64,000 nucleotides of DNA from Strigamia acuminata (Eukaryota; Arthropoda; Chilopoda; Geophilomorpha; Linotaeniidae): the NCBI GenBank assembly GCA_949358305.1, contig OX442320.1:994501-1058500 (forward strand). Direction: 5' to 3'. The translations under genes and the position numbers were made by a program. The notes below the pieces were generated by a model that was given only the letters and a program-made list of their open reading frames with translations, did not search any database and was not told the DNA's origin. Shown here piece after piece: positions 1 to 64,000 of this stretch. Position 1 is the first letter of the stretch; every line of letters begins with the position of its first letter.

Positions 1-475
1 AGGACGAGTTGGACTTGTGCCCTTCAGACATTACCGAGGCTGGTCGACTGTGCGTAATTGGCGTGTTTAGCGCTGAATTCGCTGTCGTGTCGGACGCCGT
101 CCTTTGTATCGAAGACGTCGCTCTCGGATCGCTCACCTCGGTATCGTGCGTTAGACGAGGCGATTGGTTACGGGATAAAACCTCGTTTCCGCTCGTCTCG
201 CCGTCACGATTGGGACGCGGCGGTTTGGGGTGGGACGGATCCTCACTCCGCTCCGTCTCGTCTAATCGCTGCCTCGTCTCGGCGTGAGACGGGTGCGATG
301 CCTCCAAAGCGCTTCGTCGGTCTGGCTTGGCCTTGCGGCGTTTTTGCCTAGACTCGTGCGCTGAGGCTTTGGGCAAAGGACCTCCCGACCTCAAATGATA
401 GTCGGTTCCTTTGCGACTACCGGCTCGTTTGTTAACGTCTGAGTCGGAGTCTGTTACTCGAGTATTATCTGCCAT
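1..475 (-). CDS. Partial gag-like N terminus of the left-edge retrotransposon
   Basis: An ATG at 475-473 on the minus strand opens a frame without a stop to the window edge (158 codons visible, 3' end missing). It begins 53 bases after the primer binding site, where gag is expected. The product is hydrophilic, rich in R, K, D, E, S and P, and contains the short motif YHLRSGG near residue 27. I see no zinc knuckle, protease or other diagnostic domain in this stretch, so gag is inferred from position. The codons are GC-rich and lack stops over 475 bases, which supports real coding. The plus-strand frames over the same interval look like shadows. Confidence 0.6.
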   Translation of the reverse strand, partial: MADNTRVTDSDSDVNKRAGSRKGTDYHLRSGGPLPKASAHESRQKRRKAKPDRRSALEASHPSHAETRQRLDETERSEDPSHPKPPRPNRDGETSGNEVLSRNQSPRLTHDTEVSDPRATSSIQRTASDTTANSALNTPITHSRPASVMSEGHKSNSS

Positions 476-527
476 TTCTTGATTTGGGTATGATGTAATC
501 ACAGGTTAGAATCAGTTATTCAACTTG

Positions 528-545
528 ATCCCGGACAGGCCCCCA
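528..545 (-). other. Primer binding site, tRNA-Pro-like
   Basis: On the minus strand, two bases after the LTR, comes TGGGGGCCTGTCCGGGAT. Animal tRNA-Pro 3' ends (ATCCCGGACGAGCCCCCA) would pair with all but about two central bases. The match, the TGG start and the spacing fix the orientation of the element as minus. The tRNA identity rests on remembered tRNA sequence and should be checked. Confidence 0.65.
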
Positions 546-547
546 CG

Positions 548-1614
548 TGTCGCGCCCCTACTTCGCTCTCGCTGACTCGTGGGTTGATTACTTAATTCGA
601 CTAACTCACTACCGCTTTGCTCAAGCGGTTTACCCAAAGAAATGATTACACAGATATAAAAGGTAAAATATAATATAGATTTATTCTGTGGGACAATGTA
701 CAGATATATCTTATATATATATATGAAAGGTGAGTAAAAGGTAAATCGGAATGGGTGCTGGGAATGGAAAGGTAAAGGTAAGATGAAAGCTGGCTGGAAT
801 CGGCGAGGTCGTCTGTTGTCTCGTTCGTGTCCAAGATGGCGTCCTCGTTGTGGCAACGTGATGTCGTCTTGGGCCGGCGTGGCAATATGGCGTCCTCGCT
901 GTGGCAACGTGATGTCGTCTTGGGCCGGCGTGGCAATATGGCGTCCTCGGCTCGTCTCTGGCTGGTCCTTCGGGCTCACGCTGGTCAGGCGCGAGTGAAT
1001 GCTTAGTTAAAAGGCTTACTTCGGTCTGTTGTCTAGGTTTTTGTGTGGTGTCCGGCGATCACACAGCGGCGGACTCTTCTGGCTCCCGGCGGTCACACAG
1101 CGGCGGGAACGCTCGTCGTGGTTTTACTGCAGTTTAGGCTTGTGCGACCGTTTGTCTGCACAACTCGCTAAACTGGAGTGGTTTTTTACTATTTCTAGCT
1201 GGTGTGCTAAAATAGTGTGGTAATCTTATCTCGCAGGTTACTCTGCGGAGTTTGACACTGACCAAACGTACTCACGGTAAATTGTCCTTTGTCCTTGGTC
1301 AATCCCAGTATATTTACTTGGGCCTGATCTTGTAGGACGACGGGTTTTACGTGTGTTTCTCGTTTGATGGTTGTGTTGGTTCTGCCCGCTTAGTGCAAGG
1401 CACATTCCTTTGCACAAAGCGGGGTTGACAGGTGACCGGAATCACCCAATGGTGGGGTGGACGAGCCATCCCCACTCCCTCAGGGCAGACGCCTGTCCAT
1501 TGACTAGATGTCAATGCACTGAGGGAAGGGAGACGCGCTTGCGGCTCCCCTTACACCCGAAACGAGGTCACGAGAGAAACTCTTCGTTGACCCCGGTCCA
1601 GTCGGGTCACCACA
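548..1614 (-). repeat. 5' LTR of the left-edge element (1067 bp)
   Basis: It is bounded by TGT and ACA, with the primer site on one side and satellite monomer on the other. On the sense (minus) strand an AATAAA lies at 685-680, about 130 bases before the LTR end, consistent with an R/U5 polyadenylation signal. An AT-alternating stretch at about 710-725 lies just upstream of it. Open frames crossing this LTR on either strand look accidental. Confidence 0.7.
836..950. repeat. 51-bp tandem repeat inside the LTR (2.2 copies)
   Basis: Units start at 836, 887 and 938, each beginning ATGGCGTCCTCG, with one base change between the first two. The repeat lies in the upstream half of the LTR (U3 side on the minus strand), where duplicated enhancer blocks are common. 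Each unit carries an ATGGC core like the YY1/Pho binding motif (reverse GCCAT). Confidence 0.85.
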
Positions 1615-4600
1615 GGTTTAAACACTATTTCTGAACATTCAGAGACATTGGTCTTGTGGTGTTTGTGCTAAGTCAACTGTGATGAGATCAAAAGTCTATT
1701 CTCCCAAATCATTGCTTGGATGTTTCTAAAACTTACATTGGAGCCTTCTACTAAGGTTTAAACACTATTTCTGAATATTCAGAGACATTGGTCTTGTGGT
1801 GTTTGTGCTAAGTCAACTGTGATGAGATCAAAAGTCTATTCTCCCAAATCATTGCTTGGATGTTTCTAAAACTTACATTGGAGCCTTCTACTAAAGTTTA
1901 AACACTATTTCTGAACATTCAGAGACATTGATCTTGTGGTCTTTGTGCTAAGTCAACTGCGATGTGAAATAAGCTCAAAATTTTTTTTTCAAAATTTTTT
2001 GCTTGGATGTTGCTAAAACTTACATTGGAGCCTTCTACTAAGGTTTAAACACTATTTCTGAATATTCAGAGACATTGGTCTTGTGGTGTTTGTGCTAAGT
2101 CAACTGTGATGAGATCAAAAGTCTATTCTCCCAAATCATTGCTTGGATGTTTCTAAAACTTACATTGGAGCCTTCTACTAAGGTTTAAACACTATTTCTG
2201 AACATTCAGAGACATTGGTCTTGTGCTGTTTGTGCTAAGTCAACTGTGATGAGATCAAAAGTCTATTCTCCCAAATCATTGCTTGGATGTTTCTAAAACT
2301 TACATTGGAGCCTTCTACTAAGGTTTAAACACTATTTCTGAACATTCAGAGACATTGGTCTTGTGGTGTTTGTGCTAAGTCAACTATGATGAGATCAAAA
2401 GTCTATTCTCCCAAATGATTGCTTGGATGTTTCTAAAACTTACATTGGAGCCTTCTACTAAGGTTTAAACACTATTTCTAAACATTCAGAGACATTGGTC
2501 TTGTGGTGTTTGTGCTAAGTCAACTATGATGAGATCAAAAGTCTATTCTCCCAAATCATTGCTTGGATGTTTCTAAAACTTACATTGGAGCCTTCTACTA
2601 AGGTTTAAACACTATTTCTGAACATTCAGAGACATTGGTCTTGTGGTGTTTGTGCTAAGTTAACTGTGATGAGATCAAAAGTCTATTCTCGCAAATCATT
2701 GCTTGGATGTTGCTAAAACTTCTCTTGAAGTCTTCTACTAAGGTTTAAACACTATTTCTAAACATTCAGAGACATTGGTCTTGTGGTGTTTGTGCTAAGT
2801 CAACTGCGATGTGAAATGAGCTCAAAATTTTTTTTTCAAAATTTATTGCTTGGATGTTGCTAAAACTTACATTGGAGCCTTCTACTAAGGTTTAAACACT
2901 ATTTCTGAATATTCAGAGACATTGGTCTTGTGGTGTTTGTGCTAAGTCAACTGTGATGAGATCAAAAGTCTATTCTCCCAAATCATTGCTTGGATGTTTC
3001 TAAAACTTACATTGGAGCCTTCTACTAAGGTTTAAACACTATTTCTGAACATTCAGAGACATTGGTCTTGTGGTGTTTGTGCTAAGTCAACTGTGATGAG
3101 ATCAAAAGTCTATTCTCTCAAATCATTGCTTGGATGTTTCTAAAACTTACATTGGAGCCTTCTACTAAAGTTTAAACACTATTTCTGAACATTCAGAGAC
3201 ATTGATCTTGTGGTCTTTGTGCTAAGTCAACTGCAATGTGAAATAAGCTCAAAATTTTTTTCTTCAAAATTTATTGCTTGGATGTTGCTAAAACTTACAT
3301 TGAAGGCTTCTACTAAGGTTTAAACACTATTTCTGAACATTCAGAGACATTGGACTTGTGGTGTTTGTGCTAAGTCAACCGTGATGAGATCAAAAGTCTA
3401 TTCTCCCAAATCATTGCTTGGATGTTTCTAAAACTTACATTGGAGCCTTCTACTAAGGTTTAAACACTATTTCTGAACATTCAGAGACATTGGTCTTGTG
3501 GTGTTTGTGCTAAGTCAACTGTGATGAGATCAAAAGTCTATTCTCCCAAATCATTGCTTGGATGTTTCTAAAACTTACATTGGAGCCTTCTACTAAGGTT
3601 TAAACACTATTTCTGAACATTCAGAGACATTGGTCTTGTGGTGTTTGTGCTAAGTCAACTGTGATGAGATCAAAAGTCTATTCTCCCAAATCATTGCTTG
3701 GATGTTTCTAAAACTTACATTGGAGCCTTCTACTAAGGTTTAAACACTATTTCTGAACATTCAGAGACATTGGTCTTGTGGTGTTTGTGCTAAGTCAACT
3801 GTGATGAGATCAAAAGTCTATTCTCCCAAATCATTGCTTGGATGTTTCTAAAACTTACATTGGAGCCTTCTACTAAGGTTTAAACACTATTTCTGAACAT
3901 TCAGAGACATTGGTCTTGTGGTGTTTGTGCTAAGTTAACTGTGATGAGATCAAAAGTCTATTCTCGCAAATCATTGCTTGGATGTTGCTAAAACTTCTCT
4001 TGAAGTCTTCTACTAAGGTTTAAACACTATTTCTAAACATTCAGAGACATTGGTCTTGTGGTGTTTGTGCTAAGTCAACTGCGATGTGAAATGAGCTCAA
4101 AATTTTTTTTTCAAAATTTATTGCTTGGATGTTGCTAAAACTTACATTGGAGCCTTCTACTAAGGTTTAAACACTATTTCTGAATATTCAGAGACATTGG
4201 TCTTGTGGTGTTTGTGCTAAGTCAACTGTGATGAGATCAAAAGTCTATTCTCCCAAATCATTGCTTGGATGTTTCTAAAACTTACATTGGAGCCTTCTAC
4301 TAAGGTTTAAACACTATTTCTGAACATTCAGAGACATTGGTCTTGTGGTGTTTGTGCTAAGTCAACTATGATGAGATCAAAAGTCTATTCTCCCAAATGA
4401 TTGCTTGGATGTTTCTAAAACTTACATTGGAGCCTTCTACTAAGGTTTAAACACTATTTCTGAACATTCAGAGACATTGGTCTTGTGGTGTTTGTGCTAA
4501 GTTAACTGTGATGAGATCAAAAGTCTATTCTCGCAAATCATTGCTTGGATGTTGCTAAAACTTCTCTTGAAGTCTTCTACTAAGGTTTAAACACTATTTC

Positions 4601-4637
4601 TGAACATTCAGAGACATTGGTCTTGTGGTGTTTGTGC
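1615..4637 (+). repeat. Satellite array, 140/147-bp monomers
   Basis: Head-to-tail monomers start GGTTTAAACACTATTTCTGA. Measured starts at 1615, 1755, 1895 and 2042 give lengths of 140, 140 and 147. Several variants are interleaved. Type A (140) has GATGAGATC and CTCCCAAATC. Type C (140) has CTCGCAAATC and ends CTTCTCTTGAAG. Type D (140) has TATGATG and CAAATGATT. Types B and E (147) carry GATGTGAAAT followed by a long A/T run. No coding capacity is seen. The array ends at the insertion point of a solo LTR. Confidence 0.97.
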
Positions 4638-5599
4638 TGTTGCAACTCGCCACTGCCGTGATGCGACGAGTTGTAACGCGATGGGGAATTCTTGGCAAAT
4701 TTCCCATAGGCCTATACTGAGAGGAGAAATGAGTTGACTTGAGTTTCTGCACTGGATCTTGTGGGGAGCTGCTCCAGGGAGTTTGGGGTTAACTCTCCCT
4801 ACTCACTCATGCTTTGTGTTGAAGGAAATAAAGCTTGTTGTTGAAAATTCCACATAATGTTTTTATTCTTTTTTAAAACATTAAAATGGAGGCAAAATCC
4901 AACATAACTACATCTAATTCTTCCTAACAAGAGTGTAACAACTTCATAACAACAACAATTCTATAGCAACAACAAATTCACGAGGCACCTAGTGACTAAA
5001 TTCATAAATAACATAAGTTAAAGCTTGCATTGTGCCTCATAATAGAGATAAAATCAACTAAAATTAACAGAGACCATTGGAAAGAATTATAACAAATAGA
5101 AAAGGAATAAACTTAACTAAATATGCAAATAACGCATCTAAAACAAGTCAAATACACTGTAAAAATGCATTAATTGCAATTCATTACAAAATTAACAATT
5201 CCTTCTTTTCCAATGCACCTTTAAAGCAACTCAGATGCTTCAACCCCGTCATTCCGCCTTCACAACTGAACTGGGAACAGGACAAGACTTAGAAATAGGT
5301 AAACATAACATGAAAACATTGGAAAACAAGACTAAAAATTCCTAAACCTTGACCTTGTCATTCTAAGAGATAAAATACCTAACAAACATTGTCTTTACTG
5401 AAAATTGGCACACAAAAAAAAAGACATGTAAAAATTCCTATTACAACAGAAAAAGATTAGATATTTGCTAAATAAATAATACAATTATAAGACCGAAATT
5501 AGTAACTCTTCTTTACATTTTCGAACACATAAAATCAAACTACTATCAAATTGACGAGCAGTTGTGGTCTCTCTTTCCTCCTTTCTGTTGCTCGAAACA
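4638..5599 (-). repeat. Solo LTR 1 of the BEL-TK element (962 bp)
   Basis: The plus strand begins TGTTGCAACTCG and ends CTCGAAACA, flanked by GTGC on both sides (4634-4637 and 5600-5603), a 4-bp target duplication. It matches the complete 5' LTR at 55646-56607 almost base for base, so the sense strand is minus. No internal element sequence is present, so it is a solo LTR. A 71-codon frame starting at a TTG inside it is not a gene. It differs from solo LTR 3 at 5072 (G versus A). Confidence 0.93.
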
Positions 5600-7731
5600 G
5601 TGCTAAGTCAACTGCGATGTGAAATGAGCTCAAAATTTTTTTTTCAAAATTTATTGCTTGGATGTTGCTAAAACCTACATTGGAGCCTTCTACTAAGGTT
5701 TAAACACTATTTCTGAACATTCAGAGACATTGGTCTTGTGGTGTTTGTGCTAAGTTAACTGTGATGAGATCAAAAGTCTATTCTCGCAAATCATTGCTTG
5801 GATGTTGCTAAAACTTCTCTTGAAGTCTTCTACTAAGGTTTAAACACTATTTCTAAACATTCAGAGACATTGGTCTTGTGGTGTTTGTGCTAAGTCAACT
5901 GCGATGTGAAATGAGCTCAAAATTTGTTTTTCAAAATTTATTGCTTGGATGTTGCTAAAACTTACATTGGAGCCTTCTACTAAGGTTTAAACACTATTTC
6001 TGAATATTCAGAGACATTGGTCTTGTGGTGTTTGTGCTAAGTCAACTGTGATGAGATCAAAAGTCTATTCTCCCAAATCATTGCTTAGATGTTTCTAAAA
6101 CTTACATTGGAGCCTTCTACTAAGGTTTAAACACTATTTCTGAACATTCAGAGACATTGGTCTTGTGGTGTTTGTGCTAAGTCAACTGTGATGAGATCAA
6201 AAGTCTATTCTCCCAAATCATTGCTTGGATGTTTCTAAAACTTACATTGGAGCCTTCTACTAAGGTTTAAACACTATTTCTGAACATTCAGAGACATTGA
6301 TCTTGTGGTGTTTGTGCTAAGTCAACTGTGATGAGATCAAAAGTCTATTCTCCCAAATCATTGCTTAGATGTTTCTAAAACTTACATTGGAGCCTTCTAC
6401 TAAGGTTTAAACACTATTTCTGAACATTCAGAGACATTGGTCTTGTGGTGTTTGTGCTAAGTCAACTGTGATGAGATCAAAAGTCTATTCTCCCAAATCA
6501 TTGCTTGGATGTTTCTAAAACTTACATTGGAGCCTTCTACTAAGGTTTAAACACTATTTCTGAACATTCAGAGACATTGGTCTTGTGGTGTTTGTGCTAA
6601 GTTAACTGTGATGAGATCAAAAGTCTATTCTCGCAAATCATTGCTTGGATGTTGCTAAAACTTCTCTTGAAGTCTTCTACTAAGGTTTAAACACTATTTC
6701 TAAACATTCAGAGACATTGGTCTTGTGGTGTTTGTGCTAAGTCAACTGCGATGTGAAATGAGCTCAAAATTTTTTTTTCAAAATTTATTGCTTGGATGTT
6801 GCTAAAACTTACATTGGAGCCTTCTACTAAGGTTTAAACACTATTTCTGAATATTCAGAGACATTGGTCTTGTGGTGTTTGTGCTAAGTCAACTGTGATG
6901 AGATCAAAAGTCTATTCTCCCAAATCATTGCTTAGATGTTTCTAAAACTTACATTGGAGCCTTCTACTAAGGTTTAAACACTATTTCTGAACATTCAGAG
7001 ACATTGGTCTTGTGGTGTTTGTGCTAAGTCAACTGTGATGAGATCAAAAGTCTATTCTCCCAAATCATTGCTTGGATGTTTCTAAAACTTACATTGGAGC
7101 CTTCTACTAAGGTTTAAACACTATTTCTGAACATTCAGAGACATTGATCTTGTGGTCTTTGTGCTAAGTCAACTGCAATGTGAAATAAGCTCAAAATTTT
7201 TTTTTCAAAATTTATTGCTTGGATGTTGCTAAAACTTACATTGTAGGCTTCTACTAAGGTTTAAACACTATTTCTGAACATTCAGAGACATTGGTCTTGT
7301 GGTGTTTGTGCTAAGTCAACTGTGATGAGATCAAAAGTCTATTCTCCCAAATCATTGCTTGGATGTTTCTAAAACTTACATTGGAGCCTTCTACTAAGGT
7401 TTAAACACTATTTCTGAACATTCAGAGACATTGGTCTTGTGGTGTTTGTGCTAAGTCAACTATGATGAGATCAAAAGTCTATTCTCCCAAATGATTGCTT
7501 GGATGTTTCTAAAACTTACATTGGAGCCTTCTACTAAGGTTTAAACACTATTTCTGAACATTCAGAGACATTGGTCTTGTGGTGTTTGTGCTAAGTTAAC
7601 TGTGATGAGATCAAAAGTCTATTCTCGCAAATCATTGCTTGGATGTTGCTAAAACTTCTCTTGAAGTCTTCTACTAAGATTTAAACACTATTTCTGAACA
7701 TTCAGAGACATTGGTCTTGTGGTGTTTGTGC
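5600..7731 (+). repeat. Satellite array between solo LTRs 1 and 2
   Basis: These are 140/147-bp monomers of the same family. The first monomer after the LTR has a diagnostic AAACCTACATTGG variant. That variant recurs directly after all five LTR copies in the window (also after 8693, 12775, 15869 and 56607). No gene is seen. Confidence 0.96.
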
Positions 7732-8693
7732 TGTTGCAACTCGCCACTGCCGTGATGCGACGAGTTGTAACGCGATGGGGAATTCTTGGCAAATTTCCCA
7801 TAGGCCTATACTGAGAGGAGAAATGAGTTGACTTGAGTTTCTGCACTGGATCTTGTGGGGAGCTGCTCCAGGGAGTTTGGGGTTAACTCTCCCTACTCAC
7901 TCATGCTTTGTGTTGAAGGAAATAAAGCTTGTTGTTGAAAATTCCACATAATGTTTTTATTCTTTTTTAAAACATTAAAATGGAGGCAAAATCCAACATA
8001 ACTACATCTAATTCTTCCTAACAAGAGTGTAACAACTTCATAACAACAACAATTCTATAGCAACAACAAATTCACGAGGCACCTAGTGACTAAATTCATA
8101 AATAACATAAGTTAAAGCTTACATTGTGCCTCATAATAGAGATAAAATCAACTAAAATTAACAGAAACCATTGGAAAGAATTATAACAAATAGAAAAGGA
8201 ATAAACTTAACTAAATATGCAAATAACGCATCTAAAACAAGTCAAATACACTGTAAAAATGCATTAATTGCAATTCATTACAAAATTAACAATTCCTTCT
8301 TTTCCAATGCACCTTTAAAGCAACTCAGATGCTTCAAACCCGTCATTCCGCCTTCACAACTGAACTGGGAACAGGACAAGACTTAGAAATAGGTAAACAT
8401 AACATGAAAACATTGGAAAACAAGACTAAAAATTCCTAAACCTTGACCTTGTCATTCTAAGAGATAAAATACCTAACAAACATTGTCTTTACTGAAAATT
8501 GGCACACAAAAAAAAAGACATGTAAAAATTCCTATTACAACAGAAAAAGATTAGATATTTGCTAAATAAATAATACAATTATAAGACCGAAATTAGTAAC
8601 TCTTCTTTACATTTTCGAACACATAAAATCAAACTACTATCAAATTGACGAGCAGTTGTGGTCTCTCTTTCCTCCTTTCTGTTGCTCGAAACA
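7732..8693 (-). repeat. Solo LTR 2 of the BEL-TK element (962 bp)
   Basis: It has the same boundaries and GTGC flanks (7728-7731, 8694-8697) as solo LTR 1. It carries the variants GCTTACATTG and CAAACCCGTC, which are shared with solo LTR 4 only. Confidence 0.93.
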
Positions 8694-11600
8694 GTGCTAA
8701 GTCAACTGCGATGTGAAATGAGCTCAAAATTTTTTTTTCAAAATGTATTGCTTGGATGTTGCTAAAACCTACATTGGAGCCTTCTACTAAGGTTTAAACA
8801 CTATTTCTGAACATTCAGAGACATTGGTCTTGTGGTGTTTGTGCTAAGTTAACTGTGATGAGATCAAAAGTCTATTCTCGCAAATCATTGCTTGGATGTT
8901 GCTAAAACTTCTCTTGAAGTCTTCTACTAAGGTTTAAACACTATTTCTAAACATTCAGAGACATTGGTCTTGTGGTGTTTGTGCTAAGTCAACTGCGATG
9001 TGAAATGAGCTCAAAATTTTTTTTTCAAAATTTATTGCTTGGATGTTGCTAAAACTTACATTGGAGCCTTCTACTAAGGTTTAAACACTATTTCTAAATA
9101 TTCAGAGACATTGGTCTTGTGGTGTTTGTGCTAAGTCAACTGTGATGAGATCAAAAGTCTATTCTCCCAAATCATTGCTTAGATGTTTCTAAAACTTACA
9201 TTGGAGCCTTCTACTAAGGTTTAAACACTATTTCTGAACATTCAGAGACATTGGTCTTGTGGTGTTTGTGCTAAGTCAACTGTGATGAGATCAAAAGTCT
9301 ATTCTCCCAAATCATTGCTTGGATGTTTCTAAAACTTACATTGGAGCCTTCTACTAAGGTTTAAACACTATTTCTGAACATTCAGAGACATTGATCTTGT
9401 GGTGTTTGTGCTAAGTCAACTGTGATGAGATCAAAAGTCTATTCTCCCAAATCATTGCTTAGATGTTTCTAAAACTTACATTGGAGCCTTCTACTAAGGT
9501 TTAAACACTATTTCTGAACATTCAGAGACATTGGTCTTGTGGTGTTTGTGCTAAGTCAACTGTGATGAGATCAAAAGTCTATTCTCCCAAATCATTGCTT
9601 GGATGTTTCTAAAACTTACATTGGAGCCTTCTACTAAGGTTTAAACACTATTTCTGAACATTCAGAGACATTGGTCTTGTGGTGTTTGTGCTAAGTTAAC
9701 TGTGATGAGATCAAAAGTCTATTCTCGCAAATCATTGCTTGGATGTTGCTAAAACTTCTCTTGAAGTCTTCTACTAAGGTTTAAACACTATTTCTAAACA
9801 TTCAGAGACATTACTCTTGTGGTGTTTGTGCTAAGTTAACTGTGATGAGATCAAAAGTCTATTCTCGCAAATCATTGCTTGGATGTTGCTAAAACTTCTC
9901 TTGAAGTCTTCTACTAAGGTTTAAACACTATTTCTAAACATTCAGAGACATTGGTCTTGTGGTGTTTGTGCTAAGTCAACTGCGATGTGAAATGAGCTCA
10001 AAATTTTTTTTTCAAAATTTATTGCTTGGATGTTGCTAAAACTTACATTGGAGCCTTCTACTAAGGTTTAAACACTATTTCTGAATATTCAGAGACATTG
10101 GTCTTGTGGTGTTTGTGCTAAGTCAACTGTGATGAGATCAAAAGTCTATTCTCCCAAATCATTGCTTGGATGTTTCTAAAACTTACATTGGAGCCTTCTA
10201 CTAAGGTTTAAACACTATTTCTGAACATTCAGAGACATTGGTCTTGTGGTGTTTGTGCTAAGTCAACTGTGATGAGATCAAAAGTCTATTCTCTCAAATC
10301 ATTGCTTGGATGTTTCTAAAACTTACATTGGAGCCTTCTACTAAAGTTTAAACACTATTTCTGAACATTCAGAGACATTGATCTTGTGGTCTTTGTGCTA
10401 AGTCAACTGCAATGTGAAATAAGCTCAAAATTTTTTTCTTCAAAATTTATTGCTTGGATGTTGCTAAAACTTACATTGAAGGCTTCTACTAAGGTTTAAA
10501 CACTATTTCTGAACATTCAGAGACATTGGACTTGTGGTGTTTGTGCTAAGTCAACCGTGATGAGATCAAAAGTCTATTCTCCCAAATCATTGCTTGGATG
10601 TTTCTAAAACTTACATTGGAGCCTTCTACTAAGGTTTAAACACTATTTCTGAACATTCAGAGACATTGGTCTTGTGGTGTTTGTGCTAAGTCAACTGTGA
10701 TGAGATCAAAAGTCTATTCTCCCAAATCATTGCTTGGATGTTTCTAAAACTTACATTGGAGCCTTCTACTAAGGTTTAAACACTATTTCTGAACATTCAG
10801 AGACATTGGTCTTGTGGTGTTTGTGCTAAGTCAACTGTGATGAGATCAAAAGTCTATTCTCCCAAATCATTGCTTGGATGTTTCTAAAACTTACATTGGA
10901 GCCTTCTACTAAGGTTTAAACACTATTTCTGAACATTCAGAGACATTGGTCTTGTGGTGTTTGTGCTAAGTCAACTGTGATGAGATCAAAAGTCTATTCT
11001 CCCAAATCATTGCTTGGATGTTTCTAAAACTTACATTGGAGCCTTCTACTAAGGTTTAAACACTATTTCTGAACATTCAGAGACATTGGTCTTGTGGTGT
11101 TTGTGCTAAGTTAACTGTGATGAGATCAAAAGTCTATTCTCGCAAATCATTGCTTGGATGTTGCTAAAACTTCTCTTGAAGTCTTCTACTAAGGTTTAAA
11201 CACTATTTCTAAACATTCAGAGACATTGGTCTTGTGGTGTTTGTGCTAAGTCAACTGCGATGTGAAATGAGCTCAAAATTTTTTTTTCAAAATTTATTGC
11301 TTGGATGTTGCTAAAACTTACATTGGAGCCTTCTACTAAGGTTTAAACACTATTTCTGAATATTCAGAGACATTGGTCTTGTGGTGTTTGTGCTAAGTCA
11401 ACTGTGATGAGATCAAAAGTCTATTCTCCCAAATCATTGCTTGGATGTTTCTAAAACTTACATTGGAGCCTTCTACTAAGGTTTAAACACTATTTCTGAA
11501 CATTCAGAGACATTGGTCTTGTGGTGTTTGTGCTAAGTCAACTATGATGAGATCAAAAGTCTATTCTCCCAAATGATTGCTTGGATGTTTCTAAAACTTA

Positions 11601-11813
11601 CATTGGAGCCTTCTACTAAGGTTTAAACACTATTTCTGAACATTCAGAGACATTGGTCTTGTGGTGTTTGTGCTAAGTTAACTGTGATGAGATCAAAAGT
11701 CTATTCTCGCAAATCATTGCTTGGATGTTGCTAAAACTTCTCTTGAAGTCTTCTACTAAGGTTTAAACACTATTTCTGAACATTCAGAGACATTGGTCTT
11801 GTGGTGTTTGTGC
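8694..11813 (+). repeat. Satellite array between solo LTRs 2 and 3
   Basis: About 3.1 kb of 140/147-bp monomers. The first part repeats 5600 onward. A monomer at 9778 carries an unusual ATTACTCTTG variant, seen again at 16954 and near 17820. The duplication junction lies near 9917/9918. No gene is seen. Confidence 0.96.
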
Positions 11814-12775
11814 TGTTGCAACTCGCCACTGCCGTGATGCGACGAGTTGTAACGCGATGGGGAATTCTTGGCAAATTTCCCATAGGCCTATACTGAGAGG
11901 AGAAATGAGTTGACTTGAGTTTCTGCACTGGATCTTGTGGGGAGCTGCTCCAGGGAGTTTGGGGTTAACTCTCCCTACTCACTCATGCTTTGTGTTGAAG
12001 GAAATAAAGCTTGTTGTTGAAAATTCCACATAATGTTTTTATTCTTTTTTAAAACATTAAAATGGAGGCAAAATCCAACATAACTACATCTAATTCTTCC
12101 TAACAAGAGTGTAACAACTTCATAACAACAACAATTCTATAGCAACAACAAATTCACGAGGCACCTAGTGACTAAATTCATAAATAACATAAGTTAAAGC
12201 TTGCATTGTGCCTCATAATAGAGATAAAATCAACTAAAATTAACAGAAACCATTGGAAAGAATTATAACAAATAGAAAAGGAATAAACTTAACTAAATAT
12301 GCAAATAACGCATCTAAAACAAGTCAAATACACTGTAAAAATGCATTAATTGCAATTCATTACAAAATTAACAATTCCTTCTTTTCCAATGCACCTTTAA
12401 AGCAACTCAGATGCTTCAACCCCGTCATTCCGCCTTCACAACTGAACTGGGAACAGGACAAGACTTAGAAATAGGTAAACATAACATGAAAACATTGGAA
12501 AACAAGACTAAAAATTCCTAAACCTTGACCTTGTCATTCTAAGAGATAAAATACCTAACAAACATTGTCTTTACTGAAAATTGGCACACAAAAAAAAAGA
12601 CATGTAAAAATTCCTATTACAACAGAAAAAGATTAGATATTTGCTAAATAAATAATACAATTATAAGACCGAAATTAGTAACTCTTCTTTACATTTTCGA
12701 ACACATAAAATCAAACTACTATCAAATTGACGAGCAGTTGTGGTCTCTCTTTCCTCCTTTCTGTTGCTCGAAACA
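11814..12775 (-). repeat. Solo LTR 3 of the BEL-TK element (962 bp)
   Basis: It is flanked by GTGC on both sides. It shares the GCTTGCATTG and CAACCCCGTC variants with solo LTR 1 and with the LTR at 55646. It lies exactly 7176 bp after solo LTR 1. Confidence 0.93.
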
Positions 12776-14907
12776 GTGCTAAGTCAACTGCGATGTGAAA
12801 TGAGCTCAAAATTTTTTTTTCAAAATTTATTGCTTGGATGTTGCTAAAACCTACATTGGAGCCTTCTACTAAGGTTTAAACACTATTTCTGAACATTCAG
12901 AGACATTGGTCTTGTGGTGTTTGTGCTAAGTTAACTGTGATGAGATCAAAAGTCTATTCTCGCAAATCATTGCTTGGATGTTGCTAAAACTTCTCTTGAA
13001 GTCTTCTACTAAGGTTTAAACACTATTTCTAAACATTCAGAGACATTGGTCTTGTGGTGTTTGTGCTAAGTCAACTGCGATGTGAAATGAGCTCAAAATT
13101 TGTTTTTCAAAATTTATTGCTTGGATGTTGCTAAAACTTACATTGGAGCCTTCTACTAAGGTTTAAACACTATTTCTGAATATTCAGAGACATTGGTCTT
13201 GTGGTGTTTGTGCTAAGTCAACTGTGATGAGATCAAAAGTCTATTCTCCCAAATCATTGCTTAGATGTTTCTAAAACTTACATTGGAGCCTTCTACTAAG
13301 GTTTAAACACTATTTCTGAACATTCAGAGACATTGGTCTTGTGGTGTTTGTGCTAAGTCAACTGTGATGAGATCAAAAGTCTATTCTCCCAAATCATTGC
13401 TTGGATGTTTCTAAAACTTACATTGGAGCCTTCTACTAAGGTTTAAACACTATTTCTGAACATTCAGAGACATTGATCTTGTGGTGTTTGTGCTAAGTCA
13501 ACTGTGATGAGATCAAAAGTCTATTCTCCCAAATCATTGCTTAGATGTTTCTAAAACTTACATTGGAGCCTTCTACTAAGGTTTAAACACTATTTCTGAA
13601 CATTCAGAGACATTGGTCTTGTGGTGTTTGTGCTAAGTCAACTGTGATGAGATCAAAAGTCTATTCTCCCAAATCATTGCTTGGATGTTTCTAAAACTTA
13701 CATTGGAGCCTTCTACTAAGGTTTAAACACTATTTCTGAACATTCAGAGACATTGGTCTTGTGGTGTTTGTGCTAAGTTAACTGTGATGAGATCAAAAGT
13801 CTATTCTCGCAAATCATTGCTTGGATGTTGCTAAAACTTCTCTTGAAGTCTTCTACTAAGGTTTAAACACTATTTCTAAACATTCAGAGACATTGGTCTT
13901 GTGGTGTTTGTGCTAAGTCAACTGCGATGTGAAATGAGCTCAAAATTTTTTTTTCAAAATTTATTGCTTGGATGTTGCTAAAACTTACATTGGAGCCTTC
14001 TACTAAGGTTTAAACACTATTTCTGAATATTCAGAGACATTGGTCTTGTGGTGTTTGTGCTAAGTCAACTGTGATGAGATCAAAAGTCTATTCTCCCAAA
14101 TCATTGCTTAGATGTTTCTAAAACTTACATTGGAGCCTTCTACTAAGGTTTAAACACTATTTCTGAACATTCAGAGACATTGGTCTTGTGGTGTTTGTGC
14201 TAAGTCAACTGTGATGAGATCAAAAGTCTATTCTCCCAAATCATTGCTTGGATGTTTCTAAAACTTACATTGGAGCCTTCTACTAAGGTTTAAACACTAT
14301 TTCTGAACATTCAGAGACATTGATCTTGTGGTCTTTGTGCTAAGTCAACTGCAATGTGAAATAAGCTCAAAATTTTTTTTTCAAAATTTATTGCTTGGAT
14401 GTTGCTAAAACTTACATTGTAGGCTTCTACTAAGGTTTAAACACTATTTCTGAACATTCAGAGACATTGGTCTTGTGGTGTTTGTGCTAAGTCAACTGTG
14501 ATGAGATCAAAAGTCTATTCTCCCAAATCATTGCTTGGATGTTTCTAAAACTTACATTGGAGCCTTCTACTAAGGTTTAAACACTATTTCTGAACATTCA
14601 GAGACATTGGTCTTGTGGTGTTTGTGCTAAGTCAACTATGATGAGATCAAAAGTCTATTCTCCCAAATGATTGCTTGGATGTTTCTAAAACTTACATTGG
14701 AGCCTTCTACTAAGGTTTAAACACTATTTCTGAACATTCAGAGACATTGGTCTTGTGGTGTTTGTGCTAAGTTAACTGTGATGAGATCAAAAGTCTATTC
14801 TCGCAAATCATTGCTTGGATGTTGCTAAAACTTCTCTTGAAGTCTTCTACTAAGATTTAAACACTATTTCTGAACATTCAGAGACATTGGTCTTGTGGTG
14901 TTTGTGC
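12776..14907 (+). repeat. Satellite array between solo LTRs 3 and 4
   Basis: 2132 bp of monomers, the same length as 5600-7731. It includes the same private variant TTTGTTTTTC (about 13100 versus 5920), so it is a duplicate of that stretch. Confidence 0.96.
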
Positions 14908-15869
14908 TGTTGCAACTCGCCACTGCCGTGATGCGACGAGTTGTAACGCGATGGGGAATTCTTGGCAAATTTCCCATAGGCCTATACTGAGAGGAGAAAT
15001 GAGTTGACTTGAGTTTCTGCACTGGATCTTGTGGGGAGCTGCTCCAGGGAGTTTGGGGTTAACTCTCCCTACTCACTCATGCTTTGTGTTGAAGGAAATA
15101 AAGCTTGTTGTTGAAAATTCCACATAATGTTTTTATTCTTTTTTAAAACATTAAAATGGAGGCAAAATCCAACATAACTACATCTAATTCTTCCTAACAA
15201 GAGTGTAACAACTTCATAACAACAACAATTCTATAGCAACAACAAATTCACGAGGCACCTAGTGACTAAATTCATAAATAACATAAGTTAAAGCTTACAT
15301 TGTGCCTCATAATAGAGATAAAATCAACTAAAATTAACAGAAACCATTGGAAAGAATTATAACAAATAGAAAAGGAATAAACTTAACTAAATATGCAAAT
15401 AACGCATCTAAAACAAGTCAAATACACTGTAAAAATGCATTAATTGCAATTCATTACAAAATTAACAATTCCTTCTTTTCCAATGCACCTTTAAAGCAAC
15501 TCAGATGCTTCAAACCCGTCATTCCGCCTTCACAACTGAACTGGGAACAGGACAAGACTTAGAAATAGGTAAACATAACATGAAAACATTGGAAAACAAG
15601 ACTAAAAATTCCTAAACCTTGACCTTGTCATTCTAAGAGATAAAATACCTAACAAACATTGTCTTTACTGAAAATTGGCACACAAAAAAAAAGACATGTA
15701 AAAATTCCTATTACAACAGAAAAAGATTAGATATTTGCTAAATAAATAATACAATTATAAGACCGAAATTAGTAACTCTTCTTTACATTTTCGAACACAT
15801 AAAATCAAACTACTATCAAATTGACGAGCAGTTGTGGTCTCTCTTTCCTCCTTTCTGTTGCTCGAAACA
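14908..15869 (-). repeat. Solo LTR 4 of the BEL-TK element (962 bp)
   Basis: It is flanked by GTGC. It shares its variants with solo LTR 2, from which it lies exactly 7176 bp away. Confidence 0.93.
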
Positions 15870-18800
15870 GTGCTAAGTCAACTGCGATGTGAAATGAGCT
15901 CAAAATTTTTTTTTCAAAATGTATTGCTTGGATGTTGCTAAAACCTACATTGGAGCCTTCTACTAAGGTTTAAACACTATTTCTGAACATTCAGAGACAT
16001 TGGTCTTGTGGTGTTTGTGCTAAGTTAACTGTGATGAGATCAAAAGTCTATTCTCGCAAATCATTGCTTGGATGTTGCTAAAACTTCTCTTGAAGTCTTC
16101 TACTAAGGTTTAAACACTATTTCTAAACATTCAGAGACATTGGTCTTGTGGTGTTTGTGCTAAGTCAACTGCGATGTGAAATGAGCTCAAAATTTTTTTT
16201 TCAAAATTTATTGCTTGGATGTTGCTAAAACTTACATTGGAGCCTTCTACTAAGGTTTAAACACTATTTCTAAATATTCAGAGACATTGGTCTTGTGGTG
16301 TTTGTGCTAAGTCAACTGTGATGAGATCAAAAGTCTATTCTCCCAAATCATTGCTTAGATGTTTCTAAAACTTACATTGGAGCCTTCTACTAAGGTTTAA
16401 ACACTATTTCTGAACATTCAGAGACATTGGTCTTGTGGTGTTTGTGCTAAGTCAACTGTGATGAGATCAAAAGTCTATTCTCCCAAATCATTGCTTGGAT
16501 GTTTCTAAAACTTACATTGGAGCCTTCTACTAAGGTTTAAACACTATTTCTGAACATTCAGAGACATTGATCTTGTGGTGTTTGTGCTAAGTCAACTGTG
16601 ATGAGATCAAAAGTCTATTCTCCCAAATCATTGCTTAGATGTTTCTAAAACTTACATTGGAGCCTTCTACTAAGGTTTAAACACTATTTCTGAACATTCA
16701 GAGACATTGGTCTTGTGGTGTTTGTGCTAAGTCAACTGTGATGAGATCAAAAGTCTATTCTCCCAAATCATTGCTTGGATGTTTCTAAAACTTACATTGG
16801 AGCCTTCTACTAAGGTTTAAACACTATTTCTGAACATTCAGAGACATTGGTCTTGTGGTGTTTGTGCTAAGTTAACTGTGATGAGATCAAAAGTCTATTC
16901 TCGCAAATCATTGCTTGGATGTTGCTAAAACTTCTCTTGAAGTCTTCTACTAAGGTTTAAACACTATTTCTAAACATTCAGAGACATTACTCTTGTGGTG
17001 TTTGTGCTAAGTTAACTGTGATGAGATCAAAAGTCTATTCTCGCAAATCATTGCTTGGATGTTGCTAAAACTTCTCTTGAAGTCTTCTACTAAGGTTTAA
17101 ACACTATTTCTAAACATTCAGAGACATTGGTCTTGTGGTGTTTGTGCTAAGTCAACTGCGATGTGAAATGAGCTCAAAATTTTTTTTTCAAAATTTATTG
17201 CTTGGATGTTGCTAAAACTTACATTGGAGCCTTCTACTAAGGTTTAAACACTATTTCTGAATATTCAGAGACATTGGTCTTGTGGTGTTTGTGCTAAGTC
17301 AACTGTGATGAGATCAAAAGTCTATTCTCCCAAATCATTGCTTAGATGTTTCTAAAACTTACATTGGAGCCTTCTACTAAGGTTTAAACACTATTTCTGA
17401 ACATTCAGAGACATTGGTCTTGTGGTGTTTGTGCTAAGTCAACTGTGATGAGATCAAAAGTCTATTCTCCCAAATCATTGCTTGGATGTTTCTAAAACTT
17501 ACATTGGAGCCTTCTACTAAGGTTTAAACACTATTTCTGAACATTCAGAGACATTGATCTTGTGGTCTTTGTGCTAAGTCAACTGCAATGTGAAATAAGC
17601 TCAAAATTTTTTTTTCAAAATTTATTGCTTGGATGTTGCTAAAACTTACATTGTAGGCTTCTACTAAGGTTTAAACACTATTTCTGAACATTCAGAGACA
17701 TTGGTCTTGTGGTGTTTGTGCTAAGTCAACTGTGATGAGATCAAAAGTCTATTCTCCCAAATCATTGCTTGGATGTTTCTAAAACTTCTCTTGAAGTCTT
17801 CTACTAAGGTTTAAACACTATTTCTAAACATTCAGAGACATTACTCTTGTGGTGTTTGTGCTAAGTTAACTGTGATGAGATCAAAAGTCTATTCTCGCAA
17901 ATCATTGCTTGGATGTTGCTAAAACTTCTCTTGAAGTCTTCTACTAAGGTTTAAACACTATTTCTAAACATTCAGAGACATTGGTCTTGTGGTGTTTGTG
18001 CTAAGTCAACTGCGATGTGAAATGAGCTCAAAATTTTTTTTTCAAAATTTATTGCTTGGATGTTGCTAAAACTTACATTGGAGCCTTCTACTAAGGTTTA
18101 AACACTATTTCTGAATATTCAGAGACATTGGTCTTGTGGTGTTTGTGCTAAGTCAACTGTGATGAGATCAAAAGTCTATTCTCCCAAATCATTGCTTAGA
18201 TGTTTCTAAAACTTACATTGGAGCCTTCTACTAAGGTTTAAACACTATTTCTGAACATTCAGAGACATTGGTCTTGTGGTGTTTGTGCTAAGTCAACTGT
18301 GATGAGATCAAAAGTCTATTCTCCCAAATCATTGCTTGGATGTTTCTAAAACTTACATTGGAGCCTTCTACTAAGGTTTAAACACTATTTCTGAACATTC
18401 AGAGACATTGATCTTGTGGTCTTTGTGCTAAGTCAACTGCAATGTGAAATAAGCTCAAAATTTTTTTTTCAAAATTTATTGCTTGGATGTTGCTAAAACT
18501 TACATTGTAGGCTTCTACTAAGGTTTAAACACTATTTCTGAACATTCAGAGACATTGGTCTTGTGGTGTTTGTGCTAAGTCAACTGTGATGAGATCAAAA
18601 GTCTATTCTCCCAAATCATTGCTTGGATGTTTCTAAAACTTACATTGGAGCCTTCTACTAAGGTTTAAACACTATTTCTGAACATTCAGAGACATTGGTC
18701 TTGTGGTGTTTGTGCTAAGTCAACTGTGATCAGATCAAAAGTCTATTCTCTCAAATCATTGCTTGGATGTTTCTAAAACTTACATTGGAGCCTTCTACTA

Positions 18801-19120
18801 AAGTTTAAACACTATTTCTGAACATTCAGAGACATTGATCTTGTGGTCTTTGTGCTAAGTCAACTGCAATGTGAAATAAGCTCAAAATTTTTTTCTTCAA
18901 AATTTATTGCTTGGATGTTGCTAAAACTTACATTGAAGGCTTCTACTAAGGTTTAAACACTATTTCTGAACATTCAGAGACATTGGACTTGTGGTGTTTG
19001 TGCTAAGTCAACCGTGATGAGATCAAAAGTCTATTCTCCCAAATCATTGCTTGGATGTTTCTAAAACTTACATTGGAGCCTTCTACTAAGGTTTAAACAC
19101 TATTTCTGAACATTCAGAGA
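15870..19120 (+). repeat. Satellite array before element A
   Basis: These are monomers of the same family. From about 17100 the array repeats segments seen near 6700-7400 and 9780, which shows several overlapping rounds of duplication. It ends in mid-monomer at GAGA (19117-19120), the target site of element A. Confidence 0.96.
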
Positions 19121-20688
19121 TGTTGCAAGACAGCGTGGAAGAATTGTTGTGCTGAGATTGTGTCAATAAATATTACTAATTGCTTTTATTTGTTTAATTT
19201 TCCTTTAGTGTTTTATTTTTCATAATTAATTGATATTTTTCACTTTACAGGAATTTTGACTTATTAAAATGTTTTTCACTGATTTTTATTGTCACTTTTC
19301 AATTTAATGTAGTGTTAATACTTTGCTATTATTTTATTCGTGTCTTTTTGAGTGCATTTATGAACCTTTCTATTAATTTTCCATGATTTTGTGTTTATTG
19401 CGTGCAGTTCTAATGTTTTCTTCGTTTTCTGGCATACATTTGCGATGCTCGATACGTCATTTTTCGGTTCCTAGCGGACTTTTGCTTCCGTCTTCTAACC
19501 TTTCGTTTAGTGCTTTAAAACTCATTTGGAGTTTGTTTTATTATTGTTTCAGACTAATTCGGGTCTGATCTTTCTTTCTGGATGCATTAGAACTGCCCAA
19601 AATGCTTCGATCGGTTGTTTCAAACGTTCGTTGTCGGCTGCCGTAAAAGCGTAGCCGAGAATGTTCGGTTCGATCAACATTTTCGTATTATTTAAACTTG
19701 TGTGTATTAATTCAGTATTTTGTAATGGGAATTATTAATTACTCTTGTAATTTAATCACTACTTTATTCGTTATTTACATTAAGTGCCTTTTATTCCAAT
19801 TTCAAATTGTTTTGACGCTTTTGCAATGTTCGCCGGACGCCATGTTTGATCCAACACCTTTGTTTTGTTCGCCGATCGCCATGTTTGTCCCAAGCGACGA
19901 TTACACAATGTAACCGTTATTTTTGTATTTTATATTCTTATAATCTGCATTTACTATTTCATTTCGAAGTGTTTTCACCTGTATTCTTTGCTAATTTTGC
20001 ATTTTTATTCCGTTCGGAATTCAAATGTTTTGATTGCATCATTTTGCTTGACGCTGATTGGCTGTCTCGATCGTCTGCTTGACGATCATTGTTTTCGTTC
20101 CGTTTGCACTGTTATACTCTTCTGATCTTATTGTTGTGATTAGATATTTTATTCCTGGTATTCTTGTGGTCATTTTAGTGTATCACAATCTTTATTTCGT
20201 GCAGTTTTTATGTAAATACAACTTTGCTGTGATTTCGTTTCCTCCGTTGCTATGACAACGGAGTTTCTTGTGTATCTGTATTTCGCCGCTATCGGCTTGG
20301 CGCGTGCCGTAATTGGGTACTGCGCATGTGCGGTTCCTCAGGAACCAATGTAATCAGTGTATTTTATTCAGTTCTCAACCAACTTTTTAATAAACAAGTT
20401 GTTTTTTGTTAACTCCCGTGTTTTCTATTTTCAACCTTAGTTTTCAATGTGTTGTGAGTAGTTAAGCCTTTCCCTGGATTAGCCATTGATTCAGCACTCC
20501 ATTGGATATTAATCATCGGTGTTCCCATCAATGCTCCATGCATTCATCAATAGTTTTCAGTGCGGATTTGTGTTCTCAGCGCGGTTTTCGTACGAATTTA
20601 ACAATACGATCACTTGAGTTTTTAGAGGCGGGAAATTCAAATAGCCCCAACCCCATTCCTAGCTGTTTGGTGTTGACAGACCGCAACA
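19121..20688 (+). repeat. 5' LTR of element A (1568 bp)
   Basis: It begins TGTTGCAAGACAGC and ends ACCGCAACA. It is T-rich on the sense strand. A two-copy 39-bp repeat (starts at 19827 and 19866) carries CGCCATGTTTG each time. It differs from the 3' LTR by one extra T near 19388 and one base (AAAAGCG versus ATAAGCG near 19646). Small frames inside the LTR are not credible genes. Confidence 0.94.
20368..20394 (+). promoter_or_regulatory. Candidate initiator (TCAGTT) and AATAAA in the element A LTR
   Basis: TCAGTT at 20368-20373 fits the arthropod initiator. AATAAA at 20389-20394 is a candidate polyadenylation signal 21 bases downstream, which would give a very short R region. No TATA box is obvious upstream, so transcription would have to be TATA-less. 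The same pair occurs in the 3' LTR. Confidence 0.4.
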
Positions 20689-20703
20689 TCGAATACGTTC
20701 TTT

Positions 20704-20722
20704 TGGTGCACGTGACCAGGAT
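20704..20722 (+). other. Primer binding site of element A, tRNA-His-like
   Basis: TGGTGCACGTGACCAGGAT matches the complement of a tRNA-His 3' end (TGGTGCCGTGACCAGGAT, as in element C) with one inserted base. It starts 15 bases after the LTR end, a longer gap than in element C. Confidence 0.65.
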
Positions 20723-21598
20723 ATCGTCTGCTTTTCGTGAGTGTTTCCGTTACGTCAGTGATACGTTAGCTTGTTCATCTGGTTCGAGCAGCGGAATTTA
20801 CGTTCGTGTGTCGTCGTCAGCAAAGCGTGTCGTCGTTCAATGTGACTACAGTCGCAACGGTGACATTTTGTGCGTCGATTACGAACATTTGAGTGCCAGC
20901 AACGATTTCCTATGGTCGCCATCTTGGATTTGGATAACACAACGCGCTGTGCTGAGAAGTCGATTCGCCCCTGGATTTATTGCTTTTCTTGTGTTTTATC
21001 ATTCAGTGCATTTATTTTGGAGGTTTTGTTTGCATGAGGGTATTGTTTTGGGTATTCTTTTTGGTGTTATTGCTGTTTCATATGCTAATCTTAAGGGAAA
21101 TTTAGTAAAAGTGTATTTTATTGCAAATCGTTTTAGTTTTTTCTTTAATTTTATGCATGCATCTCCATATAACTGGCTTAACCAGGGGAGATTTAGATTT
21201 TTTGAAGATAGTTACTGGTCAGTCTCTCATTGCAAGGGCTGTCAGTTATTAACGTTAAAATTTGATAGTGGTTTTCGTGCAAAATTCGTTCCAAACGAAT
21301 CGCCGAAAATATTTCAAACTTGTGTAGGACTTTTTGAGTCACGTTTTTCATACGTGGTCAAGGTCGCTCGTGTGTTTTAGCATCCCTGATTGTTAAAACA
21401 CTCGATATTCTTGTGCATTTTTCATTTGATTTTTTGTCATTTGGGCAATTAAACGTTGAAAAAATTCTGTGTATTTTTGGGGGATAAAATAACAAATTTT
21501 ATTCTTTTAAAAATTGAAAGCGAAGTGTTTTTTGTCAAACGAGATTTTATCTTCCTTTTCGCAATTTGCAGCCGTGAATTTGTGAGAGGAGAGAAAAC
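20723..21598 (+). other. Leader of element A, no recognised gene
   Basis: This is the untranslated leader between primer site and gag. A frame without stops (20502-21380, opening at a TTG inside the LTR) crosses the primer site and most of this leader. It resembles no family I know and is probably accidental. GCCATCTTGGA at 20918-20928 is a good YY1/Pho-type motif. Confidence 0.7.
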
Positions 21599-24236
21599 AT
21601 GACAGATCCTTCCGTGCAAAACATGATCACTCCAGAACAACTCGAGATTCTGGAGACAAAATGGGAAGCGCTACTCACTTCACTCTCCGCTTTGCTGACT
21701 GTATCGGAGCAGACCAGCGACCCGGGAGAGTTGGAGGCGCTGCTATCTACAGCAAATATTCGAGAGACACGTGCTGTCAATGAACTCAATGATCTTCAAA
21801 TACATTCTGAACATGGATTTTATCTTGAAGCCATTGAAAAACTCGAGGCAGTTCAAACAAGAGTGGATCTTCTCCGCGGACGTTGGGAAGTATCGAAACG
21901 GTCCCTTCCTACACTGGGAGGACGACTAAATATGTCAACTGCATCTGGCGGTCATACGACAATGAATGCTTCTTTCCGAAAAATCCAGAAGTTGCCAAAA
22001 TTGGAGTCTGTGAAGTTCGATGGGGACATTTTGAAGTACAAGACCTTCAAAAGTAACTTCGAAACTTCAGTACATAAGGACCCAGACTTAAGCGATGTGG
22101 AAAAGCTTCAATATCTACAAACAATGTGTGTTGGCGAAGCAGCCACTTTGATTTCAACTTTTCCCTTGATCGAGGAATCATACCATTTGGCTCGTGAAGA
22201 GTTGGAGAGGAACTACGGGGATGAGGACGCACAGCAAACTGCCCTCATCAGATCAATTAGAGAAATGAAAATTGTTACGAGTGTCTATCCAACTAAAGCG
22301 TTAAGAACAAATTTAACCAAAATTTCTTCCACCGTCAGACTCCTTGAGCAGTTGAAAATACCCATACAAACTTCAGGTGCTTTTCTCATGCCGGATATTA
22401 TCAGCAAATTTCCAACTCAGATGGCTTTGCGTTTTTATCAGGTGCATGGAATTCAAAACAAAAACATTATGACACTACTTGACTTTTTCTTGAAAGAAGT
22501 AGCTATGGCGGAAAGAACTGACAATTCTTCTCATTCTGAAAAAGTGAAGAAGGAGAAAACTGAAGTCGAAAAAGGCAAGCAAAAGGGTTCCATGACCACG
22601 TGTGCTGCGACTCAAGATTCTAAGCCGCAATCAAATGCTAAAGTGAAGTCCGGAGAGTCCAAACAAGACAACAAATCTTCCAACTCGAAGACCATCAAGT
22701 GTATTTTTTGTGAAGAAGACCATTTGAATGGTTCATGCAAAAAGGAATTCGAAGTTAATGCGAAGATTGAAATCATCAAAAAGAATAGACTTTGCTTCAA
22801 TTGTTTTAGAACTGGCCATCGCGTCGGGGACTGTAAAGTGAAGTTTTCCTGCAAACATTGTGGCGGAAGACATCACTCCACCATTTGCAAAAAATCGGAT
22901 GTGAAGAATTCATCAAGCATTGTCGAGAAGCCCAAGGAGCCACAAGTGACAACACACGTCTCGTGCGCGATCTCCGCGACTCTTCAATTAATGATATTTA
23001 CTGCGAACCTCAAAACCAAAAATGGAGGATCCCACAACATCAGAGGAATGATAGATCCAGGCAGTCACCGATCCTTCATAACAACTGAGTTAGTAGAAAG
23101 AATCAAGTTGAAAAAGTGCGACAGCATTTCGGCCACGACACAACGCTTCAATGATTCTACTCCTGCTTCAACGGATTATGACGTTTTTAACGTTACTTTA
23201 AAAAGCAGAAATGACACACAAGAAATCAAAATGACAATGTTATCGGTCGAAAATCTACCAAGAGTGCAAGGAATTTTAAACTCCACTGTAATAGAAAAGG
23301 TGAAAGGATTAAATCTTGAGTTGGCTGAAGAATTGCCTGCCAAAACATCCCAAATTGACATTTTATTAGGAGTGGATGTTTGGTGGAAAATTCTCAAAGA
23401 CGGCAAGAGGAAAATCAACGAGGATTTGGGCCTTATAAACACTTTATTTGGCTGGGTTCTCACCGGTGCAGCTGGAAACATCGATTTATTTGATGATGAA
23501 GCCGACTTAACCACGTGTTGCAACACTTGCAACGTTGACATAAATGAGAAGTTGGACAAATTGTGGAATTTGGAGGCAATTGGAATAAATGCTGGCGAAA
23601 AAGAATCCGATTTCACAAGAGATCGCTTTGAAGCCACAACAAAACGTCTTGACGACGGAAGATATGAAGTGATGCTTCCCTTTAATGGACAAGAAACTGA
23701 CTTGGATTCCAACTGGGAACTCGCCATGAACCAATTAGCCAACACGCTTAAACGAATCGATTCTAATGAGGACTATAAAAAACGTTACGACGACTCAATG
23801 TGGCAGTACATCGAGGAAAATCACGCGGAGGAAGTCCCAAAGGAGGAACGTTTTCTCAAGAAGGGGATATATAATATACCTCACCACCCCGTCATAAAAG
23901 AGGATCGAGATACTTCTAAATTTAGAATAGTATTCAACGCGTCTTCATCCAAGAAGGGAAAACTTTCCCTCAATGACTGTTTATTTCCGGGACCTTCCCT
24001 CAACCCTGACTTAATTCTTGTTATTGTGAGATTTCGTCTTTATTGCATCCCGATAATAGCGGATATCAAGCAGGCATTCCTACAGGTTATGATCAACCCG
24101 ACTCAAAGAAACTTTCTACGCTTTCTGTGGGTGGCTCGTGATTATTTTAAGCAGCCTTATTCGTGGCAAAACCTGTGGAATAACATTATGATTCTGAGAA
24201 TGATCGTCGTGCCCTTTGGTGTTATTTCCTCACCAT
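21599..24236 (+). pseudogene. Element A Gag-Pol, 5' part: Gag, protease, start of RT (interrupted)
   Basis: The frame starts at ATG 21599 and gives 879 codons of element sequence before the element B insertion. Domains in order: an N-terminal coiled-coil-like region (about 10-100); a capsid-like DUF1759-type region from about 130 (FDGDILKYKTF); cysteine-rich knuckles at about 367-430 (CFNCFRTGHRVGDC, CKHCGGRHHSTIC); an aspartic protease of the BEL DUF1758 type with DPGSHRSF at about 486; then the RT palm (ADIKQAFLQV at about 819, ending at PFGVISSP). Gag forms the particle, protease matures it and RT copies the RNA. The last 50 codons before the stop at 24388 come from element B's LTR and are not part of the protein. 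The remainder of the gene resumes at 30319. Full-length uninterrupted copies probably exist elsewhere. Confidence 0.93.
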
Positions 24237-25149
24237 TGTTGCTAGCAACCGCGATGGATTTAATTTTAGCTGTTTTATCTTACCGAAATGATTTGTTTCT
24301 TCTCGTACGTCGTTATTCGATTGCTCCTTCTCTTGGGAGAGTGGTTGCTTGTTTAACGTTTTTTGTAGCTGCATGTTTAGTGTTTTAGCAAGGTTTCAGG
24401 TCTTAAAAAGCCTTGATTCGTGCCCAGCACGCCTTCTCGTTGTTTAGTTCTGACCGTTTCGTTGTCGTGTTTGCTGCACCACGGTGTAGGCAGGTCGGTG
24501 ATGCGTTATCGGTCACTTCCGGTTTGGGTTTTTTAGTTGTTTGGTTAGGATTCGGATATGATTTATGTTTTATATAGTTTAAGTTCTTACACTAAGCTTG
24601 TATTAGTTGTTAGTACGTCGTGCGATGCTGACATTTACTGATTTTGTTAGCATTAAGTTGAGTTTTGGCCTTGCCTCCTGCGTGAGACATCTAGTGGCAA
24701 GGAGACGAAGTCTGTATTTTTCATTAAGTGTTGTTTTACAAGTTTTTATTCGGATTCGATTGTTCACGAGATGTTTTGCTCGTGAACTATACACAGTTGC
24801 ATTGTTTAAGTCAGTTTTATGTTGACATTTTGAAGTAAAGACATCGTTTGCTTTTAATGTCTTGTTTTTGTTCTCGTTTGAGCTGGCCGCGCGCGCTATT
24901 TGATGTTCGATCGCAAATAGGCCTCGCCATGCCAGCAGTGTTTTCCCTTGAGCGTGAGCTCTTTTACAAACAGGTCAGCCACGTTCAGGCCATTAGAGTG
25001 GCCAAGTTGATGTCAGGCGCGAACGTCAAGATCACGAAACGATCCGTATCGTCGTTCGTTGATCTCGAGGACGGTTCGGGCGGGCCGCGCCGACATTTCT
25101 CCCGCCTTCCGGCGCCGTCTTTCACGGTCTTCTGGTGGCGCCAGAAACA
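24237..25149 (+). repeat. 5' LTR of element B (913 bp)
   Basis: It begins TGTTGCTAGCAACC and ends GGCGCCAGAAACA. An ATG at 24929 opens a frame that crosses the LTR end and primer site to 25486 (186 codons, arginine-rich towards its end). The same ATG occurs in the 3' LTR. It resembles no known family. Confidence 0.94.
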
Positions 25150-25152
25150 TTT

Positions 25153-25174
25153 TGATGCCGTTGATGACCAGGAT
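25153..25174 (+). other. Degenerate tRNA-His-like primer site of element B
   Basis: Three bases after the LTR, the sequence starts TGATGCCG and ends TGACCAGGAT, the two ends of a tRNA-His primer site, with about four extra bases between them. TGACCAGGAT is shared exactly with elements A and C. Confidence 0.5.
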
Positions 25175-28100
25175 GGTCAAGGATCGAGTCGTCCGGACGA
25201 AGCAAAGTCGTTTGTGCGCTCAGTGGGTCGTTCGAATCGCGAAAAGGTTAGGAAGTCGTATTTTCGTCGTAATGGCGTCGTGTTTGCATCGAGTCGAGCC
25301 GCCATGAAGCCCGTATCGTGTCGTCGCCGAGTGAGGATTCGAAGGAGCCCAGCTGGTCGTTCGGGACGTGGTGAACGAGGTCGTCGTAGTCGTCTGGTGC
25401 CCCGCTGCTTGGACGGGTTGAACAACGTCGTCAAGCGAGTGGATGTCCGCCAGGGGTCGTCTGCGCGTACCCGAAGATATCCGTAGTACACAACGCAATG
25501 GACTCTCATCTGAACTTTTCGTGTTTTTTATTTTGATTAAGTTATTTGTTTTTGTCATATTTAATGCTTTATTCCGATGTTATTTAGTTTTGATTTTTTG
25601 TAAAGTCGCAATATCTTCTCTGGTTGAGATACGAGCTTACGTTAACGTTAGTTTTGTTGCCCTCTGGTGGCAGTCTACAGGAATTTCGCTTGTAAGCGGT
25701 TCTGAGGTGAATTTAGATAATTTTGATTAGTTTTTCGTATTTTTTTTTTGGGCTTCTAAAGCCAAGAGTTCGTTCGTTTCTCGACGAGATTTATTGTGAC
25801 TGGTGCCAAGCGCCGCTGTCTATTTGTTCTCATATCGAAAGTGCGTTTTTTGAATGTTTTTTAAGTATCTGAACGATTTGTTTGTTAAGATTAAGAGTGT
25901 TTTTTGCTGAGCGAAATTGATTGGTCGTGACCGTTTCTTTCTCGTTAGTCGAGTAGTTGCTTGTCGAGTTCCTCTTGCAAGGGAGTTTGAACCGAGTAGT
26001 TAGCCGTCACCTTGTCGGTGTGGGCGTTGTCCTGCACGGTTCGACTTAAATTGTCGTGCCGGTCAAGGCGAGAAAGGGGGTCGGAGAGCCATCAGTTTTG
26101 TTCAGAATTTTCTTTTGGAGGGAAAGGTGAAGGGAAACCAATTTATCCCTGTTCATAGTTTCTTTCGAAGTTGAGTTTGCACGCCACGTGCTGAGGTTTG
26201 GGAAAATTCTCTAATTTTCTCCTGCATATAGTTGATAAAGAGTTTGTCTGTTTTTAGTCTGTCTTGTCTTTGTCTTGTGATATGCCCAGGTCCCGTCTTC
26301 TATAAGGGATTCTGTCTCTCGTTTACAGTTACTTGGCTAGAAAGTATGTCCAAGTATTTTCACTTGATGTTTGAATCGATTGGGGGTTTCCGTGGGCCGG
26401 TGTCTCGCGAACGTCGATTCGGAGACGGGCAAGACGGTGAAGCCCGACGATTGTCAGAACGTTCTCCCTAGTTATTCGGGTAGGGAAGCACTGGTCATTT
26501 CCTTGAATTTGACCTGGAAGAAGTCCCGATGCGACTTCATTGGCTTTCTTGTTTGTTCTTAAGAATAACAGAATTTCGCCACGCTGAGCTTTAGCGCTCA
26601 AAAGATAAGGAGCTCCCTTTCATTACGGGTTGCTTAGCAACTTACCTCTACATTTACGCAATTAGAAGAGTTGGTGGGTTCAAGTCCAACACGGGGTAAG
26701 CCAAGTGCAATTGTTAGATAGTCCCTTTTTCTGAGACTTCGAGTTTTAGTTAAAATACTGCTCTCTCTCTTCTGAACGAAATCCGGTTGCTCCTGAAGGG
26801 TTTGGAGACGTCCATTCCTGGGTCACAGTGGGTTGTCCTTCTCTTACGGCTCGATAAGCCTGACGTGGGTTCACGAGTCCCACATTTTTCTTCGTGTTAA
26901 GCGAAAAAAAAACACAATACAATAGGGCCTCTCGCCTGTAGTTCCCTCTAGTTTGGTCATGCGTCTGTCCATAGAATACGGTGAAAGCTGGGGGTGGGAA
27001 ACTAATTTAGGTGCCCTTCGATTCGTGGCGTTTCAGTGCCATTTCCTTCACAAGGGATGAGCATGATGCGGCCAGATCGTGTAGTGGCTCGCTACTAAAG
27101 CGAGTTAATCAATGCTTCTTCTTTTCTCTTTACGGGTGTCGCGACCAGCGAAAGGTTGGTTGGTAGACATGCATGATCGTCTCTTTTCCTTCTACTTCTT
27201 ATCGTCTTGATGGTTCTTGTTGCCATTGTTACGCACAACTGATCAACGTTGATGCCTTTCTCTTGATTCGTCTTATCCTTTGTCTAGTCAGTCGGAGTAT
27301 ATCGTTTAAGCGGGTAATAGGTGCTTTTCTTCTCTCAATCTTCCTCTATTCAAAGTAATGCAAGTGGTACACAATTCTAGGGTCTTTAGACTTACAACGA
27401 CATACGCCGTAATTGGTTGAGCTTGGTGTGATAGGTCCAGAGGTGTGGTTGGTCTCTCCTCTGCGACTCATTTTGGTTGAAGATTTGAATGCTCTTCCTT
27501 CTACTGGCAACGGTCAAGGTCAAGTAGCTGATATGTTAGGGGTAGTCGAGATGTTAAGTCTGCACGTTGTTCTTCCTCCCATGGTGATGGCTCCACGTCC
27601 TTTGGGTGAACCCGGGGTGTAGATGACGTAGACATACAAAAGGTAACAGGTTATAAATTTCTTCTATTTTTCATAAGGCTTTTCTCTATCTGGTTAAAAA
27701 AGCACTACGCTTTGGTATAAGATTTCCTTTCCGTCATCTCTTGAACAAGTTGTACTCTTTCATCAACCCTGATTTAAGTTGGTAAACAACCATGCATGTT
27801 ACCCCAAATAATCCTTGTGATACTCTCTTGTTGGAATAGTTATAAATTGTCTCTTTCTCTTTCTTTGCCAAGCATGAGGCGCTAGCGATTCCTGATGCGA
27901 CGGTCGTGCTCAGACCAATGGCGTCGATGTAGGTCTTTTTTGAGCTCACATCGAGCAAGAATTCTATTTCTACATCATTAATCTTTTACAAGCTATACAA
28001 AAGCATCCTTGTCATTCTTATACTTCTTACTTGAAACAGTTAGGTTTTTGGATAAATTTCCTCGTGGGTGGGGTCGATATAGATCTTCCATTTCATATCC

Positions 28101-29405
28101 TAAGTCGCCCAAATTGGGGGTGCGTTTGGCGTTGGTCGGTATAACAGACGGCCCAGGTGCTCCTTCAACCACTCTTTTCTTCTTCTTCTCGTGGGTAGGA
28201 ATTCCTGCGGTTGAAATTATGGCGGAATATTTCAGCGGGTTGGGTAACGACAACAACGATCTCCCCCATGAAAACAAAAACGGTTTGGTCTCTGAGGTCC
28301 CAGGGAGTTAGACTAACAAAAGCTCCATTCTTTCTTTCTACGATAAAAGGCGCTTTCTAGAGTCATGGGCGTCGATGTCGGGGTCAATAGATTCATACAA
28401 GCTATTCTTTGACGTTTTTAAACAGGTAATGAACAGTATGGCTTACGGTTCTACGAGGATGACGGGATGTCTTCTTGCTTGACAGGTGGTAACCTGGGGA
28501 AGGGCTACTGAGGGGACTCGGTGGATAGCTGTCTGGGTTCCGGGTTGTGGCTGGTTAGCTCTAGTTTTCGGCGAAGTGCACGTCGTCCGGAGGCGGGGTT
28601 GATTTCTGTAGCTCTCTTTCTGTGCAGCTCTACTTCCTTCTCTTTTCTGTGGTGATTTCCCAGGGGTCTTTTTTCATTTCTATACAAGGTTGTTTTTCTT
28701 CTTTTCCTTTGTTAATCATACTTAGGTTAATGTGAAGGTCGGTTTCAAGTTAGTCGCCCAGTTCTCTGGTACGTTTATCTCTTAACGGTCCGGGTGCCAG
28801 GGACCGAAGGATTTTCGGCGGAGTTATTTCTTATCGGTGCTTGCAACTAAGTGCACCCGAATCGCTACGCCCACTCGCCGGGCTTTAATTAGTTTTTTCT
28901 CAATTCGACAGTTGCGTGAAGTTAGTGTGCGTTCGTTGTCGTAGATCGCCGAGCGCTGAAGCATTGAAGAACGGTTGAGCAACGGAATTGCTTCCTTGTT
29001 TTTTGTAATTTTGGAATGGTCTTGCGGGTCAGTTGGTCTGACGCACGCTGTGTGTTTCTGTCTCTGTGGACAGGTTGTCACAGTCGACTCACACAAATCT
29101 CGAACGAAGTCTTTTTTGTAGTTTCTTTTTTTTGATTCAGATAAATCCTCTTAGGACTGGGATACGCTTTTTGTTTTTTGCGCAGTGGTTACTGAGAATA
29201 GCTCGCAGCACAAAGTGCTAGCCTGCACTGCTAGTTGATCGTATTCTTTAGTTGAGTTTTCGCGTATCGTTTGATCTGCGTTTGTTTTCATAACGCTATG
29301 CTCTCGTAGTTAAAAGCTTTTGCGTTCGGACCAGTCAGGTCACGTATTGGTGCCGGATGGTTAAACGAGTTCTCGTTGCCTCCTTTTTTCGCGCTGGCAA
29401 TACGC
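25175..29405 (+). other. Interior of element B, no coding sequence recognised
   Basis: About 4.2 kb rich in T and G on the sense strand. The longest frames (60-112 codons) are scattered on both strands, start at random and show no motifs. Near 26641-26703 a tRNA-like piece is visible: CTTACCT can pair with GGGTAAG across a T-arm-like GGGTTCAAGTCC, followed by CCA. The last bases before the 3' LTR are a pyrimidine-rich stretch and then CTGGCAATACGC. Otherwise I see nothing identifiable. Confidence 0.75.
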
Positions 29406-30318
29406 TGTTGCTAGCAACCGCGATGGATTTAATTTTAGCTGTTTTATCTTACCGAAATGATTTGTTTCTTCTCGTACGTCGTTATTCGATTGCTCCTTCT
29501 CTTGGGAGAGTGGTTGCTTGTTTAACGTTTCTTGTAGCTGCATGTTTAGTGTTTTAGCAAGGTTTCAGGTCTTAAAAAGCCTTGATTCGTGCCCAGCACG
29601 CCTTCTCGTTGTTTAGTTCTGACCGTTTCGTTGTCGTGTTTGCTGCACCACGGTGTAGGCAGGTCGGTGATGCGTTATCGGTCACTTCCGGTTTGGGTTT
29701 TTTAGTTGTTTGGTTAGGATTCGGATATGATTTATGTTTTATATAGTTTAAGTTCTTACACTAAGCTTGTATTAGTTGTTAGTACGTCGTGCGATGCTGA
29801 CATTTACTGATTTTGTTAGCATTAAGTTGAGTTTTGGCCTTGCCTCCTGCGTGAGACATCTAGTGGCAAGGAGACGAAGTCTGTATTTTTCATTAAGTGT
29901 TGTTTTACAAGTTTTTATTCGGATTCGATTGTTCACGAGATGTTTTGCTCGTGAACTATACACAGTTGCATTGTTTAAGTCAGTTTTATGTTGACATTTT
30001 GAAGTAAAGACATCGTTTGCTTTTAATGTCTTGTTTTTGTTCTCGTTTGAGCTGGCCGCGCGCGCTATTTGATGTTCGATCGCAAATAGGCCTCGCCATG
30101 CCAGCAGTGTTTTCCCTTGAGCGTGAGCTCTTTTACAAACAGGTCAGCCACGTTCAGGCCATTAGAGTGGCCAAGTTGATGTCAGGCGCGAACGTCAAGA
30201 TCACGAAACGATCCGTATCGTCGTTCGTTGATCTCGAGGACGGTTCGGGCGGGCCGCGCCGACATTTCTCCCGCCTTCCGGCGCCGTCTTTCACGGTCTT
30301 CTGGTGGCGCCAGAAACA
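29406..30318 (+). repeat. 3' LTR of element B (913 bp)
   Basis: It is the same length as the 5' LTR and nearly identical to it. It is followed by the CCAT duplication and then by the resumed RT frame of element A. Confidence 0.94.
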
Positions 30319-32919
30319 CCATTCCTCCTATGCGCAACCATTCGCAAACATGCAAAACAATTTGAGAAAACACACGCCAAAGAAGTTGATGCGCTTGATG
30401 ATGGAATTTTTATGGATGACTTAACATCTGGAGGAGATTTTCCAGCCGACACGACGACACATTGCGAGAGATTGAAGATGATTTTAGACAGCGGAAAACT
30501 TCCCCTTGTGAAGTGGGCGACTTGCAGCAAAGACGTCTTCGAGAACTTGAAAAAAGAGGGATTCCACATGCGGGGCGAGGAGTTTTCTAGTCTTGGAATC
30601 ATTAAAATGCTCGGCATACTTTGGGACACAGAAAAGGACATGATAATGTTTAAAATACCGAAAATTGAAAAAATTCCTATTACAAAGCGAGAAGTTGTCT
30701 CATTTTTAGCATCAATTTTCGATCCCATGGGACTCTTGGCTCCTGTGATTCTTCAAATGAAATTGCTCATTCAAGCGATCTGGGCTCGGACGAAAAAATG
30801 GGATGAAAAGATTCTTGATTCGGAGAAAAAAGAAATTGAAGAATGGAATTTCGACATCCAACAACTCAAGGAACTAAAAGTTCAACGTTGGTTAAATACT
30901 TATTCAGGTCAGGAAATAACCCTAGAAGTTTTTTGTGACGCCAGCACAAAAGCATTTGGCTGCACGATTTTTGTCGTCAACGTTGAGGGCAAAAGAACAT
31001 TGTTGTTAAGTAAATGCCGCATTGCGCCGGCCAAAAAAGTTACTCTTCCTCGACTCGAATTAACAGCAGCAGTGGTTGGAGTCAGAATGACAAAATATCT
31101 GCTCGAGAACTTTCTTCCTGGATACCCCGTCACTGAAGTTCGTTACTACTCGGACTCCACTATTACACTCGCCTGGATTAATTCAGACAAAAATGTTTGG
31201 AAACCATATGTCTCAAACCGAGTTCAGGAAATTATTTCCTTTTCCAAGCCTGAGCAATGGTCTCATGTGCCAACCGAATTCAACCCAGCTGACTTATTGA
31301 CCCGTCCACACAACTCAAAAACATTGATGAACAATAAACTTTGGTGGGACGGAGTTGATGTATCAAAGCTGGAAAAGAAAGAAGTTATACAGGAAAACCC
31401 ACCCGATGAAGAGAGAAAAATAATTGTTATGACTATTCAAGTTAAAGAGAATTTTATTTACAAATTTTTCCGACGTTTTAGTAATTACAATCGACTTTTG
31501 AGAGTGTTTTCCTACATAATGAGATGGAAAAGTCAACTTGTTCGCGGTGAGCCCCTCTCGCCACTCGAGTTGGAGGCAAACCAACTGAAGATCCTAAAAC
31601 TTTCGCAGAAACTACATTTTTTGGAGGAAGTCGAAGACGTGAAAAACAAAAGGGAATTAAGCAAACATTCCACTTTGAGGAATTTCGAACTCTTTATTGA
31701 CGAAAACGGATTACATAGACTTCATAGCCGTTTGAAAAAATCTTTATTGACATTTGATGAAGTCTATCCCATTATTTTGCATTACGATAGTTGGATAACA
31801 CGACTGTTGATCAGAAAAGCACATCTAGAACTACTTCACGGTGATATTAGTGAAACCCTTTATCACTTGCGTGAACAATTTTGGATCATAAGAGGAAGAA
31901 AAACAATTCAGACAGTGATTAGAGAGTGTGCAATTTGCAGACGTGCTAAACTTGCGAGAAATAACCCTTCTACTGGTGACCTTCCCACTGAACGTGTAAC
32001 TCCAGCGGCTCCATTCCAACACACTGGAATTGATCATCTTGGACCCATTTATGTTGGCAACAACAAAAAGGAACGAAAAAAGGTTTATATTCTTTTATTC
32101 ACGTGCATGGTGACAAGAAGCTTGCACTTAGAAGTGTCTGAAGATCTTTCTGTTCCCAAGTTTTTGTTAGCAATGCGACGATTTGGAGCTCGTTTTGGCT
32201 ATCCTGCCAAAATATTCTCAGATAATAGCAAAACATTCGAACGCGGTAGTGTGGAGTTACAATCATGGGGCAAGCTCATTGGTCACAAGGACATACAAAC
32301 TTTCTTATCTGAAAAAAGAGTGTTATGGACTTTTATTCCACCACTGTCCCCCTGGATGGGAGGGGCATGGGAACGACTTGTCCGTTCAGTTAAAGATAAA
32401 CTTCGAAAAACTTTGCTTCGATATACCGTTGATTTGGAGACTCTTCAAACTTTAGCTTTGGAAATTAGTTCCGTATTAAATTCAAGACCTTTGTCCTACG
32501 TTCCCGACAGTGTTGATGGAGGCAGAATTTTGGCGCCTGAAAATTTTTTAACCGGTGGTTTACCAAAATACCTTATAAACAAAAAATTGAGTGCCATCAA
32601 AAAGACAGATTTAAGAAAATTAGACATTAAACGCAGACAGTTCATTTGGGAATTTTGGAGAGTGTGGAGAAAAAGTTATCTTATGCAATTGCGAAATTTT
32701 TATGAAACCAAAGGTGATAAAAATTTCAAAAACCCCAAAGTGAATCAGATCGTGTTGTTGGAAAAAATAGGAACAAATCCCTATTTTTGGCCACTTGCCC
32801 GGATAAAGGAGATTTTTCCAGGTGAGGATGGTTTTATTCGAGTCATTAAAGTGGTGCTACCAGATGGACGTGAACTGAAAAGATCAGTTAAGCATGTGAG
32901 AGCTCTTGAACTGGACTGA
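30319..32919 (+). pseudogene. Element A Gag-Pol, 3' part: RT, RNase H, integrase
   Basis: The frame is open from 30304, but element A sequence starts at the CCAT duplication (PFLLCATI). Codons counted from 30304: RT active site FMDD at 36-39; RNase H FCDAS near 212 and YSDST near 281; integrase zinc-binding region about 508-553 (KAHLELLHG, ECAICRRAK); DDE core D577 (TGIDHLG), D640 (FSDNSK) and E690 (GGAWERL), with 49 residues between the last two; C-terminal integrase domain ending RALELD. All catalytic residues are present, and the stop is TGA 32917-32919. The only damage to the gene is the element B insertion. There is no envelope frame after it; only 53 bases separate the stop from the LTR. 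Confidence 0.93.
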
Positions 32920-32972
32920 TTTGTTTGAGCTCGTTGTGTTTTCTCTTCTCTGTTCTCTCGCCGGCAATTCGC
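32920..32972 (+). other. 3' end of element A with atypical plus-strand primer region
   Basis: Between the stop codon and the LTR lies a pyrimidine-rich stretch and then CGCCGGCAATTCGC, directly followed by TGTTGC. A polypurine tract is expected here and is absent on the sense strand. The same GGCAAT arrangement precedes the 3' LTRs of elements B and C. Confidence 0.7.
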
Positions 32973-34539
32973 TGTTGCAAGACAGCGTGGAAGAATTGTT
33001 GTGCTGAGATTGTGTCAATAAATATTACTAATTGCTTTTATTTGTTTAATTTTCCTTTAGTGTTTTATTTTTCATAATTAATTGATATTTTTCACTTTAC
33101 AGGAATTTTGACTTATTAAAATGTTTTTCACTGATTTTTATTGTCACTTTTCAATTTAATGTAGTGTTAATACTTTGCTATTATTTTATTCGTGTCTTTT
33201 TGAGTGCATTTATGAACCTTTCTATTAATTTTCCATGATTTGTGTTTATTGCGTGCAGTTCTAATGTTTTCTTCGTTTTCTGGCATACATTTGCGATGCT
33301 CGATACGTCATTTTTCGGTTCCTAGCGGACTTTTGCTTCCGTCTTCTAACCTTTCGTTTAGTGCTTTAAAACTCATTTGGAGTTTGTTTTATTATTGTTT
33401 CAGACTAATTCGGGTCTGATCTTTCTTTCTGGATGCATTAGAACTGCCCAAAATGCTTCGATCGGTTGTTTCAAACGTTCGTTGTCGGCTGCCGTATAAG
33501 CGTAGCCGAGAATGTTCGGTTCGATCAACATTTTCGTATTATTTAAACTTGTGTGTATTAATTCAGTATTTTGTAATGGGAATTATTAATTACTCTTGTA
33601 ATTTAATCACTACTTTATTCGTTATTTACATTAAGTGCCTTTTATTCCAATTTCAAATTGTTTTGACGCTTTTGCAATGTTCGCCGGACGCCATGTTTGA
33701 TCCAACACCTTTGTTTTGTTCGCCGATCGCCATGTTTGTCCCAAGCGACGATTACACAATGTAACCGTTATTTTTGTATTTTATATTCTTATAATCTGCA
33801 TTTACTATTTCATTTCGAAGTGTTTTCACCTGTATTCTTTGCTAATTTTGCATTTTTATTCCGTTCGGAATTCAAATGTTTTGATTGCATCATTTTGCTT
33901 GACGCTGATTGGCTGTCTCGATCGTCTGCTTGACGATCATTGTTTTCGTTCCGTTTGCACTGTTATACTCTTCTGATCTTATTGTTGTGATTAGATATTT
34001 TATTCCTGGTATTCTTGTGGTCATTTTAGTGTATCACAATCTTTATTTCGTGCAGTTTTTATGTAAATACAACTTTGCTGTGATTTCGTTTCCTCCGTTG
34101 CTATGACAACGGAGTTTCTTGTGTATCTGTATTTCGCCGCTATCGGCTTGGCGCGTGCCGTAATTGGGTACTGCGCATGTGCGGTTCCTCAGGAACCAAT
34201 GTAATCAGTGTATTTTATTCAGTTCTCAACCAACTTTTTAATAAACAAGTTGTTTTTTGTTAACTCCCGTGTTTTCTATTTTCAACCTTAGTTTTCAATG
34301 TGTTGTGAGTAGTTAAGCCTTTCCCTGGATTAGCCATTGATTCAGCACTCCATTGGATATTAATCATCGGTGTTCCCATCAATGCTCCATGCATTCATCA
34401 ATAGTTTTCAGTGCGGATTTGTGTTCTCAGCGCGGTTTTCGTACGAATTTAACAATACGATCACTTGAGTTTTTAGAGGCGGGAAATTCAAATAGCCCCA
34501 ACCCCATTCCTAGCTGTTTGGTGTTGACAGACCGCAACA
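32973..34539 (+). repeat. 3' LTR of element A (1567 bp)
   Basis: It matches 19121-20688 apart from one missing T and one substitution. It is followed by GAGA and the rest of the interrupted satellite monomer (GAGACATTGG). Confidence 0.94.
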
Positions 34540-37500
34540 GAGACATTGGTCTTGTGGTGTTTGTGCTAAGTCAACTGTGATGAGATCAAAAGTCTATTCT
34601 CCCAAATCATTGCTTGGATGTTTCTAAAACTTACATTGGAGCCTTCTACTAAGGTTTAAACACTATTTCTGAACATTCAGAGACATTGGTCTTGTGGTGT
34701 TTGTGCTAAGTCAACTATGATGAGATCAAAAGTCTATTCTCCCAAATGATTGCTTGGATGTTTCTAAAACTTACATTGGAGCCTTCTACTAAGGTTTAAA
34801 CACTATTTCTGAACATTCAGAGACATTGGTCTTGTGGTGTTTGTGCTAAGTCAACTGTGATGAGATCAAAAGTCTATTCTCGCAAATCATTGCTTGGATG
34901 TTGCTAAAACTTCTCTTGAAGTCTTCTACTAAGGTTTAAACACTATTTCTGAACATTCAGAGACATTGGTCTTGTGGTGTTTGTGCTAAGTCAACTGCGA
35001 TGTGAAATGAGCTCAAAATTTTTTTTTCAAAATTTTTTGCTTGGATGTTGCTAAAACTTACATTGGAGCCTTCTACTAAGGTTTAAACACTATTTCTGAA
35101 TATTCAGAGACATTGGTCTTGTGGTGTTTGTGCTAGGTCAACTGTGATGAGATCAAAAGTCTATTCTCCCAAATCATTGCTTGGATGTTTCTAAAACTTA
35201 CATTGGAGCCTTCTACTAAGGTTTAAACACTATTTCTGAACATTCAGAGACATTGGTCTTGTGGTGTTTGTGCTAAGTTAACTGTGATGAGATCAAAAGT
35301 CTATTCTCGCAAATCATTACTTGGATGTTGCTAAAACTTCTCTTGAAGTCTTCTACTAAGGTTTAAACACTATTTCTGAACATTCAGAGACATTGGTCTT
35401 GTGGTGTTTGTGCTAAGTCAACTGCGATGTGAAATGAGCTCAAAATTTTTTTTTCAAAATTTATTGCTTGGATGTTGCTAAAACTTAGAATTGGAGCCTT
35501 CTACTAAGGTTTAAACACTATTTCTGAATATTCAGAGACATTGGTCTTGTGGTGTTTGTGCTAAGTCAACTATGATGAGATCAAAAGTCTATTCTCCCAA
35601 ATCATTGCTTGGATGTTTCTAAAACTTACATTGGAGCCTTCTACTAAGGTTTAAACACTATTTCTGAACATTCAGAGACATTGGTCTTGTGGTGTTTGTG
35701 CTAAGTCAACTGTGATGAGATCAAAAGTCTATTCTCGCAAATCATTGCTTGGATGTTGCTAAAACTTCTCTTGAAGTCTTCTACTAAGGTTTAAACACTA
35801 TTTCTGAACATTCAGAGACATTGGTCTTGTGGTGTTTGTGCTAAGTCAACTGCGATGTGAAATGAGCTCAAAATTTTTTTTTCAAAATTTTTTGCTTGGA
35901 TGTTGCTAAAACTTACATTGGAGCCTTCTACTAAGGTTTAAACACTATTTCTGAATATTCAGAGACATTGGTCTTGTGGTGTTTGTGCTAAGTCAACTGT
36001 GATGAGATCAAAAGTCTATTCTCCCAAATCATTGCTTGGATGTTTCTAAAACTTACATTGGAGCCTTCTACTAAGGTTTAAACACTATTTCTGAACATTC
36101 AGAGACATTGGTCTTGTGGTGTTTGTGCTAAGTTAACTGTGATGAGATCAAAAGTCTATTCTCGCAAATCATTACTTGGATGTTGCTAAAACTTCTCTTG
36201 AAGTCTTCTACTAAGGTTTAAACACTATTTCTGAACATTCAGAGACATTGGTCTTGTGGTGTTTGTGCTAAGTCAACTGCGATGTGAAATGAGCTCAAAA
36301 TTTTTTTTTCAAAATTTATTGCTTGGATGTTGCTAAAACTTACATTGGAGCCTTCTACTAAGGTTTAAACACTATTTCTGAATATTCAGAGACATTGGTC
36401 TTGTGGTGTTTGTGCTAAGTCAACTGTGATGAGATCAAAAGTCTATTCTCCCAAATCATTGCTTGGATGTTTCTAAAACTTACATTGGAGCCTTCTACTA
36501 AGGTTTAAACACTATTTCTGAACATTCAGAGACATTGGTCTTGTGGTGTTTGTGCTAAGTCAACTATGATGAGATCAAAAGTCTATTCTCCCAAATGATT
36601 GCTTGGATGTTTCTAAAACTTACATTGGAGCCTTCTACTAAGGTTTAAACACTATTTCTGAACATTCAGAGACATTGGTCTTGTAGTGTTTGTGCTAAGT
36701 CAACTGTGATGAGATCAAAAGTCTATTCTCGCAAATCATTGCTTGGATGTTGCTAAAACTTCTCTTGAAGTCTTCTACTAAGGTTTAAACACTATTTCTG
36801 AACATTCAGAGACATTGGTCTTGTGGTGTTTGTGCTAAGTCAACTGCGATGTGAAATGAGCTCAAAATTTTTTTTTCAAAATTTTTTGTTTGGATGTTGC
36901 TAAAACTTACATTGGAGCCTTCTACTAAGGTTTAAACACTATTTCTGAATATTCAGAGACATTGGTCTTGTGGTGTTTGTGCTAAGTCAACTGTGATGAG
37001 ATCAAAAGTCTATTCTCCCAAATCATTGCTTGGATGTTTCTAAAACTTACATTGGAGCCTTCTACTAAGGTTTAAACACTATTTCTGAACATTCAGAGAC
37101 ATTGATCTTGTGGTCTTTGTGCTAAGTCAACTGCAATGTGAAATAAGCTCAAAATTTTTTTTTCAAAATTTATTGCTTGGATGTTGCTAAAACTTACATT
37201 GAAGGCTTCTACTAAGGTTTAAACACTATTTCTGAACATTCAGAGACATTGGTCTTGTGGTGTTTGTGCTAAGTCAACTGTGATGAGATCAAAAGTCTAT
37301 TCTCCCAAATCATTGCTTGGATGTTTCTAAAACTTACATTGGAGCCTTCTACTAAGGTTTAAACACTATTTCTGAACATTCAGAGACATTGGTCTTGTGG
37401 TGTTTGTGCTAAGTCAACTGTGATGAGATCAAAAGTCTATTCTCCCAAATCATTGCTTGGATGTTTCTAAAACTTACATTGGAGCCTTCTACTAAGGTTT

Positions 37501-40500
37501 AAACACTATTTCTGAACATTCAGAGACATTGGTCTTGTGGTGTTTGTGCTAAGTCAACTGCGATGTGAAATGAGCTCAAAATTTTTTTTTCAAAATTTAT
37601 TGCTTGGATGTTGCTAAAACTTACATTGGAGCCTTCTACTAAGGTTTAAACACTATTTCTGAATATTCAGAGACATTGGTCTTGTGGTGTTTGTGCTAAG
37701 TCAACTGTGATGAGATCAAAAGTCTATTCTCCCAAATCATTGCTTGGATGTTTCTAAAACTTACATTGGAGCCTTCTACTAAGGTTTAAACACTATTTCT
37801 GAACATTCAGAGACATTGGTCTTGTGGTGTTTGTGCTAAGTCAACTATGATGAGATCAAAAGTCTATTCTCCCAAATGATTGCTTGGATGTTTCTAAAAC
37901 TTACATTGGAGCCTTCTACTAAGGTTTAAACACTATTTCTGAACATTCAGAGACATTGGTCTTGTGGTGTTTGTGCTAAGTCAACTGTGATGAGATCAAA
38001 AGTCTATTCTCGCAAATCATTGCTTGGATGTTGCTAAAACTTCTCTTGAAGTCTTCTACTAAGGTTTAAACACTATTTCTGAACATTCAGAGACATTGGT
38101 CTTGTGGTGTTTGTGCTAAGTCAACTGCGATGTGAAATGAGCTCAAAATTTTTTTTTCAAAATTTTTTGTTTGGATGTTGCTAAAACTTACATTGGAGCC
38201 TTCTACTAAGGTTTAAACACTATTTCTGAATATTCAGAGACATTGGTCTTGTGGTGTTTGTGCTAAGTCAACTGTGATGAGATCAAAAGTCTATTCTCCC
38301 AAATCATTGCTTGGATGTTTCTAAAACTTACATTGGAGCCTTCTACTAAGGCTTAAACACTATTTCTGAACATTCAGAGACATTGATCTTGTGGTCTTTG
38401 TGCTAAGTCAACTGCAATGTGAAATAAGCTCAAAATTTTTTTTTCAAAATTTATTGCTTGGATGTTGCTAAAACTTACATTGAAGGCTTCTACTAAGGTT
38501 TAAACACTATTTCTGAACATTCAGAGACATTGGTCTTGTGGTGTTTGTGCTAAGTCAACTGTGATGAGATCAAAAGTCTATTCTCCCAAATCATTGCTTG
38601 GATGTTTCTAAAACTTACATTGGAGCCTTCTACTAAGGTTTAAACACTATTTCTGAACATTCAGAGACATTGGTCTTGTGGTGTTTGTGCTAAGTCAACT
38701 GTGATGAGATCAAAAGTCTATTCTCCCAAATCATTGCTTGGATGTTTCTAAAACTTACATTGGAGCCTTCTACTAAGGTTTAAACACTATTTCTGAACAT
38801 TCAGAGACATTGATCTTGTGGTCTTTGTGCTAAGTCAACTGCAATGTGAAATAAGCTCAAAATTTTTTTTTCAAAATTTATTGCTTGGATGTTGCTAAAA
38901 CTTACATTGAAGGCTTCTACTAAGGTTTAAACACTATTTCTGAACATTCAGAGACATTGGACTTGTGGTGTTTGTGCTAAGTCAACCGTGATGAGATCAA
39001 AAGTCTATTCTCCCAAATCATTGCTTGGATGTTTCTAAAACTTACATTGGAGCCTTCTACTAAGGTTTAAACACTATTTCTGAACATTCAGAGACATTGG
39101 TCTTGTGGTGTTTGTGCTAAGTCAACTATGATGAGATCAAAAGTCTATTCTCCCAAATGATTGCTTGGATGTTTCTAAAACTTACATTGGAGCCTTCTAC
39201 TAAGGTTTAAACACTATTTCTGAACATTCAGAGACATTGGTCTTGTGGTGTTTGTGCTAAGTTAACTGTGATGAGATCAAAAGTCTATTCTCGCAAATCA
39301 TTGCTTGGATGTTGCTAAAACTTCTCTTGAAGTCTTCTACTAAGGTTTAAACACTATTTCTGAACATTCAGAGACATTGGTCTTGTGGTGTTTGTGCTAA
39401 GTCAACTGCGATGTGAAATGAGCTCAAAATTTTTTTTTCAAAATTTTTTGTTTGGATGTTGCTAAAACTTACATTGGAGCCTTCTACTAAGGTTTAAACA
39501 CTATTTCTGAACATTCAGAGACATTGGTCTTGTGGTGTTTGTGCTAAGTCAACTGTGATGAGATCAAAAGTCTATTCTCCCAAATCATTGCTTGGATGTT
39601 TCTAAAACTTACATTGGAGCCTTCTACTAAGGTTTAAACACTATTTCTGAACATTCAGAGACATTGGTCTTGTGGTGTTTGTGCTAAGTCAACTGCGATG
39701 TGAAATGAGCTCAAAATTTTTTTTTCAAAATTTATTGCTTGGATGTTGCTAAAACTTACATTGGAGCCTTCTACTAAGGTTTAAACACTATTTCTGAATA
39801 TTCAGAGACATTGGTCTTGTGGTGTTTGTGCTAAGTCAACTGTGATGAGATCAAAAGTCTATTCTCCCAAATCATTGCTTGGATGTTTCTAAAACTTACA
39901 TTGGAGCCTTCTACTAAGGTTTAAACACTATTTCTGAACATTCAGAGACATTGGTCTTGTGGTGTTTGTGCTAAGTCAACTATGATGAGATCAAAAGTCT
40001 ATTCTCCCAAATGATTGCTTGGATGTTTCTAAAACTTACATTGGAGCCTTCTACTAAGGTTTAAACACTATTTCTGAACATTCAGAGACATTGGTCTTGT
40101 GGTGTTTGTGCTAAGTCAACTGTGATGAGATCAAAAGTCTATTCTCGCAAATCATTGCTTGGATGTTGCTAAAACTTCTCTTGAAGTCTTCTACTAAGGT
40201 TTAAACACTATTTCTGAACATTCAGAGACATTGGTCTTGTGGTGTTTGTGCTAAGTCAACTGCGATGTGAAATGAGCTCAAAATTTTTTTTTCAAAATTT
40301 TTTGTTTGGATGTTGCTAAAACTTACATTGGAGCCTTCTACTAAGGTTTAAACACTATTTCTGAATATTCAGAGACATTGGTCTTGTGGTGTTTGTGCTA
40401 AGTCAACTGTGATGAGATCAAAAGTCTATTCTCCCAAATCATTGCTTGGATGTTTCTAAAACTTACATTGGAGCCTTCTACTAAGGCTTAAACACTATTT

Positions 40501-43392
40501 CTGAACATTCAGAGACATTGATCTTGTGGTCTTTGTGCTAAGTCAACTGCAATGTGAAATAAGCTCAAAATTTTTTTTTCAAAATTTATTGCTTGGATGT
40601 TGCTAAAACTTACATTGAAGGCTTCTACTAAGGTTTAAACACTATTTCTGAACATTCAGAGACATTGGTCTTGTGGTGTTTGTGCTAAGTCAACTGTGAT
40701 GAGATCAAAAGTCTATTCTCCCAAATCATTGCTTGGATGTTTCTAAAACTTACATTGGAGCCTTCTACTAAGGTTTAAACACTATTTCTGAACATTCAGA
40801 GACATTGGTCTTGTGGTGTTTGTGCTAAGTCAACTGTGATGAGATCAAAAGTCTATTCTCCCAAATCATTGCTTGGATGTTTCTAAAACTTACATTGGAG
40901 CCTTCTACTAAGGTTTAAACACTATTTCTGAACATTCAGAGACATTGATCTTGTGGTCTTTGTGCTAAGTCAACTGCAATGTGAAATAAGCTCAAAATTT
41001 TTTTTTCAAAATTTATTGCTTGGATGTTGCTAAAACTTACATTGAAGGCTTCTACTAAGGTTTAAACACTATTTCTGAACATTCAGAGACATTGGACTTG
41101 TGGTGTTTGTGCTAAGTCAACCGTGATGAGATCAAAAGTCTATTCTCCCAAATCATTGCTTGGATGTTTCTAAAACTTACATTGGAGCCTTCTACTAAGG
41201 TTTAAACACTATTTCTGAACATTCAGAGACATTGGTCTTGTGGTGTTTGTGCTAAGTCAACTATGATGAGATCAAAAGTCTATTCTCCCAAATGATTGCT
41301 TGGATGTTTCTAAAACTTACATTGGAGCCTTCTACTAAGGTTTAAACACTATTTCTGAACATTCAGAGACATTGGTCTTGTGGTGTTTGTGCTAAGTTAA
41401 CTGTGATGAGATCAAAAGTCTATTCTCGCAAATCATTGCTTGGATGTTGCTAAAACTTCTCTTGAAGTCTTCTACTAAGGTTTAAACACTATTTCTGAAC
41501 ATTCAGAGACATTGGTCTTGTGGTGTTTGTGCTAAGTCAACTGCGATGTGAAATGAGCTCAAAATTTTTTTTTCAAAATTTTTTGTTTGGATGTTGCTAA
41601 AACTTACATTGGAGCCTTCTACTAAGGTTTAAACACTATTTCTGAATATTCAGAGACATTGGTCTTGTGGTGTTTGTGCTAAGTCAACTGTGATGAGATC
41701 AAAAGTCTATTCTCCCAAATCATTGCTTGGATGTTTCTAAAACTTACATTGGAGCCTTCTACTAAGGCTTAAACACTATTTCTGAACATTCAGAGACATT
41801 GATCTTGTGGTCTTTGTGCTAAGTCAACTGCAATGTGAAATAAGCTCAAAATTTTTTTTTCAAAATTTATTGCTTGGATGTTGCTAAAACTTACATTGAA
41901 GGCTTCTACTAAGGTTTAAACACTATTTCTGAACATTCAGAGACATTGGTCTTGTGGTGTTTGTGCTAAGTCAACTGTGATGAGATCAAAAGTCTATTCT
42001 CCCAAATCATTGCTTGGATGTTTCTAAAACTTACATTGGAGCCTTCTACTAAGGTTTAAACACTATTTCTGAACATTCAGAGACATTGGTCTTGTGGTGT
42101 TTGTGCTAAGTCAACTGTGATGAGATCAAAAGTCTATTCTCCCAAATCATTGCTTGGATGTTTCTAAAACTTACATTGGAGCCTTCTACTAAGGTTTAAA
42201 CACTATTTCTGAACATTCAGAGACATTGATCTTGTGGTCTTTGTGCTAAGTCAACTGCAATGTGAAATAAGCTCAAAATTTTTTTTTCAAAATTTATTGC
42301 TTGGATGTTGCTAAAACTTACATTGAAGGCTTCTACTAAGGTTTAAACACTATTTCTGAACATTCAGAGACATTGGACTTGTGGTGTTTGTGCTAAGTCA
42401 ACCGTGATGAGATCAAAAGTCTATTCTCCCAAATCATTGCTTGGATGTTTCTAAAACTTACATTGGAGCCTTCTACTAAGGTTTAAACACTATTTCTGAA
42501 CATTCAGAGACATTGGTCTTGTGGTGTTTGTGCTAAGTCAACTATGATGAGATCAAAAGTCTATTCTCCCAAATGATTGCTTGGATGTTTCTAAAACTTA
42601 CATTGGAGCCTTCTACTAAGGTTTAAACACTATTTCTGAACATTCAGAGACATTGGTCTTGTGGTGTTTGTGCTAAGTTAACTGTGATGAGATCAAAAGT
42701 CTATTCTCGCAAATCATTGCTTGGATGTTGCTAAAACTTCTCTTGAAGTCTTCTACTAAGGTTTAAACACTATTTCTGAACATTCAGAGACATTGGTCTT
42801 GTGGTGTTTGTGCTAAGTCAACTGCGATGTGAAATGAGCTCAAATTTTTTTTTTCAAAATTTATTGCTTGGATGTTGCTAAAACTTACATTGGAGCCTTC
42901 TACTAAGGTTTAAACACTATTTCTGAATATTCAGAGACATTGGTCTTGTGGTGTTTGTGCTAAGTCAACTGTGATGAGATCAAAAGTCTATTCTCCCAAA
43001 TCATTGCTTGGATGTTTCTAAAACTTACATTGGAGCCTTCTACTAAGGTTTAAACACTATTTCTGAATATTCAGAGACATTGGTCTTGTGGTGTTTGTGC
43101 TAAGTCAACTATGATGAGATCAAAAGTCTATTCTCCCAAATGATTGCTTGGATGTTTCTAAAACTTACATTGGAGCCTTCTACTAAGGTTTAAACACTAT
43201 TTCTGAACATTCAGAGACATTGGTCTTGTGGTGTTTGTGCTAAGTCAACTGTGATGAGATCAAAAGTCTATTCTCGCAAATCATTGCTTGGATGTTGCTA
43301 AAACTTCTCTTGAAGTCTTCTACTAAGGTTTAAACACTATTTCTGAACATTCAGAGACATTGGTCTTGTGGTGTTTGTGCTAAGTCTTGTGG
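34540..43392 (+). repeat. Satellite array between elements A and C
   Basis: About 8.85 kb of 140/147-bp monomers with strong higher-order structure from about 37069 on. It ends abruptly at a junction (CTTGTGG then TCACAACTG) with a truncated LTR, where a full-length LTR would have been expected. No gene is seen. Confidence 0.96.
37069..43046 (+). repeat. 1281-bp higher-order repeat, nine monomers per unit
   Basis: Units start at 37069, 38350, 40485 and 41766, each E-A-A-(E or B)-A-D-C-B-A with monomers of 147 or 140 bp (3 x 147 + 6 x 140 = 1281). Between the second and third full units lies a six-monomer unit at 39631 (854 bp) that lacks the leading E-A-A. The rare variant GGCTTAAAC marks the first E monomer at 38350, 40485 and 41766. 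Such near-identical multimers are typical of recently homogenised satellite. Confidence 0.85.
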
Positions 43393-43732
43393 TCACAACT
43401 GAACTGGGAACAGGACAAGACTTAGAAATAGGTAAACATAACATGAAAACATTGGAAAACAAGACTAAAAATTCCTAAACCTTGACCCTGTCATTCTAAG
43501 AGATAAAATACCTAACAAACATTGTCTTTACTGAAAATTGGCACACAAAAAAAAAGACATGTAAAAATTCCTATTACAACAGAAAAAGATTAGATATTTG
43601 CTAAATAAATAATACAATTATAAGACCGAAATTAGTAACTCTTCTTTACATTTTCGAACACATAAAATCAAACTACTATCAAATTGACGAGCAGTTGTGG
43701 TCTCTCTTTCCTCCTTTCTGTTGCTCGAAACA
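43393..43732 (-). repeat. Truncated 3' LTR of element C (340 bp)
   Basis: It corresponds to the last 340 bases, in plus-strand order, of the 962-bp LTR and ends in CTCGAAACA. I see one base different from 56268-56607 (GACCCTG versus GACCTTG). The missing 622 bases and the expected GTGC flank are replaced by satellite, so a deletion or unequal exchange trimmed this side. Confidence 0.92.
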
Positions 43733-43825
43733 GAGATTGCCGCCGAAAAGAAAAGAAGGTGAAGAAGAACCTCTTAACAATTTGAAAACTTCTCATCCAC
43801 CTAGGATTAGCTTCCCAGTGACTCT
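43733..43825 (-). other. 3' trailer of element C
   Basis: 93 bases separate the kinase stop from the LTR. On the sense strand it is pyrimidine-rich and ends CGGCGGCAATCTC directly before TGTTTCG. It contains the GGCAAT motif seen at the same place in elements A and B, with no polypurine tract. Confidence 0.65.
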
Positions 43826-44240
43826 TTAAGGTGGGCGCAATTTTTTGCAGATCAGACTGGCCACCCATGGAGGTAATCTTCGATTCAAAATCGCTAAACT
43901 TAAATGTGCCGCTCCATTAATTAGCTTTCTCTTGACTTCTATAGAATTGATTGATTTCTGAAAACAGGTACGACACGTTGGCTTGTATCTCTCTTCTCCT
44001 CCCACAACCTGAACTTGCGTTTCACCCGATATTCGTTTGGTGAACGACGCTTGGTTTCCACAAAAGTGGCATTTGGCATGAAGTTTGACAATAGTTTCCA
44101 CTAGTGGAATGAGATTAGATACTGCCTTGAATTCCCGTCTCTTAAAATCACCATTTAAAACGGCAATTATTACATTCTTTTCTTCGTTCGCCATTTCGTC
44201 GGAAAACGAATCGATGTCTCCGAAAAATTGCCCTTCGTCG
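43826..44240 (-). pseudogene. TK1-like: Thymidine kinase (TK1-type), C-terminal part, in element C
   Basis: About 138 codons. Visible hallmarks of the TK1 family: DEGQFFGDI with the catalytic glutamate, VIIAVLNGDFKRREF after it, the lasso region (NLIPLVETIVKLHAKC), TKRISGE, and the zinc-binding pairs CHFC and CRTC. TK1 phosphorylates thymidine to dTMP with ATP. The stop TAA is at 43828-43826. The open frame on this strand extends to 44323, but its first 27 or so residues are gypsy LTR sequence and not kinase. The preceding part of the gene lies at 51904-54476. One ATAC copy plus the insert separates the two parts, and the reading frame is otherwise continuous (2573 + 415 bases = 996 codons including stop). 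It lacks introns, consistent with capture from mRNA. Confidence 0.93.
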
Positions 44241-44244
44241 ATAC

Positions 44245-44714
44245 TGTCATGCGGTTGAGTCGCGTCGTCTGCCGACCGTCTCAAACCAGCACAAATGTTA
44301 TTAGAGTTGTCAAAATCTATCACTAGACAGCGTACGTGATGGTGACGTCACGGGCGAGTCAATTAGAACTAACTCAGGGGGGTGACTTGAGTATAAAAGA
44401 GCAATTTTGGCTCTTAGAGCTCAGTCTTCCCAGGACTTCTAATGATTAATGTTTCAGCCAGTATATGGCATGATTAGTTTGCAAATAAGAAAGAAGGTGT
44501 TATTCATGTCTTCAGTCTTAATGTTTACTTTAGTTTTAGGTTTAGTTTTATGATTTCAATTAAGTTTATGTTTTGTAATTAAAGAATAAAAGAACATAGT
44601 TTATATTTCAACCTAAACTCTGACTCCTGTTCATTTCACTCTTAGTTATTAAATGATGTTCATCAAAATAGTTATAAGTTACGTGGTCATTATTGGCCAG
44701 TTGGCCACGTAACA
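44245..44714 (+). repeat. 5' LTR of the gypsy element (470 bp)
   Basis: It begins TGTCATGCGG and ends CACGTAACA. It contains a complete promoter (see 44343-44426) and AATAAA at 44585-44590 as the likely polyadenylation signal, giving an R region of roughly 180 bases. Confidence 0.96.
44343..44426 (+). promoter_or_regulatory. LTR promoter: CRE palindrome, TATA box, initiator
   Basis: TGACGTCA (44343-44350) is a perfect CRE/ATF palindrome. TATAAAA (44392-44398) is a canonical TATA box. TCAGTC (44421-44426) is an arthropod-type initiator placed 29 bases downstream of the TATA start. The spacing fits RNA polymerase II core promoters. The same set recurs in the 3' LTR (CRE at 51532, TATA at 51581). 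Confidence 0.75.
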
Positions 44715-45352
44715 AAGTGGTGGAGATTGCGGTTTTCTTTTGAGACCCACTAATTGGTTGATAAAAGTAGTGAATAAGTGAAAGTTTACAGTAAAATCAG
44801 CCAATTTTGTGCTAAAATTGAGAAGTTAGAGCTAAAAAACCCCCGTAAAAACTCAGTGAAAATAGTAGAAACTCTTATAAAATTTAGAAAGAGTGCAGAT
44901 TAATTTGCATATTAGAGAAAATAAGAGTGAATCATAGAGTGACTCAGAGTTTGGAAGCAGTTTCTTAGTGAATAATTAATGAGATTGCATTGAATTAGAT
45001 AATACTTTGGATTAAATTGTTAAAGTTGTTTAAAATTGTTGAATATTGGATATTTAGAGGGAAATAATTTTGATAATAATTTATAGTTTTAACAAATGTA
45101 TAATTTTTTTTTTTTTTTTTCAGGAAGTTAATAAATTGTATTGATTCTAGTGATGACTAATAGTAGTATTTGTCTATTTTCAGGAAATTAGTGACATTGT
45201 TGTTAATATTTTGAATTTGATTTGGTGTTTGGTGATAATAAATTAAATTTATTTCAGGATTGTGTGTTGGCGAATTGTGGTTATTAGTGAATGGGTGAAG
45301 TGCATTATAGAGTAGTAAAAATAAAAATTATAGTGCAGTTCAAGGCTTAACA
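44715..45352 (+). other. Leader of the gypsy element
   Basis: About 640 AT-rich bases without a recognised gene. TGGTGGAGATTGCGG starts at 44718, three bases after the LTR, and is the likely primer binding site; I cannot assign its tRNA. Three splice-acceptor-like sites follow: a run of about 18 T then CAG at 45121-45123, and TTTCAGGA near 45178 and 45254. They may permit a spliced mRNA. Confidence 0.6.
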
Positions 45353-46735
45353 GTGGAGGAATCAGTAAAGCTTACACAAACACAAACGGATTGTCTGCTA
45401 GATTTACAAAACCAAGAACTACAAAGGACAGTGGATAACCGTAATATCACAACTAAAAGAGGGAGTGGAAAAATAAAACACACTAAACCTGAAGTTATAG
45501 AGGAAGAACAAGTTGTTGAAATAAAACAAGAGGAACCAGTTGTTGAGATAAACCAAGAAGAGCATTTTCAAGACTCATTATCCCAACAGGAACTTGATTC
45601 TTCTTCACCTTTGAAATTAATAAAGCCAAAATTGTTACAATCAGTTTTTGAATTATTAACACCAATAAAGATACAAACACCTTTAGTAAATACTAATACT
45701 CAGGGATCCACATCAAAAGGAGCGAAATCCAAGATGGCGGACCCAATAGCAGTTCTAACTGACCTTTTTAAGAGTGTAATGGTACAGAAGCGGGATGTCA
45801 TTTGTTATGATACAATAAAAGGAAACATCGACCAATGGCTAGTGGCATACGAAGCCACAATAAGCACGGATGATGAAAGAGTTAAGCATTTACCATTAGC
45901 GTTAAAAACTGATGGACTGGCATGGTTTGTGGAGTTATTAAAAAAGAATCCAACATGGACTTGGACCGAGTGGAAACCACAACTTGAAACAAAGTTTCGT
46001 AGGGGCCAGGAAAATGTTTTAAATACTCTTCACTTCATGAGACATACAGAAGGAACAGCAGATGCTTACATGAAGAAAGTCTTGGCCGAGTGTGCTTTTG
46101 TGTTGCCGGCACTTACTGAAGGACAAAAAATTAATTATGTTTACCAAGGTTTGAAGCCGGCAATGCAGCAAATGATGGTGACAGTATTCCCGACTAAACT
46201 GGCAGAGATGGAACAAAGACTTAAATTGTATGAGACTATGAAAGTCAAGGATCCAGCGGATGTGCTGCTGTCACTTTTCAAAAAGGTAGTGGACGAAAAG
46301 GTAACTCCAGTAACAGCAGGTAAACTGAGTGGAACTGTAGTAACCCCATTAACCCACGATGAGCTTTTAGCTGAAAATGCAAGGTTGAGGCAACAGTTAT
46401 TAGCTTTTGAGACAGAGGATCCGGAGTCGGAAGTACCCATCTTAATAGGAAGCCAGTGGTATGCACCAATGAAGCGAAGGGGTCAGAATTTTCAATATAA
46501 GAATTTTCAAGGAAGTATTAATAGAGGTGGTGGTCAAAATTACAATACTAATAATAACAACAATAGTAATAATAATAATACTCGTTCGTGCGGATGCTAT
46601 CATCATTTTAGTTGCGAGTTCTATAATCCACCAAGATACCAACAGGATAGAGGTGGTAATGCAGGAAGACCAAGAAGACGTAGAAGAGAAGGTCCTAATC
46701 CTACAGTCAACAACCAACAGCAGACGGAAAACTAG
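45353..46735 (+). CDS. Gypsy element Gag
   Basis: The frame is open from 45311 to TAG 46733-46735 but has no ATG before 45734. From the GTG at 45353 it gives 460 codons; from the first in-frame ATG at 45734 it gives 333. That ATG lies in CAAGATGGCGGA, a plausible start context, so initiation there, or on a spliced RNA, is more likely than GTG. The central part (about codons 150-275 from 45353) has a retrotransposon Gag capsid fold signature ([28 protein letters not shown]). The C terminus is Asn-rich, then has an odd cysteine cluster CGCYHHFSC, not a standard CCHC knuckle, and an Arg-rich tail. Gag would form the particle and bind RNA. No break is seen. Confidence 0.88.
46699..46735 (+). other. 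Gag/Pol overlap with probable -1 frameshift
   Basis: The Pol frame is open from 46699 and lies in -1 relative to Gag, overlapping it by 37 bases up to the Gag stop. GGAAAAC at 46726-46732 sits directly before the Gag TAG and would let the A-site AAC codon re-pair as AAA after a -1 slip. It is not a perfect X XXY YYZ heptamer, and no stem was tested. Confidence 0.5.
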
Positions 46736-49700
46736 CTGAACGGCCACAGAGAAATTGTTACCATCCAAATAGAAGTAAGAAGAAGAAGAGAAGGTGGAAA
46801 AAGGATAACATCACTATAATCGACGTAAAAATTTCGGAGTCATTGTTGGAAATCCCAGTAATTGTAAAAAATTTGGAAATAAAGGCAGTCATGGACACTG
46901 GAGCAAAAAGTAACCTTTTGAGTGAAGAAATAGCAGAAGCTTTGCAGTTGAATTACACGCCTACGCCAAACATTAGATTGCGAGGAATAGGTAATGACTT
47001 AATAACTCCAGTGGGCAAGATAAATTTGAACATTCACATAGGACAATTGCAGTATGCAGTTGAAGTTTTAATAGTTAAGGATTTCAATTACCAGCTTTTA
47101 TTGGGTGACCCATTTATGACATTTGCGAGATGTGTTGTCGATTATGACTTACAAAAAATCTTTGTGGGCCGAAATAGTGGAGTAGAAGCAGTTTTCCCGA
47201 TGAATAAGACGTACGTGGATCAGAATTATGTAGCAAGAGTGACAAAAAATATAGCAATTCCACCAATGCACGAATGTGTAGTTCCAGTTAATTTAAGTAC
47301 AGCTTTGACAACAGAAATGTTTTTGGAACCTTTAGGTAATGTAATCGATAGGTTCGGAATTCTCTGTTGCAAGACATTGACGAAATTTGAGAACGGCAAA
47401 GGCGTAATTCGAGTGGCAAATCCAACATCAAAGTCCATATTTCTACAGGAGAAGTCTGCGATTGGTAAGGCACATTATATTATTGAAATTGGGTTGTTTG
47501 ATGAAAAACAAGTAAATTGCTTTGACTCTAACTCCCCAACTGCCAAAGGCATTGGAGGGTTGGATGAAAAGCAAGCACATTGCTTTGACTTTGACTCTTC
47601 AATAGCCAAAGATAAGATGAATAAGAGTCAACAAGAGCAGATAAAGCAGCTACTCCAAAAGAATAAGGACAGGTTTGCCATTTCAGATACAGATTTAGGA
47701 AGAGTAACCAACTTTAGCCACAAGATAGATACAGGTGACCATGATCCTATTCACTTGCAGCCGTATAGACGATCAATCACAGAAAAAGAAGTAGAAGCTG
47801 AGGAAACAAGGAAATTGTTAGAACAAGGAGTCATTAGGGAATCGGAAAGTCCTTGGAGCGCGCCAGTCTTGCTCATCAAGAAAAGAGACGGCAAATGGAG
47901 GTTTTGTGTTGATTGGAGGAGGTTGAACGCAATTACAAAGAAAATGGTGTACCCACTACCTAGAATAGATGACACTTTAGATCAACTAGCAGGGGCCCAG
48001 TTTTTCTCGATGATGGATTTAATCCAATGATACCATCAAGTTGAAATAAATGAACAAGACCGAGAGAAGACAGCGTTCACCACTTCAACCGGACACTATG
48101 AATTTAACGTCCTCGGAATGGGGTTATGTAATAGCCCAGCTGCGTTTCAAAAATTGATGAATAAAGTATTGGGCAACCTCCTGGGAAAGGTCTGTATAGC
48201 CTATCTTGACGACCTTATAATTTTTTCTAAAACATTTGAACAACATTTACAAGACTTGGACTCAGTTTTCGAAAAACTGCGAATTGCGAATTTGAAGGTG
48301 AAGCTGAGTAAATGTACTTTCGGGACCAATACCATCCGGTATCTCGGACATGTAATTGATTCAGAGGGCGTTTCACCAGATCCACGAAATCTCGAGTCTG
48401 TGGCAAAATTTCCGGTGCCACTAAATGTCAAACAATTAAGGGGATTTTTGGGTTTGTGTTCATATTATAGAAAATTCATTTTAGGATTTGCTGATATTTC
48501 CAAACCTTTGGTCAACCTTACGAAGAAAGACGAGAAATTCGACTGGGGACCGCCTCATGAAGAAGCATTTAAGCGACTAAGAACAGCTTTGGTAACGGTA
48601 CCTGTGCTGGCTCACCCCAATTTCGCACAGCCATTTATAATATCGACGGACGCTAGTGCTTACGGTCTTGGAGCTATCCTGAAGCAGAAGATCAATAATC
48701 AGGAGCATGTTATATGCTATGCAAGTAGGTTGCTGAGCCAAGCCGAACAGAACTATACCGCGACGGAAAGAGAATGTCTCGCCATATTGTTCGGCATAGA
48801 GAAGTATCGACCTTACTTGTACGGAAAGAAGTTTACCATCATCACGGACCATTCAGCCCTTCAATGGCTGAAAAGCGTCAAGAATCCAAATGGTAGGTTA
48901 GCACGATGGAGTCTGCAATTGGTTGATTACGATTATGATGTACTGCATAAGTCGGGCAAGAAACACACAGATGCCGATGCATTAAGTAGAATTCCAGAAG
49001 AGGTTGGTGGAGAAGAAATCATAGAAATTCCTTCACTGGCTCTCGAGAATCTCAATTTGCCTGCTGAGCAGCGCAAAGATCAGAAGATTTTGGAAATCAT
49101 CACAACCTTGCAGAAAAATGAGCAACTTCCGCGCAACAGAAGACGAACGCTAAAGCAATTCGTACTTCAAGGCGATACATTGTTTAAGAAGAAGAAATTT
49201 GATTCCTTAAACACGGAAGAATTGTTGTATGTTCCGCAGCATTTACGCAGGTGCGTATTAGTTGAAATGCATGACGGTCTTACAGGAGCTCATTTAGGCC
49301 TTAACAAAACGTGGAAGAGAATAAGAACAAGATTCTTCTGGCCTAAGATCTATAGGGACGTGAGGAATCACGTACTCTCATGTTCATCGTGTGCAAGTGC
49401 AAAAACTATGACAACGCCACCAAAAGGATTGATGCAACCGTGGTCGACAGTGTCGAGACCGTTTGAAAGAGTCGCCATAGACACATTAGGAAGTTTTCCA
49501 ACATCTGATACAGGAAACAAGTATGTTTTCATTATTACGGATTATTTGTCACGCACTGCAATAGCTAGAGCAGCACCAGCTTGCACAGCTCTTGAAGCAG
49601 CGAAAGCACTTGTTTATGAAGTCATGGTGAAAGAAGGAAGCCCACGAGAGATTTTGAGTGATAAGGAAACAGAATACAGAAATGAGATGATTAAAGAGAT

Positions 49701-50643
49701 ATCTGCATTATTCAAATCCGTCCACAAGAACACTTCCGGATACCATCCAAGAACAAATGGGCTCACGGAAAGATTTAATGCAACATTAGCAAAAATGTTG
49801 CAGAATTATGTAAATAAAGATCACACGGATTGGGATGAATTTTTGCCATTTCTTCTTTTCTCTTATAATACTGGAGTCCATGAAACAACAGGTTATACCC
49901 CTTATTATTTAATGCGAGGCTATGAAGCTGATCTCAACGTGGATGTCAACTTAAACCTTCCTCGAAAAGAATTCACTTTGCGTACTTCCAGATTTATCAG
50001 GGAGGCAAGGAGAATTTCTAATGAACGGATACAAGAACAAGGTGAAAAAAGCAAGAAACGCTTTGATTTGGACAGAGTACATGTGGAATTCGATCCAGGA
50101 GAGCTAGTATATTTGAAAACACCAAATAGAAAGGTTGGTTTGAGCGAGAAACTCCTGCCACAATTCTCTGGTCCATATGAGATAGTGCGAAGAACAGCAC
50201 CAAATGATTACGAAATTCGAAGTTCGTCAGGTAAGAAAATGGATATTGTAAACATAGAGCGATTAAAACCATACAAGGCAAGAGAAGAAATCTCAGATGA
50301 CATCATGAAACCTTTAACATCTAAAAAGGTTACATTTGCCGAGGATTTGACAGAAACAGACAAACAGAATGAAATAGTCACGAAAAACAACGAAAATTCG
50401 TCAAACAAACCTGTTTCTGCGGCAACGGAACGTTTCATCGACGATGATGACCAAATATCATTACGAGGCCTATTCGAGAATGAACTTCCGGCGAAAAGTG
50501 AGAAAAATCAACTACCGAAACCGTCACCAGGTGTCGCAAGTGCGGTTGACAACGACGCGCACGCGCGACCGCCTGAAATTGGCAGTTTCCGGTCACGCCG
50601 CCTACGAAAGCAGGATCGACGCGATTACACCACATTTTATTAG
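46699..50643 (+). pseudogene. Gypsy element Pol, broken by one nonsense codon
   Basis: Order: aspartic protease ([11 protein letters not shown] codon at 46894; LLLGDPFM); RT with [11 protein letters not shown]; a TGA at 48028-48030 exactly where this motif family has a conserved glycine codon before YHQ; RT continuing in the same frame with YLDD at 48202-48213; RNase H (STDASAYGLGA, TATERECLAIL); integrase zinc finger (MHDGLTGAHLG, SCSSCASAK); DDE core (AIDTLGS at about 49480, LSDKETE, TNGLTERFN); a GPY-type module (FSGPYEIVRR); and a charged tail ending at TAG 50641-50643. The whole span of 1315 codons has no other stop or frameshift. The nonsense codon should give a protein truncated in RT, so this copy is not autonomous unless the stop is read through or is a sequencing error. 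Confidence 0.93.
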
Positions 50644-51433
50644 GTTGTGTCAAAGAAAGCACAAGTAAATTGTAGCGACCTGAGACAAAGCCTGATTTAA
50701 GTCTTAACAAACTTCATTTCAACGAGTTTTCGTGTGAAAGTAGGTATTGTTGTGGAATAATTGAATTAAAAATTAGGAATGCGGAAATTTGAGACGAATT
50801 CAACGTGATTATTTGAAGCTGCACTGAAATTATTAACTTAGGAATTTTTCACATTGAATATTTAATAAGTTTAGACTTAATAATTTGAACAATAGCTACA
50901 ATAGACAGATTGGATATTAAGTTGGAATTCAACTGGAATCAACTTGAGATACATAATCGACCGTGATTGGATGCGTCACGCGCACCCAATTCATCTGCGC
51001 CATCGCATCTTGTATGAACTGGCCCAAAAGGCATTGGAGCCATTCAAGGAGGAGACCGAAAAACTTAGACCTCCGGTGTAAATTTTAATTTGTAATTTGA
51101 TTTTGTTTTGCTTATTTTCATTTAAAATGTGAATTTTGTAATTTTATATAGAAAAATGTTGAAAACCAGAAAAAAAAAGTAATATAATGTAGATGAGAAA
51201 ATCCAAAAAGTGTTATTATGAATAATTAATGCGTATTGAAATGTATCGATTGACATTGAAATTTTCTTTTGTGAATTTTATTTATGACTAAATGACATGA
51301 AGATATGAATAACACATGGGAATGACTCGTAATTTTAGTGTTAAAATAAGGATTATTAGAATGAATAACACGAGGGTAGCTTAAAATTTTGATTGCTTTG
51401 GTTTTTGGAGACCAAAAAACTAAAAGAGGGAGT
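50644..51433 (+). other. 3' untranslated region and polypurine tract of the gypsy element
   Basis: About 790 AT-rich bases with no env. A more GC-rich patch holds a small frame, ATG 50971 to TAA 51081 (36 codons; MRHAHPIHLRHR... then ELAQKALEPF), of unknown origin. The polypurine tract is AAAAGAGGGAG at 51422-51432, one base before the LTR, the standard plus-strand primer. Confidence 0.75.
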
Positions 51434-51903
51434 TGTCATGCGGTTGAGTCGCGTCGTCTGCCGACCGTCTCAAACCAGCACAAATGTTATTAGAGTTGTC
51501 AAAATCTATCACTAGACAGCGTACGTGATGGTGACGTCACGGGCGAGTCAATTAGAACTAACTCAGGGGGGTGACTTGAGTATAAAAGAGCAATTTTGGC
51601 TCTTAGAGCTCAGTCTTCCCAGGACTTCTAATGATTAATGTTTCAGCCAGTATATGGCATGATTAGTTTGCAAATAAGAAAGAAGGTGTTATTCATGTCT
51701 TCAGTCTTAATGTTTACTTTAGTTTTAGGTTTAGTTTTATGATTTCAATTAAGTTTATGTTTTGTAATTAAAGAATAAAAGAACATAGTTTATATTTCAA
51801 CCTAAACTCTGACTCCTGTTCATTTCACTCTTAGTTATTAAATGATGTTCATCAAAATAGTTATAAGTTACGTGGTCATTATTGGCCAGTTGGCCACGTA
51901 ACA
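51434..51903 (+). repeat. 3' LTR of the gypsy element (470 bp)
   Basis: I see no difference from 44245-44714. It is followed by ATAC and the minus-strand kinase sequence of element C. Confidence 0.96.
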
Positions 51904-54476
51904 ATACCTATCGTCTTGACCGACTCCGCAATTTTCTTGATTTCCTGTAACGACGCGACCCGAACCGCTGGACGTCGTTGTCCGGTGTGGCTAACCATTT
52001 CATCTTTACTATATCTAACGTCTGTCAAATGCTTAACCAGCAGGCAAGAATTTTCTTCTTCATTTCGGATTACATTAAGTAAAGCAGTAGTTTTTCCAGA
52101 AAACATTGGGCCAATTACTAAATGTATATTTCCCGTGGCCTTTGTGACTGCATTTGATCTTCTGTGCGAATTAATGAGTTTCTTGCGACTCCATTTCAAT
52201 ATCTTCCTCCATTTACTTAAACCCTTTTCTTCATCTTTTTTGAAATTTTTCGGAAATTCTCCTTTCTTTTCCGTAGACTCCAGTGTGTCAGGACTCTGAG
52301 AAATCGCCATCTTGCCCGACCTTATCCCTTTAAACGTCCGCTTTCCATCCATTTCCAATTCGATGGGGACGTCAGGATGCCGTACCTCCAGCTCGCTAGA
52401 GCGGCTCGCGGCAAAACGAGAAGCGATGACGCCTTTTGCTCGTACTCCACCCTTTTCGCTTTTCTCGTCGGGCATTGATGTGGAATTCGCCTGTCCAAAC
52501 CCGCCTTTGTCCTTTTTTGAAGTGTTGAAAGTCATCTTCTTTCCAGAATCGATCGCCATACACGATACATCTCCCAGTGAGATATCGTCTTTGTAGATGG
52601 AAGGCTCTTTTGAGTTAATTTGTCCGTTTAAAATCCATCCAAAAACTGTTTTCATCATTCCTAATTCTGGACTAATTCTCTTCGTTCCCGCTTGAATTAT
52701 TTTCCACCATGCTCCACTTCCGATCAAGACATCTACCTCATCTGACACGGAGGGATGTGGTTCTGCCATCTCAAGATTAAACGACTTGATTTGTTGCAGC
52801 GTCTGGTGATCTACCACTCCCTTTATATTGGGAAGTGTGTCGGTATCAAGAGCAAATACAGACACTTTCTGCTTGTCGTGACGAGACTGCAACTCGAATC
52901 TAAACACGTCATGAGTTGTAGGAACTGGTTCCTTGTTCAGCAGACACTGGGTCATGGTGTGATACGTCTCAATCTTGTTTAGGTGTAATTTCTTTGCTAA
53001 CCGCTTCGTAATATATGAACGATGACTACCCGGATCGAGTAATCCACGAACTGGGATTGTTTCGCCACTCTTTCGGACGAACAATGCTGTGAAAACCATT
53101 AGCTGGACGTCACTTGAGACCGACAACGAGACGTTGGCGGAGACGTTCTCTTCTTTGGTATCAGTTGGCTTTTCCGCATGACCTCTGTTACAAATTGAAG
53201 AATGGTGTCGACCACCGCATGATCGGCAACAAAATTTTACAGGGCAGTTACCCACTGTATGGCTTGGTCTCAGGCAATTAAAGCATAGACGTTTTCGCTT
53301 AACGATGTCGTATTTCTCCGAAACTTCCAGATTTGCGTCGCAATTATTGTTGAAATGATCTCCTTCACAGAAGGCACAGATCAATTTCCGGACTGGACCT
53401 GATTTTGGTTTGAATGATTCTTTCGTATTGGACCCAAATGACGTATTTTGCGCAACCGCGCAAGATGATATGGTCCCTCGTAATTCTTCTTTTTGCTCTC
53501 TAGTTGCTGGTTTCTCACTCTTCTTGGTGACTTTCTGACTGGTAAATACGCTATCGTCTGATAATTCTGCTACTCTGACTTCGCTTGCTACAAATTCGAG
53601 AAATAAATTAACGTTTTCCACGTTTCCTTTGTAAATCCTATGAAATCGTCTTCCCAATTCCGGTGGAAACTTCCGCAATAATTCCGGGATTAGAAATAAT
53701 CCAGTAGTCGTAACTGGGAACTTCAACTGTTCTAATGTTCGGAAAGCACCGGTGAGGGACGTCAATAGAGATTTTACTGGCTTGATTGGGTACAAATCTT
53801 TAACTGCTTCGGCTTCACGAATTTTCCTCGCCAGAGCGTTCTTTTGGGCTACTTCTGACCCAAAAAGTCCTTCTAAACTGCTAAGTGCCATTAAATACGA
53901 ATCGTTAGTAAGTGGGTACGACTTGATTGCCACTTCCGCTTCCCCGATACAACTTGATTTCAGGTATTGAAGTTTTTCGACGTTCGATAACTCGGCATCG
54001 GCGTCAACTGTGGTTGAAAACATATCCATGAAGCTCTTATACTCCATCGGATTCCCGTCGAATTTCTGCAATGTCAGCTTTGGAAGCTTTGTAGTCTTCC
54101 TTGAGATTATCGATGAGTTGTTCAGAAATCCAGAATTCATTAGCGTATTTCCGCCGGGATGTGCCCCAAACTTATCCTGCATCTGTTTTGAAAATTTCGT
54201 CCTTTGCTTAAGAAGATTGACCTTAGTCCTAATGTCTTCGAGACGTCTCAAACTAAGCAGGTAATCTGAACGTTCTATCTTGTCTTTAAAGACAGCGAGC
54301 TCATCAATAAGGTCACTCAACTGCGCATCTATTGTTGCGTGGAGAGCTTCAAGCTCACCCCCGTCGAGAACGTTTGCAGATGTCGAGAGCAGATCCTCTG
54401 CTCCTTGGGCCTTGGCTTGCCATTGTGTTTCTTTCTCTTCCGCTGCTTCCGCGGTCAAACCAGCTGCAGTTGCCAT
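51904..54476 (-). pseudogene. Element C Gag-protease fused to thymidine kinase N-terminal part
   Basis: ATG at 54476; 857 codons of element sequence before the gypsy insertion (the frame runs a few codons into the LTR and stops at 51879). Domains: coiled-coil-like N terminus (15-95); DUF1759-type capsid region from about 130 (FDGNPMEYKSF); knuckles CFNCLRPSHTVGNC and CRSCGGRHHSSIC (about 395-426); BEL aspartic protease with DPGSHRSYI at 481; similarity to element A ends at FGWILNGQ (about 619), just before RT would begin. Codons 620-781 are a Lys/Ser-rich linker of unknown origin (nt 52619-52134). From 782 a TK1 domain starts: GNIHLVIG, P-loop GPMFSGKT (789-796), KHLTDVRYS, SHTGQ, ending at TIGI. 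The remainder is at 43826-44240. The predicted product is a particle-borne polyprotein with protease and kinase but no polymerase. This copy is disrupted. Confidence 0.92.
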
Positions 54477-55623
54477 TTATTCTCGAGAAAGAGAGAATGA
54501 GAATAAAAATTCTATTCAACAACTCAATCACTGCTAATTAAATCCCCACGAAATATTCTCTGAACTTCACAGACTCTCACTTATACTTGCTTAGCGTTAA
54601 TTCAAATGCGGTGTGCAAATGAAAAACGACCTCGAAATAAATTGCTAAACTCAACTCTGAAATGCCACAGACAAATTGACTTAACACACTATACGTAATA
54701 CAATGGGACGGAATTATTGACCGCACAAATTGACTTATCCGCATAAATATCTTGATAATTCCCCCAAAATGCACTTAGTTCGAAATTAATAATTAATATC
54801 TAACCGCACAACCGAGATAAATAGTTATCTTTTACAATAACACTGCACAAAGGAGATAAATAGTTATATTTTACAATAACCCCGCACAAAGAGATAAATA
54901 GTTATATTTTACAATAACCCCGCACAAAAAGAGATAATAGCTATAGTTTATAATAGCGCTGCACAAAAGAGATAATTAGCTATCATATACAATAGTTCTG
55001 CACTTAAGAGATAATAACTTGATATTTAAAATTATTGACATAAAAAACCCCTTTTAAACTCCCCAAACACAGCTCGAAATTGGCAGAAACTTCCTTGAAA
55101 AATCAGATAAAGAATTAATTTAAATAAATATAATTCTTAAATTCTAACAGCAATTGAATTAAAATTAATCTTGTTCTTTTTTCAGCTGCAGATGAACTTG
55201 AAGATTGACATTGCGTTGTGTTTCTCAAATTGTTGACCAGGAAATCGCTTGCTTGTCTCCTTATGTTGACCGCCACAGTAGAAGGACTCCGAACTCGTTA
55301 CACTTGACATAAAATCCACTGACGAATCAACTCCCTGACGACTGCGAAGGATGACACAGCACAAACACACTTCTGTCGCAATTGGCGACAATAATCCAGT
55401 GGAAATAAATCAAAAAACGTGTTGTCACACACTTCACACCACGAAAATCGGCACCACACACTGCTTACTGCGAACTAGATGCCACACACTGCCTCACTGT
55501 GAAGCTGGGAACACACACGCAAATCACCGTGAAATCGACGTCACACACCTGGCTAAAAATGCAATGACGTGCACTGAAATCCACTGGAAGAACTGGACGA
55601 AAATCCTGGTTGGCAACAACAAA
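54477..55623 (-). other. Leader of element C with a hairpin-bearing minisatellite
   Basis: About 1.15 kb without a recognised gene. At about 54811-55040 lie five to six imperfect 38-41-bp repeats, each with GAGATAA and a short inverted repeat (GTTAT ... ATAAC), ending GCAC. At 55415-55560 (plus strand) CACAC-rich blocks recur (CACCACACACTG, GCCACACACTGCC). Whether these repeats have a packaging or expression role is unknown. Confidence 0.7.
54811..55040 (-). repeat. 38-41-bp minisatellite in the leader of element C
   Basis: Successive units on the plus strand share GAGATAAATAGTTAT, then TTTACAATAAC, then GCACAA, becoming more divergent to the right. Each could form a small GTTAT/ATAAC stem in the RNA. 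Confidence 0.75.
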
Positions 55624-55641
55624 ATCCTGGTCACGGCACCA
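55624..55641 (-). other. Primer binding site of element C, tRNA-His
   Basis: The plus strand reads ATCCTGGTCACGGCACCA, the 3' end expected for an arthropod tRNA-His including CCA, four bases from the LTR. On the sense strand this is TGGTGCCGTGACCAGGAT. It fixes the element's orientation as minus, in agreement with gag. Confidence 0.85.
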
Positions 55642-55645
55642 AAAA

Positions 55646-56607
55646 TGTTGCAACTCGCCACTGCCGTGATGCGACGAGTTGTAACGCGATGGGGAATTCT
55701 TGGCAAATTTCCCATAGGCCTATACTGAGAGGAGAAATGAGTTGACTTGAGTTTCTGCACTGGATCTTGTGGGGAGCTGCTCCAGGGAGTTTGGGGTTAA
55801 CTCTCCCTACTCACTCATGCTTTGTGTTGAAGGAAATAAAGCTTGTTGTTGAAAATTCCACATAATGTTTTTATTCTTTTTTAAAACATTAAAATGGAGG
55901 CAAAATCCAACATAACTACATCTAATTCTTCCTAACAAGAGTGTAACAACTTCATAACAACAACAATTCTATAGCAACAACAAATTCACGAGGCACCTAG
56001 TGACTAAATTCATAAATAACATAAGTTAAAGCTTGCATTGTGCCTCATAATAGAGATAAAATCAACTAAAATTAACAGAAACCATTGGAAAGAATTATAA
56101 CAAATAGAAAAGGAATAAACTTAACTAAATATGCAAATAACGCATCTAAAACAAGTCAAATACACTGTAAAAATGCATTAATTGCAATTCATTACAAAAT
56201 TAACAATTCCTTCTTTTCCAATGCACCTTTAAAGCAACTCAGATGCTTCAACCCCGTCATTCCGCCTTCACAACTGAACTGGGAACAGGACAAGACTTAG
56301 AAATAGGTAAACATAACATGAAAACATTGGAAAACAAGACTAAAAATTCCTAAACCTTGACCTTGTCATTCTAAGAGATAAAATACCTAACAAACATTGT
56401 CTTTACTGAAAATTGGCACACAAAAAAAAAGACATGTAAAAATTCCTATTACAACAGAAAAAGATTAGATATTTGCTAAATAAATAATACAATTATAAGA
56501 CCGAAATTAGTAACTCTTCTTTACATTTTCGAACACATAAAATCAAACTACTATCAAATTGACGAGCAGTTGTGGTCTCTCTTTCCTCCTTTCTGTTGCT
56601 CGAAACA
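55646..56607 (-). repeat. 5' LTR of element C (962 bp, complete)
   Basis: The plus strand runs TGTTGCAACTCG to CTCGAAACA. It is followed by GTGC and the satellite variant AAACCTACATTGG, the same flank as for the solo LTRs. On the sense strand AATAAA lies at 55875-55870. The 71-codon frame inside starts at TTG and is not a gene. Confidence 0.95.
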
Positions 56608-59600
56608 GTGCTAAGTCAACTGCGATGTGAAATGAGCTCAAAATTTTTTTTTCAAAATTTATTGCTTGGATGTTGCTAAAACCTACATTGGAGCCTTCTA
56701 CTAAGGTTTAAACACTATTTCTGAACATTCAGAGACATTGGTCTTGTGGTGTTTGTGCTAAGTTAACTGTCATGAGATCAAAAGTCTATTCTCGCAAATC
56801 ATTGCTTGGATGTTGCTAAAACTTCTCTTGAAGTCTTCTACTAAGGTTTAAACACTATTTCTAAACATTCAGAGACATTGGTCTTGTGGTGTTTGTGCTA
56901 AGTCAACTGCGATGTGAAATGAGCTCAAAATTTTTTTTTCAAAATTTATTGCTTGGATGTTGCTAAAACTTACATTGGAGCCTTCTACTAAGGTTTAAAC
57001 ACTATTTCTGAATATTCAGAGACATTGGTCTTGTGGTGTTTGTGCTAAGTCAACTGTGATGAGATCAAAAGTCTATTCTCCCAAATCATTGCTTAGATGT
57101 TTCTAAAACTTACATTGGAGCCTTCTACTAAGGTTTAAACACTATTTCTGAACATTCAGAGACATTGGTCTTGTGGTGTTTGTGCTAAGTCAACTGTGAT
57201 GAGATCAAAAGTCTATTCTCCCAAATCATTGCTTGGATGTTTCTAAAACTTACATTGGAGCCTTCTACTAAGGTTTAAACACTATTTCTGAACATTCAGA
57301 GACATTGATCTTGTGGTGTTTGTGCTAAGTCAACTGTGATGAGATCAAAAGTCTATTCTCCCAAATCATTGCTTAGATGTTTCTAAAACTTACATTGGAG
57401 CCTTCTACTAAGGTTTAAACACTATTTCTGAACATTCAGAGACATTGGTCTTGTGGTGTTTGTGCTAAGTCAACTGTGATGAGATCAAAAGTCTATTCTC
57501 CCAAATCATTGCTTGGATGTTTCTAAAACTTACATTGGAGCCTTCTACTAAGGTTTAAACACTATTTCTGAACATTCAGAGACATTGGTCTTGTGGTGTT
57601 TGTGCTAAGTTAACTGTGATGAGATCAAAAGTCTATTCTCGCAAATCATTGCTTGGATGTTGCTAAAACTTCTCTTGAAGTCTTCTACTAAGGTTTAAAC
57701 ACTATTTCTAAACATTCAGAGACATTGGTCTTGTGGTGTTTGTGCTAAGTCAACTGCGATGTGAAATGAGCTCAAAATTTTTTTTTCAAAATTTATTGCT
57801 TGGATGTTGCTAAAACTTACATTGGAGCCTTCTACTAAGGTTTAAACACTATTTCTGAATATTCAGAGACATTGGTCTTGTGGTGTTTGTGCTAAGTCAA
57901 CTGTGATGAGATCAAAAGTCTATTCTCCCAAATCATTGCTTAGATGTTTCTAAAACTTACATTGGAGCCTTCTACTAAGGTTTAAACACTATTTCTGAAC
58001 ATTCAGAGACATTGGTCTTGTGGTGTTTGTGCTAAGTCAACTGTGATGAGATCAAAAGTCTATTCTCCCAAATCATTGCTTGGATGTTTCTAAAACTTAC
58101 ATTGGAGCCTTCTACTAAGGTTTAAACACTATTTCTGAACATTCAGAGACATTGATCTTGTGGTCTTTGTGCTAAGTCAACTGCAATGTGAAATAAGCTC
58201 AAAATTTTTTTTTCAAAATTTATTGCTTGGATGTTGCTAAAACTTACATTGTAGGCTTCTACTAAGGTTTAAACACTATTTCTGAACATTCAGAGACATT
58301 GGTCTTGTGGTGTTTGTGCTAAGTCAACTGTGATGAGATCAAAAGTCTATTCTCCCAAATCATTGCTTGGATGTTTCTAAAACTTACATTGGAGCCTTCT
58401 ACTAAGGTTTAAACACTATTTCTGAACATTCAGAGACATTGGTCTTGTGGTGTTTGTGCTAAGTCAACCGTGATGAGATCAAAAGTCTATTCTCCCAAAT
58501 CATTGCTTGGATGTTTCTAAAACTTACATTGGAGCCTTCTACTAAGGTTTAAACACTATTTCTGAACATTCAGAGACATTGGTCTTGTGGTGTTTGTGCT
58601 AAGTCAACTGTGATGAGATCAAAAGTCTATTCTCCCAAATCATTGCTTGGATGTTTCTAAAACTTACATTGGAGCCTTCTACTAAGGTTTAAACACTATT
58701 TCTGAACATTCAGAGACATTGGTCTTGTGGTGTTTGTGCTAAGTCAACTGTGATGAGATCAAAAGTCTATTCTCCCAAATCATTGCTTGGATGTTTCTAA
58801 AACTTACATTGGAGCCTTCTACTAAGGTTTAAACACTATTTCTGAACATTCAGAGACATTGGTCTTGTGGTGTTTGTGCTAAGTCAACTATGATGAGATC
58901 AAAAGTCTATTCTCCCAAATGATTGCTTGGATGTTTCTAAAACTTACATTGGAGCCTTCTACTAAGGTTTAAACACTATTTCTGAACATTCAGAGACATT
59001 GGTCTTGTGGTGTTTGTGCTAAGTCAACTGTGATGAGATCAAAAGTCTATTCTCGCAAATCATTGCTTGGATGTTGCTAAAACTTCTCTTGAAGTCTTCT
59101 ACTAAGGTTTAAACACTATTTCTGAACATTCAGAGACATTGGTCTTGTGGTGTTTGTGCTAAGTCAACTGCGATGTGAAATGAGCTCAAAATTTTTTTTT
59201 CAAAATTTTTTGCTTGGATGTTGCTAAAACTTACATTGGAGCCTTCTACTAAGGTTTAAACACTATTTCTGAATATTCAGAGACATTGGTCTTGTGGTGT
59301 TTGTGCTAAGTCAACTGTGATGAGATCAAAAGTCTATTCTCCCAAATCATTGCTTGGATGTTTCTAAAACTTACATTGGAGCCTTCTACTAAGGTTTAAA
59401 CACTATTTCTGAACATTCAGAGACATTGGTCTTGTGGTGTTTGTGCTAAGTTAACTGTGATGAGATCAAAAGTCTATTCTCGCAAATCATTACTTGGATG
59501 TTGCTAAAACTTCTCTTGAAGTCTTCTACTAAGGTTTAAACACTATTTCTGAACATTCAGAGACATTGGTCTTGTGGTGTTTGTGCTAAGTCAACTGCGA

Positions 59601-62600
59601 TGTGAAATGAGCTCAAAATTTTTTTTTCAAAATTTATTGCTTGGATGTTGCTAAAACTTAGAATTGGAGCCTTCTACTAAGGTTTAAACACTATTTCTGA
59701 ATATTCAGAGACATTGGTCTTGTGGTGTTTGTGCTAAGTCAACTGTGATGAGATCAAAAGTCTATTCTCCCAAATCATTGCTTGGATGTTTCTAAAACTT
59801 ACATTGGAGCCTTCTACTAAGGTTTAAACACTATTTCTGAACATTCAGAGACATTGGTCTTGTGGTGTTTGTGCTAAGTCAACTGTGATGAGATCAAAAG
59901 TCTATTCTCCCAAATCATTGCTTGGATGTTTCTAAAACTTACATTGGAGCCTTCTACTAAGGTTTAAACACTATTTCTGAACATTCAGAGACATTGGTCT
60001 TGTGGTGTTTGTGCTAAGTCAACTGCGATGTGAAATGAGCTCAAAATTTTTTTTTCAAAATTTATTGCTTGGATGTTGCTAAAACTTACATTGGAGCCTT
60101 CTACTAAGGTTTAAACACTATTTCTGAATATTCAGAGACATTGGTCTTGTGGTGTTTGTGCTAAGTCAACTGTGATGAGATCAAAAGTCTATTCTCCCAA
60201 ATCATTGCTTGGATGTTTCTAAAACTTACATTGGAGCCTTCTACTAAGGTTTAAACACTATTTCTGAACATTCAGAGACATTGGTCTTGTGGTGTTTGTG
60301 CTAAGTCAACTATGATGAGATCAAAAGTCTATTCTCCCAAATGATTGCTTGGATGTTTCTAAAACTTACATTGGAGCCTTCTACTAAGGTTTAAACACTA
60401 TTTCTGAACATTCAGAGACATTGGTCTTGTGGTGTTTGTGCTAAGTCAACTGTGATGAGATCAAAAGTCTATTCTCGCAAATCATTGCTTGGATGTTGCT
60501 AAAACTTCTCTTGAAGTCTTCTACTAAGGTTTAAACACTATTTCTGAACATTCAGAGACATTGGTCTTGTGGTGTTTGTGCTAAGTCAACTGCGATGTGA
60601 AATGAGCTCAAAATTTTTTTTTCAAAATTTTTTGTTTGGATGTTGCTAAAACTTACATTGGAGCCTTCTACTAAGGTTTAAACACTATTTCTGAATATTC
60701 AGAGACATTGGTCTTGTGGTGTTTGTGCTAAGTCAACTGTGATGAGATCAAAAGTCTATTCTCCCAAATCATTGCTTGGATGTTTCTAAAACTTACATTG
60801 GAGCCTTCTACTAAGGTTTAAACACTATTTCTGAACATTCAGAGACATTGATCTTGTGGTCTTTGTGCTAAGTCAACTGCAATGTGAAATAAGCTCAAAA
60901 TTTTTTTTTCAAAATTTATTGCTTGGATGTTGCTAAAACTTACATTGAAGGCTTCTACTAAGGTTTAAACACTATTTCTGAACATTCAGAGACATTGGTC
61001 TTGTGGTGTTTGTGCTAAGTCAACTGTGATGAGATCAAAAGTCTATTCTCCCAAATCATTGCTTGGATGTTTCTAAAACTTACATTGGAGCCTTCTACTA
61101 AGGTTTAAACACTATTTCTGAACATTCAGAGACATTGGTCTTGTGGTGTTTGTGCTAAGTCAACTGTGATGAGATCAAAAGTCTATTCTCCCAAATCATT
61201 GCTTGGATGTTTCTAAAACTTACATTGGAGCCTTCTACTAAGGTTTAAACACTATTTCTGAACATTCAGAGACATTGGTCTTGTGGTGTTTGTGCTAAGT
61301 CAACTGCGATGTGAAATGAGCTCAAAATTTTTTTTTCAAAATTTATTGCTTGGATGTTGCTAAAACTTACATTGGAGCCTTCTACTAAGGTTTAAACACT
61401 ATTTCTGAATATTCAGAGACATTGGTCTTGTGGTGTTTGTGCTAAGTCAACTGTGATGAGATCAAAAGTCTATTCTCCCAAATCATTGCTTGGATGTTTC
61501 TAAAACTTACATTGGAGCCTTCTACTAAGGTTTAAACACTATTTCTGAACATTCAGAGACATTGGTCTTGTGGTGTTTGTGCTAAGTCAACTATGATGAG
61601 ATCAAAAGTCTATTCTCCCAAATGATTGCTTGGATGTTTCTAAAACTTACATTGGAGCCTTCTACTAAGGTTTAAACACTATTTCTGAATATTCAGAGAC
61701 ATTGGTCTTGTGGTGTTTGTGCTAAGTTAACTGTGATGAGATCAAAAGTCTATTCTCGCAAATCATTGCTTGGATGTTGCTAAAACTTCTCTTGAAGTCT
61801 TCTACTAAGGTTTAAACACTATTTCTAAACATTCAGAGACATTGGTCTTGTGGTGTTTGTGCTAAGTCAACTGCGATGTGAAATGAGCTCAAAATTTTTT
61901 TTTCAAAATTTATTGCTTGGATGTTGCTAAAACTTACATTGGAGCCTTCTACTAAGGTTTAAACACTATTTCTGAATATTCAGAGACATTGGTCTTGTGG
62001 TGTTTGTGCTAAGTCAACTGTGATGAGATCAAAAGTCTATTCTCCCAAATCATTGCTTAGATGTTTCTAAAACTTACATTGGAGCCTTCTACTAAGGTTT
62101 AAACACTATTTCTGAACATTCAGAGACATTGGTTTTGTGGTGTTTGTGCTAAGTCAACTGTGATGAGATCAAAAGTCTATTCTCCCAAATCATTGCTTGG
62201 ATGTTTCTAAAACTTACATTGGAGCCTTCTACTAAGGTTTAAACACTATTTCTGAACATTCAGAGACATTGATCTTGTGGTCTTTGTGCTAAGTCAACTG
62301 CAATGTGAAATAAGCTCAAAATTTTTTTTTCAAAATTTATTGCTTGGATGTTGCTAAAACTTACATTGAAGGCTTCTACTAAGGTTTAAACACTATTTCT
62401 GAACATTCAGAGACATTGGACTTGTGGTGTTTGTGCTAAGTCAACCGTGATGAGATCAAAAGTCTATTCTCCCAAATCATTGCTTGGATGTTTCTAAAAC
62501 TTACATTGGAGCCTTCTACTAAGGTTTAAACACTATTTCTGAACATTCAGAGACATTGGTCTTGTGGTGTTTGTGCTAAGTCAACTGTGATGAGATCAAA

Positions 62601-64000
62601 AGTCTATTCTCCCAAATCATTGCTTGGATGTTTCTAAAACTTACATTGGAGCCTTCTACTAAGGTTTAAACACTATTTCTGAACATTCAGAGACATTGGT
62701 CTTGTGGTGTTTGTGCTAAGTCAACTATGATGAGATCAAAAGTCTATTCTCCCAAATGATTGCTTGGATGTTTCTAAAACTTACATTGGAGCCTTCTACT
62801 AAGGTTTAAACACTATTTCTGAACATTCAGAGACATTGGTCTTGTGGTGTTTGTGCTAAGTCAACTGTGATGAGATCAAAAGTCTATTCTCCCAAATCAT
62901 TGCTTGGATGTTTCTAAAACTTACATTGGAGCCTTCTACTAAGGTTTAAACACTATTTCTGAATATTCAGAGACATTGGTCTTGTGGTGTTTGTGCTAAG
63001 TCAACTGTGATGAGATCAAAAGTCTATTCTCCCAAATCATTGCTTGGATGTTTCTAAAACTTACATTGGAGCCTTCTACTAAGGTTTAAACACTATTTCT
63101 GAACATTCAGAGACATTGGACTTGTGGTGTTTGTGCTAAGTCAACCGTGATGAGATCAAAAGTCTATTCTCCCAAATCATTGCTTGGATGTTTCTAAAAC
63201 TTACATTGGAGCCTTCTACTAAGGTTTAAACACTATTTCTGAACATTCAGAGACATTGGTCTTGTGGTGTTTGTGCTAAGTCAACTGTGATGAGATCAAA
63301 AGTCTATTCTCCCAAATCATTGCTTGGATGTTTCTAAAACTTACATTGGAGCCTTCTACTAAGGTTTAAACACTATTTCTGAACATTCAGAGACATTGGT
63401 CTTGTGGTGTTTGTGCTAAGTCAACTATGATGAGATCAAAAGTCTATTCTCCCAAATGATTGCTTGGATGTTTCTAAAACTTACATTGGAGCCTTCTACT
63501 AAGGTTTAAACACTATTTCTGAACATTCAGAGACATTGGTCTTGTGGTGTTTGTGCTAAGTCAACTGTGATGAGATCAAAAGTCTATTCTCCCAAATCAT
63601 TGCTTGGATGTTTCTAAAACTTACATTGGAGCCTTCTACTAAGGTTTAAACACTATTTCTGAATATTCAGAGACATTGGTCTTGTGGTGTTTGTGCTAAG
63701 TCAACTGTGATGAGATCAAAAGTCTATTCTCCCAAATCATTGCTTGGATGTTTCTAAAACTTACATTGGAGCCTTCTACTAAGGTTTAAACACTATTTCT
63801 GAACATTCAGAGACATTGGTCTTGTGCTGTTTGTGCTAAGTCAACTGTGATGAGATCAAAAGTCTATTCTCCCAAATCATTGCTTGGATGTTTCTAAAAC
63901 TTACATTGGAGCCTTCTACTAAGGTTTAAACACTATTTCTGAACATTCAGAGACATTGGTCTTGTGGTGTTTGTGCTAAGTCAACTATGATGAGATCAAA
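56608..64000 (+). repeat. Satellite array to the window end
   Basis: About 7.4 kb of 140/147-bp monomers. The first 1.8 kb repeats the monomer order and variants found after solo LTR 1 (for example TTGTAGGCTTC near 58250 and 7240). From about 62500 the array becomes mainly 140-bp A and D monomers. No gene is seen, and the array continues beyond the window. Confidence 0.97.

What the first reader, a model, noticed from the sequence alone, without database searches (positions are those of the whole stretch)
43826..54476. A BEL/Pao-type retrotransposon that has captured a thymidine kinase gene
Seen: one minus-strand frame carries BEL Gag, zinc knuckles and a DUF1758-type protease, then a TK1-family kinase (P-loop GPMFSGKT on one side of a gypsy insert; DEGQFF, lasso and CHFC/CRTC zinc pairs on the other). 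The two parts are in frame once the 4-bp-duplicating insert is discounted (996 codons including stop). Known: TK1 makes dTMP; some large DNA viruses carry TK genes, and retroviruses can transduce host genes. I know of no described LTR retrotransposon encoding a thymidine kinase. Inference: a host TK1 mRNA was transduced into a BEL element and kept as a Gag-protease-kinase polyprotein.
Basis: partly seen in the sequence, partly recalled or inferred. Interest (0 to 1): 0.95.

Follow-up and report, generated by a model that had tools for sequence, protein, structure and literature searches.

The report
Retrotransposons carrying a thymidine kinase
In a centipede genome, a family of copy-and-paste jumping genes carries a working-looking DNA-building enzyme (thymidine kinase) in place of its own copying machinery, in dozens of intact copies and with signs that natural selection has kept the enzyme.

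Summary
The host is the centipede Strigamia acuminata. The window holds one copy of a BEL/Pao-type LTR element whose single frame reads Gag, aspartic protease, spacer, TK1-type thymidine kinase. A 7.66-kb gypsy element (4-bp duplication ATAC) splits it. Elsewhere, 84 of 150 scored TK matches lie in uninterrupted Gag-protease-TK frames, in two families (995/1002 aa; 1009/1013 aa) sharing 54% of TK residues. No RT or integrase follows TK, so the element is non-autonomous; BEL pol genes elsewhere in the genome could act in trans (147 scored of 1,371 candidates). TK looks to be under purifying selection (pairwise omega 0.13-0.19; spacer 0.39-0.93). Differing flanks, 4-bp duplications and identical LTRs point to recent, independent insertions. 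I found no LTR retrotransposon with a TK in print (listings). Most likely role (inferred): a Gag-tethered TK that supplies dTMP for reverse transcription.

The parts
55646..56607 (-). 5' LTR, 962 bp, TG...CA; outer flank GTGC (56608-56611; GCAC on the element's strand) is the 4-bp target duplication seen complete at the window's solo LTRs
   Evidence: 40 LTR matches scored of 101 candidates in the genome
55620..55645 (-). primer-binding-site-like stretch (TTTTTGGTGCCGTGACCAGGATTT) directly after the LTR; two autonomous BELs have the same core with one extra base; the F1 copies L004/L010 and L012 have a variant of it
54477..55645 (-). 5' untranslated region, with an internal tandem repeat of about 37-40 bp
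51879..54476 (-). Gag (DUF1759), zinc knuckles, aspartic protease, spacer and first half of TK (P-loop GPMFSGKT); the last few residues are read-out into the insert
44245..51903 (+). gypsy-type insert (LTRs 44245-44714 and 51434-51903; frame 45311-46732 in gag position without a Pfam match, protease 46699-48027, RT/RNaseH/integrase 48031-50640, an in-frame stop between the last two); target duplication ATAC
43826..44244 (-). second half of TK (DEGQFF, lasso region, CHFC and CRTC zinc pairs), C-terminal tail and stop
43733..43825 (-). 93-bp 3' stretch ending in the junction CTTTTCGGCGGCAATCTC before the 3' LTR; no RT or integrase here
43393..43732 (-). 3' LTR, truncated to 340 bp and joined to satellite DNA

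Best explanation
A pol-less, non-autonomous BEL/Pao retrotransposon that makes a Gag-protease-thymidine kinase polyprotein. Gag builds particles and packages the element's RNA; RT and integrase come in trans from the autonomous BELs of the same genome, whose PBS and 3' junction resemble its own (inferred). TK is carried into or near the particle as a Gag fusion, is perhaps freed by the protease, and phosphorylates thymidine so that dTTP is available for cDNA synthesis, which would help most in non-dividing cells (inferred, by analogy with retroviral and retrotransposon dUTPase). Shown: the architecture, the many intact copies, differing insertion sites with recent LTRs, and pairwise signs of purifying selection on TK. 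Not shown: expression, catalysis, partner identity.
For: 84 of 150 scored TK matches (205 candidates) lie in intact frames of 995/1002 (37) or 1009/1013 (47) aa. Pfam TK positions 1-176 or 3-176, E about 1e-54, above cut-off, with DUF1759 Gag in a frame of each family. Best solved relatives are cytosolic TK structures (1w4r, 1xbt; human by recall), 2e-45, with P-loop, DEGQF and Cys pairs aligned. TK omega 0.125 (L009 vs the divergent copy L028) and 0.19 (within the second family), against spacer 0.39 and 0.93; Gag 0.12, protease 0.075 in the first pair. TK 54% and Gag 54% identical between the families, spacer 27%. Seven different 3' flanks at seven F1 loci; duplications GACC (L012) and GCAC (window solo LTRs); LTR pairs with 0 of 725, 0 of 551 and 0 of 428 differences. 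PBS core and 3' junction resemble those of autonomous BELs. BEL integrase search: 147 scored of 1,371 candidates, many in 1751-1783-aa open frames.
Against: No RNA or protein evidence. No autonomous BEL with the same LTR was found, so the trans partner is a guess; the PBS-like stretch varies among F1 copies (L004/L010 and L012 read TTTTTGGTACCGTGACCCAAGGAT) and was not located in F2. Omega values are pairwise and rest on few copies; between L009 and L012 TK has 2 residue changes and no silent one. The protease domain scores below the Pfam cut-off. No Gag-TK protein was found outside this genome (18 hits among 7,992 scored, none with TK), so age and breadth are unknown. Some copies spread by satellite amplification rather than by transposition: four solo LTRs in the window share one flank with this copy.
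Confidence: 0.6

Rival explanations
1. TK serves as a structural module: TK1-family enzymes are tetramers (recalled), and the fused domain helps the Gag polyprotein to multimerise or to bind ATP or nucleic acid, without a need for dTMP synthesis.
For: Fusion to Gag without an intervening stop in 84 intact frames.
Against: P-loop, DEGQF and four zinc cysteines are kept in one representative of each family despite 46% divergence; a pure scaffold would not need these.
Confidence: 0.15
2. TK is cargo that benefits the host or is a passenger, and the element spreads because autonomous BELs mobilise any RNA with their signals.
For: The genome also carries TK on other repeat classes (X, Y, Z), in which nine non-TK frames tried gave no Pfam match over cut-off; the element lacks pol.
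Against: TK persisted through the split of two element families with omega about as low as Gag's, and the host has its own TK1 gene.
Confidence: 0.15
3. A large DNA virus is the source: a viral, intronless TK was picked up by BEL elements and other repeats. (This concerns origin and can be true together with the best explanation.)
For: The repeat-borne TKs sampled are intronless and form a clade apart from animal TK1; several poxvirus TKs are among the best 120 listed of 860 database matches.
Against: The clade does not group with the poxvirus TKs included, three and two; other viral lineages are untested.
Confidence: 0.3
4. The copies are satellite-driven segmental duplications of one accidental Gag-TK fusion.
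For: Copies lie mostly in a few blocks of the assembly (coordinates), several flanks read are satellite, and the window's four solo LTRs plus this copy share one 5' flank.
Against: Seven different 3' flanks at seven F1 loci, 4-bp target duplications, identical LTR pairs, two divergent families.
Confidence: 0.04

Closest known systems
BEL/Pao LTR retrotransposons (Belpaoviridae, Semotivirus)
   Same: LTR ends, 4-bp duplications, DUF1759 Gag, protease order; 35-38% identical Gag-protease to BELs of the same genome
   Different: RT, RNase H and integrase are absent; a spacer and TK stand in their place
dUTPase-bearing LTR retrotransposons and retroviruses (bdelloid Juno/Vesta/TelKA; planarian giant gypsy; passages of PMC5408684 and PMC6431247 seen)
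   Same: A nucleotide-metabolism enzyme carried within the polyprotein next to the protease
   Different: Different enzyme (TK1-type kinase, not dUTPase); the dUTPase there lies between protease and RT, so pol is kept
Gag-only non-autonomous LTR elements (TR-GAG; listing and abstract beginnings seen; definition recalled)
   Same: LTRs and a gag frame, no pol, mobilised in trans
   Different: Carries an enzyme that shows signs of purifying selection
Maize Bs1 and other LTR elements with captured host genes (recalled; listing)
   Same: Host-type gene inside an LTR element
   Different: Here the gene is old, has its catalytic motifs and is kept in two families
Animal cytosolic TK1 and poxvirus TK
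   Same: PF00265, P-loop, DEGQF, zinc pairs
   Different: Intronless, fused to Gag, separate clade (98/95), 44-45% identical to the host's TK1

Membership tests
BEL/Pao retrotransposon | LTRs with TG...CA ends and short (4-6 bp) target duplication | tested here: met
   962-bp LTR (725 bp in L012); duplications GACC and GCAC
BEL/Pao retrotransposon | DUF1759-type Gag with zinc knuckles | tested here: met
   DUF1759 3e-15 in the window, 4.8e-15 and 2e-17 in intact copies; the Cys/His knuckles were read by eye
BEL/Pao retrotransposon | BEL aspartic protease | tested here: inconclusive
   Asp_protease_2 and DUF1758 below curated cut-offs, but similarity to BEL Gag-protease over residues 7-618
BEL/Pao retrotransposon | RT-RNase H and integrase (Peptidase_A17 region, DUF5641) | tested here: not met
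   No such domain in the two Gag-TK frames scanned; 93 bp between stop and LTR. So a derivative of the family, not a full member
TK1-type thymidine kinase | PF00265 above cut-off, P-loop, DEGQF, two zinc Cys pairs | tested here: met
   E 4e-55 and 2.6e-54; alignments
TK1-type thymidine kinase | Thymidine phosphorylation | not testable with these tools
   No biochemical assay
Host TK1 gene or its recent retrocopy | Clusters with host TK1; introns, or lack of LTRs and Gag | tested here: not met
   Host TK1 has seven exons, 44-45% identity, other clade
Poxvirus-type TK | Groups with poxvirus TKs | tested here: not met
   Separate in both trees, with three and two poxviruses sampled

The most novel reading that the evidence does not exclude
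A single old, intronless TK lineage, distinct from the host's TK1, circulates as a mobility gene among unrelated repeats of one animal genome: two Gag-protease-TK BEL families and three other repeat classes (X, Y, Z). It is kept by selection for catalysis because it feeds dTMP to DNA synthesis of mobile elements. This would be the first retroelements known to carry their own thymidine salvage enzyme.
Probability: 0.45. Interest if true: 0.93.

Novelty: new variant of a known kind. Interest (0 to 1): 0.86.

Why it matters
Whether nucleotide supply limits retrotransposition in real cells is an open question, approached so far through SAMHD1 and retroviral dUTPase (recalled). A retrotransposon that lacks a polymerase but keeps a thymidine kinase makes it directly testable: TK is a simple, well-assayed enzyme, and the element needs partners whose output can be measured. 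It also shows an enzyme of nucleotide salvage fixed in a Gag polyprotein, and the same TK lineage turning up in several repeat classes.

Tried and rejected
Autonomous partner sharing the LTR: the integrase tail next to the L009 LTR looked like one, but the two other pol loci fetched (L031, L032) lack our LTR; L009 is better read as an insertion into another BEL. L028 looked like a pol-plus-TK element; L029 showed it to be a Gag-TK copy split by an autonomous BEL. LTR pairs at window 4639-15870 looked like further small elements; the two 2132-bp stretches between them are identical, satellite-like and without frames of 60 aa on the element's strand, so they are solo LTRs. Two TK1 motif searches found nothing, because an intron splits the host P-loop and the host has DMYMAVCR; the third found the gene. 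Identity of the X, Y and Z repeats: of ten frames scanned one was the TK itself and the other nine gave no Pfam match over cut-off; a 25-kb look at Y did not settle it. Structure prediction was not run: its rule does not list loci from the genome search.
Full report
What was checked. The insert between them is a gypsy-type element, 44245-51903, with 470-bp LTRs and a 4-bp duplication ATAC; its last frame carries RT, RNase H and integrase domains and the frame before it a protease, with an in-frame stop between the two.

Host. The mitochondrial COX1 of the assembly is closest, among 7,999 scored proteins, to Mecistocephalus marmoratus, 84% (a geophilomorph centipede, recalled). The longest scaffold (66,985,994 bases = C1), the N90 length (9,836,499 = C11) and the 15.07-kb mitochondrion (C157, 15,068) equal those of Strigamia acuminata qcStrAcum1.1; the held assembly is 237,517,015 bases in 157 contigs against 237,534,282 in 158 scaffolds (PMC10556566; first of three parts of the text and one passage seen). 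By length, C9 (the window) is chromosome 7 and C13 the Y chromosome.

It is not a one-off. A PF00265 search of the whole assembly scored 150 of 205 candidates. Counted by open-frame length, 32 frames have 995 aa and 5 have 1002 aa (family F1, that of the window); 34 have 1013 aa and 13 have 1009 aa (family F2). So 84 of 150 matches lie in uninterrupted frames of the Gag-protease-TK lengths; five such frames were read through in full or in part (L009, L010, L012 of F1; L011, L013 of F2). Of the other 66, 40 are 190-aa frames (class Y), 13 have lengths seen in class X, 5 in class Z (classes read from representatives), and 8 are other lengths; of these, three were read and are truncated or interrupted Gag-TK copies (L003, L027, L028). 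A search with Gag alone scored 87 of 1,220 candidates; all 87 are 92-100% (F1-like) or 58% (F2-like) identical to the query. The 1,133 unscored candidates are not known.

Anatomy. A copy has a 962-bp LTR, a PBS-like stretch, a 1.17-kb leader, one frame (Gag residues 139-282, protease about 475-619, spacer, TK 782-951), 93 bp, and the 3' LTR. There is no RT, RNase H or integrase. L012 has LTRs identical over 725 bp and the target duplication GACC; L011 and L013 (F2) have LTRs identical over the 551 and 428 bp held. Of eleven F1 loci scanned for the LTR end (L001-L010, L012), ten showed it; the divergent copy L002 did not. L001 and L009 are one locus, L004 and L010 another (a tandem pair sharing an LTR, so no outer flank). 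The seven remaining outer flanks (L003, L005, L006, L007, L008, L009, L012) all differ. In the window the copy's 5' flank equals that of four solo LTRs at about 4639-5600, 7733-8694, 11815-12776 and 14909-15870, so satellite amplification has also multiplied one insertion.

Selection. Pairwise Nei-Gojobori omega between L009 and the divergent copy L028: Gag 0.12 (102 codons only), zinc knuckles 0.06, protease 0.075, spacer 0.39, TK 0.125, C-terminal tail 0.37. Within F2 (L011, L013): TK 0.19, spacer 0.93, tail 0.72; Gag and knuckles have no residue change and the protease gives 0.58 on two changes. The second method gave 0.17 and 0.27 for TK, 0.86 and 0.95 for the spacer, and failed for several other segments. 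Between F1 and F2 silent sites are saturated; residues agree at 54% in Gag, 63% in protease, 27% in the spacer and 54% in TK. Between the nearly identical L009 and L012, TK shows 2 residue changes and no silent change, too few to read. Constraint on TK of the same order as on Gag, beside a nearly free spacer, is the main evidence that TK does something for the element.

Enzyme. The natural TK domain matches cytosolic TK structures (1w4r, 1xbt; human by recall) at 2e-45 across its length. P-loop, DEGQF and both Cys pairs are kept in the F1, F2, Y and Z rows aligned (F2 with GPMYAGKT); the X copy at L022 has lost a P-loop glycine, which the other X copies read have kept. Which residues bind thymidine is recalled, not tested.

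Origin. The host has its own TK1: seven exons, the six introns with GT-AG borders, at C9 about 8.318 Mb, found by motif. It sits among animal TK1s and is 44-45% identical to the BEL TKs. In one search (41 rows) the BEL TKs (3 rows) form one clade (95/93), the TKs of three other repeat classes (4 rows) another (95/83), and the two together a clade at 98/95; (51 rows, without the host TK1) gave 98/93, 96/86 and 98/92. In one search an unnamed database protein (P0036, 182 aa) joined as their neighbour at 91/86; it did not. Roots are midpoints, and no other myriapod TK1 was available. The trees neither nest this clade in arthropods nor with the poxvirus TKs included. An old capture followed by fast change, or a viral source, are both open.

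Other TK repeats. Class Y (190-aa frame), X (216-269 aa and longer frames) and Z (221/239 aa) are large repeats of unknown kind. X and Y align, among stretches over 250 bp, only over TK (78.6%), where omega is 0.13; between two Z copies it is 0.33. Nine non-TK frames tried gave no Pfam match over cut-off.

Partner. BEL integrase tails are abundant: 147 scored of 1,371 candidates, many in open frames of 1751-1783 aa. The Gag-protease of four BEL frames compared is 35-38% identical to that of F1 and F2. The PBS core of the window copy is shared with two BELs, which have one base more (TTTTTGGTGC-CGTGACCAGGAT against TTTTGGTGCACGTGACCAGGAT), but other F1 copies (L004/L010, L012) have TTTTTGGTACCGTGACCCAAGGAT, and I did not locate it in F2. 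The 3' junction is alike (TTTTCGGCGGCAATCTC/TGTTTC in F1, TTTTCGCCGGCAATCTA/TGTTGC in F2, TCTCGCCGGCAATTCGC/TGTTGC in the window's own BEL). This makes trans-mobilisation plausible; it does not name the partner.

Literature. Full-text searches for TK with retrotransposons, transposable elements, BEL or Polintons listed 14 of 14, 15 of 46, 10 of 1,178 and 8 of 134 papers (titles and abstract beginnings seen); none of those listed describes an LTR retrotransposon with a TK. The library lacks most subscription papers. dUTPase between protease and RT is described for bdelloid, fungal and planarian LTR elements (passages of PMC5408684 and PMC6431247); a passage of PMC5601938 notes that Teratorn lacks TK. 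In the protein database 18 relatives of the whole Gag-TK protein were found among 7,992 scored candidates, none with a TK domain.

Verdict. A real and unusual element: a pol-less BEL derivative that carries a conserved thymidine kinase. The fusion and its maintenance are well supported; the biochemical role is inferred.

Noticed in passing
window 19121-34539: An autonomous-type BEL element with 1568-bp LTRs (99.87% alike), Gag frame 21578-24385 and pol frame 30232-32916 (Peptidase_A17, integrase domains), split by a stretch with 913-bp direct repeats (24237-25149, 29406-30318), probably another LTR element; satellite on both sides.
   Followed up: partly
window 4639-5600, 7733-8694, 11815-12776, 14909-15870: Four solo LTRs of the TK element with the same 5' flank, apparently multiplied with the satellite; GCAC duplication read at one of them.
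   Followed up: yes
window about 1-19120, 34540-43390 and 56610-64000: Satellite of ~140/147 bp unit; one 27-base word occurs 201 times in the window, all on the plus strand.
   Followed up: partly
L016-L022, L026 (X), L023-L025 (Y), L014-L015 (Z): Three further classes of large repeats carry an intronless TK frame of the same clade as the BEL TKs; X and Y share only the TK. Their nature is unknown.
   Followed up: partly
L036 1240-2300 (C9 about 8.318 Mb): The host's canonical seven-exon TK1 gene; an intron splits the P-loop.
   Followed up: yes
C13 (Y chromosome by length), 7.9-10.3 Mb: This end of the Y chromosome holds many intact copies of both Gag-TK families and of BEL pol frames.
   Followed up: no
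P0019 (Parascaris univalens, 307 aa): A nematode protein with two TK stretches, the top-scoring database match to the BEL TK.
   Followed up: no
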